Shown here piece by piece: positions 1 through 64,000 of a stretch of 64,000 nucleotides of DNA (position 1 is its first letter; each line of letters starts with the position of its first letter). Below the pieces are notes generated by a model. That model had not been told where the DNA came from. It saw nothing but the letters and a program-made list of their open reading frames with translations, and did no database searches. This DNA comes from Gracilaria domingensis (lineage: Eukaryota; Rhodophyta; Florideophyceae; Gracilariales; Gracilariaceae). The stretch is taken from NCBI GenBank assembly GCA_022539475.1, contig VCMS01000169.1, forward strand, positions 443,689 to 507,688. Reading direction: 5' to 3'. Made by a program: the position numbers and the translations under genes.

Positions 1-1807
1 TGATCTTCCGTCGGCATATCCTCGACATTGTCCGCATTGGACTACTTTAGACGAACAAATGGGGCTTTTCTCCACCATGAAGTGTTCGGTACACCATTTT
101 CGTCAAGACGCAGTATGTTCTCCTGCGCTTCCTTCAACTGCATTGTGAGTTCGTCAGCATTCTCTTCTACCAGCTTTGTTCTTCTCCAAATCAGATCGTA
201 CCCCAGGAGCAGAAATAGTTTATCCCTCGTATTTCTCTTCCGAACGCCAACGACGTCACTCATGGTCTGTCGCATTCTCTGCCTAAGGCACATATCTGCA
301 CAAAGTTCCAGTATACACCTGTCAGTAAGAGATGCTTTTCTAATACCTTCCCAGCTCAACTCCTTCAACTCGCTTTCAACCATTTTCTTCAGCAAAGCAT
401 CTGGCCCCCCCTCTACCGACGGTGTGAACATGCCAAAACTGCCCAAGAGCTCCACGGGGTTTTTAGGAACCATGTATGAACCACCTTCCTCCGGCTCAAT
501 AAGCTCTTCTCCACTCTCAGTTGCGTTTTCCACCTTCTCGGCACGGTTACCCCAATTTCGGGTGAGCGACTCACCTTCGAGCCATAGCTCACTTGTTTCT
601 CTCCTTGCCCACGTCAGCATGTTGTAATACACTGCTCGAGCAACCCCTCGAAACTCGTCGCACACCTCAATTTTATGCTTCTTTCGACCTGTCTGCCCAG
701 GTTCACCAGCACGTGTACTTCTATCTCCCTCCTGTTTCAGTGCCCCTCTTAGCCCTTCAATGACTAGATCCTTCTCTTCAAACCTCTTTTTCAAAGCCGT
801 ACTCTGCTCTTGGGCGACCTTCACTAGAATTCCCCGAACCATCAAGTCCTCTTGTAGCGTCTTAACCTTTTCTTTCAAGCAATTCAGTTCATTTAAAAGA
901 TCAGGTCTGTTCATAGAGCTTGATTTCACACCAGTGTCGATATCTTCCGGTATTTCCCTAGCCTCTTCGGCGACAGGCCCCGGTAATGCCGCAGGATTCG
1001 GTGTTATTTCGTTATCGGAACTATCCTCATGCGCCATACCCTTAGACACGAGAGGCTGCAGGCGGTCTCTGTCCACCCTTGGCACGGCTCCGAGCTCCAA
1101 CTCCCGTGTCTGTCCTCCTCCATGGCATGGTATATCAGATGAATTGGGCCTCGTACGAGCTGCAACGGCCCCCGTTCTGGAAAGAGGGGAAGGTCGAGGA
1201 GTAACTCGTCTATCAGTTGTCTCTCGATTTCTTATTGTATTTCTCCCTTGTCCGGACCCATTGCGAGGCATGATACGATTCATAGCGGCCCCAGTTCTAG
1301 AAGATAGGGATGGACGTGACGATCTTAACATACTAGGGCTCTCACGACTTCTCGTCATTGTCCCTTGTTGTTCAGATCCACTGGGCGCCTAACCCGCGCC
1401 CCAGTAGCTCCGGTCTTCGATATCGGCCGGGGACATGAAGGTTTTGGTGTCATACGAACCTCCTCGGTTCCAGTTGTCATGCCCTCCTGTCCTGACCGGC
1501 TGGGCCGAGTTACCTCATCTTCTTGAGGAGCAGAGACAGATCCACGATGTGCATTATCGGCAGTTGACGGCACGACATCGTTCGCTGATCCACGAATTCT
1601 TGACGCAATCCCGGGAGACGCTCCGCTGCGAGATGGGCGAGAGAGTACTGTAGAAGGACGCCCACTGACTCCCTCCTTCGTCGAGGACGACTTCCGTTTA
1701 GGAAGTGCGGTGCTTGTAGCCTGATTCGTATCATCCGATGCTCTTCTCTTCTTCTGTCCACTCTTGTTCCGCTGCGTACTATTTCGCTTTCTCGGCTTTA
1801 TACCCAT
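1..1807 (-). pseudogene. Basic coiled-coil accessory protein of the large transposon, copy 1 (C-terminus beyond window)
   Basis: The reading frame starts at ATG 1807 (MGIKPRKRN). It opens with a Lys/Arg/Ser-rich disordered region, then degenerate repeats containing 'SRTGA' and 'SGQ..T.TR' words (about three units), then a predicted coiled coil (LLNELNCLKEKVKTLQEDL). A conserved globular part follows, with 'LCADMCLRQRMRQTM', 'GVRKRNTRDKL' and 'LLLGYDL'. Compared with the copy at 52442-54833, one base is missing near 1390-1405, so the N-terminal frame ends at 1355 and the next frame begins with MTRSRESP. The protein belongs to no family I recognise. Diverged relatives occur at 52442-54833 and 45787-46602. 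The basic N-terminus and coiled coil suggest a nucleic-acid-binding or scaffold role in transposition; this is inference only. Confidence 0.65.
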
Positions 1808-2056
1808 GTTGTGGAGATAAACAGGGTAATGAAACGAAATTGTTGGGGAGGGGGGGAGGGGGTGGGGGGGGGGTGCATGGTTCAGATATTCCGGGAGACT
1901 CCGCAGTTCCTGCTTTTTAGGAATTTGAGGTGCCCAATGGGTCGCAAATATCGCCGTTACAGATGAAGAGCTCCAGTGTACATGTACAACAACGCGTATT
2001 GCAGGCAGCTGCAACACTCACAAGCATATTTACTTTCTATTCGGTACTGAACTCAT

Positions 2057-2271
2057 CTATTGCTCCAATGTCAGAGCCCAGTCCCAGGCGTACTGCTCTC
2101 CGTAGTTGAAATACAACTCTTCGCCCCTCTCAATATCTCTTACTGCTCTACAACGAAGTAGAGCATAGTTAGAAAGGTCTGACTTAAACTGTATCACGGA
2201 CTTCGCTTCCACCACCTGCACATTGGCACTTCGAGTCCTGTTTGACCGGGGCTCCGATAAATCAGGATTCC
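2057..2271 (-). pseudogene. C-terminal remnant of the methyltransferase-SET gene (copy 1)
   Basis: This is the tail of a SET domain, with 'RTRSANVQVVEA', then 'ALLRCRAVRDIERGEELYF' and 'NYGEQYAW'. The GEELxxNYG signature matches the last conserved SET motif, whose Tyr lies at the active site. It matches 55081-55290 but keeps the frame that the other copy lost through small deletions. Everything upstream, including the methyltransferase, is gone because of the deletion that joins this fragment head-to-head with the ParB-dioxygenase gene. It is not expected to function, but it supplies the true frame of the SET C-terminus. Confidence 0.7.
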
Positions 2272-5200
2272 AAAGCGTGACTCCTCGCACTCGGCGGAGC
2301 ACTCGATTATTGCAAGGTGGAATGCGGGTTTCTCTGCAGATGGATATTGAGAATGAAGGAAAAGTGATAGTCGGGGAAGCGTTGTTGCATGGAATTGGAA
2401 GTGTTCTACGCCGAGAGTTGCACGGGAAGCAATTGGACCCAGGTCTTGTGGTGGTTCATAATATTCTCATCAGTCGAAGCGGTCAGACGTTCTACCCTTA
2501 CCGGGCGGAGGGCCTGGATCTTCCACAATATATCCAGGATCTCCGGACGGCGGCTCCTTGGGATGAGAAAATGATGGAACCGGTGGCAGCCAGCATTCCA
2601 GCGTCCAAGCGACGAACGGTGAGCGCTATGAGTGAGGTGATGACGCCGACAAGCCGCACGGAGCCAATTCGAAGTTCATCAACACCGAGAGGTAGCGCAT
2701 CAGTACCACCTCCGCGGGCAGGTCCGTCGTCTGTTACGAAGCGGTCTATGAAGACGAGAGCATCCCCAGCTACGAAGCGGACAGGTCAAACAAAGTCTAC
2801 CTCCGTTACGAAGCCCACTGCGTCGAAAAGGGCATCTCCTGCGATGAATCAAACCGTCGACACAAGGGGATCTTCTGCGTCGAAACAGACGGTTCAGCAG
2901 GGGACGGCTGTGCAAGAGGAGGAAGATGAGATCATAAAAGGTCCCCTTCCAGACGCGGATGCGCAATCCGCACAAGGAGCTGGTCCATCTGTACCCCAAA
3001 CTGCACCAGAAACTGCCTAGCAGCAGGACGATGACGTTGTGTTTCTGTCCACAAGAATGGCACGTTCAAGTGTTTCTGGCGAGCGGTCTGGAACACAAGG
3101 GACACCTACTCGGAGCAAGACGTACAGACAAATTCGTCAGAAAGTACCAAAGGTGAACCTCAATCACTACCGGATGGTTGTTGTTACCGTTGACATCACT
3201 CTGGTGGACACTCCGCCCAATTTACTCCGTGGAGTAAGTAAACGCCACGTTGAAGCCTTTGTGAAGAGTATGGAGGAGCGGGGGATATTGCAGTCGATGG
3301 GTTCTCCAGCGGTGGCCTTACAAGATGCTACTACGGGAGAGAGGGATGCTGAAAAGGGACGCCTAACGAAGAAGTGCTTCATTGTAGATGGTTTGCATCG
3401 TCTGAAAGCTATACAATATTTGACAGCGACTGGTGCACAGAAGTGGAAGCCATTAGCCAGGTTTTGGCGTTGCAATCTGCTGATACGAAGAGATGGGAGG
3501 CCCATTGGGATGAAGGAATTGTTATGTGTTGCTTCGTACCTCAATGAGTCGACGAGTACCATGCGAAGGATGATGTTTGCAGACAAGATACACTCTATAG
3601 TTAGTGTGGTCGCCATTCTAATTGAAGATGTTGAGGGGGTGACGCCGGCAGACGTGGATCCTGCAGAAGTGACAGAAGTGTTGAAGGAGAGCCAACTGAT
3701 TGGGACTGTGCAAGAGCGTCAGTATCTGAGATATGCCAATGTCGCCCTGCAACTCATGTCTCGTGAGGGAATGCTGGCCCATTTCGAGGAAATATGTGAG
3801 ACTGTGAGTGACATAGGTCTCACACATCTGTCCCATACGCCGCTATATGTTTTGGATGCCGAGGAGTTTTCCTTCATTCTTGATTGTCTTCAGATGTTTC
3901 TATTGAAGGGCAAGTCGACGAAGACAAAGCAATGGAAAAGCTTTGAGGAGGTTCGAGGTTTCTTTTATGATAGAGCAGTGTCTCTGTTCCGCGCGGCTCG
4001 AGCAGTGAGGAATGAACTGAACGAGGAAGAGTCGATGGAAGTGTTCCTGAAACGCGAAGTCAGTCTTTCTGCTCCATCGCATGAAGATGACGTTGAAGAC
4101 CCAGACAACATCGCAGCTGTGAATCAGTTCCTTTTGGGACAAGTTGTGAACTTCAACACATTGCCGCGTGTTCGGAGCAGGACTAACTCAATTAGAACTG
4201 CCGCTACTTCCGTTCAGAATCGATTGCGGACGATGCTCAAGGTAATTCCGCCCCCCGCACCAGTGAAGCAGTCCGTGACGAAGAGGAGGACTCCCGCTGC
4301 TGCTGCTGCAACATCTGCCAGTGAAGAAGGGGAGCCGCGAAGAAGTGCACGAGAACGGGCGCAGGTGAGTTATAGGGAAATTGAGCAGGGCCGAAATCGA
4401 GGTGCCATAGAAGTTCTGGATAGCTCTGAAGAAGAACAGCGGGCTCCGCCGAGGAAGAAACAGAGAAAGACTTTCACACAACAGATGAGATCTACTCTGA
4501 ACAGCATGACACCGGATGACCTGATGTCTCAACTAAATGAACATGTGCTGAGAGGAAGGTCGATGAAGGTTCAGTTCGTGGCATTGGAAGAGGAAGCGAA
4601 TGCAGAGAACGCAGGCAGTTCTGCATTTGTGGATGACGATGAGCTTCTTTCTGTGACAGTTCCACGGGTTTTCACCGTCGAGAAAGATGCTGCGCCAGAC
4701 GATCAGCAAGAGACAGGTGGGGGGTCATTTGATGACGAGTTACCTACAGCTGTTCCGGAATCTGAGGAGCACGGACTTGTCCGAGGAGACCCATATGATG
4801 GCCCACCGAACCCATCATGGTGCGGTTATGCCAGGCTGAGACCGCAGGAATGGCAAGGGAAGAACGTAATTGAGCACAAGGACCCCTGGCTCAGATTCAT
4901 TCACTTGCCGAAGGGACATAGGTCGGAGCTGCTAAGTGTCTCTAATCTCAGAGATGTACACCATCTTGTCTTTTGGCACGCTGCAAGGGCTGAACATCGC
5001 CTGCGGGCGGAGACATTTGGTATGCAGTATCCTCGTACTCGACCGACAGGTATGGATGATGAAGAGGCGCTGTGGGTTGCTGCGAAGGAGCATGACGAGT
5101 TTGCGAAGGAGCATGACGAGTTTGGGCAAATGTTCTTCGCCCGAATGCAAGCTGAGCTAAGGCAGAATGGATATTGCGTGCTTGATGGCTTTGCGATGAA

Positions 5201-6179
5201 TAATGGTGTCCCTAAATGGGAGGAGTTGGAAGAAGTTCGGGAGTTCGGAGATTTGTCGGGGAAGTTGGTGGACTTCTTCGAGAATGAGTATGGAGCGATG
5301 CCGGATATACGGAAAGGGGAGGAACAGAAGTCGTTTGTTCAAATAATCAACGATGATGAAGGATGGAAGGACGGTAGCGATGGACCATTTGAGGGGAGAG
5401 TGATGTCGACACGTTGGGGTACGGTGGAGAAGTCGGAGGATAATGAGGAGCTCAGGTGGGTTGTAAGATCGCATGCTTTACTTGATGTTCGAATGGGTAC
5501 AATTGCTGCGGCTTTAGGACTATGGGACAATGAAAGGGAAGCTGTGAAGATGTACACTCCGAAAACTGGTGGTCGATTTCTGGGGACGACGAGAAAGTGC
5601 AAGCGCCAGACGCTGCACACCGACTTCAGTGGTCTGGTTACGAAGGAAACAATGAATACTGGCAACCCCGGATACTTTGTAATGGCCTCTGGGAAAGAGG
5701 GCTTTCCTCTCTGGGTGAGCGCTGGAAGCCATCAACTGGTGGGGATGAACAACCAACAGTTGCGAGTGATGTCGGAGGTGTATCCAGCGAGGAAGATAAT
5801 CATCCCACCGTACTCTGTATTCGTGGGCCGTGGTTATGTGAAACATGCTGGAGCAAGTGGGAAGGACAAGGTGGATAGGCCCGAGTCTATGGATTTGCTG
5901 GTTAGATACCACATGTACATGGTACCAGAGGGCTACGCACTACCTGATGCTGTTCATCGGGTGCGGGATTTCCGACCCGCGTTTGTCAATGGTGACGAAG
6001 AGGAGGAGGCGGGGGATGAACTGTTGTCCGATAAAGAGGGTGGGGCGGTTGACATGGACGAAGGCCAAGTGGTCGTGGAGATTGGTGTGGAAGCGGACGC
6101 CGGTAGAACCGAAGTGCTCAAGAGTAGTAGTGATGACGATTTGCCAATAATGAGGCTGCGAGCGCCTCGAAGTGGATGA
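2223..6179 (+). pseudogene. ParB/Srx-like domain + 2OG-Fe(II) dioxygenase-like protein, copy 1
   Basis: One frame runs from 2223 to 6179 (about 1318 codons) with a single internal stop, TAG at 3018-3020, where the other copy has a sense codon. In order: a short Arg-rich start; a Ser/Thr/Lys-rich stretch of five 12-13-residue repeats (nt about 2728-2900); a ParB/sulfiredoxin-like domain (residues about 312-405) with 'FIVDGLHRLKA'; a helical region; an acidic linker; and a C-terminal double-stranded beta-helix-like domain with 'LHTDF' (His1132, Asp1134), 'KHAG' (His1208) and a later 'VRYH' Arg. HxD...H...R is the 2OG-Fe(II) oxygenase signature. A 24-bp tandem duplication (EHDEFAKEHDEF, about 5090-5120) is absent from the other copy. 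The native 5' end was lost at the deletion junction, so the first residues come from antisense SET sequence. Possible substrates are modified DNA bases or protein; unproven. Confidence 0.72.
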
Positions 6180-6443
6180 GAATGAGATGATTAGTAAATT
6201 ATGAGTGTCTTGCGAGTATTAAGAGTAGTATACTATTACAAGGCTATACATATGAACATAGAAAACGTGCGGCAGGCTGGTGATTGAACAAATGTCAAAC
6301 GTCTTTGGTCCAGTTGCGTCTAATTGCAACATGCCAAATGCTCGGTATCGTTAACATCATTGGTGGCACCAGTCAATTTGCAATTGAACATGTAGCGTCC
6401 TAACATTTCTGAAACTGCACTTAAGGTTGCTTTTAAGAGAAGT

Positions 6444-6902
6444 ATGAAACTGAGAAGTCTATACAGTTCCTGTCTATGCCGTACTTGTGGCAGTATGGTG
6501 ACTGTATCAGGAAAAATGGCAGAGGAACAAAGAGACTTGGCGGAAATTTCACCCAATACCTTTTCTAAGTTCATATATGCCAATGGTTACGGTATATTAA
6601 GTTCCGTTGATGGAACGTTGAGAAGAGAAGGAGAGTCAATTCCAGAAGAAGTTGTGAAGTGTATGAAGTTCATTGACGAACGTGTTGGTTTCGGACTTGT
6701 CACAGGGGGTGATGTGGGCGACGTGGAGGGGAAAATGGAAGGACTCGGAGACTATAAGTTTGGTGTCTCGGCGAATCATGGAGCTTTCCTCCGTTTCTCT
6801 GACGAGAGGGAAATTAAGGCTGCGTGCAATGATCACACCCTTGACCGCACTGTTCACGGAATACTGTTCCTGGCAAGGGATTTTCCTCGTGCAAAACATT
6901 GA
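6444..6902 (+). CDS. HAD-like phosphatase fragment at the transposon end
   Basis: The 152-residue ORF contains 'YGILSSVDGTLRREGE', 'IDERVGFGLVTGGDVGDVE' and 'FGVSANHGAFLRF'. This resembles the start of HAD-superfamily phosphatases of the phosphomannomutase/Cof type: beta-1 with DxDGT, then the S/T motif in a TG(R/G)D turn. The nucleophile Asp appears as Ser (SVDGT rather than DVDGT) and the C-terminal half of a HAD fold is missing, so activity is doubtful. The first about 120 codons are duplicated at 63345-63705, where the ATG is lost; after about 6804 the two copies diverge. It is either transposon cargo or a flanking gene fragment carried along in the duplication. The family call is moderate at best. 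Confidence 0.45.
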   Translation: MKLRSLYSSCLCRTCGSMVTVSGKMAEEQRDLAEISPNTFSKFIYANGYGILSSVDGTLRREGESIPEEVVKCMKFIDERVGFGLVTGGDVGDVEGKMEGLGDYKFGVSANHGAFLRFSDEREIKAACNDHTLDRTVHGILFLARDFPRAKH

Positions 6903-7710
6903 GAAAACATTCACATATGCGACCTCAAGCTTCGAAGTTCAAGAACTTATGGTAGAATCGACACTAACTGACCGACTTCGGGCACTGCAAAACGGAAGGT
7001 GCCAATAAACGCTGCAAGGTCTCAGAAGTCGGAAACGGGGGCTAGCGACGGTACCGAAGGTACCAAGCGTGGAATAAATCCTTTTTCAGGACAATTGTGG
7101 TTCACACATTTGGGCATGTTAGGGTAGATATTTTTCTCGATTCCATTGCAAATATGCGCAAGCTTCCTTCGCAGGGAATTATTCCCTGATGCTCTCTTGA
7201 ACACACCCACAGTGATAGAAGAAGCCGAACGTATAGACTCCTATCCAACAAAGAATTTGTGCAACGCTGCTTGTCCGTCGCAGTCGCGTTGAGCCACGTG
7301 ATTCAGCCCGTTTCTACTTTCAAGCACTCGAGAAGCTGTAATAAAGCTACTTTCACTTCGAGGTGTCAAACACAGCAGATCTTAAAAGAGTGAGTCCGTT
7401 CACAGACAATCGGACCTCGCGCACACCGAGCCTATCCTTTTCCTGGATAACCTGCCAGTTCAGAGCACCTCGTGGTCCTCCAAACTGTTGTTCCCCCGAT
7501 TTTGCTCACTGTCCACAGTCTTCCTTCTTTCAATTGTTTGAAAGGAAACCACACTCTTGAGTTCTCTTTCCGCAGCCTACGTCGGACGATCCCATCAAAA
7601 CAGGTGTTGGTTGCATTCTTATCTGAGATAATTACGACAGCATGACCTCGGCATTCCTCCCAATTGCGAGCTTCCCCCGCCCTCCAGCCCATCAAAGAGC
7701 TACCGTGACA
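6903..7710. other. Intergenic, no gene seen
   Basis: There are short open frames on both strands, but none has recognisable motifs or continuity. It lies between the HAD-like fragment and the hydrolase pseudogene. Confidence 0.5.
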
Positions 7711-8505
7711 ATGAAGCGCGTGTCCAGCTCAACGCTGCCCCGCATTGTTGTACTTCCTGGTGAGTTAGAGGCACACATTCCCTTTCGGTATCGTGCTAGA
7801 ACCTAACATAGTTTAGTCGCATATCTTCCCAAGTATAGGCTTAGACGGAATAGATCTTTTGCTGGACACTTTTCGAAGAAAACTATGCACATTCGATGAT
7901 CCCGATCGCGTAATCGCCGTTAGATACCCTTATGACCGCATTCTCCCCGTTCAGGAGATAGCTTCTTTTGTTATCGACGAGTACCTGTCACGGCTCGCAA
8001 ACGACAATCGAGGCTACGTAGTCGTGAACCAGTCCTTTTCCGGACATGTAGGGTTCCGACTAGCTCGTCTCAGATTACCTGGGATGCTACGAGGACAAGT
8101 ATTTATCAACTCTTTTGCTTCCCCACCGGGTCCACAATTCCTCCGAAACATTCCATTGGGAGCCACGTAGCCGTTCTTCAGGAATCTTCCACCTGGATGG
8201 ATGGTGAGCCGTTTCTTCATGGGGCCAAATGCAAAGGGAATGGAGCAAGTTCAAAAGCAGGCATCCCGTGTTCAGCCGAAAGTGATGAGTCATCGACTCT
8301 CTCTTTGCCTGAATGAGAATTCGTGGCATATATGGCGTGATTGCAACCGCTTGCTGTCGTCTCGAACATTGTATCTGAGGGGCGCTGATGATTTCCTCAT
8401 CTCAAGCAGGGAAGCGCGGCAGATGCGATCTGCGCGCCCAGAATATCATGGGTCTCAATACCAAACGGTCCTCATGTTGCTGCAATGCACGCGTTGTGGT
8501 GGTAG
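7711..8505 (+). pseudogene. Alpha/beta-hydrolase gene, two exons, broken
   Basis: ATG at 7711 opens exon 1 (MKRVSSSTLPRIVVLPG). It splices at 7760-7838 onto GLDGIDLLLDTFRRKL, which gives the usual 'LPGLDG' hydrolase oxyanion region. The nucleophile elbow is 'NQSFSG', where the family normally has GxSxG, so the first Gly is Asn. Later parts read 'LYLRGADDFLISS' (acid loop) and, in another frame, 'SIPNGPHVAAM' carrying the expected catalytic His. An in-frame TAG at 8168-8170 and a frameshift near 8432-8440 break it; the shifted frame stops at 8503-8505. Host-type gene, probably cytosolic or plastid; substrate unknown. The decay looks recent because all landmarks are still readable. Confidence 0.7.
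7760..7838 (+). other. 79-bp GT-AG spliceosomal intron in the hydrolase gene
   Basis: The intron begins GTGAGT and ends TATAG. Removing it joins codon ..CCT-G to GC-TTA.. and restores the uninterrupted family motif LPGLDG. This directly shows a eukaryotic gene structure. Confidence 0.75.
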
Positions 8506-11500
8506 GATCTGAGCGGTGGTTAGCTGAAGAACGGATGTAGTGGGGAAGACAGTGCGCGCTTTGTGACCGCCGGTCGAGCTTACGATTGCGCCCTGTGACG
8601 TGCTTACATAATCACACGTGCGCATGCATTCACCTCAGGTGCATCACCTGGGAACAGCGGTAAAGACGACTAGTCTTGATACTATCCTTTTTAGCACCTC
8701 CCAGCAAGGCGCAAACAAATCGTGACGTTATATAACATATTTTTTGATAGTGTAACTTCGGACAAATAATCAACATAAAGTTTTCAAGATGTAAGTCCAA
8801 AATTTGGAAAAGCTATAAACCTACTGTACGATACTGTTAATATAACAGCAGTATATTGAAGTGGAGCTCAAACTGTGAGCGTGCAGTTATGGTAGACGTT
8901 CACATCTTTTGCTAATCTATACTACCCTACTTGAATTGATTCAAATTGTAAATGATATATTTTGTTTGCAGTAGTCAGGGCTTGACTGTTATCAAAACAA
9001 TTTTAAAAAAAGATGAACAGACTACACGCCGCACGCCTCTAAAAACGACAAAAACCGTCGTTTTTGATGGACAGTTGCATTTTACAGTTTAATCTCACAA
9101 CTATGGTTTACGGTTTTGCTGATAGGATTTCGCTGTCTGTTGCTAACCATCACAGAGACAATACATCCAATCATTTTGTTTTGGATATATTGCTTTGCAT
9201 AGTTAGAAAACAGACAGCGAAGTTTTATAGGCGACTAGTTGAGCTACAGAAGTGGGCGCTGAATTCTTTGAAATACATTAAACCTACATACGTTACAGTT
9301 CTTACAACTTACGAACAAGTTTTCATATTTTTGTCTGACAGAAAAGAGTGCCTTTATGTCGTTTAGAGTATCATTGCTGCGTGCTCAAAGTCTGTCATTT
9401 AATTTTTAAGCGTTGCGTCAAATGCCTTTAACCGAATGTAGAAGCTGAAAAGCGAATTTACCGCTGTTCCCTGGGACACAGACACGTGTGTGCAACCCAT
9501 TTATATTATAGTTTACAATTTAAACAACTATACGTGTAAACGCAGTGGGCCAGTGGCCTTACGAACTGTGTCCGGTGTATTTAAATACCTTCAAATTCAA
9601 ATAATATTCGAATAATAGAAAATATAGGCGACGGAAACACCTCCTGGATATAAAAGCATTTGTATCGGCGCATTTGCCAAGTTATTTTCTGCATGCAAAT
9701 TTGTCCTGTGTCGTTAGGCTATCGAGGGCGTGTTTGAGAGCACCCTGCTGTGAATTGTATTGAACTTGTCTAAAATTGGAATTGGTTTATTTAACCTTTT
9801 TTGCATCTCCCATGTGACATTCGGTCGAGATCCGTCCGAATGCGTGCCATCTGGCTCTGAAGAGAGCTAGAGCACAGACGAACGTAGTGCGGTCTACAGA
9901 CCACATCTCGAACATTCCGTACGCAAGAGATCTACAATTCCAAAGCATCTTTGTACAATAAATATCAGGCCCGTATTTGTGACTTCACGACTATGCCAGA
10001 TATGCAGTGACTATGACTCCTTGACTACGACATTTTTTCCGTAGTCGACGAAAGTAGTCATGACCTTTAACATTTCACTGATACAATTAATAGCTACATG
10101 CACCGTGAGCTGATCTGCAGCACTACCAAAGCTCTAAAGCAATCAGATTGAACCCGCCTCTGACCAAAACATCAATCATTGACTCAGTGCCATGCTACGT
10201 TCCGTCCCTTTCTTTGGCTTATAATGTGTGACAACCAAGACCGGTGCCCCGGGAGTCCCTGTCCATGAGACTGATCGGCTTCGGGTCTTTTATTATGTCT
10301 ATGCGTGTACAGGCGTGCTACCATAATGCTTTTACATATTTCTGCATTCGTAGAAGTTGATGAATGTGATCTCTATTTTTAGAGTGTGACAAAGTTGCAA
10401 AGAAAGATTATAAGGTTCTCATTTGTGACGCTGTGGTTCGCGAAGCCTTTGAACTGGATGAGTGGTTGGAAAGCGGTAGAGAAGGTCTACAAGATGTTTT
10501 TTCTTCTTCTAATAAAAACTGTACTCCACGTTGCAAGCAGATCGCCAACGAGAGTCAAGCACAGCTTCAAAGTTTTGGAAAAATGCAAGTTCTTGTTCGG
10601 CAGCAGAATTAATTCTGGGCTCTTGAGATCTTCTAAGCTTTCATAAAAATTAATACACGTGCAGTCAAATAGAGGATTATCAGCAGTACAAAATGTCTTT
10701 CCCGCGAAGAGAAAAGAGTGTGGTGTAAAACAGATATGAAACGACCAACGATACCTTACTTTAACAATACCTTACTTTAGGCGACTTCGTCAGGACAGAT
10801 CATCCAACATGTGGCTAGATTCAAGTTGGCATGAACTTCTTATTCTTCGCATGGTCTCACGTCCCTTATTAAGAGAAGCCATAATTCAGAGAAAGTCCTC
10901 TATTCTAGAGAAGGCCAAAGCCTTCGATGGCCATTTCTAACCTCTTCTGTTTGGTCCACTTTTTAGGGAATAGGTGTTGTCATTAGAATGGCGGGAAGGA
11001 GAAAAGCTCTAGCCTTCTAAGGTTAGGAGGGATGACCCCCTTAGCTGAAATTTACACCGACTCTTCCCTTTTGCTTCTATTCTGCATTGAAAACATCATG
11101 ATGTCGTGACACACAGTTGGAATTACAAAACAAGTAAGGGTGTCCCTATAACCTTGCAGGTATATGTGCAAAGGTAGTTCACAAGACTGAAAGATTCAGT
11201 GAAAGCTTTCGCGATGACCTTGGAACACTTGCTATCTACAACATGAATGCACAAGCAAGGGAAGTCTTCTTAAATTTCCGATTACAAACGACTGTATTAT
11301 CTCTGCCATTCCAAGAGTCCCCGACAGCATTGGCAGCCACTGGGTTCCTGTAGTATGTTTTAGATCGCCGAAGAGCCGTTGGGCTGACGCCCAAGAAGCT
11401 TGAGCGGAGAGAGCAGCTTTGCCAATGCGATTGAAAAAGATCAGATTGCATATAAGTCATGATTGCCAGAAGAAGTGCAAACTGTTCTAAGAATGAGTAA

Positions 11501-11733
11501 CAAGCGATTCTAAAGATCAAATGGCCGTCACTGAGTAGATAATTAGCTGTTCAGAACGGGCCACTTGTCTTTCTTACATACGATTCTATTAAAGAGAGGG
11601 TATCTACACCCTCTCAAGCTCTGTACGGCCTGGCTCTTCTTGGCTGTTCGCTCCAAGGCCTTTGATAATGCCACCATGGTTGCCATTTGCCACAAGTGTG
11701 GCCTTGCAAATCACAACGTTACTTGTCGTTGTT
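8506..11733. other. AT-rich intergenic stretch without recognisable genes
   Basis: This is 3.2 kb of AT-rich sequence. The open frames at 9064-9366, 10386-10646 and 11236-11520 (minus) lack motifs and show no coding-like composition. A pair of inverted 14-bp repeats lies at about 8651-8664 and 9457-9470 and is listed separately. No tRNA or rRNA was seen. Confidence 0.5.
8600..9500. repeat. Possible foldback/MITE-like element with imperfect terminal inverted repeats
   Basis: The sequence GGAACAGCGGTAAA (8651-8664) recurs inverted as TTTACCGCTGTTCC (9457-9470). Further imperfect matching extends outward (CACGTG-containing flanks on both sides). The interior is AT-rich and non-coding, with a small hairpin around 9043-9066. 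A non-autonomous DNA element is the simplest reading; no target-site duplication was established. Confidence 0.35.
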
Positions 11734-13029
11734 CTAATGGCTTTGAAGAACAACTCCGTTCATGTGCACCACAGCCTTACCCTTATCGTGGTTCTTAATT
11801 CCATGCCCTGCCAACAATACTTGCTGCACTGCACAAGACAAGGCATCCCCGTTTGAAACAAAGCCATTGTAACCTCTTCGTCCCTTTAGCCACACGATAC
11901 GGAACCAAAGAGCAAAGCACACTATTTTAAGTCCCAAAAAAATGGCCAAAGCAGCACCAAATGTCACAGTGAACAACCGAGCTTTCACTAGGGTCACATT
12001 CCTTTCGCTTATCCTTTGTACAGTCGAATTGGCTTGCACTCTTTGAAAAACCATAAGCCACGTACTCTTTCGACTCGGATAAAAAAAATCGGCAAGAAAG
12101 GCCATCTGTTTTAGATTCCCATTGTTGCTTATATCGTTTGCACGATAAGACCAAACAATTTCCCTCCTAGTATACGAAAAACATTGGTTCTTTTGGCATC
12201 CTTGACGAAACGATAGATACATAAATCCGTTTAAATCATCGTCTGTTCGAAATGATGCAGCACATCGAGGTGCCCAGTAGTACGAACACCACATCGAAAG
12301 GATACGAAAGGAGCAATTGAAGTAATCATCTTCTTCTGGGACTTGCATTTGCTTGGTCTCATTTTTTGGAAACTCAGACAACACCTCACGAAAATTTATG
12401 TAGCATCCATTAAACAGTTTTTTCGAATCTTCAAACTTCCAAGACATCAAGATCTCTTCCTTGAAACCCCCCGCTGACCACACACATGTAGAATTGGAAA
12501 TGGTTATATTTTGCGGCCATTTAACATCACTTAGGTTATCCAGATTATTCATCCTTGCATACAGTGCGAAGTTCCATACGCCCTTGTAATAGTTTTCGTC
12601 CAAGCATCTTGCATGACTTAGCAATAAAAACGTCGCTGAAACAAACTTTCGATCTGGCGATATATGGTTTCGAAATTCAACGTAGTTTCCTGCAGTAGCA
12701 GGCACAACTTTGTTACCTACGTAAATTGATTGAGTGTGACGTATAGTTGTACCCTCGAACGCAAACCCTCCAGCTGTGAGAAGTGCCACGAACACTAAAC
12801 CAACTACTGCGAGTAAACGATTTAAGAACTCAGGAGATAAACCAGGGTCCATAAAAACAGAAAGTCTTGTTGAATAGAGACGCAGTGGTTTTCGTACATC
12901 ATAGATTTTGTGAAGATTGAAGCAAGAAACCACAACACGAATTAAATGAAAGAAGCACACGGTCAAGAATACCTCGGCAATGCTGTATATGCCGTTCACA
13001 AAATTAGCATTGAGATTGATTTGAAGCAT
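11734..13029 (-). CDS. Three-pass membrane protein with large non-cytoplasmic domain (paralogue of 13455-14900)
   Basis: This is a 431-residue protein starting MLQINLNAN. Hydrophobic segments are at about residues 14-37, 73-94 and 365-388. Between segments two and three lies a domain of about 270 residues rich in Cys and in N-x-S/T sites (for example NSTC, NETK, NCSF, NSTV, NVT), as expected for a lumenal or extracellular glycoprotein region. The divergent neighbour shares the N-terminal layout, the word 'NLHKI' after the first segment, and the 'STRLSV' type motif. I recognise no named family. The frame is uninterrupted and, unlike most of the window, looks functional. It is likely a surface or endomembrane protein of unknown role. 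Confidence 0.65.
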   Translation of the reverse strand: MLQINLNANFVNGIYSIAEVFLTVCFFHLIRVVVSCFNLHKIYDVRKPLRLYSTRLSVFMDPGLSPEFLNRLLAVVGLVFVALLTAGGFAFEGTTIRHTQSIYVGNKVVPATAGNYVEFRNHISPDRKFVSATFLLLSHARCLDENYYKGVWNFALYARMNNLDNLSDVKWPQNITISNSTCVWSAGGFKEEILMSWKFEDSKKLFNGCYINFREVLSEFPKNETKQMQVPEEDDYFNCSFRILSMWCSYYWAPRCAASFRTDDDLNGFMYLSFRQGCQKNQCFSYTRREIVWSYRANDISNNGNLKQMAFLADFFYPSRKSTWLMVFQRVQANSTVQRISERNVTLVKARLFTVTFGAALAIFLGLKIVCFALWFRIVWLKGRRGYNGFVSNGDALSCAVQQVLLAGHGIKNHDKGKAVVHMNGVVLQSH

Positions 13030-13454
13030 TCTGTGAACTAGATCTGGCGCAATGAATGCTATACTTTAACAATTTGAGCTGGAAATGTTCGCAACCTGGT
13101 GAATGGAATGTGCTCTACTTCATCTTTATATGTCCAAGCCCACGGTCAAATCGATCAGGCAAGTTGCTCAAAATCTCGTGAGGTTTCGCAAAATCTGCAG
13201 TAAGGTAGAAGATTATTTGCATTAAAGTTATAATGTACAGCTGCAATGACATTCCAACTTAACAAAGCGACAACACATGAAGTTCATGTCATGAACTCAA
13301 GATAGAAAATAGTTTGCACTAAACAACATGTTTAACTAGCACAATTGTGCCCGTTTCACCAAAGAAAATAGCCTTCAAAGAGTCTGAGAAGCCGTACTCA
13401 ACTTTGCCCTGGGAACAGTCGCCATTCGTTGAAGCACCGCATGAGAAAGATACT
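13030..13454. promoter_or_regulatory. Shared upstream region of two divergent membrane-protein genes
   Basis: This is a 425-bp AT-rich gap between two head-to-head paralogous genes and is the only space for both promoters. No specific element was identified. The plus-strand gene's frame stays open upstream to 13347, but alignment with its paralogue places the start at ATG 13455. Confidence 0.4.
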
Positions 13455-14900
13455 ATGATAATCGCCATAAACTCAAACGTAGTCAGCGGAATGCACATTA
13501 TTTTCGCTGAAATTCTTCTTCTTGTTCTCTCTTTCGCGATTCAGACGTACATACGATCAACGAACTTGCATAAAATACACAACCTCAAAGAATCTTTAAG
13601 TCTCACAAGCATCAGACTTTCAATTCTAGCAGAATTCGGGATCACGTCGAAGAAAACAGCCATCTTCACATCGTTGTTGGGCTGTTGTGTGTTGCTGCTC
13701 AACATCGTAGGCAGTTTTGCGATCGATGGAAGATCAAGAATGGCAACAAACTTCGCCAATGCAAAGATAGTCGTTTTGATTTCAAACGAGTCTAGTGATG
13801 GAATCGATTTCACCAAGCATGTTTCTGCAGATGGTTCGAGAGTTTCCGGGTCATACATTTTAGCTCACACCGTGTGGAGTTGCACTCGCATAAACGAAAC
13901 CAACGTGATAAATTATCCCGCTGTGGGCAGCTTCGAAGATATTGATCGTATCGCATACAATTTAAAAGATCCTTTTAACATCACGTGTGCATTTGAAAAA
14001 AATGGGTTCGTTTCAACATCCGTTACTGACCCTCAAACCTTTTACATGTACGAGGACAATGAGAAAGAGAGCAATGTATCAGATACGGACGAGATCACTG
14101 AGCCCTGTCCGTATCGTTTGGACGAGTTTCCCACAAACTACGGTATAAAACAAGTGAATGTGAGTTATGAAGCTGGGAACTGTGAAGGAACCGACATCTT
14201 AGAAGCTTGGTGTGGAAATTTAGCCCTTCAACTGTGCGTTTGGTATCTTCGAAAAGGTGAAAGGTATTTCATGCAAGCCTATGTAGCAGAGGGGCCGGAT
14301 CTAGCCTGGTTTGATGAGCTGCCACTTTCTAAAGCTCTGACACGTCAAACATTACAATCAGTAATATTTTTGCTCTCAACTGGGGTGGAGAGGTCATTGT
14401 TTCACGCTCTAGGTATGACAAGAGTGAGGATCAAGCGAAACATGTCAGTCGAAGTACTTGCCGGCGAAGTGCAGGAAACAGTTGTGCTTGTCTCTCTAAT
14501 GGTATGCACTGCTGGAGTGGTGACAGTGGTCACCGGTCTTATGAGCTTGGTTTCTTTTTGGCAATGGAGGCATAATGTGGTGAAACGGGGTCTGAAGGGA
14601 AAGAATGCCTTCCAAAGCGCTACAGATCTCATTCAAGTAGCCGCAACGGTTGCTCAAGGCGAAGAAGATTTTGCCTCCTCTGCAGCCTTGTCCGTCGGTG
14701 TTTATGGCGACAAGCCGCGTGTTGGTCCCGTGGCGGAAACGAACATTGGCGATCCAGAGATTCAAGAGGAAATGGTTGAGGGCAGGTGGAGACGACGGGG
14801 GGAACTTAAAGTGAGTATTTTTTCGCACCAAGGAGCCGAATCGATAGAAGAACGCCTGCCGCCACCAACTACATGTGGGGAAGTTTCTCAACAAGAGTAG
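13455..14900 (+). CDS. Three-pass membrane protein, divergent paralogue of 11734-13029
   Basis: The start at ATG 13455 (MIIAINSNVVSG) is chosen because it aligns with MLQINLNANFVNG of the neighbour. The protein has 481 residues. Hydrophobic segments are at about residues 14-34 (IIFAEILLLVLSFAI), 72-94 (LLGCCVLLLNIVGSFAI) and 333-360 (VLVSLMVCTAGVVTVVTG). A Cys- and Asn-glycosylation-site-rich domain lies between segments two and three, and a cytoplasmic-type hydrophilic tail of about 110 residues follows. The motif 'NLHKIHNLKESLSL' parallels the neighbour's NLHKIYDVRKPLRL. The two arose by inverted duplication and have diverged strongly. The function is unknown; the frame is intact. Confidence 0.65.
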   Translation: MIIAINSNVVSGMHIIFAEILLLVLSFAIQTYIRSTNLHKIHNLKESLSLTSIRLSILAEFGITSKKTAIFTSLLGCCVLLLNIVGSFAIDGRSRMATNFANAKIVVLISNESSDGIDFTKHVSADGSRVSGSYILAHTVWSCTRINETNVINYPAVGSFEDIDRIAYNLKDPFNITCAFEKNGFVSTSVTDPQTFYMYEDNEKESNVSDTDEITEPCPYRLDEFPTNYGIKQVNVSYEAGNCEGTDILEAWCGNLALQLCVWYLRKGERYFMQAYVAEGPDLAWFDELPLSKALTRQTLQSVIFLLSTGVERSLFHALGMTRVRIKRNMSVEVLAGEVQETVVLVSLMVCTAGVVTVVTGLMSLVSFWQWRHNVVKRGLKGKNAFQSATDLIQVAATVAQGEEDFASSAALSVGVYGDKPRVGPVAETNIGDPEIQEEMVEGRWRRRGELKVSIFSHQGAESIEERLPPPTTCGEVSQQE

Positions 14901-15029
14901 GTTGTCGCTGGTTTTTGGGTAATGTAGTATTTTTAGTTCCGTAACACTATCCTTATTGTGGATCGATAAGCTATCGCGGACGATGGGAGATATGGAGGAA
15001 GATTTGTAGGGGGTTCTGTTGAGTGCCTT

Positions 15030-15860
15030 TCTTATTGTACGACGGGTTGTGTCGCGACGGCTGTTGATGGTCAGAGTTCTAGAAGGTCGTTGATTACCGT
15101 CGTGCTCTCATCCTGCAGTGAACGCCTCCCGTGAGGCCTTTCGGCGCCTGTGTGCCGTTCTAACTGTCACCCCTCGACATGGGTGCTGTTCTACGACACT
15201 GACGACCCCGCCACGGTCGTGAGCGCCCGCCTACCGCGGGAGTTAGAGCCGCCACCGTACGCAATAAACACAGTCTCTGCTTGCGTCTCTACACCTGTCG
15301 GGAATCGGCTCGAATCGATCGATTGCAGTCAACCCAATCGCAATCAGCGATATATTGCTTCGTACGAAGCAACACCTCGTAGACAGCGACAGCTAGATCG
15401 AAGTCGAAGTAGTTTTCATGCTTCTTCGGTCTCTTTTATCAAATAATCTCCACGTTAGTATCGTGCAAGAGTATATTACGGAGGAACGAGAGGCGGTCAC
15501 TGCATGCAAAGGAGATATTTGCATGGAGAGGTGATCTACCGTCGTATCTCTGAATCTAATATATCTCTTGGATTTGTTCATTGCGGTGGGAAGGGGTACA
15601 GCTGCTGTTGATGCCAAAGTGTTCCACAAAGTCGTTGGTTATCGTCATGGTCTCATTTGCAGCAAACGCCTTCGGTGATGTTCGGCGCTTTTTCGCCATT
15701 CTGACTACCCCCATCGCCATGAGTGCTGGTCTACGACAATGGAGACCCAGACCCTTTCAGCGTCGACCTAAAGCGATTGTTACGGACGATCTTTGACGCA
15801 ATAAACGTAGTACATGTACATGCTTGCATCTTTACATAAGCAAGCATAGATTGAGAATTT
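15030..15860 (+). repeat. Two degenerate direct repeats (about 15050-15300 and 15600-15850), LTR-like
   Basis: Both copies show, in the same order: GCTGTTGATG; GTCGTTG.TTA.CGTC.TG.TCTCAT; CAGC/TG.AACGCCT; a block ending in TCTACGACA; and GCAATAAAC followed by a pyrimidine-rich CTTGC tract. The shared AATAAA near the end and the direct orientation fit old LTRs, or a tandem duplication, around a short residual interior (about 300 bp). No protein-coding remnant was seen between them. Confidence 0.4.
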
Positions 15861-15903
15861 ACACCCATCTCAGCTTCTTTTTCCACATTCTTTACTTGCA
15901 TCC

Positions 15904-17127
15904 TCAAACAGAAATCAGTAGATCTTTCAGAGCCGTTAGCTCATCCTTTCGCAAACGTGGTATTATCGTGCACTTCTTTGCATATTCAAACCTTTCTGTG
16001 ACATCGCCAAGAATATGTTTCTTCAAAGCAATGGAATAAAACTTTTCCGTATCCTGAGGCATCCCGTGTTCTTTCCATACGTTCATGTAGTTCGTCATAT
16101 CAGCTGCTTTTATACCTGGAGGCACTGCAATGTTTCTCGCTAAACTGTTAATATCAAGAATTGGAAAGCCAATGCGCGCTTCTCCCCAATCAATCAAGGA
16201 ATAAGAATTGTCCGTATCTTTCTCTCTTCTCTTGATGATATTCCCAGGATGTGTGTCTCCATGCACAATTGATAAGGGATAACGTCCTTCCTCATGTATT
16301 TCTCTCATCCAATCAAACAGTTTACGCACGTGTTCATCCAGCTTATTCTCATCTCCTTCTCTCTTCAACGAAAATTCTTCAAGCTCCAACAAACTTTGTC
16401 GCACGTTTTTATCATCGAACATCGCCTTCATCCTTCGAAGAAGACATTCCACTGACTCAAAGGCTATACCAGCTTCTTTCAGTTCTTCAATATGCCGAAT
16501 GGAAGCAACCTGTGCTCTTGCAAGCAACTCTGAAACAATATTGTAGTCTTCCAGCGACATAATATCCTCTAATGACTGCCCATAGTCTTCCATCAACATC
16601 CATTCCAGAGGCTCGCACACATATATCGGTTTCCGGGCGATATACGGAGCTATACTTGCAATCTTTGCCGTAACTTTCCCCTCTCGATCGTTACTGGCCT
16701 TCAAGAGCACTCTACCTTTGTTAGTTTCAGCTCGGAGTAAAATCGAATGCGACGCGCACCGATACTGTTGAAACGCATTCTTCAAGATATAACCACTTCG
16801 TTGGAGCACCAACTTTGCACCTTCAATATTATACTCGTGCCAGCCTGGTATTTCCCATGGGCGAGCCCTTCTAGACTCTTCTCTCCACAGTGTAACCAAG
16901 GCGGAATTTACACAAATTTGCCGAGCCCATGGTGATTTGTCTTCCTGTAGTATATCACTCACTTGGTCAATGCTCATCCATTCGTACTCTTTGAATTTTG
17001 GGGGCGCGGGCGTATGAGGGTTGCTTTTGGTGGGAGCAAGGGGAGAGGTACAGTGAAACAGAGCATTATGAGGGGTCGGAAATGTATCGAGATACAACTC
17101 GCTAATTGTGGTGTACAAGAACACCAT
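15904..17127 (-). pseudogene. Nudix-like / aminoglycoside-phosphotransferase-like fusion, 5'-truncated by a retroelement
   Basis: The long C-terminal domain is an APH/choline-kinase-type fold. It has 'LLKAS' near the Lys region, 'MLMEDYGQSL' at the hinge, the catalytic loop 'HGDTHPGNI' (HxDxxxxN) and the metal-binding 'IDWGEA'. The extreme N-terminus reads 'FKEYEWMSIDQVSDIL', resembling the C-terminal end of Nudix hydrolases. The first part of the Nudix domain is missing because a gypsy element begins about 30 bp beyond the ORF start (about 17160). The residual frame is open for 407 codons, but a native start and promoter are not visible. A small-molecule kinase with a nucleotide-hydrolase partner domain is likely; substrate unknown. 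The Nudix part is the weaker call. Confidence 0.65.
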
Positions 17128-17159
17128 CTCGTAAAATGTACCACACAGCTCTGCAAGAC

Positions 17160-20100
17160 TCTTCTGGAAACAATAAACCTATACGTTCACAACCTTATGG
17201 AGCGGGCCCTAGAGCACGACAGATCGAACTTGACAACGTTCAAGAGATGCTCCAATCCGGAGTAATTTCCCCACCGCAATCCGAATGGGCTAGTCCAGTT
17301 GTGCTGGCACCAAAACCTGGAGGTGAACTCCGATTCTGTATTGACTACCGCATGTTGAACGCAATTACCATTCGCGACTCGTATCCCATTCCACGTATGG
17401 ATGAATGCTTAGATCCCTTGGAGAAGCCAAGCTGTTTACCACGTTGGATTGTAACTCCGGGTATTGGCAAATACCTGTAGCTCCGGAATATCGGGAGAAG
17501 ACCACTTTCACCTCTCACGCCGGTACGTACATGTTTAATCGAATGCGTTTTGGATTAATGAACGGCCCCGCTACGTTCCAGAGGACTATTGATATCATTC
17601 TCTCCCGGTATCGATGGCGCTCGTGCCTAGTATATCTAGACGACGTCATCATATTCTCGAAAGATTTCGAAAGTCATGTGCAAGACGTACGGCGTATCCT
17701 CACTGCGCTCAAAGATGCAGGGCTTTCCCTGAAACTGAAGAAATGCAAGTTCTTTTCGGACTCGGTCGAGTACCTCGGGCATGTTGTCCGGCCTGGCATA
17801 CTCGCGGTGCAGACAACGAATATAATTGCTGTATCGATGGCTAAGCCACCCACCACCAAGACCGAGCTCCGCTCGTTCCTTGGTATGTGTAACGTTTATC
17901 GACAATTTTCGAAGGTTTTGCAAAGATTGCAGGTCCTTTGAACCGCTTACTGCAGAAGGGTAACCCCGATTTGCTTCCAGAATTTGAGAAAAATCAGGTA
18001 GCAGCTTTCAATAGGCTGAAGGCAGCTTTGGTATCTCCACCAATCCTCAAGCTTCCACGACAAGGACTACAGTATTCCCTGGGTACTGATGCATCTCAGG
18101 GCCAAATTGGCTGTACCTTACTCCAGACCCATGAAGACGGAAACGGCTATCCAATTGGATGTTGGAGTCGTCAGCTTAATAATGCTGAAAGGAACTATTC
18201 CGTTCCAGAAAAAGAATGCCGCGCCAGTGTGTGGGCGATAATGACTCTTCGTCTTTACCTTGAGCGAGAAAGCTTTATCATTTACATTGACCATCACGCA
18301 TTACGATTACTAATGAACCTAACCGATGCCACTAGTCGGCTAGCACGCTGACGTCTCCGTCTCTCGGAATTCCATTTCGAAGTACGATACCTCAAGGGCG
18401 TGAAAAACCTCTTAAGAAATGCACTCAGCAGGCTTCAGACAGAAGGAGGAACTACAACTCAAATAGATGAGGAGATCCCGTGTTTTTTCCTAGAAGATAC
18501 GGAAGACGAAGCCCACACTTACGAATCTTCAGATGAATTGGATCCAATCCTGGCTACTCGCGACCCAGCGCATACACCTGAAGCTATTTCAGTGGAAGAA
18601 ATCTTCCGCCAGCAATGTCGAGATGAATACTGCCGCTCCCTTTGCTCTCGTCTTGAGAAGGGGGAAAGGGTAGGAACGTTCCGTTTCCTTCGCAACGAAG
18701 AGGGTTTTCTTTGTCGTCGATCTTCGCTTGACGGAGCTTTACAGATTGTTGTACCGGATTGTCTTCGGAACAGAATCTTGTACCTAGGACATCACCTGGC
18801 CACTGCAGGGCACCCAGGTGGACGTCGAATGTTCTACACCCTTCGTCAGAAGTATTATTGGCCATCAATGTCGATGGAATGCTACGCAACGGTTCAGGCA
18901 TGTCCTGATTGCGCGAAATCCCGAATGAAATTACGTCCTCACAACAACTACCTGAAGTTGTTCCCAGCCTCAAGACCACTCGAGTACATCTCGATTGATA
19001 TATTTGGAGAACTTCCGAGAACCGAGCGAGGGAGCCGTTACCTGCTGGTGATAACGGATCGTTACTCAAAGCTAACAAAGACTGCTCCTCTGAAGAAAAT
19101 CACTGCAGCAGGTGTAGCGCAAGCTTCCATTACGAATAGGGTGTTCGTATACGGACCCCCAGCATATTTACTTTCTGAAAATGGAAGTCAGTTCACCTCA
19201 AAGTTCTTCCTTGCAGTATGCAAGACTCTCCATGTGAACAATCTGTTCACCACGGCATACCACCCACAGACCAACGGTCAGGTGGAACGGTTCAACAGGA
19301 CCATACTGTCGGCATTACGTCACTACTTGAATGGCAATCAGTCGGACTGGGACCTCTTCACCGACCCGTTGACGTTCGGATATAACACTATTGTCTCGAG
19401 GATGACAGGTCTCACTCCCTTCCAACTCGTTTTATCACGAGCACCAGAGCCTCTATCGATTCAGAGTCGACCGTCTCTAGAACCTCCAGTCTCTCCGGCT
19501 GAGTTCAAGTCGAAATTTCTGCGCCGATTAAGGGCTTTGATGAAATCTTCAGGCAAAAAACTTCGTGAAGGACAAGCTCGTTATAAACGAGATTTTGATC
19601 AGAGGGTAAGGTCTCCCCTGCCGAAGCTGCACATTAATGACCACGTGTACGTGGAAAGAGAATCAGCTCTGAGAGACGCTGAACGTAAGGGACGTAGCCG
19701 CGTCCTCACCAAGCTTGCACCAAAAGGTGAGGGACCCTTTCCAGTAGTGAAACTGGATTCATATACCGTCACCGTCAGGAGGGAAGACGGAATGTTTGAC
19801 CGAGTCTCGCTAGACAGAGTTTCTAGAGCCCCCACGACAAGGGTAACCCAGCAACAACCACCCTCAGATTCGGAAAGCACAGATGAGGGACAACCTCCAA
19901 AACCTAGGTCCGTGACACGGGGATCCTCCCATTTGGACAACCCACGTGTTACAAATATCGCAAAGGGAGCTTTAGAAGCCACCGCAGAGCTTCTCCCATC
20001 TCAGAGCCCATTTCAATCTGAGAAGGGGGACAAAACCTCTGCCTCAATAGAAGAAGAGCCAAGCAGCACCATAAGAATCATTGGTTCCTACGTGGTGGAT

Positions 20101-20300
20101 AAGATACTCGACTTTGATCGAGATGAGGATGATAACCCATTATTTGAAATAAGGTGGTACGAATACTCTCCAGAAGCTACCAGCTGGCAGCCTCCGGAAC
20201 ACATCGCGTGCAACTTGCTCAAACGCTTTTGCAAGAAGCGAAAGATTTCTATGAAAGATATTCAACACCATCCTGAAATGGAGTAAAATGAAGATTCAGA
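17160..20300 (+). mobile_element. Decayed Ty3/gypsy chromovirus, pol only
   Basis: Reverse transcriptase, RNase H, integrase and a C-terminal chromodomain follow in the order typical of Ty3/gypsy (Metaviridae) chromoviruses. Gag and protease are absent; the element begins abruptly inside the RT linker next to the truncated APH-like gene. No LTR was identified on either side. It meets a second gypsy element tail-to-tail at about 20300-20373. Confidence 0.8.
17163..20286 (+). pseudogene. Gypsy pol: RT, RNase H, integrase, chromodomain
   Basis: The RT shows 'ELRFCIDYRMLN', 'DCNSGYWQI', 'FGLMNGPATFQR' and the catalytic 'VYLDDVIIFS'. RNase H shows 'YSLGTDASQG'. Integrase has an HHCC zinc region (GHHLATAGH ... 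CPDCAKS) and the core residues in 'IDIFGELP', 'SENGSQFTS' and 'NGQVERFNR'. The last about 60 residues (GSYVVDKILDF ... WYEYSPEATSWQP) form a chromodomain, which in these elements guides integration to heterochromatin. Breaks: a frameshift near 17400-17450 inside RT, another near 17930, and TGA at 18349-18351 where relatives usually have Trp. From 18400 to 20286 the frame is intact. Not functional as it stands. Confidence 0.85.
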
Positions 20301-20372
20301 AAAGCATTTTTACTTAAAGCACACTTGTTGTGTTGCCCCTACTCTCCTAGCGAGAGAAAGCTCTCACAGACT

Positions 20373-22118
20373 CTACTCGGCGTTAGTGAGATCAACCTCG
20401 CCCATTGGGTCCTCGGCGTCATGCAAAAGAGCTGGGGAGGCCAGCCCAGTTTCATGCTGTGGTGGGATAGTTCCGTGTTCCTGATCCGGTCCTCCCTGAT
20501 CATTCCACGGGACACGATTCGCGCCTTCGCGAAGGAATTCGGCCTCAGCAACCAGCATGGTTTCCCAGCTGAACTTTACCCATGTACCAGAAGTGTGAGT
20601 CCCGTCGTCATAGCCCCGCCCCGGCGAGTAATTGCTGGCACGCTCGTTACGACGAATAGTCGGTGCACGACTCTCTGGCACTCGACGCCAGTCGACATCA
20701 TCATGCTGCGAAACGCAACGCAGAAGCTCCCGATAACGACGCTTTCCACTCAAGACGAAGGAAAGATTCATGTCTTCTATGTCGCGGAGCAGAGCTTTTG
20801 GGATAACCCTGAGTCTACTTTGGGCTGCGTCCCAGAGGAACCTTTTCGCAACCAATGCAACCCACTCGGAAAGAAAGAGTGCGGATAATCCAGACCTTGG
20901 GTTCTGGACTAGTTCAAATCCCTGGTAGGTAACCACGGGTGGGAGTTCAACTCTCATATCGATAGGTACTTCATACTCCGAGAACCAACTCGGAACAAGG
21001 ACGTAACGTCGGTCTAGATTATCGCGACGAAACTCGTTCACCTCTACCATCTGGTAGGCAATGAAGCAACCGGTATGGTTACGACAACGGCGCTCGAAGC
21101 GTAGTCCACCCCAGTAACTTTTGGCGGTGTTGGCTTCGCTACGCGACTCGAAGTTCTCCGGAAGAATCAGAGAATTCCACAGCAGCATTCGTGATGCTGG
21201 TTGAAGCCGAGATCCACTCGGGAAGTCACCATTCACAATGGCGTCACGAAGTGCGTCTACATACGCGATCTCGCCTTCGGTGCGATACGCCCAGGTGTCC
21301 ATATCTTGGCGGGCGGGGATGAGCAGTCCGCAAGAAGTGCGGCCGATACGGTTATATACCAGATTCATGAAGTCTCTGGGATTTGTTTCCAGTCGACCCG
21401 CAACGTTCAGCGCGTCTGGCTGAGCAACGATACGCCTCGTCCAGTCACGAGAAAACACTGCCTGCATGGGCAGCCTTCCCGGTAGTAGACGGGCATGATC
21501 CACATACGCCAAAATGGCGTCGCGGTCATGTATACCATGCGCGTAAAACCATGGGAGACGAACGAATAACTCGGCATTAGTCCGAGGGCTTTTCCCTGCC
21601 AGCTCGCGGAGCGTGGGGAGAATAGTTCCGTCAGCCAGACGATACTGCGGGGCTGACGATAGAAGCCTCGAGACGGAAATACTGTAGTACAGATGCATTT
21701 TTATGATGGTAACAATATCGCTCGTGGATGCACGAAGAAAGAAGAGCGCACGTTCACGGCTTTGCAACGGCTGCGCAACAACAGATCTCTTATCCGCCAT
21801 ACGTAGGATATCCAGAGCGCGCTGAAAAGTAGCGGGGGCATTCGTCAGCCCGAATGTCATACGCTTGAAGCGGTATAACCCTGAATGACAGGTGAAGGCT
21901 GTCTTATCACGGTCTTCCGCACGAACGGGTACTTGCCAGTATCCCCAGTTTGCATCCAACGTGGAGAACATGGTCGCGTCGCCCAGCGAATCGATATACT
22001 CATCCATACGTGGAACAGGGCACACGTCTTTGACGGTGACATCGTTAGGAGACGATAATCTATGCAAAAACGCCAGGACCCATCGTGTTTCGGATCCAGT
22101 ACATCTGGAGATGCCCAT
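20373..22118 (-). CDS. Chimeric open frame: gypsy RT fragment fused to a long unknown domain
   Basis: Residues about 1-115 are RT: 'VPRMDEYIDSLG', 'LDANWGYWQVPV', 'MTFGLTNAPATFQRALDIL'. The frame then leaves the RT before the catalytic YxDD and continues without a stop for about 460 residues. This part has many Trp, Arg and acidic residues and ends in a disordered Pro/Gly-rich tail. I recognise no domain in it. It stays open for 581 codons while the neighbouring gag and pol segments are broken every few hundred bases. It could be a captured host or transposon ORF joined by deletion. The first ATG-like start lies inside RT, so the native start of the unknown part is uncertain. Confidence 0.5.
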   Translation of the reverse strand: MGISRCTGSETRWVLAFLHRLSSPNDVTVKDVCPVPRMDEYIDSLGDATMFSTLDANWGYWQVPVRAEDRDKTAFTCHSGLYRFKRMTFGLTNAPATFQRALDILRMADKRSVVAQPLQSRERALFFLRASTSDIVTIIKMHLYYSISVSRLLSSAPQYRLADGTILPTLRELAGKSPRTNAELFVRLPWFYAHGIHDRDAILAYVDHARLLPGRLPMQAVFSRDWTRRIVAQPDALNVAGRLETNPRDFMNLVYNRIGRTSCGLLIPARQDMDTWAYRTEGEIAYVDALRDAIVNGDFPSGSRLQPASRMLLWNSLILPENFESRSEANTAKSYWGGLRFERRCRNHTGCFIAYQMVEVNEFRRDNLDRRYVLVPSWFSEYEVPIDMRVELPPVVTYQGFELVQNPRSGLSALFLSEWVALVAKRFLWDAAQSRLRVIPKALLRDIEDMNLSFVLSGKRRYRELLRCVSQHDDVDWRRVPESRAPTIRRNERASNYSPGRGYDDGTHTSGTWVKFSWETMLVAEAEFLREGANRVPWNDQGGPDQEHGTIPPQHETGLASPALLHDAEDPMGEVDLTNAE

Positions 22119-23200
22119 GGTGACTGAGCGGGCTCAATCACGCCTGTGGGGAGCATTTTACCCACTTGGAACTGTTCTTCATCCCGGGCCTTCGGGCCTG
22201 CCCTATACGGGTGTTGAGCGACCGGCTTTGTATCTGGCAACAGATCAATCCGATGTTCGGTGGTAGGAACCTCTCCGAGGGTTCCATCCCACATTGGTGT
22301 GAACTCACGCAACATCTCGCGTAACTTCTCACGGTGTGAATCCGATACGTGACCCAGATCCAACTTCTAATTTCTTGAGAGGATCGAGTGTGTCAAATCT
22401 CGTAGAAAAGTCCTTCCTTTCCGAATCCTTCGGGTTGCTAGGCTCCACTGGAGAAGGCGATAAGAGGATACCCCCTTCCCCTCCTTAGAGGAAGTAACTG
22501 CATTTGCGGGTTCGAGGAGGCCCAGAACTTTGGCAGCAGAAACCTTAATAGGAATAAGGGCGGTAGGCTGTGGGAGCACCGTGCCGACAACTTGATTCTT
22601 CATAAGATACTGAGCCTTCTTTCCGAAGTTTGCAACCATAACTCGAAAGGGGCGTCCATCAGAGATCTGAACAACACCGTTCGCAAGCGCGAGCTGATAC
22701 TTCTCTTACAGAGACTGGAGTGGTTGACCAACTCGTAACCAACGGGGTGCGGCGATGACGTCAATACAAACCTGCGAGCCAGGGGTATAAGAACAGGTCG
22801 CGCGACGCGAAGTTTGGGAGACTCCTTCGAGGGTGTTGAGTCCTGTAAGGAGCTGGCAGTGGTACTAGTTTCGCTGTCGCCCTTCTCAGTGAACGACGAA
22901 CAATCGGTGCAACCGAACCATCTTCCATTTCTACTTCACGCATACGCGGCTTGATTGAATCGACATAACTGTCGCAAAAGTCACATCCCAGGATGACAGG
23001 GGCAGCAAGCGTGTTACAGACGATGAAATCGAGCTGTGAATCACAGTTGCCGATTCTGATTAGAAGTGTGACCATTTCAGCCGTCTTTAGCGGGTTATTA
23101 TTAGCGTCCGCCACGTCCATGACGGGTCCTTGACGAACTCGACAACAGATTTACGGTGGTAACAACGATTCGAAAATGAAATTGGGACCGGCACCTTTAT
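21760..23200 (-). pseudogene. Gypsy protease and N-terminal RT, frameshifted
   Basis: A protease-like segment carries 'LDKGAGPN' (DSGA-type active site with Lys for Ser) at about 23180 and 'VILGCDFCDSYV' (the ILG motif) at about 22990. The RT N-terminus follows at 21857-22363 with 'TEHRIDLLPDTKPV', 'YRAGPKARD', 'SPWASP' and 'RFCIDYRLL'. A frameshift at about 22040-22118 passes the RT into the chimeric frame described separately. The segment 22367-22639 is the spacer normally found between protease and RT. Confidence 0.7.
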
Positions 23201-23474
23201 CCAATATGGAACGATAACGTACCATATATTGGGTGGATAGGCCAAGATCTGCAAAAACCTTGTAGTTCCTCTTAGCCATCACCATGACTCGGTCCGGATC
23301 GGGTTGTTCCTAAACCGTATCCACGGGCGACGCAACACACCAACGGTGGTAGAGTCCACGTCTAGGTTGGCCTGTTTCCTTGAAAGGACTGTGACCGGGG
23401 AGCGAGGCGGCGACGCCTCGGGCGCCTTGGGCCTCACATTGGGCGCCTCTCCATCGGAGACTCCAGAACTCAGT

Positions 23475-25226
23475 TTAACTGAGCTCCATCCGTTCTAACG
23501 GGACGGCGTCTTGTGCTCCAGAGATCCACGAGGATTCCTGTGAAACTGTAGTAGGACTACCCGCAGCAGCGGTTGCCGCTACGGCTTGAGCCGATGAATA
23601 CCTAACCTGTGTAGAACCGGAGTGTCGCAACCCAGCATTTTCTGCAGCCGAAATCCTTCGTGGAAATTCTGTCTTAGCGCACAGATATGCGGTCACGGGC
23701 ACTAACGCCTGCTCTTCCTTAGTCAGTGATTCGTAATTCACCACTACTTTGGGCACTTCCCTCAACATGAGGCTGCAGTTCGGCGCTGCATGCCCATAGC
23801 TGTAGCAAGTATAACAGGTCAACTTCGGGGTTATCTTTCCGACGCTTCGTGGTTCTTGCACCTTCACCGTCCGCGGGTCTACCCAACCAGGTCGCTGGTA
23901 GCGGCTACCGGCGTAGGGTATCTGCGCGGCTCGAACACAATGGCGGTCTGCATAAAGCAGTTGGGTGTCCTTCACCATGGAGCCTTCGGTCGTGGACGGC
24001 AACTCCATAGTCGGAACAGAGACCAGGTCCTCCTGTGCGAAGTGCAAGTTATCCACGTTGCTTCGTTTCCCGCAGCGCGGTAACGGCTTCCTCAATGGCG
24101 CCATTAGTCGCGTACGAACGGAGTAGATACTGTACGGCTTCGGGCCAACAGGTGACCCTTCCTTTAGAAACTCGAGAGAAACATCTTACAGAGTTGAATT
24201 GATCTTCTATGAGGCCTCGTAGGAAGTACGGCAGGGCGACGTAAGCCTGTCCATCACTCATTCCGAGGATGTCTGCTTCCGCGACAAAGCGTGAGAGAAA
24301 ATCCAGCATTTGGATAGGATCTTCCCAGTAAATAGCTGGTTGCGAAAGGACAGTGCCATCCTTTTGATGCAGTCCTTGACTTTTCCCGTACCCCGGGGTG
24401 TCCGATTCAAACTAGAATCTTCCAAGCGGTAGTACCGATAAGACGAAAGCTTCTTGAACAAGGGATTGGTTGGCTCCAGTTCCTTCCAAGCTGAATGCTT
24501 CCTCCCCTTCTTTCGGGTTTGGATCTCACCATAAGTGGGTGTTGAACGGCGCATCCGCGATGAGCGAGCACGGCGTCCTCCCTCTATTAATGAGTCCGAT
24601 GAGGACGACTCCACAGAGCGATTTGAATTCACCGATGACCGAGACGAGTCCGAGTCACAGTCTTGGCCTTCCCTCTTCCTTGAGTGGGGTTTTACGGACT
24701 TCCGGTTACCAGCTCGAGGCGAAGTCACCGCAGTTGTGTGGGTAGCTGGCTCATCCGCGAGGGTGGTTGCCTCCAACGTCTCAAGACGGACGAATATCCG
24801 ATTGAACTTCGTATCCACCTCTTCGGTAAAACCGACGTAGCCTCCATGAACATCAAGTAGAGAGTTAACATCCTTCCGAACAATACGTAATACCTCTGAT
24901 ACATCCTCGTCCGAGGCGGCGTCAACCTTCAAACGAAGTGTATTGACCTCGCTGAGGAGAGCAGCATGAGAACTCCTCATGACCGCCGTTTGAGCCTCCA
25001 GGGTTCGAACTTGAGCCTCTAACTCCACAACGAGCGCGTCACTCACCACAACAGCGGGCGTTGAAGGCCCAGCTACTGGGGTATCTAACGACTTGGGTGC
25101 TGACTTCCGGATTCCGGACCTTCCATTCGATCCCACCGCAGGTTTCGGGACGGACCGCGGTCGCGGAGGTAATTCTGAACCAACTGATCGCGCCTTAGAC
25201 GGACTAGACTTCTTGCCTGAGCCCAT
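23475..25226 (-). pseudogene. Gypsy gag with coiled coil and CCHC zinc knuckle, frameshifted
   Basis: ATG 25226 (MGSGKKSSPSKARS) opens a basic/Pro-rich start, then a coiled coil ('VVELEAQVRTLEAQTAVM') and a Ser/Arg-rich linker. Capsid-like sequence continues in a second frame (24049-24309). A third frame (23475-24104) has the zinc knuckle 'CYTCYSYGHAAPNC' (CX2CX4HX4C), which binds RNA in Gag proteins. At least two frameshifts (about 24290 and about 24080) break it. The arrangement upstream of protease and RT on the same strand identifies it as gag of the same element. Confidence 0.7.
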
Positions 25227-25239
25227 CGTCACTGACGAG

Positions 25240-26576
25240 AACGAGAGAAAGCCCGAACCTGCTGGATATCAGCTGACAAACAGATAAAATAACCTTGCAT
25301 GAGTGTTCCGTCTCCACAATAGTGAGTTACAGGCACAATAGAAACCACCGTACCGACGGGAATCGCACACTACGGAAATAGGAGAGTTCTATCGCCACGG
25401 ACAGGACAAATTTTTTCTCGGAGAAACAACCACCGTACCGACGGGAATCACACACTACGGGAATACGGTAGAAGTTTCAGCGGAAAAACCTTAAAACCTT
25501 ATCCGGGCAGTAACTCATGCGGAAAACAACACAACAAACGACACCAGAATTGGGAGGGAGTCACAGTCAGATGACTACGAATAGTGGTCCTCCTAATCAA
25601 TTGTGCGTTCTACACTTCCACAGCGGAATGAATGCAACACGACGTCGAATTGTCGGAAACAATCCAGGAAACCTGTGAACTTCAGAGTCACCCACGACAC
25701 CGAGTCGGAAGCCCTTTGTACAGGCTCGACTTCTAAGTCGGGAGACCAAAATGTGGTGCAGAACCCCGCAAAGGGAGGAGACACGAAAGGCGTTCGGGAT
25801 CTTCCCTCGAAGAGGTGAGGACAGCAGATAGAGCGCTCCCAGGAATGGTGCAACGAGTCGGGTGTAAGCCGAGACCAAACCGTCACGACGGGGGTAGCGA
25901 GCTCAAGAGAGTCGGCCTAAAAGTCGGGGGATGTTGTGTAGAAAACGGCGATGCCGGGCGTGAAGTGTCACGAGACAGACACACACACACTGATGTGGCA
26001 CGGGCCGCGACGAGCGGGGCGAGCCACCAGATCAACAAAACGGGCAGAAAGAAACACCGGCACACGGGTCGTGCGTACCTGTTAAAAAGTGACACAAACA
26101 AGAAAAACAAGTAAAACAATACACACAATAGTGGCGGAAAGCTCCACAAGGAGGATGACTAGTCCCTCACCAGGTAGTGACTCTCCGCGAGGTGGCTATC
26201 ACGCAACAGGGGTTCCTGAGTCAGAGCCAACACTTGCTTGGTGCGTTTACTTGCCCAGTGTGGGTCGAGCTCACTTACCTAAGTATGGTGGCCGACCCCA
26301 CTGTCAGGGTGAGAATTAGTAGAATATTCTAATTATCTAAAACGTTAGAAATAATACTAATTCTCCCTATGAATGGGCGTGGCAAGCACTACACGTGTGT
26401 GAAGAATCCAGCAAAGCTGTGTACACGACCGTGACCAATTCCCATTGTGACCATTTCCAAGTAATTGGCGAATTCGCGTACAACTCATAAAGAGCTACAC
26501 CTCACCTCCGAACCGGAGCGATTAGTATGAATCGCATAGGCGACGAACTTCCGCGAAACGCGTTGCTCTACAGTCC
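25240..26576. other. Probable 5' leader/LTR zone of the second gypsy element; no gene
   Basis: No coding frame is supported. It contains a 33-bp direct repeat (25343-25460), a CA-dinucleotide run near 25981-25992, and an 11-bp inverted repeat (26311-26321 with 26355-26365: GAGAATTAGTA/TACTAATTCTC). Its position just upstream of gag suggests leader plus LTR, but LTR ends and a primer-binding site were not resolved. Confidence 0.4.
25343..25460 (+). repeat. 33-bp direct repeat, two copies 85 bp apart
   Basis: AACCACCGTACCGACGGGAA... at 25343-25375 recurs at 25428-25460 with one mismatch. It lies in the leader upstream of the minus-strand gag. Confidence 0.75.
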
Positions 26577-27053
26577 TCATCTCCAGGTTTTCCCGGTTAG
26601 CTTCATGCTGATAGCTCTTTGGTAACAAGCTTTGTATCGTGTACACTCAGCTCTAATCTTGTCCCAGTTCTTACGGAAGCCGTCCAATGAGCGCCTATCC
26701 CACCTGCGGCTGTCTAGACTGCAACCAGGCTTCTGCAAGCTGCAAGCATTTCTTGGCCTAGCTTTGTCTTTGATGAATATGGCACGTATGCGGCGACCAT
26801 GCTCCGCCGCAGACATCCCCGACCCAATTGATAGATCAGTGGACGCGGCAGAAGCATCTCAGACTAGGGCTATCGTCTCTTCTTTGTCCCACGCAATATT
26901 ACGGACTTTAGCTTGAAGATGCGGTCCCTGTGCATGCGTTTTACCTTCTCCCGTTGCCATCTCGGCGCGTTCATTGACCTTTCCTTGATGCCGCTTCTCG
27001 CGCAGCGCATTTACACTCTCCCCTCCAGAGCTATTCTCGATTTCTTGCGTCAT
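26577..27053 (-). pseudogene. SANT/Myb-like DNA-binding protein, broken by one stop
   Basis: One frame runs from ATG 27053 (a second ATG at 26960 is also possible), with a TGA at 26859-26861. Before the stop are 'MATGEGKTHAQG' and 'NIAWDKEETIALV'; after it 'MSAAEHGRRIRAIF', then 'WDRRSLDGFRKNWDKIRAE' and 'ACYQRAISMKLTG'. The spacing W-x-KEE...LVxA ... W-x-x-R-x-x-x-x-x-x-K-x-W-x-K-I resembles SANT/Myb-like domains found in Harbinger-type accessory proteins and related transposon or plant/algal proteins. The TGA replaces a position where CGA (Arg) would fit. The 3' end is also probably frameshifted near 26580. Either a transposon accessory gene or a host relative. Confidence 0.5.
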
Positions 27054-28483
27054 TGCGACAAGAATGGTGAAGAACCTTCGAGTTGCAGAAGAAATTTGCA
27101 CGTCAAGTTCCAGTAATGTCCTACTACATCGCCATAGATGTTATACACGGAAAACGAAGTACAGCTGCTTTGTACTGTGCGCGTGTGAATGTGACATTCC
27201 TGTTTGCCTCGTTTCTTACGTGTTCCTTCCCGCGAAAAACAAATTCGAAGCAACCTGCGAAGACACATTCCTATCCCGCTTTATTGCAAACAACAGCGGT
27301 GCCAATTATTGTCAACGCATCCCTGCTGGAGCCTCGTAGCGGCAACGCCCACAATGTTGTGCAGAAGCGGGTGCGTATTTGGGGTGCACTTTTTGCGGGA
27401 TGGAGTACTTGGCGGCAGCTGCGACAGCGGCTGCACCAGAACTAGCCACTGTCGCGCCTTTGGCATTGCTCGACCGTTTTAACGGCAAAGTGGTGCTCGT
27501 GGCGAGAGTATGTGTGGGCCGAAAATTACGTTGCGACATGGGCGCTTGTGAGTGCAGATGGGAGGCAGAATCCATTGCCTGCTCTAGTCGCACCACGGCC
27601 AGTAAGGCACGGTTCGACACGGAAAGAGCGGGGTCTTATAACTGTAGAGGCATTGAAACGGGCAGGGCGGCAGGGTGAATTATGAGTTCAGAGATGAGAG
27701 AAATGACAAAGGGGGAGTTAGTAGGGCTTGTGCCGAGCGGAATGACCGTAACTGAGGCGGAGATAGAAGGCACTGGTGCGACACTGCGCATGGACCCGGC
27801 CTGACTTAAGAAGTGGGTGGGCGCCGGCGTGGACGTTTGGGAGGCTAGTGCGGCGTCGAATTGTAGGGTGGGTGCGTTGATGGCGGTGGGAACCGTGCAC
27901 TGGCATAATGGGGTCGGCCTTCGTGCTGTTAATGCGCTCCTTGGCGAGGAGGCCGGAGTAGACGTGGGAGGTGTTACAAGTGAAGTAGTCGAACAGATCA
28001 AGGTTAACGTCGTTTTAGTACATCGGTCGTGGTCATACCCTCGAGCTTGAAGAGGGATGTGGACAGTTAGGGAACTGCGGCGGCAGCGGCGGCGGCAGTG
28101 AAGGTGGACACGGGCGGCATGAAGAGCGCGGTGGAGCGGGACATATTGGAGGGAAAGGCCTCGTAGAATTGGGGCGCGGCGGCGCAGGCGGGTGGAAGTG
28201 GAAGAAGCACGCCGTCGCAAGTGCGCCGGCCTGGACCGGCGACCAAGGAGGAGGCGCCCTTCAACCGCAGACGGAGCGCCAGAGGTGGCGGCACGCTGTG
28301 CGCTGCCAGAGGTGCGGTCTTTTGTTTGGGAGCACGACCCAAAATCCTGCCATTTTGGGTTAGCCCTTAACTTTTACGCAAGTGTTTTGGGAAATACGTA
28401 GACGAGTAGGGTACCCAAGCTGTCCAAAAATCGGACTAAAGCTTACTCTATGGGTTTTGGGCAGACCGGTGGGGACGCCCGTA
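27054..28483. other. GC-rich stretch, no supported gene
   Basis: Minus-strand frames here (27312-27620, 27636-28220, 28067-28342) are Ala/Pro/Ser-rich, with short peptide-like runs but no domain. They overlap each other and plus-strand frames of similar length. They could be a decayed disordered N-terminal extension of the SANT-like gene. I cannot support a gene. Confidence 0.35.
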
Positions 28484-28593
28484 GTAGCCACTGCGCAACG
28501 CATGAGGACGGTCGGTGTTCTGATTAAAAGAAATCAGACACTCCCTGCTTCTCGAGAGATGTCCAGATCTATACACAATGTGTGCACTTACGT
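28484..28593 (+). repeat. Direct repeat flanking the DIRS-type element, left copy
   Basis: This matches 32687-32796 over 110 bp without gaps and with roughly 17-18 mismatches, including the shared run AAATCAGACACTCC. Confidence 0.7.
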
Positions 28594-29099
28594 GAAAATC
28601 CAAAATACATTGGAGATTGGTCATACGCTCGAACGCATATGTCCGAAAAACTAATGAGAAGCGGTGGTGACTGAGATGCGCGAATCGAAATAAATGGCAA
28701 ACATGTTCTCAGAAACTCAATCCATGCGCTGCATAATCCAAATTCGCGAGAAGCCCGAGCAGAGTAATTAGTTGAAGCCTCCAATTCTCGAGCTATAAGA
28801 CGCGTAGGTAACACTCAGGTGGCAGCTGAATACCAAGGCGCCGTATGACCGTGTCCACTGCGGCCGACAGTGGCACACGGGAAAGTTCCCTTTAGAACAA
28901 CAACTCCGTTAATGGTTTTATGGCAACCCCCTTGCGGCGCAGGGCGACAGGAGAGGTGTTTACGTCCCACTGAGGTGAGTAGTTAATACGTACAAGTAAA
29001 GGTCTTCTTCGCGGATTGAATCCTGCACCTTTTCTAAGCAAGAAGAGAACAAACAATCCGGCATCTGCCTAATTAAGATCCGCAGGTCGTACGGCCTCA

Positions 29100-29530
29100 A
29101 CAAAAACAGAGCGCACTTGAAAGATGAATGAAAGTATCACCACCGCCCTGGCAAGCGTATTTTCTGGTCCATAGATGGTATTCCATATTGCAACATGCAC
29201 TTAGCAAATGTCGCGGATATACATATCCTGATGGTGGTCTCGGGAGAACGTTTATGCTAACTTCTGGCGTAAGCCATCATCAATGCACGCACCAGGGGAA
29301 TAATAGTTGGTTATTGGACGTGATAAAGTTTGTGATATTGTGAAACCGCCGAGATGTACTGTGGAAGTGACGTGGCACCTATGCGGACCTCCAAAGAGAA
29401 TTATCCGTTATAAGCCAGCACATCAGCTTCGCTTGCATGCAAAGGACAGCGATCTTTCTCATCGCAGAAACGCAACCATCTAGATATTTGAGAAGCGTGA
29501 TTCTTCCATGTTGCATAAGACCATCCATAG
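29100..29530 (-). pseudogene. Tyrosine recombinase N-terminal domain of the DIRS-type element
   Basis: A minus-strand frame reads 'RWLRFCDEKDRCPLHASE', then 'ADVLAYNG', a stop, 'FSLEVRIGATSLPQYISA', 'QYHKLYHVQ', a stop, and 'IIPLVRAL'. This is the SAM-like core-binding domain of DIRS-type tyrosine recombinases. The catalytic R-H-R-Y domain was not found and may be lost, since the terminal repeat starts at about 28593. Confidence 0.6.
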
Positions 29531-29599
29531 TAGGAAAGAAGCCAGGCCGCTTCTTCGGCTCACCCTGGCGCCAGGCCAGCCCCTGCTCGCACGAGAATT

Positions 29600-31450
29600 G
29601 TAGCTCTCAATTTTGACTTCCAAACCACACTCAGTTCCTGATTGAGAGGACGAGACCCCAGCGAGGGTTCGGAGATTTGCCGCTCGCGCTGAACAGTACG
29701 CCATCAGCCACTCGTTGGTCTACATAGACCATACGACAACTCAATTGCACTAAGCGCGCCAACCTGGCCTGAGCGGGCCGATTGGGAGCTATCAGTAACC
29801 CCTTGGTTCGCTCGACCTCTACCTCGCGGACCACTACTGGCAGAAGCTCGAATGGTGGGGCCCACAGTCTCCTCAAACCGTGGGACCATGATCAGTGTAG
29901 CTTTTCCGTGAGATATTTATGACCGGCTCGATGCAGTTCGTTGAGCGGACGAAGCAGGAACGCCATCTTGTCTGAGCCATGTTCGCGCCGGATTGATTCG
30001 ATAAACGCGTCCATTGCTCGAATATCAACCAGGTCCCATGTGCGGAAGAGTCGGGTTGCGAATTTGTTAAACGCTGTAGGAATCCATCGGGGTTCCAGGT
30101 TCACCCCGAGAAGCTTGAGGAGAATGCGCAGCTTGGGAAGCTGGCTCATCACGGCAGGAGAAGCGTCCACCATCGCGTTGATCACCGATACCACTGCTTG
30201 ATTGTCCTCTTGCACCAGAATCCGGCGGACTGCGGGAGTGGCGACGCAGTTCGCAAAGTGGTTGACCAGTAGAAGGTGCACCGCGCGTAGCTCCGTGACG
30301 GTGATATTCTGGGCCCGTTCTTCCCCCGTACAGAAACCTTGACCCTCCTACAAACCCGCGGCACGGGGTGCCATATCGAGTACCAAAGTTCCAACAAAGC
30401 CGATATCGGCCGCGTCCGCATGCATGCACAAGTACTTTGGGACCCGATGAATATCTCGACCTTGTCCTCTGGTCAGTGCTCTCCAGTATCGCAGGTCGCG
30501 AAGAGACTGTCGAGGGAGGCGAACCCGTGCCTCACTGACCATGCGTTTCCCCGTGGAAGTCAGAAGGACTGAGCTTCGCTCTCTGCGCTCGGCTGCAACC
30601 ATGTCGCAGTAGATCGACCGCGTGTAGAAGCGAGATAACGCAAGTGCCATGGACAGAGACACACAGATGACGAAGAACGTACGAAAGAGCGCAGCTGGGA
30701 GCAATCTCTTGTTGCGCTCGGCGATGAGAAGGACCTTCTTGGCCAGGCGCTCCATTCGTTCTACCTTCTCGTCGGTCACATAAATTTTCATGCGCTGAGT
30801 ATCGATGCACATGCCAACGTGGTCGATTCGTGTAGTCCCCTGCCAGCAGCCTTTTCTTGGATGCCGAACTACGCCCAGACGATCGAAGAGGGCAGAGAGA
30901 GGTTCTCAAGCTGTGGCGCAGTCGTCCGGGGTGGAAGTTCGGTGGGCTGGCGATGGCGCCAACAAAACGTCGTCTGTGTACGGTAGGAGTCGATAACCAA
31001 CGCGCTGCGGATATGGCGAACCAAAATCCTCATCATCTTCATAAACTATAGGGCGGAGCGGCTTCACCCGAAGGGCAGGGCAACCGAGCGGTGGTAATGA
31101 CCTCCATAACGAAACAAAAAATAGTCCCGTATACCCGGATGGAGATATATATGCCGATAATCCCTTTTCACATCCCACGACATAAGCTTGTCGCCCCGCT
31201 GCAGATCCAAGGCACAGGAGGGTATAGGCTACATGCGAACTGTGCCTTTGGGCCAACGCAGGCTTTGCCAGTGAAAGTTGACGACGAACCGCCCCTTTCG
31301 CCCGTCTCTCAGACCATTCCACGTTGTAAATGCTCACGATATCATACAACTACGTTTCAAGCAGGATTGAGCGTAATCTTTCGAAAGTTTTCCTAAATTC
31401 TAGTCTGGATCCCTTCTGTGAGGTCGCCCAAAGGAAAATCTTTGTCTGCG
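29600..31450 (-). pseudogene. DIRS-type reverse transcriptase and RNase H
   Basis: RT features in pieces: 'GRFVVNFHWQSL' (about 31270-31310), 'VKPLRPIVYEDDEDF' and the catalytic 'LLPYTDDVLLAPS' (YTDD at about 30966-30983). It continues with 'LSLALALSRFYTRSIY'-type sequence (30348-30812), the connection region characteristic of DIRS elements. RNase H follows: 'YLCMHADAADIGFVGTL', then 'ILVQEDNQAVVSVINAM' and 'PRWIPTAFNKFATRLFRTW' at 29892-30281, and 'FELLPVVVREVE' at 29631-29876. The product would copy element RNA into DNA. At least four frame changes show it is dead. Confidence 0.7.
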
Positions 31451-31646
31451 TCGGTTTGGGGACTATCCCCGGGTTTTTCGCAATGCAGAAACGGCTTCGC
31501 TGGCATGTCTTCCATGTCATACCGAATAGCTCTGACCATGAACTCTGAGGCCCAGATAGATTGCAATGCGTCAGCCCTTCGGGAATTCTTTTACCACAGG
31601 GGTTCTGCCCCGGAACCATCTGTGGCGCCTCTCTCCAGAGGTGGCA

Positions 31647-32564
31647 TCATTCGTTCTGGGTGGAACTCTGTCCACCCTTTTCTTTCTTAGCCCTCTCAAT
31701 CCTAGCTTTGGCCAGTTGTTTGGAAGCCTCGACTTCAAGCTTGGGGCTGAGGGCCTCTCTGTCAGTGCGATAATTGTTCGAAAAGACGGTATCGTGCCCC
31801 TGCTCTACCAGGAATGACATCTCTCTCGCTGTCCCCATACCTTGTTCAGTAATATCTCGAAAGTACCGTGCACGCATTGAGAGAACCTCGAGAGTGGCCT
31901 TGAAGGCCTCTTTTGGCAAGAACAGGAGTCTTCCGAACTGCTCGACATCACCAGAGCTCGAACAAAGATGGGACAGCGCAGCGAGCTCGCTAGCAAGACC
32001 CATTGTCATTGAATCATCATGCGGCGGTAAATGAAATTGATGCCTTTCAATAAAATGTAAGAGCACTTTCCAGGAATTTAATTCTTCTAGAAGTCACACT
32101 CATGGAAATGCCAGTGAAACAAAAACTTACTTATTTTTCAATGACGTTGGTCATATTACCTTACTACACCAGTCATCTTGTGTGCAAGTCTACTGAACAC
32201 CCTTTTAGTTTTCCCTTAACAAGTTTTGCCTGGGGCCCTGTCGCGGTCCAATCACCGGCGGTACTAAGGTACTCCCATTCCTTTGCGGACATTCGGTCCT
32301 TAGCTTAGCCTTCAAATCGTTGGGAAAGGCGTCGGCTTGCGGCTTGAAGTATCCAAAATGCGTGATGGGTACGTGGCGTCTCCTTTCGAAAACACTCTCT
32401 TCTTCGACCTACTTCGCGTTCAATTCGCTTACAACTGCCGCAAAGTTCAGTCTCGTATGTTTGAGTGGGCTCCACGCGAGATGCACTAGAGAGGCGGCTT
32501 CGCCGGTGGTCTCTGGTAGCGGTGAAGATGTCGCTGAAGCTTTTGATTCGGTGTGATCAGCCAT
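31647..32564 (-). pseudogene. Gag-like ORF of the DIRS-type element
   Basis: It starts at about ATG 32564 (MADHTESKASATSS), breaks, and continues at 31647-32066 with 'LASELAALSHLCSSS', 'LFLPKEAFKATLEVLS' and a Lys-rich tail. No zinc knuckle was seen, as is usual in DIRS gag-like proteins. The call rests on position upstream of RT on the same strand and on the helical, charged composition. Confidence 0.45.
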
Positions 32565-32686
32565 TGCGCTCTGTTCGCGCAAGTATCGAAGATGTCGCCG
32601 CCCTGAACGTTGGGGGTACTTTCTCGAAACGAGAAATAAACATACCAATGGACCTATTGTGCTTAGCGCCGAGCGAACTACTAACA

Positions 32687-32796
32687 GTAACCACTGTGCG
32701 ACGCATCGGGACGGTCAGTATTCTGATTGAAACAAATCAGACACTCCGTGCTTCTCAAGGGATCTTCAGATCCATACAAAATGTGTACAGTTACGT
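32687..32796 (+). repeat. Direct repeat flanking the DIRS-type element, right copy
   Basis: Partner of 28484-28593. It lies about 120 bp outside the inferred gag start, so the pair brackets the retroelement in the way terminal or split direct repeats do. Confidence 0.7.
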
Positions 32797-33282
32797 CAAT
32801 AAAAGACACTCGGAAAAGTCCTTATCAAAAACAAATATTATAAGGGACGTTGAGTACATAGCCAACCGCCAAACCCTTGGGTACGCATACAGTTGCAGAT
32901 GTTAAATACGTTGTGTTTTACAGAGATGAAACGCGTTCGTTTATAACTCCAAGGAGTTCGGATAGCAATATCCGCCGGTCTCCGCACGGTCACCAGGGCC
33001 CTGGAGCCTTTCCTACATAAATGAGTCGTTATTTGTATGGTTTTGACACGGATTAGAACCCTGTTCCCTTCCAAATCACGTCGCGGCAGGTCGTCCCGCT
33101 CTTAGTAAGCGAAAAAACATAAAACTCAGGACGCTCTCCTATGCGCCCTGACGACCGGTCGCCTCCCACCCCACCAGAAGCTCGGTCCAACGTCGATGGC
33201 TTCTGCAATGGATTCAGGCGTTTCGTTCCCGAAGCCGGCTTTTAAGTCCTCCGGTACTTCTAACGAGTCGTCATTGGCTGCC

Positions 33283-33729
33283 TTATTGCTTATATCTTTG
33301 AAAGATAGCGCTAAAAGGCGTCCGTTCTGTCTCCTGAGCTGTACTTGAGACTTGCCTCTTAATCTTGTGTTCTACCTCTTTTAGATGCTCTTCAAATTCG
33401 AAGACCATGGTTTTGAGTAGGAGTCTTCCGAGCAAATCCTCAGCTATGTCCTTGTCGGCGATGAGGAAATTTACTTCGGATATACGCACCGGGAGTTCCG
33501 TGTTCGGTAAGATGATCATCAGTGAAAGCGTAGTTCTCCTTGATGCGGTGGATGGCCCACTGGGTCTTCCTCCTGTAAAAGCTGGATCTGATTTCATTGG
33601 AGTCTCTAACTGCTCACAGGGTATTTGGGGATGCTTCTCTCGGGTGGCTTTAAACACGGTTGAGAGCACTGTGGAGAAATTTGCTCCTGAGTCACCTAAA
33701 GCAACTTCTCTTACGTCATTTAGAATCAC
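33283..33729 (-). pseudogene. Retropepsin-like aspartic protease remnant
   Basis: The frame has 'VALGDSGANFSTVLS', with the D-S-G-A active site of retropepsins, then a flap-like region, 'VNFLIADKDIAEDLLG' (the 'DLLGR' motif) and 'MVFEFEEHLKE'. This pattern is seen in retroelement proteases fused between gag and RT. No RT follows in the expected direction before the DIRS repeat, so it is an orphan fragment of a different element. Confidence 0.55.
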
Positions 33730-34184
33730 TGCGTGCCGTTCATTTTCTTCGCGGGCTTGGCATACGACGAGAGACGAACCGATGCGATCTCCGACTTGTT
33801 CCTCTTCTCCGCGAAATTTTTTCTAGTAATTACTTGCGTTTCGCCTTTGAGGTGACGCGTCTGTGTTCTCGTCTTTCTAGTTAGGAGTCCAAAAATGCTA
33901 GTTTCGAAATCCTAGTTTTTCATATGTTTAATTGCACTTTCTGTAGTTTCCACTCGGAGGAAACACTAGAGAAAATTACGACTAATGAATGATTCCGAGA
34001 TATGCTAAAGTAAGCTATGTTTTTGATACTAGACATCTAAAACTAGCAAGTATGAAAGATGGCAGAACCGTACTTCCAGTCCTTCACTTTTGCTAGTGCT
34101 CTAGGTGAGTGGGCCCATTCGGGTGGCCCACCAACGGACCACATGGGAAGCCCAGAGAAAGGACCAGTCTGGACCGAACGCAGC
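33730..34184. other. Intergenic, no gene seen
   Basis: AT-rich with several CTAG words. A small palindrome, GTGGGCCCATTCGGGTGGCCCAC, lies at about 34110-34133. It ends where similarity to the large transposon begins. Confidence 0.4.
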
Positions 34185-36011
34185 GTCTGTCTCTTGCAGA
34201 TGCTAGTTTTTGGCGAGGGTCGTCCAGAAATTGGCAAGGGTCGTCCAGTAAATTTTTTGAAAAAATATCGAGATCAATTATTTCAAAATTTGGAGATAAT
34301 TGCTTGGGTCGTCCAGAATCGCTGTGCAGTAAATACTGGTGGGTTTTCCACTCATGCTAGTTCTTTAATCGAGGGCTACCTGAACCGTATTTCGCGAAGT
34401 CTAGTTTCAGTTTCCATTAAGGTGCACATTACACGATACCTTCTGCGGAATGATACCCTGCAACGCATGGAATACTAGTGCTAGTACAGATGATGCCCAT
34501 TATGAAATCATACCGTTTTATTCGTATCTATTCTTCTATCGACCGCTTTTGCTAGCCACTACTTCGCTATATTACATGTACCATTTCCCCATGATGGAGC
34601 GGGTGTAGGCGCAATCTGCGGAAGATGCCGCAGAGGGCACCTGCACCAAAGTGCGTTATCGGTAGAACAAATACGCACTCCGAGAGGATGAGGCGCGAAG
34701 CGTCTCATCCTCTCCGTTCCTCATGTAGGGAACCATGCCCAGATGCATGGTTCCCTACTTGAGGAACCTGCGCCTGCAACTCGTGAGCTACGTCCGCATC
34801 AAAAGTCATTTACCTGTATACGCAAGCAGAAAGTATCCATAAGTTAGTCAATGATCCGTTGGATACATTTGAAATGCGATGGAACGTACCATTGATAAAA
34901 CAAAACAGAAACGTTGCGCTAGAAAAGTCGAGGGACCTAGTAACTCGCAAACGGAAGAAGAAGCAGGAAAGAGATCGGTTAGATTACCAGCCCACCATCA
35001 TCGTAAAGCGCGAAAGGTGTCGAAGCGAGAACTCACAAGCAAGGACACCAAGAATGCCCATGCAGCAAACATACCGCAAGATGCGTTAAACGAGAGAGCA
35101 GTCTATGTCCCAACCAAGTACCAGAATCGCCTATCCCGAACAGCCAGAGATCGATCTCGAGGGACGAAATGAAATTGGTCGTTTACCTGTATACGCAAGC
35201 AGAAAGTATCAATAAGTTACTCAATGCTCCGTTGGATACATTTGAAATGCGATGGAACGTACCATTGATAGAGCAAAACAGAAACGTTGCGCTAGAAAAG
35301 TCGAGGGACCTAGTAACTCGCAAAAGTAACCCAAAGCCTTTTTCCTCCCATTTACATGTCGCAGAGTGCGAAGAGACGTGGTGAGGATTGGTTAGTTTAG
35401 AACAAAGATACGTAGAAGGATATGGAAGCACGTACGAAAAGACTGCATGGAAAGACTGCACGGGATACATCCGTGAGATACGGATGCTGTCCGCTTTATG
35501 GAGGCGTCCGACGAGGGCGGAGAAAGAGAATGAGGTACGCTTCATGTCCGCTTAATGGAATCCATTAAGCAGAGATGAAGCGTACTTCATTCTCTTTCTG
35601 AGAAAGCTACTTCGTAGCGAATTCGAGGGCGGAAAAAAGTACGACGGAGCGGAGTAGAACGCGAGAATGGCACGGATCACGACGGTAACAGAAGGTCGGA
35701 CGTCGGATGGGCGGCAGCGGCGGCGGAGGGAAGAGATTTATTTTTCTGTGCGAGATTGGACAAGTGTACAGCGTACAACGTTGGGAAACCCAGGTTTATA
35801 ACCAGTGGTAGATAATACGAGAAGTACACCCTTGTGTTGAGGTCGACGTGTACCTACGTTCCTTCTTGAACGAAAGCACGTGATTTAAACTCAAAATATA
35901 TTCTCCGTTCTCAGCTTGACGTCGATCTTGACTGTCGTTCGACCTCTTTCTCCCTTTGGACGACCTTCCCTTGCAGTCTTTGTCGTCCTTTCTCGTTCTT
36001 TTCTTCTTCCT
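34185..36011 (+). repeat. Transposon left leader with hairpins and tandem repeats
   Basis: Non-coding leader. Two adjacent hairpins lie at about 34680-34775 (GAGAGGATGAG/CTCATCCTCTC and GTAGGGAACCATG/CATGGTTCCCTAC). A unit of about 150 bp beginning TTTACCTGTATACGCAAGCA occurs at about 34809 and again at about 35182. Another hairpin lies at about 35535-35605. The same elements occur at 47600-48880 in the larger copy. Short frames in the repeats (for example 34879-35172) have no recognisable domain. These repeats are candidates for transposase binding sites. Confidence 0.6.
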
Positions 36012-38466
36012 ATGGTCTACTACTGTACACATAAGAAGCGTGGGTGCCACTTCGTTACTGGCCGAGGAGTCTTATCTCTTCAACAGCATGTCAACCATTG
36101 CCCGTTTTTGTCTGAAAGCAGCGCTGGAAGACGACAATAGCCGGCCCATTCGGAGAAGCAAGCGTCTTAAGCTTTCCGCGCGCGCGGCCGCATCTTCCGA
36201 AACGGTCACTGCCCCTTGTCGCCTTCCCGAGCCTCCGGTGTCCGAGGACATCGTCGATCCCACTCCGTGCGCCCCTCCCATTCCGCACACTTCGCATTGT
36301 GTTTCTCCTTCTCCGGGTCCCGCGTCATTAGAGCGAGAACACGGAAGCAGTTCCCGCCCAGTGCCTTCTGAGAAGGCCCTTGGTGATTTGCATATGGATT
36401 ATCTCACGGTTTGTCTGGCTTCAGTAGCTTCCAACCTTGGTCATCTTGAAGCAGACGAGCCAATTGGTCTACTTCGGGACCCGCGATTCTCGCAAAAGCG
36501 ATTCAACGAGACCATAACAAGTTCCAAGCACTGTACAGAACTGAAGAACGCCATTTTCGAACGATACGCCTCAAAGGACGGTTTCAATCGCAGAACTGTC
36601 TCGCCAGAAGGATGTAAGTTCAGCGCCACTCTCTACACGAGAGACCCCGTTCAGACACTTGTGAAACAGCTCCAGTTGGCTAACAACGAAAACACATTCT
36701 TCCACCTTATACCTCAGACCCACTCCACGAAAATATCTGACCTCATGTCCGGCTCTCTCGCAAGAGACGCCAGCTCAAAACTTAAGGAAATGGTCATGGG
36801 CTCTTTGGATAGTAGAATAGTGTGGTACTCCCAAGAAATAAGTTACAGTGAATCTTTCGTAGGTCTTCTGCAGGTATACACCGATAAGTCTTCAACAACT
36901 CTAAAGCAAACATCGGTTACCACCTATCCTCTTCACTTCATATTTCTCAACTTCTCCGACGAGCTTCGCCGTAAATGTATCCGTGATGACCTCGCAGTAG
37001 TGGCATATTTCCCTACCACACTGATCGAGGTTTCCGCATCTGAAGCAGATGCAATGCCATTCGTTTCTAGCAAGTCTCTACGCGAGTCCAGGATGCAAAT
37101 CCTTCAAGAATCTCTTCGTCAAGTCCTGGAGCCCATTCTAAATCTCACGCAGAAAGGTTTTCAGTTCATCGGCGAAGACAAACTAAGTCGAGTGTGCCAT
37201 CCTCTGCTTGCAAGTTATTGTGCGGGTATTCCTGAGGCTAAGGACATTCTGTCCATTCTTCATGGGACCAAAACGGAAAGCCCGTGTCATAGATGCAAAG
37301 CCCCTCGCTCATCTTTATGCAGTCCTATTCCCACCTCATTCAACGGACGTTCTCAAAAGCACACGAAAAGCATCCGAAAGACATACACAGCTTTCTTGCA
37401 ACATGCACAAAAAGACGAGGCGGAAAGACGTCCACGTCGTGCGAGGGACAGGAGATCTCAAGCGGATACTCTGATGCGTTCAAATTCCATATCTCTCATT
37501 CCTTCGTTCCTCGAAACTTCCTTAAGCCTTGGAATGATCCCGGGATTGTCTCTATACAGTCTGTTCTCATTCGAACCATTACACAACTTGCATCTCGGCA
37601 TCTCAAAGCTGATAAAAACTGCCACACTCGAGAGACTGCAGTCAGACACCCTGTGCACCACAATAGGAACATCTGCATCTCGTTCATTTCGAACGATACG
37701 CACCCAACTCCTCAACCATGCAAACGCAATTCTAGCTGCCATAGAACGCGATTCTCCTGCCAAAGGTTTACATATCGATTTCTCCACGCAGGAGAAAGGC
37801 AAATCTTTGAATGGTATCTTCACGAAAGACGATCTCCGTGGAATGCTGGAGGCCAAAAACTACAAAGCACTTGACATGGTCTTTCCCTTCATAGGAGCCT
37901 TCTTTGACATATGCTGTGGAGAACAGGACGTTGCCCCAATCACAACCGTTTTCTCTCAGTACTCGGACTTGCTCTCGACCTTATTCAGATACAATCGTGA
38001 CCCGTATTGGACTGAAAGCTCTCTCCTGTGTCTTAGTTCGGAGATTGAAGCCTTCAAGCGTTCCGCAACAAAGATTCTGGCGGATTTTCATCCCTCCAGA
38101 CTGGGAACTCTGAAGTTTCATCTTCTCGATCATCTCTTGGACGATATTCGCCGTCTGGGAAGTATCAAGTACTACGACGCAGGCATATACGAACATGCAC
38201 ACCTGCTATTTAAAAGACAAGAAAAGAACCACACTCTTCCGTTCCCTCGTCATTCCAAAGCGGAGACTATCGTAGAGTTAACTCCTTGGTACGGGATGGT
38301 TCCGGCTTCTGCACTACAGGGAACGGTCCATGTTGTTCGATCAAACTACCCTGCTCCACCTTTTTGTCCTCCACTTCACTGGTTTCAACAACGATTCTAC
38401 ATCAATCGATTCTATCATGATTCAGATGAAGGACCAACTGAGCACGTTGATCTTGTACAGCCTTAA
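36012..38466 (+). pseudogene. KDZ/Plavaka-like transposase, copy 3, internally deleted
   Basis: ATG 36012 begins MVYYCTHKKRGC, a C-x6-C-x13-H-x3-C zinc finger. One extra T at about 36105-36110, relative to the copy at 49267, shifts the frame; the remainder is open to 38466. The core has 'SPCHRCKAP' (CxxC) and 'SFEPLHNLHLGISK', a variant of the (D/E)xLHxLxxG motif of KDZ transposases, then 'KFHLLDHLLDDIRRLGSI' and 'YEHAHLLFKR'. At 38219 a clean in-frame deletion of 726 bp (242 codons) removes sequence kept at 51473-52199. The enzyme would cut and paste the element; this copy is unlikely to be active. Confidence 0.7.
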
Positions 38467-38559
38467 ACATTAAGGGCTCCATCCTCTACATGTTCACCTT
38501 GTGGTGCCCTTTCTTGTGATCCTGTGCTACTTCCGAAATCGTTCATGTCCATTTCGGGG

Positions 38560-38820
38560 GTCGGTTGTGTTAGGGTACCTACCCTAACACGACCAACCCC
38601 CCCCCCCGCCCGCGGGCACGTTCTGGGCGATTTTTTGAAAAATGTGCGATTTTATGCCGGCGGGCGGGGAGGTCCGGTCGTGTTAGGGTAGGTACCCTAA
38701 CACGACCAACCCCCCCCCCCGCCCGCGGGCACGTTCTGGGCGATTTTTTGAAAAATGTGCGATTTTATGCCCGCGGGCGGAGGGGTCCGGTCGTGTTAGG
38801 GTAGGTACCCTAACACGACC
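38560..38820. repeat. Three near-perfect palindromes in a 113-bp tandem repeat
   Basis: The palindrome has arms CCGGTCGTGTTAGGGTA and TACCCTAACACGACCGG around a 2-nt centre. Copies lie at about 38562-38596 (one arm mismatch), 38674-38707 and 38787-38820, with GC-rich spacers containing CCCGCGGGC and TTTTTTGAAAAA. The same module sits between the divergent genes at 58584-58725. Confidence 0.8.
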
Positions 38821-39266
38821 GACCCCCCCGCCCGCGGGCACGTTCTGGCCACATTCCGGCGCCTTCCCGGGACCTCCCAGAACACGCCGCCCGGCAGTGA
38901 TTTCGCTACACCTGGCCGCCGGTACGTTGGCGCCGCTGTCCACGTGTATTTGCGGGAGTAGGCTGTACATGGAAGTGAAAGAGTGTACTCTTGACTACTA
39001 TGCAAAGCATTTGAAGAGCATGATCAGAGAGCGCGACCATTGCTCGCGTGAGTCATCATTGCGCGAACTCCACGACTCTAAAGCGTACAATCAGCGTGCG
39101 AGCGGCCACGGACAGGACACGGATGAGACTGGCAGTGCGCTGGGAGGAGCTGCCGAAAGCGGGGGTGCCCAGCGTAAGTCGCCATTTAAAGGCTCGCATC
39201 CGTTCTTGTATCGTCCAGAGCGAGCGTATTGTTGATATACACCTTTCACTGCAATAGCTGTTCAAC

Positions 39267-39345
39267 ATGAAGCCAACTCGTTTTCGAAAGCGTACGCACA
39301 GCGTGACTCCTCGCACTCGGCGGAGCACTCGATTATTGCAAGGTG
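39267..39345 (+). pseudogene. First codons of the ParB-dioxygenase gene (copy 3)
   Basis: ATG 39267 begins MKPTRFRKRTHSVTPRTRR, as at 59170 (MKPTRVRKRTQS). Similarity ends at 39345 within the Arg-rich N-terminus. It supports the choice of start codon in the full gene, because the upstream leader (39020-39260) is also conserved. Confidence 0.7.
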
Positions 39346-39399
39346 GATTGTACGTGAAGTTAGGGAACAGGTCATTTCGGTAAAGTAACTTTTATGTTT

Positions 39400-39860
39400 A
39401 ACTATCTCTAAAAGGTTCCCTGTGAGATAAAGTGATGCGCGATGGATGTCCATCGGATGAAAATTTGGGATATCTATTGGATATCAGTCGGATATCTTCT
39501 GCGCATCCAGGATATCCGAATGATATGCCATGGTACTCCGGTGGATGCGCCTAATTGATACCCCTTACATGTCTTTTGGATGTACAAAAACCATTCCAAA
39601 GGTATTTATATGATGCACGAAGAGATGTCCCATGGATGTCCGAAAATGCAGGGTGCATCACTTGGATATCACAAAATCCAATGGACATCTCTTCGTACAT
39701 CATATGCATATCAGGCGGTTTTCATTAGGGTATACTTCGTGCATCATCTGAGCATCATTGACGTATATCATGTGGACATCTTAAGGAGGCCAAATGGTCA
39801 TCTTCAGGTTTCGTAATTCTAATACTGGTTATCTCGGGGATATCATCCGGACATCTATCC
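39400..39860. repeat. GGATATC/GGATGTC-rich repeat block with a foldback stem
   Basis: Variants of GGATATC, GGATGTC and their complements recur every 10-30 bp. A 24-nt stem with three mismatches pairs about 39612-39635 (GATGCACGAAGAGATGTCCC) with about 39680-39703 (GGACATCTCTTCGTACATC). No coding frame. It resembles a satellite or MITE-like foldback. It begins right after the truncated transposon copy. Confidence 0.5.
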
Positions 39861-39904
39861 ACCTCTCTGGGGTTTACAACACCGAAAAGTTATGTGTTCT
39901 AACC

Positions 39905-41008
39905 TCAAAGATGGGGGAATGGGGAGGGGGATAACTTTTCCTTAACAACGTTGACGTAGTTTGTATGGAAAGGAGCGAGGTTACCGCCTACGATGTCTCT
40001 TTCTTGGCGGGAAAAGTCGTAGAAGTACGCGTTCCTAAACTGAAAGTCGGAAAAAGAAGTAGGGAAGCCAACGAGAGTTTTTCCATATGCAAGAAGTCGC
40101 CCAACGGTCTCTTCCAGGTTGAAAGTAGTACCTGTCTTAAGCGAAACTATCTTCAACAGCTCTTACATTATTGTGAGCACAACCCTACTGCACTCCGTAG
40201 CGACTACGTCCATAGGAATGAAACTTCTTGAGGCCCCGCCGATGTTGAACGATGATAGCCACACGAGCTTCTCATAATAGCTTACGAGAAATGTGTCTTC
40301 GTCGACAACCCCGCAAGTGAGACCCATAGACCTAAACCTGTCTGCAACGTTGGAGGCCCACTTTCTTGTTGCGACAGTGAGACCATCCGGACTTTGAGGA
40401 GTGACACCATCCTGCGGAGCTGCGTTTCTTGAGAGGACACCAACGTATAAGACAACTTTTGAACATTTGTCCACACCGAGCTTCGAAAGCAATGGTATGA
40501 TGTCTCCATTCTGAAAGAAAACGAGATTCTCTCTGAGCGAATAAGGGCAAGCCTGAATTACGGTCTCCAGGGTGTTCGTTCTTCCACAAACTAGTATCGG
40601 TACATCAGAAAGATGAGAGGTAGCAGCCATGCTGCAGAATTCGTGTGCGGTAATGACCGTATCTTCTTCGTTCGCCAGCATGGTACCTATACGCCACCTT
40701 CCAACAATAAGGGCCCGAGTCCTTCGGGCAGGAGATGAGGCCTGAGGGACGTCAGAGTATCTGGGACTCGGAGGCGGAGTGGGAGGCATGTCGGACTGGG
40801 AGTTCATTGCAAGTGTTCGAATGTTTTTGTGTGAAGATAGAAATGGAAGATGGGGCGGAGAACTGCTGGGGTAAAGAGTGATACTTAAGTACAAACGGTT
40901 GGGAAGCGCAGAACGGGAACATGGTTCACTTTGTGAAAGTGAGCGAAATGTATGATATGTGATTGTACTGAATGAATGATAGGGCTTGTATGAGACGAGA
41001 AGCCACAA
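39905..41008 (-). pseudogene. Ketopantoate-reductase-like (6PGDH-like Rossmann) protein with one internal stop
   Basis: The Rossmann start 'RTRALIVGRWRIGTMLA' leads into 'VPILVCGRTNTLETVI' and 'LVFFQNGDIIPLL', then 'DGLTVATRKWASNVADR' and 'EKLVWLSSF', as in ApbA/PanE-like families. The frame meets TAA at 40163-40165 and continues in the same frame with 'NLEETVGRLLAYGKTLVGF' and 'FRNAYFYDFSRQ', which fits the helical C-terminal domain. The long N-terminus before the Rossmann fold is Ser/Pro-rich and could be a plastid or mitochondrial targeting region; an internal ATG at 40806 is the alternative start. It is an NAD(P)-dependent reductase by family; the substrate is not known. A single nonsense change suggests recent decay, or a sequencing error. 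Confidence 0.62.
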
Positions 41009-41204
41009 AGTGTGATGATGTTTTATGAAAAGTAGGTGGAAGAGTAGAAATTGTACAATGAATGAAACTGATTTCGAACCTGAGTTGTAAAGTAGTTGTA
41101 AAGTACGAGTTACGAGGAGCTTGAATACAGGATGAAAGGAGCCATTTTGGCTTCGTAAATGAAGTGAACGGGTTCTATAGCTTCACTCGGATTGCCATAA
41201 TTAA

Positions 41205-41513
41205 AAGGATGGAGTTGGGTTGCGCCCGAATACGTCTATAAAGGTCGTAGAAGCACTTATGAAGGAAGGAGTTGTAGACATGTTATTGTTGATGACGGTG
41301 GAGCCAGGGTTTGGAGGACAGGCGTTTATGGAGGGTGTTCTTGATAAGGTGCGACATGCAAGGGAGTTGTACCCAAGAATAGGGATACAGGTGGATGGGG
41401 GTATTGGACTGAGTACTGTGAAAGGAGTAGTGCAGGCCGGTGCAAACATTTCAGTTGCAGGATCTGCCATCTTTGGCTCGAGTAACCCAGCTCATGTCAT
41501 AGCTGGTTTTTGA
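41205..41513 (+). pseudogene. C-terminal half of ribulose-phosphate 3-epimerase
   Basis: The frame after TAA at 41202-41204 reads 'GLRPNTSIKVVEALMKE', 'DMLLLMTVEPGFGGQAF', 'IGIQVDGGIGLSTV' and 'VAGSAIFGSSNPA'. These are the late strands of the (beta/alpha)8 barrel of the Calvin-cycle/pentose-phosphate epimerase, including the catalytic Asp in QVDGG and the phosphate-binding GG/AGS loops. The first half of the barrel is absent upstream. It could be a truncated duplicate, or a last exon whose earlier exons lie elsewhere; an AG precedes GATGG at 41206-41207. Confidence 0.65.
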
Positions 41514-41574
41514 AAGGTTGGTTAGAGATAGTAGCATAAATTTATTGTTTATTACATTGTTACCTTTACGTGTT

Positions 41575-41945
41575 ATCATGACTATATTCTCCGTCTCCAT
41601 TGGAGATGTATTTCTCTTGTATCGCAACCGGTCAAGGATGTGAGAGAACATCAATATATCCCCAGTGGACGCTGAGAGGGAGGATGAACTACTCTACGTG
41701 CTATCATTGTTACCCATCCGGTGTCGAGTGGTGACATATTCTTTTTTGTCACAACCCACAAAGGATGTGACGGAAGAAGAACATGCCCCCAGTCGAGACA
41801 GAGGGTGAGCAACTCTAAGTACAATCACTAGTCCCTAGCTTGCCTCCACTGGCGATATCTTCCTGTTTTGCTATAAACATCGAGTGAGGTTATGGTGGAA
41901 GAGAAAAATATCGCCGGTCGAGGCGAGGTGGGTGGGGATTATGTG
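41575..41945. repeat. Three diverged tandem units of about 125-145 bp with internal dyads
   Basis: Units begin near 41590, 41715 and 41840. Each has a GG(T/A)GA-ATAT(T/C) arm, a central AAGGATGTGA/GAGTGAGGTTATG segment, and an inverse arm (ATATCCCCAGT, CATGCCCCCAGTCGA, ATATCGCCGGTCGA) ahead of a GAG-rich stretch. No coding potential. Each unit can fold on itself. Confidence 0.5.
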
Positions 41946-42163
41946 AGCGCGAAAGAGGAGACAGAGAGGTGGCGCTTAAATAGTGGAAGGTGCGAAGGTG
42001 TACAGTAGATGTTTTGGCGGGAAATGGATGAGGGAAACAGGGACAATCATGGTGCTGGATATAGCCCGTGTGGTTGGACAGTGGGGGTGGACAGCACAGT
42101 TTAGCTCGATTGCACTGTATCGCAGCGGAAACTTCGATCCAACTACTACTTGTTCTTCTGAAG

Positions 42164-43093
42164 ATGTCGAACAGATACGTGAAGGATGAGGAGCTGTTGG
42201 CGCTGTTGGAGGGGAAGGAGGTACCGCCGACGCCGTCACCAAAGCGGGAAGAGGACGTGATTACGGCGGCTGGCCGGATGTCGCAGAAGAAGGGAGTGGC
42301 CGATGAAGGAAAGAAGTGTGAGGCAAGGAGAGGGGATGGTGATGAGCTGGAGAAGGGTGTAGAATTGGAGGTGGAGGGGGTCGCAATAGAGAGAAGGGGT
42401 GCCGTGCATCTGAGTCAGTTAGAGGTTGGAGACCAGATAGAGAGTGGGGGCGGAGAGGGTGACAGGGAGATGCGGTTTGTGTGGGAGATGAAGGCGAGGG
42501 TGGGGATGTTGGGGTTGATGATGAGGGAGCAACTGGACGATGGAATTGTGGAGATTGTAACGGAAATCGGCGGTGTGGTACTGAGTGGGGGTGGTAGTGG
42601 TGTTTCGGTTGAGGCGATTTCGAGCCTGCGGAATTCGTTGTTGGTATTTGGAGTGGAGATGAGAAATCATGTGTATGGGATAGTGGAGTGTGCGGGAAGG
42701 GAGGTTGGAGAGTTGCGGGAGGAGAATAGGGTTCTGAACGAGAGGTTGGACGTGCTGGAGAAGGAGGTAAAGGAGCTGGGCAAAAGGCAAAGATTGGTGG
42801 AAGAGGAGACGGTGAAAGGAGGTGTGGAGGGAAAGACGGAGAAGGGAAGTGTGGGAAGGGTGGCGGTGCAGAAGGGGTCAGCTGTGACACCGAAGACAAA
42901 GCGTGGTGGGGTTGGGGATGGGAAGAGTCGTCTGAAGAAGAGGCGTAAGGAGATGAAAAAGGTGGTGGAGGAGGTGCCGCGGGAGGGAGTCGGAGCTCCG
43001 GTGGTGACTGGGTTTAGGAGTGCGGCGGAGGTAGCGCGGACTGCGAAGGGGACTCTGAGGGGACAGGAGGAGAGAAGGATGGGAGGGATTTGA
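42164..43093 (+). CDS. Unknown basic protein with a coiled coil
   Basis: ATG 42164 (MSNRYVKDEELLALLEGKE) opens a 309-residue frame. It has an acidic/basic N-terminal part; a helical middle ('EMKARVGMLGLMMREQLDDG'); a coiled coil at about residues 180-225 ('LREENRVLNERLDVLEKE'); and a Lys/Arg-rich tail ('KSRLKKRRKEMKKVV') that could be a nuclear localisation signal. No family recognised. Its last about 25 residues lie inside the left inverted-repeat arm of the element at 43066-47095. It may therefore belong to that element, or be a host gene with the repeat abutting its 3' end. The frame is intact and GA-rich in composition. Confidence 0.5.
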   Translation: MSNRYVKDEELLALLEGKEVPPTPSPKREEDVITAAGRMSQKKGVADEGKKCEARRGDGDELEKGVELEVEGVAIERRGAVHLSQLEVGDQIESGGGEGDREMRFVWEMKARVGMLGLMMREQLDDGIVEIVTEIGGVVLSGGGSGVSVEAISSLRNSLLVFGVEMRNHVYGIVECAGREVGELREENRVLNERLDVLEKEVKELGKRQRLVEEETVKGGVEGKTEKGSVGRVAVQKGSAVTPKTKRGGVGDGKSRLKKRRKEMKKVVEEVPREGVGAPVVTGFRSAAEVARTAKGTLRGQEERRMGGI

Positions 43094-43525
43094 AGCCGTT
43101 CTGGGGCGAGGCGGGTATACGAGAAGGGGGAGGGTTGTCCACCTGACTTCTACAAAATGACGTTTGCGGAGACGGAGAGAGAGAATGCGAACGCGTGATC
43201 GGCGAGAAATGGGTAAATAGCGGGGGTGGTGTGGACTGGGAAGAAGTGATGGGATGATTGAGGTGGGATGAATTGCGATTGGCATTGCAACATGGGAGAA
43301 AATGGAAACGCAAACTAGCACGAGTGCAGTTTTGAGAGAGGGTCGCGGAAAAGAGTGAATGGGGTGGTGCGGCGAAGTAGAACCTCTACAAAAACTAGGG
43401 GACCCAAGAACTAAACTGCGCGAGATGGAATTTAATATTCCAAAATTTCTAAATTTTTTGAGTGCCAGCCTCTGCTACCCCCTCGCGCGCCCCAAATAGC
43501 CCCAAAACTAGCTTAGTTTCCAAAG
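43071..43525 (+). repeat. Left arm of the long inverted repeat
   Basis: Pairs with 46640-47093. It includes the end of the ORF at 42164-43093. Confidence 0.75.
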
Positions 43526-43769
43526 CTAACAAACTATATTCCACTTTGCAGAACACAGACGAGTCAGCTTCCGAGAATACTACGGCTGGAACATGCATTT
43601 GCTGCAGTACCCCTCTGAGCACCACCACCGCGATCGCATATCTTCAAAACATCATGATCATACCCAAAACTCATCTTCAACACTTCTTCATCGGCTGTTG
43701 CATGTAAACTTTTCCTTCGCACAGTCCACATACCTCGATCGCATCATCACAGAAAGCCGTAAATGGACA

Positions 43770-44660
43770 CAAAGTTAGGAGCCATACTCAAAACAACCAA
43801 GAAAAGTCTCTTCGATATTTAAACCTCTTATCTTTCCATCTCTTTCAGTCCCAATCACCGTCCACACAGTTTCATCGCGTCATCCCACAGAAACACACAC
43901 TGAAACACAGTTAGTACCCATAGCGCACATGCAACCCTTTCAATGCGATATCTCACTACCTTTTCAAATCTTCCAGTTCTCGTATCCAAACACACTTTCA
44001 CCTCCCTATTCAAGAATCAAGACTCCGCAAGAAGCAGTAATGGAAGACACAGTTAGCAATCAGATAACACACACGAACTTCTTCTCGATTGCTTCCTGTT
44101 ACATACCTCTCCATGTCTTCCAGTCCGCTAATGCGACACATTCACCCTCCCCAGCTTCACGATCCACCTTCAACGCCTCCTGTGCCACATTCTTCCACTC
44201 ATCGCAACACTGCAAAAAGCCACTGAGTGGCAAACAGTTAGTACACACAGCCGACACACAACTATGAAGGTATAATGTACTGTTATAATGTACTGAAAGG
44301 GTTGAACCCTTTCAGTGCATTGCAAAATTACATCATACCTTCATGGTAGTTCCTAGAGTTTTGATCCATTTTGAATAGGAAAGTGAACGTTCCCGTTTCT
44401 ATTCGACATGGATCGAAAATCTGCAAGCAGTAATCGGGCACACAGTTAGTACATATACAACAAAGGTAAAACCGTCCTCGATAAGTTATTGTTACATACC
44501 TCTCCATGTCTCCCAGTTTTGATAGTGCGACACATCCAGGGTGTACCGCTCGACCATCTACCCTCAACTCCCCCCTGTGCCACATTTTTCAATCCAATTC
44601 AATGGAAGACCCAAAATTCTCTAAGCCAGAACTGAAACCCAGCTGTTAGTCATTAGAACC
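43770..44660 (+). repeat. Diverged tandem array carrying a CACAGTTAGTAC-like motif
   Basis: The motif (ACAGTTAGTAC and variants) recurs at about 43774, 43903, 44048, 44233, 44441 and 44643. The intervening segments are similar: two of them share GTTACATACCTCTCCATGTC and the ending CTGTGCCACATT. Unit length grows from about 130 to about 205 bp. No coding sense. Subterminal repeats of this sort may bind a transposase. Confidence 0.5.
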
Positions 44661-44749
44661 TCGCTAATTAAGTTCTACGAGTTCTACAAGCGTTTCGAGT
44701 GACAATTGTAGTACATTTCTCACTCGAATCGGTCTTAGAGCGTAATTAG

Positions 44750-45060
44750 CGACGTAACTTACGAGCACGCAAATGCGTTCCTAGAACATTCGCTCGCTCT
44801 CCGTAAATCGCTTGCGTCAAACGGGGTCAGCAAGAACTAGATCCCGTAACAACCGTAGATAGAGTGAAAACCGTACCAGTATGTCACTCGCATGATCTGC
44901 GTAATAGTTTTTCGCTCGTTACTCGTACATCGCTTGCAATGAACCAGGTCATCAGCAAATAATATTGCAGAGAGAGTCGAAACCGTTGCGTGTTTCCCGT
45001 ACCTGTATGGAACTCGCATGATCTGGAAGATATTGTGTCGCAGAGAAGGGCCATGATCAG
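44750..45060. repeat. Two tandem units around CGCTCG...CATCGCTTGC and CTCGCATGATCTG
   Basis: The words TTCGCTCG, CGCTTGC and GTCAGCAA/GTCATCAGCAA, followed by GAGTG/GAGTCGAAACCGT and ACTCGCATGATCTG, occur in the same order twice, about 140 bp apart. Non-coding. Confidence 0.45.
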
Positions 45061-45421
45061 AACTCACATCGCTCTGGTCAGGCCCGTGCTATGGCACTTT
45101 CCTCACTTCTCCAGTGCAGCACTATCTACGTCTAGTGTAGAGTTCACGCCGGCCGCAAAGTATGGGCTCAAAATTTTAGGAATGTTACTTTTCAGTTTTT
45201 CACAATTCCTTCCCTCCTCGACGTACTCATATCATATCGTGATGTACGTAAACCATCACGTGCACGGTGGCGATTTGAATCGCTCTGTACTCTCTCCCAC
45301 ACCGTACGCCAACGATTTCCTACAAGTTGCAACACTGCACCTGAGACCTCCGCTACTCACCTCCAACGTTCCAACCAACACCCTCCTCCCCGCCTCCCCC
45401 CCATCCCCGCCCTACTGCATC

Positions 45422-45655
45422 ATGTACATCTGCTGCTTCCTCGACTGTGCCTTTCACAGAGACTCTATCGCCTCCCTCGCGCAACATCAGAAACGTTGCA
45501 CGCACCGGCATGGCCTAAACCCTTTTCTCACTCCTGCAGCCCCCCGCGGTTCCCTCTTCCCCCCCCGGAACGAAACGTCGCCGAATCAGCAGTACCAAAC
45601 CTCCTCTCTCTTCTCCCTCCAATTTCTCCACCGATATTGTAGCACTCACCACTGA
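45422..45655 (+). pseudogene. Transposase-type N-terminal zinc finger remnant
   Basis: ATG 45422 reads MYICCFLDCAFHRDS then IASLAQHQKRC, a C-x4-C-x12-H-x4-C finger. Its layout parallels the KDZ-like transposase start (MVYYCTHKKRGCPF ... LQQHVNHC). The frame ends after 77 codons without a transposase core. Given its position before the coiled-coil remnant, it is probably what is left of the transposase gene of this deleted element. It could alternatively encode a small zinc-finger protein. Confidence 0.45.
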
Positions 45656-45786
45656 CGAACTGTATAAAGAACAGCAGCTCGCTCATTTGGATTGCAATCG
45701 ATCACATTATTATCTCAGATTTCATCAATTGCCCTTGTAGGGGAGTATACGCGATATCATAGGTCCCAATACCCAAAATATCAATT

Positions 45787-46602
45787 CTATACGCATCCAA
45801 GATGTTCCGTAATCTCTTCCATGAATACATCTTCTCGAACAGCTAGATATAGCTTCTTCTTAGACGGTATCCAGTATGCCACAGTTCCCACACGGTCATC
45901 ATTTCCATGGGGTGGATATTGAGCCATTGAGTCGTTCCTGAACCCCGTTCCAAACTTTTGTTCCATTTTCATTCTGACAGCCATCAGTATACTTTCCAAC
46001 GTCTATGGAACATACTTTCCGAAGATGTTGGAGAAGAACAATTGCCTTTTAGCCCCGCGCTCTCCTTTAAAATCTGTACCTCGAACAACTAACGCGACCC
46101 AAGCGTCTAGACGCGCCAACTGCACTATTGTGGCATCCATTGGGTCCTTTTCTCCCGCATTTCTCGAATCCTTTTGGTCTAAATCGTAACCCAGAAACTT
46201 CCGTAAGACCTGTAGGCTTAGAAAGTTCCTAAACAGCAAGTCTTGGCGCTTGTTCTCTTCGCCACGCATTTTGAACCCGGAAAATGATATGTCTTGTCTT
46301 TCAGATATTCTCCATGTAGAGAGAATTTCACACTCTTTTGCATCTAGCGGCAGAAGCTTCTCCCGTAGTTCTTCCGCTTTTTTTAGGAATATGCTGGTCT
46401 CCCTTTCATGAGATGGTGTCTTCACAAACGTGTCATACCCTAGCACCATCAACAGCTTCTCCTTTGCATGGCGTTTTCGAACCCCCACCTCATCGCTTAA
46501 GGCCTGCTTCAACCGCTTCCGTAAGCACATGTCGCTGGTCAGCTGTCTGATGCATTCCTCTTCCACCTTCATCTCCGGGATGGATTCCCAACGAGATTTC
46601 AT
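45787..46602 (-). pseudogene. Diverged relative of the coiled-coil accessory protein (C-terminal two thirds)
   Basis: 'IRQLTSDMCLRKRLKQALS', 'VGVRKRHAKEKLLMVLGYD', 'LQVLRKFLGYDLDQKD' and 'IVQLARLDAWVALVV' align with the conserved part of the 52442-54833 protein. After TAG at 46003-46005 the same frame continues with 'TVAYWIPSKKKLYLAV' and ends in 'EITEHLGCV', matching that protein's 'GRLYLTV...SVSRRLGS' end. The N-terminal basic and coiled-coil parts are missing. The sequence divergence (roughly a third to a half of residues conserved by eye) shows this is an older lineage rather than a recent copy. It defines the conserved core of an otherwise unknown family. Confidence 0.7.
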
Positions 46603-46639
46603 TCCTCTGTGTTCGGCAAAGTGGAATATAGTCTGTTCG

Positions 46640-47093
46640 CTTTGTAAACTAAGCTAGTTTTTGGGCTATTTGGGGCGCGCGAGGGGGTGGCAGAGGCTGG
46701 CACTCAAAAATTAAGAAATTTTGGAATATTAAATTCCACCTCGCGCAGTTTCATTCTTGGGTCTTCTAGTTTTTGTAGAGGTTCTATTTCGCCACACCAC
46801 TCCATCCACTCTTTCCCGCGACCCTCTCTCAAAACTGCGCTCGTGCTAGTTTGCGTTTCCATTTTCTCCCATGTTGCAATGCCAATCGCAACTCATCCCA
46901 CCTCAATCATCCCATCATTCCATCCCATTCCACACTACCCCCACTCTTTATCCATTTCTCGCCCATCACGCGTTCGCATCCTCCCTCTCCGTCTCCGCAA
47001 ACGTCATTCTGTAGAAGTCAGATGGGCAACTCTCCCCATTCTCGTATACCCGCCTCGCCCCAAAATATCCTCACATCCCTCCCATCCTTCTCT
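46640..47093 (-). repeat. Right arm of the long inverted repeat
   Basis: Inverse of 43071-43525. It abuts the left end of the large transposon at 47096. Confidence 0.75.
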
Positions 47094-47095
47094 TC

Positions 47096-49266
47096 GTCTG
47101 TCTCTTGCAGATGCTAGTTTTTGGCGAGGGTCGTCCAGAAATTGGCAAGGGTCGTCCAGTAAATTTTTTGAAAAAATATCGAGATCAATTATTTCAAAAT
47201 TTGCAGATAATTGCTTGGGTCGTCCAGAATCGCTGTGCAGTAAATACTGGTGGGTTTTCCACTCGTGCTAGTTCTTCAGTCGAGGGCTACCTGAACCATA
47301 TTTCGCGAAGTCTAGGTTCAGTTTCCATTAAGGTGCACATTACACGATACCTTCTGCGGAATGATACCCTGCAACGCATGGAATACTGGTGCTAGTACAG
47401 ATGATGCCCATTCTGAAATCACACCGTTTTATTCGTATCTATTCTTCTATCGACCGCTTTTGCTAACCACTACTTCGCTATATTACATGTACCATTTCCC
47501 CATAATGGAGCGGGTGTAGGCGCAATCTGCGGCAGATGCCGCAGACTGCACCTCCACCATAGTGCTGGATCGGTAGAACAAATACGCACTCCGAGAGGAT
47601 GAGGCGCGAAGCGCCTCATCCTCTCCGTTCCTCATGTAGGGAGCCATGCCCAGATGCATGGTTCCCTACTTGAGGAACCTGCACCTGCAACTCGTGAGCT
47701 ACGTCCGCATCAAAAGTCATTTACCTGTATACGCAAGCACAAAGTATCCATAAGTTAGTCAATGATCCGTTGGATACATTTGAAATGCGATGGAACGTAC
47801 CATTGATAAAACAAAACAGAAACGTTGCGCTAGAAAAGTCGAGGGACCTGGTAACTCGCAAACGGAAGAAGAAGCAGGAAAGGGATCGGTTAGATTACCA
47901 GCCCACCATATCATCGTAAACCGCGAAAGGTGTCGAAGCGAGAACTCACAAGCAAGGACACCGAGAATGCCCATGCAGCAAACATACCGCAAGACGCGAT
48001 AAACGAGAATCTAGCCTATATCCCAAACAAGTACCAGAATCGACTATCCCGAACAGTCAGACAGGTAAACGACCAATTTCATTTCTTCTCTCAAGATCGA
48101 TGATGGATCTGGAGAGATGAAATAAAATTGGTCGTTTACCTGTATACGCAAGCAGAAAGTATCCATAAGTTAGTCAATGCTCCGTTGGAAACATTTGAAT
48201 TGCGATGGAACGTACCATTGATAAAGCAAAACAGAAACGTTGCGCTAGAAAAGTCGAGGGACCTAGTAACTCGCAAAAGGAAGAAGAAGAAGGAAAGTGA
48301 TCGGTTAGATTACCAGCAATCCATTCATCGTAAAACGCGAAAGGTCTCGAAGCAAGAACTCACAAGCAACGACACCGAGAATGCCCATGCAGCAAACATA
48401 CCGCAAGATGCGATAAACGAGACAGAAACCTATGTCTCAACCAAGTACCAGAATCGCCTATCCCGAACAGGCAGAGATCCAAGATCGCAGAACCAACTGG
48501 TTGTGCGCCATAGCTAGCCTCGATCTGCGCTACGGCAGCGCAAGACGCGAAGCTAGAGCCTATGGCGCAACGAAATGAACTATTGGTCGCGTACTTACAG
48601 TCGTCGGTTTGGGTTACCGGGTTCCCGTTTTCACCCTTCAACTCGTTCTATATCTTGAACAAATAGAAGAAGTTGAGGGTGATTAGCTTATTTCCTGCCG
48701 TTTCCATGTCGCAGAGCGCGAAGAAACGCGGTGAGGATTGGTTAGTTTAGAGCAAAGATACGTGGAAGGATATGGGAGAACGTACGAAAAGACTGCACGG
48801 AATACATCCCTGAGATACGGATGACTCCGTCCTACTTTCTTCCGCCTCTACTTTATGGAGCCTCCATAAAGTGGAGGGCGGGAAAAAGTACGACGGAGCG
48901 GAGTATAACGCGATGATATCGATGGCATGGCTCACGACGGTAACGGAAGTTCGGACGTCGGAGGCGCGGCGGCGGCGGCGAGGGAAGAGATTTATTTTTC
49001 TGTGCGAGATTGGACAAGTGTACAGCGTACAACGTTGGGAAACCACAGGTTTATAACCAGTGGTAGATAATACGAGAAGTACACCCTTGTGTTGAGGTCG
49101 ACGTGTACCTACGTTCCTTTTTGAACGAAAGCACGTGATTTAAACTCAAAATATATTCTCCGTTCTCAGCAAGACGTCGATCTTGACTGTCGCTCGACCT
49201 CCTTCTCCCTTCGGACGCCCTTCCCTTGCAGTCTTTGTCGTCGTTTCTCGTTCAGTTCTTCTTCCC
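47096..49266 (+). repeat. Left leader of the large transposon: hairpins and tandem repeats
   Basis: Same composition as 34185-36011: hairpins at about 47595-47680 and about 48835-48890 (CTACTTTATGGAG/CTCCATAAAGTGG), and a repeated unit starting TTTACCTGTATACGCAAGCA at about 47720 and about 48136. The second unit is extended by a 3' part with GGCGCA/TGCGCC words around 48500-48570. No supported gene, although short Lys-rich frames exist within the repeats. Confidence 0.55.
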
Positions 49267-52200
49267 ATGGTCTACTACTGTACACATAAGAAGCGTGGGT
49301 GCCCCTTCGTTACTCGCCGAGGAGTCTTATCCCTTCAACAGCATGTCAACCATTGCCCGTTTCGTCTGAAAGCAGCGCTGGAAGACGACAATAGCCGGCC
49401 CATTCGGAGAAGCAAGCGTCTCAAGCTTTCCGCACCCGCGCCCGCATCTTCCGAAACGGTCACTGCCCCTTGTCGCCTTCCCGAGCCTCCAGTGTCCGAG
49501 GACATCGTCGACCCCACTCCGTGCGCCCCTCCCATTCCGGACACTTCGCATTGTGTTTCTCCTTCCCCGGCTCCCGCGTCATTAGAGCGAGAACACGGAA
49601 GCAGTTCCCGCCCAGTGCCTTCTGAGGAGGCCCTCGGTGATTTGCATATGGATTATCTCACGGTTTGTCTGGCTTCAGTAGCTTCCAACCTTGGTCATCG
49701 TGAGGCGACGAGCTAATTGGGCTACTTCGGGACCCGCGATTCTCGCAAAAGCGATTCAACGAGACCATAACAAGTTCCAAGCGCTGTACAGAACTGAAGA
49801 ACGCCATTTTCGAACGATACGCCTCAAAGGACGGTTTCAATCGCAGAACTGTCTCGCCAGAAGGATGTAAGTTCAGCGCCACCCTCTACACGAGAGACCC
49901 CGTTCAGACACTTGTGAAACAGCTCCAGTTGGCTAACAACGAAAACACATTCTTCCACCCTATACCTCAGACCCACTCCACGAAAATATCTCACCCCATG
50001 TCCGGCTCTCTCGCAAGAGACGCCACCTCAAAACTTAAGGAAATGGTCATGGGCTCTTTGGATAGTAGAATAGTGTGGTACTCCCAAGAAATAAGTTACA
50101 GTGAATCTTTCGTAGGTCTTCTGCAGGTATACACCGATAAGTCTTCAACAACTCTAAAGCAAACATCGGTTACCGCCTATCCTCTTCACCTCATATTTCT
50201 CAACTTCTCCGACGAGCTTCGCCGTAAGTGTATCCGTGATGACCTCACAGTAGTGGCATACTTCCCTACCACACTGATCGAGGTTTCCGCATCTGAAGCA
50301 GACGCAATGCCATTCGTTTCTAGCAAGTCTCTACGCGAGTCCAGGATGCAAATCCTTCAAGAATCTCTTCGTCAAGTCCTGGAGCCCATTCTAAATCTCA
50401 CGCAGAAAGGTTTTCAGTTCATCGGCGAAGACAAACTAAGTCGAGTGTGCCATCCTCTGCTTGCAAGTTATTGTGCGGATATTCCTGAGGCTAAGGACAT
50501 TCTGTCCATTCTTCATGGGACCAAAACGGAAAGCCCGTGTCATAGATGCAAAGCCCCTCGCTCATCTTTATGCAGTCCTATTCCCACCTCATTCAACGGA
50601 CGTTCTCAAAAGCACACGAAAAGCATCCGAAAGACATACACAGCTATCTTGCAACATGCACAAAAAGACGAGGCGGAAAGACGTCCACGTCGTGCGAGGG
50701 AGAGGAGATCTCAAGCGGATACTCTGATGCGTTCAAATTCCATATCTCTCATTCCTTCGTTCCTCGAAACTTCCGTAAGCCTTGGAATGATCCCGGGATT
50801 GTCTCCATACAGTCTGTTCTCATTCGAACCATTACACAACTTGCATCTCGGCATCTCAAAGTTGATAAAAACGGCCACAATCGAGAGACTGCAGTCAGAC
50901 ACCCTGTGCACCACAATAGGAACATCTGCATCGCGTTCATTTCGAACGATACGCACCCAACTCCTCAACCATGCAAACGCAATTCTAGCTGCCATAGAAC
51001 GCGATTCTCCTGCCAAAGGTTTACATATCGATTTCTCCACGCAGGAGAAAGGCAAATCTTTGAATGGTATCTTCACGAAAGACGGTCTCCGTGGAATGCT
51101 GGAGGCCAAAAACTACAAAGCACTTGACATGGTCTTTCCCTTCATAGGAGCATTCTTTGACATATGCTGTGGAGAACAGGACGTTGCCCCAATCACAACC
51201 GTTTTCTCTCAGTACTCGGACTTGCTCTCGACCTTATTCAGATACAATCGTGACCCGTATTGGACTGAAAGCTCTCTCCTGTGTCTTAGTTCGGAGATTG
51301 AAGCCTTCAAGCGTTCCGCAACAAAGACTCTGGCGGATTTTCATCCCTCCAGACTGGGAACTCTGAAGTTTCATCTTCTCGATCATCTCGTGGACGATAT
51401 TCGCCGTCTGGGAAGTATCAAGTACTACGACGCAGGCATATACGAACATGCACACCTGCTATTTAAAAGACACTACAAAAAGACGTCCAGAAGAACAGCA
51501 ACGGCTGTGGAGGAGACTATTCGCTCCATTGAGCACGGACATGTTAGAAAGCAATGGAATGGCAATACTCCTTACCAGCGTAATCCAGGTTTACCAGGAA
51601 CTTCCACACAGCTTCCTCGGTTTGCAATGAGAGGGCGTTCTTTCACTTTACGAGCTCTTCAACATTGTGTTTCAAGTATGTCCAGTTCAAAAACATGGAC
51701 TGCTGTTAGAGAAATGTTCTCAAGTACGGACACAAGGTCGATTCTTGATCAAATTGGTGAACAGGCCCTTCCTCCTTTCCTCAGTCTCGTGAAAGAAACA
51801 CTGGATGAGCACTCTATTACATACTTCCCAGAAAAGACAAGGATAACTCTGGTGAATTCGGCCCTCGTGAAAGGCGGTTTCGTTCCGACTCTTGAACACT
51901 TCGATTCGTCTTCTAAGGCACTTAAGCTGGGACGACCCAAATACCCCATCATCCAACGTGTCTTCGCTTCTCCAGCATTTGGTCCCAGTAGAAAGCCAAA
52001 GTTTTCCACTGTATTGGTAAGCGGAGAAGATTCAGAGACTTGGGTTGCCCAGGTAGTCGCTCTGATTCGAATATCTCTCCTTGATTCTGCACTTACCGCA
52101 CCAGAGGTGGCATTCGTCCGGTATTTCGAGGTTTTACCCCCCGCAACAAACATCGACCACATATTGAAATGCATATCTTTACGGTGGGCTACAAACGATG

Positions 52201-52445
52201 AAAAGAACCACACTCTTCCGTTCCCTCGTCATTCCAAAGCGGAGACTATCGTAGAGTTAACTCCTTGGTACGGGATGGTTCCGGCTTCTGCACTACAGGG
52301 AACTGTCCATGTTGTTCGATCAAACTACCCTGCTCCACCTTTTTGTCCTCCACTTCAATGGTTTCAACACCGATTCTACATCAATCGATTCTATCATGAT
52401 TCAGATGAAGGACCAACTGAGCACGTTGATCTTGTACAGCCTTAA
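49267..52445 (+). pseudogene. KDZ/Plavaka-like transposase, full-length copy with one frameshift
   Basis: ATG 49267 (MVYYCTHKKRGC): Cys5, Cys12, His26 and Cys30 form a zinc finger. A Ser/Pro-rich linker follows. A one-base deletion at about 49700 ends the first frame at 49716; the rest is open to TAA 52443-52445. The core includes 'ESPCHRCKAP', 'FSFEPLHNLHLGISKLI', 'FDICCGEQDVAP', 'EIEAFKRSA', 'KFHLLDHLVDDIRRLGSI', 'YEHAHLLFKRHYKKTSRR' and a C-terminal 'ELTPWYGMVPAS'. CxxC, LHxLxxG and the RRxGS...H..FK order resemble KDZ (Kyakuja-Dileera-Zisupton)/Plavaka transposases, which have an RNase H fold. Its last 4 bp (TTAA) overlap the stop of the convergent gene. Assignment is by motif recall; a profile search would settle it. 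Confidence 0.7.
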
Positions 52446-54833
52446 ACATTAAGGGCTCCATCCTCTACATGTTCACCTTGTGGTGCCTTTTCTTGTGATC
52501 CTGTGTTACTTCCGAAATCGTTCATGTCCATTTCCTTGAACTCCATATCCCCTTCCTCGCATTCACCAACGAAGCAATCGCTAATAGACCCCAATCTTCG
52601 GCTCACACTGTCAATAAAAAATTGTTCTTTCACAGTGAGGTAAAGTCTTCCGTTCGACGGCATTCGATATCCAAATGTAGCCTCTCTCATGTCATTACCA
52701 AGAACCTTAGTCCAATCTTCCGTTGTCGTTCCAAAATTATGAAACTCGCTGGAATTGGTCCTCAAGACATGTTGCCTAACATCCCCCAGAACATTCTTTA
52801 AACACAGAGGTAGCAGTTCAGCAAACTTCTTTGTAAACAGTTTCTGTCTCTGGCCACCCCTTGACACATCCGTACTTAGAAGGCTCACAACCGTCAACAC
52901 CCAAGCGTCCAAACGTGCGAGCAACAGTATTGTGCCATCTAAAAAGGTGCCCGTATCCTTGTCTTCCACATCATACCCAATAAACTCCTTCAGCACTTGT
53001 ACCCCGACACGGTTTCGGAAGAACAAGTCTTGATCTTCCGTCGGCATATCCTCGACATTGTCCGCATTGGAGTACTTTAGACGAACAAATGGGGCTTTTC
53101 TCCACCATGAAGTGTTCGGTACACCATTTTCGTCAAGACGCAGTATGTTCTCCTGCGCTTCCTTCAACTGCATTGTGAGTTCGTCAGCATTCTCTTCTAC
53201 CAGCTTTGTTCTTCTCCAAATCAGATCGTACCCCAGGAGCAGAAATAGTTTATCCCTCGTATTTCTCTTACGAACGCCCACGACGTCACTCATGGTCTGC
53301 CGCATTCTCTGCCTAAGGCACATATCTGCACAAAGTTCCAGTATACACCTGTCGGTAAGAGATGCTTTTCTAATACCTTCCCAGCTCAACTCCTTCAACT
53401 CGCTTTCAACCATTTTCTTCAGCAAAGCATCTGGCCCCCCCTCTACCGACGGTGTGAACATGCCAAAACTGCCCAAGAGCTCCACGGGGTTTTTAGGAAC
53501 CATGTATGAACCACCTTCCTCCGGCTCAATAAGCCCTTCCCCACTCTCAGTTGCGTCTTCCACCTTCTCGGCACGGTTACCCCAATTTCGGGTGAGCGAC
53601 TCACCTTCGAGCCATAGCTCACTTGTTTCTCTCCTTGCCCACGTCAGCATGTTGTGATACACTGCTCGAGCAACCCCTCGAAACTCGTCGCACACCTCAA
53701 TTTTATGCTTCTTTCGACCTGTCTGCCCAGGTTCACCAGCACGTGTACTCCTATCTCCCTCCTGTTTCAGTGCCCCTCTTAGCCCTTCAATGACTAGATC
53801 CTTCTCTTCAAGCCTCTTTTTCAAAGCCGTACTCTGCTCTTGGGCGACCTTCACTAGAATTCCCCGAACCATCAAGTCCTCTTGTAGCGTCTTAACCTTT
53901 TCTTTCAAGCAATTCAGTTCATTTAAAAGATCAGGTCTGTTCATAGAGCTTGAATTCACACCAGTTTGGATATCTTCCGTTATTTCCCTAGCTCTTCGGC
54001 GACAGGCCCCGGTAATGCCGCAGGATTCGGTGTTATTTCGTTATCGGAACTATCCTCATGTGCCATAGCCTTAGCCACGAGAGGCTGCAGGCGTTCTGTG
54101 TCCACCCTTGGCACGGCTCCGAGCTCCAACTCCCGTGTATGTCCTCCTCCATGGCATGGTATATCAGATGAATTGGGCCTCGTACGAGCTGCAACGGCCC
54201 CCGTTCTGGAAAGAGGGGAAGGTCGAAAAGTAACTCGTCTATCAGTTGTCTCTCGATTTCTTATTGTTTTCTCCCTTGTCCGGACCCATTGCGAGGCATG
54301 ATACGATTCATAGCGGCCCCAGTTCTAGAAGAAGGGATGGACGTGACGATCTTAATATACTAGGCTCTCACGACTTCTCGTCATTGTCCCTTGTTGTCCA
54401 GATCCACTGGGCGGCGTAACCCGCGCCCCAGTAGCTCCGGTCTTCGATATCGGCCGGGGACATGAAGGTTTTGGTGTCATACGAACCTCTTCGTTCCAGT
54501 TGTCATGCCCTCCTGTCCTGACCCGCTGGGCCGAGTTACCTCATCTTCTTGAGGAGCAGAGACAGATGCACGATTTGCATTATCGGCAGTTGACGGCACG
54601 ACATCGTTCGCTGATCCACGAATTCTTGACGCAATCCCGGAAGACGCTCCGCTGCGAGATGGGCGAGAGAGTCCTGTAGAAGGACGCCCACTGACTCTCT
54701 CCTTCGTCGAGGACGACTTCCGTTTAGGAAGTGCGGTGCTTGTAGCCTGATTCGTATCATCCGATGCTCTTCTCTTCTTCTGTCCACTCTTGTTCCGCTG
54801 CGTACTATTTCGCTTTCTCGGCGTTATACCCAT
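52442..54833 (-). pseudogene. Basic coiled-coil accessory protein of the large transposon, copy 2
   Basis: The start at ATG 54833 (MGITPRKRNSTQ) is chosen because it follows a non-coding G-rich tract and is conserved in copy 1. The ancestral product would be about 800 residues: a basic disordered N-terminus with SRTGA/SGQ repeats; a coiled coil (residues 8-60 of the frame beginning MNSSSMNRPD at 53959); an acidic middle; and a conserved C-terminal core ('LCADMCLRQRMRQTM', 'LFLLLGYDLIW', 'VLKEFIGYDVEDKD', 'LLLARLDAWVL', 'GRLYLTVKEQFF'). Indels at about 54490 and several between 53960 and 54480 break the N-terminus; 52442-53959 is open. Unknown family; nuclear and chromatin-associated by composition. 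It is convergent with the transposase and separated by 250 bp from the SET gene on the same strand. Confidence 0.7.
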
Positions 54834-55080
54834 GTTGTGGAGATAAACAGGGTAATGAAACGAAATTGTTGGGGAGGGGGGAGGGGTGGGGGGGGGGTGC
54901 ATGGTTCAGATATTCCGGGAGACTCCGCAGTTCCTGCTTTTTAGGAATTTGAGGTGCCCAATGGGTCGCAAATATCGCCGTTACAGATGAAGAGCTCCAG
55001 TGTACATGTACAACAACGCGTATTGCAGGCAGCTGCAACACTCACAAGCATATTTACTTTCTATTCGCTACTGAACTCAT

Positions 55081-58000
55081 CTATTGCTCCAATGTCAGAG
55101 CCCAGTCCCAGGCGTACTGCTCTCCGTAGTGAAATACAACTCTTCGCCCCTCTCAATATCTCTTACTGCTCTACAACGAAGTAGAGCATAGTTAGAAAGG
55201 TCTGACTTAACTGTATCACGGACTTCGCTTCCACCACCTGCACATTGGCACTTCGAGTCCTGTTTGACCGGGGCTCCGATAAATCGGGATCCCCGGCATG
55301 ATATCCGGCGTCGTTAATGTAGCCCCCGATACAAAAAGGCGCCGGGACAATGTAGACTTCGCTCTCCTTTCTATCCTGAGCCTGTCCTGGTCTGTTCCTC
55401 AGGTGCAGAAACTCCGTACCAGTCACAGTGACCATCATAGAAAACAACTTGTACCGCACTGGAGTTGCTCCGAGACAGCCACTTCCATACGTTAAGTGTC
55501 TTTCCTTCCGGTTCGTCAGATCCGTGTATACCAAAGTTCCATAGAAATGACAGATAGTTTCCCCAGCCAATATCTTATGTTCCGTGAACACCCCCATACC
55601 AGCACGGGGATGTCGAATCTTAGAAGATGCTACATGTAAGCGATAGCGATTGGCTTCAACAGTCAACAGCATATGCATATCCATAAGATTCAGAGCTCCT
55701 CGGTACTTCCCTCCCAAAGATCTACAGTACGCTGTCCACACTTGTCGACAAAGTCCCAGTCCTTCCAGTATCTTCCTAGGAACTGAGTAATATGTCCAGG
55801 CATCACTTGGTACTGGGGGTAACCAAATGGAGCCTCCCATTCAAGCCGACCTCGGTCCCGATGTGGAACCCGTTCATAGTCGTTGAAGCCGCATCCACCA
55901 CCTCCTGTTCAACCAGGATGTCATTCTTCCCCCCGCGAATAACTTCGGCCATAAGAGTCGTTAGATGGTGCTTCGCATGGCTGAAACATGGCCTATTCTT
56001 CTCGCACCCCAAGAACTTCCTATGCTTTGTCAGCGATAGGCACGCCATACCCGTAGAAAAAGTTCCCGCGAACATGTCCATGACAAGATCACCCGGTCTT
56101 GTGAAGCGACATATCAACTCCTTCATCAACTCCCTCGACTTCTGCTCCGGTCTTATGTACTGCCCACCTGGTACTGAACTACCTGGCTCATGTACCTTCC
56201 ATGTCAACCACTCCCCCGCTCTCGGTTTGGCACCCGGTCAATTACATTCCTGTTAGCCGGGAAAGTGGAAGGAATGAAATTGTTCTCCTCAAATGGAGTA
56301 AGACTGGCTTCCTCCGATGGTCGCAATCCACGCTTCACCCCATGAACGGCGTACTCCGTTACGGGCTGTATCCCAAACTTCCGTGGATTCCCTCCAACAT
56401 TACTGCGATCCCGGATGAACACCAGTGGATTCGCATCCACTTTAAACGAAGGCATGAGTTCTGGTTTACCTTCGCTTCCAGCTTCATCTTTCGTACTCGC
56501 CGTTTCCGAAAGTATCCTGTGCCAAACATGAAACTGTGCCATGGCACAGAATATAATGAAGTGCCCACCTGACCGAAGCGCGGAACTTATTAAGTCAGCC
56601 GTACGGATCATGTCTTCCTCACTGAAGACATCGTGACCACTATTCCGTTTGTTCCTCTTCCTTCGAGTGTTAAAGGGAGGGTCTGTTAGGACAAGCTGTG
56701 CCTCACCCCATAAAATCTCACTCTGATTCACAAACGTTTCGTGTGTGTGCCTCAGGTCCTTCATGTCACAGTTGTACGCTACAAAGTGTGACTTTCTCAT
56801 CCCCTTCCACACCTTGTCCATATTCATTCGAAGGAGACTGGATATCCCCTTCATGGGCGGCTCAATACCAGTCTTTTGGATGTTGTAACCGGCAACCCGA
56901 GATTCATGCTCCGCAAGATTCACCGGCTTCTCGAACTCGTCGCTATCGGAGCTCACGAGGTTCATATACTCTCGACGAGGTGGGGGTGGGGCAGACTTGG
57001 TCGAAGAAGGTTCGGCATTACCGGAAGTTTTAGGGGTTTTCGTCAGTTCAATATCAGGTTTCGCGTGAATGCCGACATGGAACCCTGCCGCATGACGCAT
57101 ATCCTGTATCGGTTTCCATAGCAACTCCGAAAACTTCTGAAATCGAGCAGGCAACTCACCGGAGTCAGAGCTAGATACGGTATCCATCCGTATCTCCGAA
57201 AACTCTATCCAGTTCCTCATCTGATCAACCCGTAAGCTATAGAGGCTATCGTGGGTGCATATGGTTTCGAGGTCTGTCAAAAACTCCTTAGCCAGTATTC
57301 GCAGGTTTGTATCGCATTCATCACTCAAGGTCTCCACCGATCCACTAGTACTGCTCTGTGGCACATCCTTTGTGTTGAATCGAGTACTCTGGCTCGGCGG
57401 GGCATAACCAGACTCCCGTGTCTCTAGCGCTGTATACTTCAACGTCTGCATATTCATGTAAATGTATGGTTTCACCATGTGCTGAACGTTCGTGTATCCA
57501 AGATGAGCCGCAAAACAACTCCATGCCCATACGACCTCACTGATAGCGAATCCCAGTCGATCACAGTTGTCTTTGGAGAACGACGTAAAAGTGGGTATGT
57601 ACACAGATGGTGCATGGTTCACTTTTCGTTTCTTTTTCGGTTGTTTCTTCTTCATCATTCGGATGTTGTCGTTCTCTCCCATTATGTGGCCGAGGTATGA
57701 TAAGTATATAACGACCTCAAATGGGTTCACAGCTGTTGGTGGGATGAACACTGTCGTCTTCAGAACCTGCTTTCTCCTGGTCATGAAATAACCAACCAGG
57801 CATCGCACCGGTAGGTATATACCCATATCCATAGAGAGAAGGAAAAAATCGCGCAGTCTCTGGTCCTCATCCCCGTCCTTCTTGTCAAGAAGCTTCGTTA
57901 CAAGATATCGCTGTTCCACAGGTTTGTTATTCACAACACTCTTTCGCAGCTGTTGCAGTGTCAAGTTCTGCAGGTTCTTGGAGTTAGTGGCCTCCTCAAA

Positions 58001-58213
58001 CATCTTCCTTGCCTCCGGAATATCCTTATAGTTCTCGGCGCAGAACTCTATTAACCCTCTAAACCCCACGTCCCGTGGCCGATCAGGGCCTCCATCGCTG
58101 TTTGCCAAAGCATCGCGAAGAACCAAGAAAAGTCTGACATATGCATGGAACGCCGGAGGCGGAGCACTCATGTCGATAGGATGTATCTCCTCTCCAACAT
58201 CGGTGGAATCCAT
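55081..58213 (-). pseudogene. Beta-class amino DNA methyltransferase fused to a SET domain
   Basis: The first frame (58213-56204, 669 codons) starts MDSTDVGEEIHPID. It has a helical N-terminal region, an exact PKKKRKV-type nuclear localisation signal (residues 192-198) and catalytic motif IV 'LVLTDPPF' (DPPF 511-514). The next frame (56207-55803) has motif X/I: 'YIRPEQKSRELM', 'DMFAGTFSTGMA' and 'LGCEKNR' (SAM binding). IV before I is the beta-class order of N6-adenine/N4-cytosine methyltransferases. After a short shifted linker ('EWEAPFGYPQYQVMP') comes SET: 'GVFTEHKILAGETICHFYG', 'YINDAGYH', 'RTRSANVQVVEA', then the GEELYFNYG motif best read from copy 1. Frameshifts at about 56207, about 55820, about 55715, about 55215 and about 55130. 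It shares its promoter region with the ParB-dioxygenase gene. Confidence 0.75.
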
Positions 58214-59169
58214 CGCTTCAGCGCAAACAACGGAGGCGAGCCTTTAAATGGCGACTTACGCTGGGCACCCCCGCTTTCGGCAGCTCCTCCCAGCGCACTG
58301 CCAGTCTCGTCCGTGTCCGTGTCCGCTCGGAGCGATAGCGTCGCGTGTCGGAGCGATAGCGTCGCGTGTCGGCCACGTCGCGATTCGGAGCTATTGCAAC
58401 GGTCCCGTATTGTGCTAAAAGTCGCGGATCAAGTGGGTGTGAAGCGCTAGTTTTCTCTAGTTTGATATATGTGTACGGCGTGTGCAGCGAAATCACTGCC
58501 GGAAGTGCCGGGAGGAGTGTTTTGGGAGGTCTCCGGAAGGGCGCCGGAATGTGGCCAGAACGTGCCCGCGGGCGGGGGGGGGTCCGGTCGTGTTAGGGTA
58601 GGTACCCTAACACGACCGGACCCCCCCGCCCGCGGGCACGTTTTGGCGATTTTTTGAAAAATGTGCGATTTTATGCCCGCGGGCGGGGGGTCCGGTCGTG
58701 TTAGGGTACTACCCTAACACGACCGACCCCCCCCGCCCGCGGGCACGTTCTGGCCACATTCCGGGCCTTCCGGGACCTCCCAAAACACGCCGCCGCGCAG
58801 TGATTTCGCTACACCCGGCCGCCGGTACGTTGGCGCCGCTGTCCACGTGTATTGGCGGGAGTAGGCTGTACATGGAAGTGAATGAGTGTACTCTTGACTA
58901 CTATGCAAAGCATTTGAAGAGCATGATTAGAGAACGCGACCATTGCTCGCGTGAGTCATCATTGCGCGAACTCCACGACTCTAAAGCGTACAATCAGCGT
59001 GCGAGCGGCCACGGACAGGACACGGACGAGACTGGCAGTGCGCTGGGAGGAGCTGCCGAAAGCGGGGGTGCCCAGCGTAAGTCGCCATTTAAAGGCTCGC
59101 CTCCGTTGTTGTATCGTCCAGAGCGAGCGTATTGTTGATATACACCTTTCACTGCAATAGCTGTTCAAC
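58214..59169. promoter_or_regulatory. Bidirectional control region built of nested inverted repeats
   Basis: This region separates the divergent methyltransferase-SET and ParB-dioxygenase genes. The outer arms, about 58231-58320 and about 59021-59107, are nearly perfect inverted copies of one leader. The leader contains TTTAAAG (TATA-like) and GTAAGT (possible splice donor), so both genes get the same upstream sequence. An inner inverted repeat (about 58490-58610 and about 58695-58815, starting CGAAATCACTGCCG) surrounds two GTTAGGGTA palindromes. The leader is also kept in copy 3 (39110-39210). A possible leader intron before the plus gene (GTAAGT 59075 to AG about 59158) is inference. Confidence 0.65.
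58584..58725. repeat. Two palindromes CCGGTCGTGTTAGGGTA/TACCCTAACACGACCGG
   Basis: Perfect 17-bp arms with a 2-nt centre at 58584-58619; a second copy with a 1-nt centre at about 58692-58725. They are separated by a GC-rich spacer containing CCCGCGGGC, as in copy 3 (38560-38820). Confidence 0.85.
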
Positions 59170-62100
59170 ATGAAGCCAACTCGTGTTCGAAAGCGTACGC
59201 AAAGCGTGACTCCTCGCACTCGGCGGAGCACTCGATTATTGCAAGGTGGAATGCGGGTTTCTCTGCAGATGGATATTGAGATGAAGGAAAGGTGATAGTC
59301 GGGGAAGCGTTGTTGCATGGAATTGGAAGTGTTCTACGCCGCGAGTTGCACGGGAAGCAATTGGACCCAGGTCTTGTGGTGGTTCATAATATTCTCATCA
59401 GTCGAAGCGGTCAGACGTTCTACCCTTACCGGGCGGAGGGCCTGGATCTTCCACAATATATCCAGGATCTCCGGACGGCCGCTCCTTGGGATGAGAAAAT
59501 GATGGAACCGGTGGCAGCCAGCATTCCGGCGTCGAAGCGAGGAACGGTGAGCGCTATGAGTGAGGTGATGACGCCGACAAGCCGCACGGAGCCAATTCGA
59601 AGTTCATCAACACCGAGAGGTAGCGCATCAGTAGCACCTCCGCGGGCAGGTCCGTCGTCTGTTACGAAGCGGTCTATGGAGACGAGAGCATCCCCAGCTA
59701 CGAAGCGGACAGGTCAAACAAAGTCTACCTCCGCTACGAAGCCCACTGCGTCGAAAAGGGCTTCTCCTGCGATGAATCAGACCGTCGACACAAGGGGATC
59801 TTCTGCGTCGAAACAGACGGTTCAGCAGGGGACGGCTGTGCAAGAGGAGGAAGATGAGATCATGAAAGGTCCCCTTCCAGACGCGGATGCGCAATCCGCG
59901 CAAGGAGCTGGTCCATCTGTACCCCAAACTGCACCAGAAACTGCGGAGCAGCAGGACGATGACGTTGTGCTTCTGTCCGCAAGAATGGCACGTTCAAGTG
60001 TTTCTGGCGAGCGGTCTGGAACACAAGGGACACCTACTCGGAGCAAGACGTACAGACGAATTCGTCAGAAGGTACCAAAGGTGAACCTCAATCAGTACCG
60101 GATGGTTGTTGTTACTGTTGACATCACTCTGGTGGACACTCCGCCCAATTTACTCCGTGGAGTAAGTAAACGCCACGTTGAAGCCCTTGTGAAGAGTATG
60201 GAGGAGCGGGGGATATTGCAGTCGATGGGTTCTCCAGTGGTGGCCTTACAAGATGCTACTACGGGAGAGAGGGATACTGACAAGGGACGCCTAACGAAGA
60301 AGTGCTTCATTGTAGATGGTTTGCATCGTCTGAAAGCTATACAATATTTGGCAGCGACTGGTGCACCGAAGTGGAAGCGATTAGCCAAGTTTTGGCGTTG
60401 CAATCTGCTGATACGAAGAGATGGGAGGCCCATTGGGATGAAGGAATTGTTATGTGTTGCTTCGTACCTCAATGAGTCGACGAGTACCATGCGAAGGATG
60501 ATGTTTGCAGACAAGATACACTCTATAGTTAGTGTGGTCGCCATTCTAATTGAAGATGTTGAGGGGGTGACGCCGGCAGACGTGGATCCTGCAGAAGTGA
60601 CAGAAGTGTTGAAGGAGAGCCAACTGATTGGGACTGTGCAAGAGCGTCAGTACCTGAGATATGCCAATGTCGCCCTGCAACTCATGTCTCGTGAGGGAAT
60701 GCTGGCCCATTTCGAGGATATATGTGAGACTGTGAGTGACATAGGTCTCACACATCTGTCCCATACTCCGCTATATGTTTTGGATGCCGAGGAGTTTTCC
60801 TTCATTCTTGATTGTCTTCAGATGTTTCTATTGAAGGGCAAGTCGACGAAGACAAAGCAATGGAAAAGCTTTGAGGAGGTTCGAGGTTTCTTTTATGATA
60901 GAGCAGTGTCTCTGTTCCGCGCGGCTAGAGCAGTGAGGAATGAACTGAACGAGGAAGAGTCCATGGAAGTGTTCCTGAAACGCGAAGTCAGTCTTTCTGC
61001 TCCATCGAATGAAGATGACGTTGAAGACCCAGACAACAACGCAGCTGTGTATCAGTTCCTTTTGGGACAAGTTGTGAACTTCAACACATTGCCGCGTGTT
61101 CGGAGCAGGACGAACTCAATTAGAACTGCCACGACTTCCGTTCAGAATCGATTGCGGACGATGCTCAAGGTAATTCCGCCCCCGCACCAGTGAAGCAGTC
61201 CGTGACGAAGAGGAGGACTCCCGCTGCTGCTGCTGCAACATCTGCCAGTGAAGAAGGGGAGCCGCGAAGAAGTGCACGAGAACGGGCGCAGGTGAGTTAT
61301 AGGGAAATTGAGCACGGCCGAAATCGAGGTGCCATAGAAGTTCTGGATAGCTCTGAAGAAGAACAGCGGGCTCCGCCGAGGAAGAAACGGAGAAAGACTT
61401 TCACACAACAGATGAGATCTACTCTGAACAGCATGACACCGGATGACCTGATGTCTCAACTAAATGAACATGTGCTGAGAGGAAGGTCGATGAAGGTTCA
61501 GTTCGTGGCATTGGGAGAGGGAGCGAATGCAGAGAACGCAGGCAGTTCTGCATTTGTGGATGACGATGAGCTTCTTTCTGTGACAGTTCCACGGGTTGTC
61601 ACCGTCGAGAAAGATGCTGCGCCAGACGATCAGCAAGAGACAGGTGGGGGGTCATTTGATGACGAGTTACCTACAGCTCTTCCGGAATCTGAGGAGCACG
61701 GACTTGTTCGAGGTGACCCATATGATGGCCCACTGAACCCATCATGGTGCGGGTATGCCAGGCTGAGACCGCAGGAATGGCAAGGGAAGAACGTAATTGA
61801 GCACAAGGACCCCTGGCTCAGAGTCATTCACTTGCCGAAGGGACATAGGTCGGAGCTGCTAAGTGTCTCGAATCTCAGAGATGTACACCATCTTGTCTTT
61901 TGGCACGCTGCAAGGGCTGAACATCGCCTACGGGCGGAGACATTTGGTATGCAGTATCCTCGTACTCGACCGACAGGTATGGATGATGAAGAGGTGCTGT
62001 GGGTTGCTGCGAAGGAGCATGACGAATTTGGGCAAATGTTCTTCGCCCGAATGCAAGCTGAGCTAAGGCAGAATGGATATTGCGTGCTTGATGGCTTTGC

Positions 62101-63084
62101 GACGGATAATGGTGTCCCTAAATGGGAGGAGTTGGAAGAAGTTCGGGAGTTCGGAGATGTGTCGGGGAAGTTGGTGGACTTCTTCGAGAATGAGTATGGA
62201 GCGATGCCGGATATACGGAAAGGAGAGGAACAGAAGTCGTTTGTTCAAATAATCAACGATGATGAAGGATGGAAGGACGGTAGCGATGGACCATTTGAGG
62301 GGAGAGTGATGTCGACACGTTGGGGTACGGTGGAGAAGCCGGAGGATAATGAGGAGCTCAGGTGGGTTGTAAGGTCGCGTGCTTTACTTGATGTTCGAAT
62401 GGGTACAATTGCTGCGGCTTTGGGACTATGGGACAATGAAAGGGAAGCTGTGAAGATGTACACTCCGAAAACTGGTGGTCGATTTCTGGGGACGACGAGA
62501 AAGTGCAAGCGCCAGACGCTGCACACCGACTTCAGTGGTCTGGTTACGAAGGAAACAATGAATACTGGCAACCCCGGATACTTTGTAATGGCCTCTGGGA
62601 AAGAGGGCTTTCCTCTCTGGGTGAGCGCTGGAAGCCATCAACTGGTGGGGATGAACAACCAACAGTTGCGAGTGATGTCGGAGGTGTATCCAGCGAAGAA
62701 GATAATCATCCCACCGTACTCTGTATTCGTGGGCCGTGGTGATGTGACACATGCTGGAGCAAGTGGGAAGGACAAGGTGGATAGGCCCGAGTCTATGGAT
62801 TTGCTGGTTAGATACCACATGTACATGGTACCAGAGGGCTACGCACTACCTGATGCTGTTCATCGGGTGCGGGATTTCCGACCCACGTTTGTCAATGGTG
62901 ACGAGGAGGAGGAGGCGGAGGATGAACTGTTGTCCGATAAGGAGGGTGGGCGGTTGACATGGACGAAGACCAAGTGGTCGTGGAGATTGGTGTGGAAGCG
63001 GACGCCGGTAGAACCGAAGTGCTCGAGAGTAGTAGTGATGACGATTTGCCAATAATGAGGCTGCGAGCGCCTCGAAGTGGATGA
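59170..63084 (+). pseudogene. ParB/Srx-like domain + 2OG-Fe(II) dioxygenase-like protein, copy 2
   Basis: The start at ATG 59170 (MKPTRVRKRTQS) is supported by conservation in copy 3. One-base deletions at about 59280, about 61180 (a C run) and about 62949 (a G run) break the frame, but copy 1's premature stop is absent here (sense codon at the matching place). ParB-like motif 'FIVDGLHRLKA' (about 60310-60345). Dioxygenase ligands: 'LHTDF' (His codon 62522-62524, Asp 62528-62530), 'VTHAGASG' and 'LLVRYH' are all conserved, although the residues around the distal His vary (GYVKH in copy 1, GDVTH here). In bacteria and phages, ParB-like domains often pair with beta-class DNA methyltransferases, which fits the divergent neighbour. 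The predicted location is nuclear; substrate unproven. Confidence 0.72.
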
Positions 63085-63344
63085 GAATGAGATGATTAGT
63101 AAATTATGTGTGTCTTGCGAGTATTAAGAGTAGTATACTATTACAAGGCTATACATATGAACATAGAAAAGGTGCGGCAGGCTGGTAATTGAACAAATGT
63201 CAAACGTCTTTGGTCCAGTTGCGTCTAATTGCAACATGCCAAATGCTCGGTATCGTTAACATCATTGGTGGCACCAGTCAATTCGCAATTGAACATGTAG
63301 CGTCCTAACATTCTGAAACTGCACTTAAGGTTGCTTTTAAGAGA

Positions 63345-63705
63345 AGTTGAAACTGAGAAGTCTATACAGTTCCTGTCTATGCGGTACTTGTGGCAGTATG
63401 GTGACTGTATCAGGAAAAATGGCAGAGGAACAGAGAGACTTGGCGGAAATTTCACCAAATACCTTGTCTAAGTTCATATATGCCAATGGTTACGGTATAT
63501 TAAGTTCCGTTGATGGAACGTTGAGAAGAGAAGGAGAGTCAATTCCAGAAGAAGTTGTGAAGTGTATGAAGTTCATTGACGAACGTGTTGGTTTCGGACT
63601 TGTCACAGGGGGTGATGTGGGCGACGTGGAGGGGAAAATGGAAGGACTCGGAGACTATAAGTTTGGTGTCTCGGCGAATCATGGAGCTTTTTCCTGCGTT
63701 TCTCT
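63345..63705 (+). pseudogene. HAD-like phosphatase fragment, second copy
   Basis: Duplicate of 6444-6804 with the ATG lost (AGTATGAAAC is AGTTGAAAC here). It keeps 'SSVDGTLRREGE' and 'GFGLVTGGDVGDVE'. After 63704 the sequence is unrelated to copy 1. Confidence 0.45.
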
Positions 63706-64000
63706 CGGTGGAGCGACGAGAACTTTACGCGGGTGAATTCCACACTGATCACTCTACCCTTCTTCTTGACCAACTCCTTGGCTTTGAAGCCGGTCTTTGC
63801 TATTGTTTTCCTGTTGGCAAGTATCTTTACATAGAAGGCATGAGGTCATGTTGATGACTGATATGAGAAGGAGTTCGTGGGAGACTCAGAAGGTGATAGT
63901 GGCGTTCCAGTTTCGTGTCAACAACTGGGCGAGTGGAGAGCAAGAAGTGGATATCTGGCTATTGGACTGTTGCAGATAGATGCGATGCGTTTGTTATTAT
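63706..64000. other. Right flank, no supported gene
   Basis: A short plus-strand frame (to 63854, 'ELYAGEFHTDHSTLLLDQL') continues from the HAD-like remnant but is not recognisable. The window ends here. Confidence 0.3.

Follow-up and report, generated by a model that had tools for sequence, protein, structure and literature searches.

The multigene block that we analyzed in the red alga Gracilaria domingensis is a mobile element, almost certainly a giant DNA transposon that moves by cut-and-paste and belongs to the Plavaka (EnSpm-like) group. It occurs at high copy number with its cargo genes in a constant order, and its longest copy (C5) measures 22.9 kb. Besides a Plavaka transposase, it encodes a predicted DNA amino-methyltransferase fused to a SET domain and a ParB-like protein with a putative oxygenase region; with these genes, the transposon may be equipped to alter the packaging of its own DNA.

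Termini, insertion sites, and copies

The ends of the element read CGTCTGT...ACAGACG. A genome search for this terminal pattern returned 1028 matches, compared with 3 for a reversed-pattern control, a difference that excludes a chance origin of the termini. At all 30 left-end loci fetched, including the one in our window (the whole 64-kb stretch of DNA that was analyzed), the sequence starts identically, after 28 distinct flanks; a first reading of these loci in one orientation located the anchor in 18 of 30, and a repeat in both orientations located it in all 30. Two pairs of left-end loci have flanks in common. A 2-bp target duplication accompanies 9 of the 11 insertions tested (eight of nine flank pairs, plus one copy in the window), within the 2 to 5 bp of Plavaka/EnSpm-like (CMCT) elements; the full-length 22.9-kb copy, which is partly unread, has no matching duplication. 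The termini, the duplications, and a Plavaka profile match bear out the proposal of the sequence-only reading that the block is a DNA transposon with its own transposase gene. A segmental duplication of ordinary host genes, with no transposon, would suit the two locus pairs with common flanks, but the termini, target duplications, transposase homology, and diverse flanks rule it out, leaving it vanishingly improbable.

That reading also gave the block sharp common boundaries, which holds on the left but not on the right. An element end at 63704 was rejected: other copies continue past this position, as does the copy in the window, and in other copies the sequence runs on to ...AACACAGACG. Relative to the first reading, the element gains about 6 kb and four further genes.

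The block is indeed multicopy, with three copies in the window, all on the forward strand, of which one is a right part only (copy A), one is internally deleted (copy B), and one is cut on the right (copy C). Copy A (1..6883) is truncated on the right at 6883 and has a ParB/oxygenase frame at 3021-6176. Copy B (34184..43561) keeps both termini between AG target duplications (34182-34183 and 43562-43563). Copy C (47095..64000) has its left terminus at 47095; its right part breaks off where the contig, and with it the window, ends, and its rightward stretch up to there is error-rich. An inverted right-end fragment of another copy (46606..47093, reverse strand) adjoins the left end of copy C. The left terminal inverted repeat, CGTCTGTCTCTTGCAGA, occupies 47095..47111 on the forward strand, and the right one (reverse complement CGTCTGTGTTCTGCAAA) occupies 43545..43561 on the reverse strand, in copy B. 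Three subterminal GGTCGTCCAG repeats (47121..47230, forward strand) are possible transposase sites; copy B has an identical set, and the repeats were not found at its right end. The 64-kb window contains no tRNA and no Rfam match at gathering level.

Both short copies examined, namely copy B and a 10.3-kb copy read in its middle, are deletion derivatives from which the methyltransferase and SET are absent. A length of 10.2-10.5 kb was found in 7 of 24 paired copies (pairs among 100 listed of the 1028 termini), which suggests that forms without methyltransferase and SET spread. The idea that a 10-kb form was the ancestor of the 23-kb form was rejected on one copy, in which the ParB and HAD genes have left scars.

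With up to three mismatches, motifs of the cargo genes occur 198 (methyltransferase), 217 (SET), 233 (ParB), and 240 (oxygenase) times, and the transposase motif occurs 347 times; controls gave 0. Among the matches listed, all of them exact, 43 of 58 methyltransferase sites are accompanied by a motif of the transposase, the oxygenase, or both that lies where expected in side and strand, compared with 3 and 0 in wrong-strand controls; this count used 58 of the 100 listed methyltransferase, 72 of 100 oxygenase, and 100 of 100 transposase sites (contigs up to C144). An exact SET motif lies 1081-1282 bases downstream in 44 of the same 58 sites, counted with 67 of the 100 listed SET sites. As first proposed, the transposase, amino-DNA-methyltransferase, SET, and ParB-type gene co-occur in many copies.

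Transposase and cargo genes

In copy C, the transposase is a 913-amino-acid frame (49704..52442, forward strand) whose sole Pfam match at E up to 1 is Plavaka (E = 5.2e-19); its N-terminal part sits upstream in another frame. The copy B frame (35932..38463, forward strand) has an internal deletion. We collected 56 homologues with 28-52% identity, 55 of which contain PF18759. Residues D145, D259, CxxC 279/282, HxxxH 557/561, and E581 are invariant in all 10 aligned sequences, and the C(2)C and H(3-4)H motifs are present between the second D and the E. From the motif order in PMC12730594, we infer the catalytic acidic residues. The sequence-only reading had looked to KDZ transposases and to fungi for comparison. 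Neither fits: the host is a red alga, and a KDZ identity was rejected given the sole Plavaka match, the 2-bp duplication (8 bp in Zisupton), and the conserved Plavaka-type residues. Kojima 2025 (PMC12730594) places Plavaka with EnSpm and states that it lacks sequence similarity to the KDZ groups.

The methyltransferase and SET had been read as separate genes. Both domains are present, but in intact copies they form one 1055-amino-acid protein; in the window copy, small indels split the gene (55084..58243, reverse strand) over several frames, which made it look like two. Two Pfam profiles match in the same frame, N6_N4_Mtase (E = 3.9e-15) and SET (E = 1.8e-7), the latter with a score of 32 bits against a curated cutoff of 22.4, predicting a lysine methyltransferase domain. 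The methyltransferase shows TDPPF followed by DMFAGTFSTG, as in beta-class amino-DNA-methyltransferases; we take these to be the DPPx and SAM-binding FxGxx motifs. It is of prokaryote type, with DpnA and CcrM nearest and phage DNA methylases also related, and four phage records match this domain alone. No homologue of the fusion protein was found at E = 0.001 among 6992 candidates from a 5.8-billion-protein set, and scans of viral contigs and prokaryote genomes, sensitive to close relatives only, returned none either. A viral or bacterial source was rejected on such close-relative scans, in which the fusion protein had no relative in either set and the oxygenase half had none in viral contigs.

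Across 65 copies scored for the methyltransferase frame, identity is 92-100%. Most lack an intact frame; in 9, the 1055-amino-acid frame is present and its matched part is free of stops. The nonsynonymous/synonymous ratio of the fusion protein is 0.70 of the null, and 0 of 1000 shuffles were as low; for SET alone it is 0.85 of the null, with 323 of 1000 shuffles as low, so that constraint there is not resolved. Judged from these substitution patterns, selective constraint is detected on the methyltransferase.

A repeat-rich stretch of direct and inverted repeats (58226..59250) separates the fusion gene from the divergent ParB-like gene (59280..63081, forward strand), whose reading frame in copy C switches near 61180 and again near 62950. 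The latter had been read as a ParB plus 2OG-oxygenase protein, and its two halves fare differently. The ParB-like identity has moderate evidence, a PHROGs ParB-like match (best E = 5.3e-5), with no Pfam ParB match and no significant PDB match; a single-sequence fold is poor (pLDDT 36). The 2OG-oxygenase identity is putative and comes from a motif, HTD...H...R, that all three compared copies contain and that we assume corresponds to the HxD...H...R motif of 2OG-Fe(II) oxygenases. Sequence searches of this region against Pfam, PHROGs, and PDB gave nothing significant, and the fold predicted from the single sequence is of no use (pLDDT 31). The Pfam search returned no match, TET/JBP included, at a limit of E = 10; its HMMER filters drop most matches above 0.1, and a diverged TET/JBP member could escape it. 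The oxygenase half has no relative in viral contigs in the close-relative scan, and the whole protein has no match among phages. For ParB, dN/dS from three copies was 2.74, 1.51, and 0.30, on very few changes.

Between the transposase and fusion genes lies a reverse-strand gene (52445..54040), coiled-coil-like by eye, for which Pfam returned nothing at E up to 1. Followed to its actual right end, the element also includes a pair of HAD-type genes, one Rossmann-like gene, and a second coiled-coil gene. Part of the first HAD-type gene is seen in copy C (63446..63688, forward strand), running on to the window end. Copy B contains the Rossmann-like gene (39908..41152, reverse strand), which is ketopantoate-reductase-like by eye with no significant family match, and the second coiled-coil-like gene (42065..43090, forward strand).

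Relation to known elements

Several components are already known: giant EnSpm/Plavaka elements that bear accessory genes, also from red algae; transposons that encode SET or a TET/JBP oxygenase; and transposons with a single captured chromatin enzyme. Within the limited open-access literature that we searched, an amino-DNA-methyltransferase fused to SET is not reported from any transposon. A prokaryote-type DNA amino-methyltransferase and SET in one protein on a multicopy element would couple DNA and histone marking in one molecule, and would render testable whether transposons impose their own chromatin state.

According to PMC12730594, the fungal PlavakaA and PlavakaB groups likewise have a transposase with C(2)C and H(3-4)H and a 2-bp target duplication (2 or 3 bp in PlavakaB). 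Their termini are TGT..ACA or CATCA..TGATG, which CGTCTGT..ACAGACG fits in neither case, and we file the Gracilaria element in neither group. Some fungal elements carry a TET/JBP dioxygenase as an accessory gene, whereas the putative oxygenase here has no family match, and the Gracilaria element differs further in its red algal host and its extra methyltransferase-SET fusion, ParB-like region, and HADs. Red algae also host giant EnSpm-type elements that bear accessory genes, for which PMC12477816 cites Petroll et al. 2025 (Current Biology; Bostrychia elements); these resemble the Gracilaria element and may be relatives or share its cargo. The giant Plavaka repeats of Amoebidium have database matches that include red algae; many of their genes are tyrosine recombinases, and the main text of PMC11244446, as far as it covers these repeats, mentions neither a methyltransferase-SET nor a SET domain.

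The HarbingerS and MuDR transposons of Phytophthora also encode a SET methyltransferase, but they belong to other transposase superfamilies, and the passages on them in PMC12730594 mention no fused DNA methyltransferase. In bdelloids, N4CMT likewise joins a prokaryote-type amino-DNA-methyltransferase to a eukaryotic chromatin domain; as outlined in PMC8885841, that domain is a chromodomain (a reader), the gene is host captured, and it deposits 4mC at transposons, whereas the Gracilaria protein has SET (a writer type) and is transposon encoded. Retrotransposons can also carry DNA methyltransferases, although those described in the sections concerned of PMC5890265 are C5-cytosine enzymes rather than an amino-methyltransferase in a DNA transposon.

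Possible roles of the cargo

Our overall explanation, which we hold with slightly better than even confidence, is a giant Plavaka transposon whose cargo marks element copies and protects them against silencing. The transposase would act on the terminal and subterminal repeats, moving the 23-kb form and also, acting in trans, its short deletion derivatives. The methyltransferase-SET protein would mark the DNA and nucleosomes of element copies, with 6mA likelier than 4mC because of the DPPF motif; together with it, the ParB/oxygenase protein would keep element chromatin permissive against host silencing. Taken separately, an anti-silencing or self-marking role for the cargo is plausible, although we put it somewhat below even. 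More doubtful is a portable epigenetic system, in which one polypeptide would write both DNA amino-methyl and histone-lysine methyl marks, a ParB-guided oxygenase and HAD phosphatases would process or erase the base mark, and the chromatin state would travel with the element.

Alternatively, the cargo could repress, holding copies in a low-activity state as copy-number self-control, like the bdelloid DNA/histone methylation loop. There, N4CMT marks accompany silent histone marks, in the account drawn from PMC8885841. In the red alga C. merolae, H3K27me3 covers and silences transposons and DNA methylation is absent, according to the pertinent part of one review (PMC13062707); a separate paper reports an expressed Dnmt3 gene. 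Yet the high identity of the 65 scored copies points to recent vigorous spread, and we consider repression unlikely. Nor is it likely that these are passenger genes, captured from the host or a foreign source and carried without benefit to the element. The unresolved constraint on SET and the two short copies without methyltransferase and SET are consistent with such a history, but the fusion protein is constrained beyond every one of the 1000 shuffles, and the four cargo motifs persist at 198-240 copies.

We find it still less probable that the cargo serves transposition, with end methylation tuning transposase binding or tying excision to replication and ParB marking or bridging the ends. 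Dam methylation offers a precedent, regulating Tn10 transposition and tying it to replication. The prokaryote type of the methyltransferase and the repeated GGTCGTCCAG motifs at the left end agree with such a role; against it, copy B showed none of these motifs at its right end, and SET, HAD, and the Rossmann-like gene are left unexplained. As for the base mark that a protective cargo might counter, C-to-T changes in 25 element copies are no more common at CpG than at other C, which makes a counter-5mC role, as proposed for TET-carrying fungal elements, less likely.

A Plavaka element and its termini

One element is present as three copies in the 64-kb window, in agreement with the repeated multi-gene block of the sequence-only reading: copy A (1-6883), a partial copy comprising the right-hand portion; copy B (34184-43561), which is internally deleted and keeps both termini; and copy C, which starts at 47095. 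The sharp left boundary recognized in that reading was confirmed, as the left end is identical in all 30 left-end loci fetched, the window's own among them, following 28 distinct flanks (two pairs of loci share a flank). Its right end at 63704 was not upheld. Copy C runs past this position, with many indels, to the window end, which is also the contig end; other copies likewise extend past it, and the terminus itself could be read from copy B and from two additional copies.

The element has CGTCTGTCTCTTGCAGA and, in reverse, CGTCTGTGTTCTGCAAA as its terminal sequences. A 16-base pattern covering both has 1028 matches in the assembly (77.9 Mb, 680 contigs) versus 3 for the reversed control. Flank comparison revealed a 2-bp target duplication in eight of nine end pairs; adding copy B, which has the duplication, and a full-length copy on contig C5, which has no matching one, the total is 9 of 11 insertions. 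Among the matches listed (the first 100 of 1028), 24 pairs of neighboring left and right termini were formed, giving copies of 6.4 to 22.9 kb, five of them longer than 19 kb and seven of 10.2-10.5 kb. One copy of the 10.3-kb size, of which the middle 4 kb was read, is a deletion derivative, since neither methyltransferase nor SET is present in it while fragments of the ParB and HAD genes remain; copy B is a second.

The frame at 49704-52442 matches Pfam Plavaka (E = 5.2e-19); thus, the transposase-like gene is indeed a transposase, and the proposed link to KDZ is replaced by assignment to Plavaka. PF18759 is found in 55 of its 56 relatives (28-52% identity), and aligning the frame with nine of these shows no variation at D145, D259, CxxC, HxxxH, or E581. 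Passages of Kojima 2025 (PMC12730594) group Plavaka with EnSpm, report no sequence similarity between KDZ groups and Plavaka, and give for Plavaka/EnSpm the motifs found here together with duplications of 2-5 bp. The termini found here match neither of the two fungal Plavaka subgroups in those passages.

Cargo genes and their co-occurrence

Methyltransferase and SET domains are both present, as had been read from the sequence; rather than separate genes, they form a single 1055-aa frame in intact copies, with N6_N4_Mtase at residues 516-753 (E = 3.9e-15) and SET at residues 883-1042 (E = 1.8e-7). The frame is stop-free over the matched part in 9 of 65 copies scored out of 867 candidates. The window copy has 99.7% DNA identity to the intact copy at locus L004, and its fusion frame is split because of small indels, some of which may be assembly errors. 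In another locus (L009, contig C564), the methyltransferase frame enters different sequence, DDE-transposase-like by eye, after residue 877, where another element may have inserted.

The nearest solved relatives of the methyltransferase are DpnA and CcrM, and three of four matching phage records are methylases at 29% identity; judged by its sequence, the enzyme is of prokaryote type. Its DPPF motif suggests adenine as the target, within a domain class that has evolved either specificity repeatedly, according to part of PMC8885841.

The neighboring divergent gene had been read as a ParB-dioxygenase. Its ParB-like region matches PHROGs (E = 5.3e-5), with no match to Pfam ParB and no significant match in PDB. 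The same gene encodes an HTD...H...R stretch, which we take to resemble the 2OG oxygenase motif; on this motif the protein is a putative 2OG oxygenase, a region for which no supporting profile or PDB sequence was found. Two database relatives appeared among the scored candidates, both from the red alga Gracilaria domingensis, the host itself. Past 63704, the element carries two oppositely oriented HAD-type genes (49% mutual identity), a Rossmann-like gene (by eye; no significant family match), and a coiled-coil-like gene.

Genome-wide, allowing up to 3 mismatches, motif counts were 198 for methyltransferase, 217 for SET, 233 for ParB, 240 for oxygenase, and 347 for transposase, with 0 for controls. 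The cargo genes co-occur in other copies, as anticipated. Contigs up to C144 contributed 58 exact matches to the methyltransferase motif; of these, at least 34 have the transposase motif on the expected side and strand, at least 28 the oxygenase motif, at least 19 both, and at least 43 one or the other (wrong-strand control, 3 and 0). At least 44 of the 58 are followed on their own strand by the SET motif at a distance of 1081-1282 bases, at least 14 of them at exactly 1089. These figures are lower bounds, since exact listed matches alone were counted; by exact motifs among the matches listed, 15 of 58 sites have neither transposase nor oxygenase and 14 of 58 have no SET.

Selection, possible roles, and known systems

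Compared pairwise with L004, the fusion protein gives dN/dS values of 0.11 to 0.59 in the 23 copies for which the ratio is defined. Pooling nine copies yields 0.39 for the N-terminal part, 0.31 for the methyltransferase, 0.48 for the linker, and 0.56 for SET. In a shuffle test on 25 copies, each distinct change was counted once, and the null placed an identical set of base changes at random. The nonsynonymous/synonymous ratio of the whole protein was 0.70 of the null, a value as low in 0 of 1000 shuffles; the methyltransferase (0.63; 9/1000), N-terminal part (0.70; 10/1000), and linker (0.53; 26/1000) were also below the null. For SET (0.85), 323 of 1000 shuffles were as low, and therefore no constraint is demonstrated in these 25 copies. 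Across three copies, the ParB/oxygenase frame gave 0.63, 0.53, and 0.35 overall, 0.61, 0.55, and 0.32 for the oxygenase part, and 2.74, 1.51, and 0.30 for the ParB part, where changes are very few. Among 25 copies of the element, C-to-T changes are no more frequent at CpG than at the remaining cytosines; thus, these copies give no sign of decay driven by 5mC.

The element is mobile, its transposase residues are conserved, and a single cargo recurs among its copies. The transposase would drive cut-and-paste movement, and short forms, which we infer to be deletion derivatives in general, would be mobilized in trans. The fusion protein could serve as a dual writer on the chromatin of the element itself. 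Alternatively, the cargo may serve self-repression of the element, may act in transposition itself, or may consist of passenger genes.

Large Plavaka elements are reportedly discussed by Petroll and colleagues. Part of PMC12477816 credits Petroll et al. 2025 with giant EnSpm elements that carry accessory genes in red algae, and these may include the same cargo. Plavaka giant repeats occur in Amoebidium (a passage in PMC11244446), SET is carried by HarbingerS and MuDR transposons, and TET/JBP by several transposon lineages, Plavaka included (both in parts of PMC12730594). In the excerpts of open-licence PMC literature, we recognized no transposon described as carrying a DNA amino-methyltransferase fused to SET. 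Giant EnSpm/Plavaka elements and SET or TET/JBP cargo are known; the amino-methyltransferase-SET fusion may be new.

Neighboring sequence

Left of copy C, the minus-strand stretch 45772-46590 encodes a diverged relative, 34.5% identical over 278 residues, of the protein that the element encodes at 52445-54040. The stretch adjoins an inverted right-end fragment (46606-47093); together they are probably remains of an older cousin element. At locus L070, a 315-aa frame (5057-6001, minus strand), transposase-like by eye, lies directly right of the element's right end, so that this copy may sit within a different transposon. Sequence to the right of copy A (7062-8509) has 85-87% matches at five places on contigs C35 and C341. 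Two divergent membrane-protein-like frames, alike by eye, occupy 11737-14897 (no Pfam match at E = 0.01), and a phosphotransferase frame of the APH family, also ecdysteroid-kinase-like, lies at 15907-17178 (minus strand; E = 1.8e-10). Retrotransposon remains span 18352-25268, with an integrase bearing H2C2, rve, and chromodomain at 18352-20283 (plus strand) and, on the opposite, minus strand, a reverse transcriptase fragment at 20376-22133.
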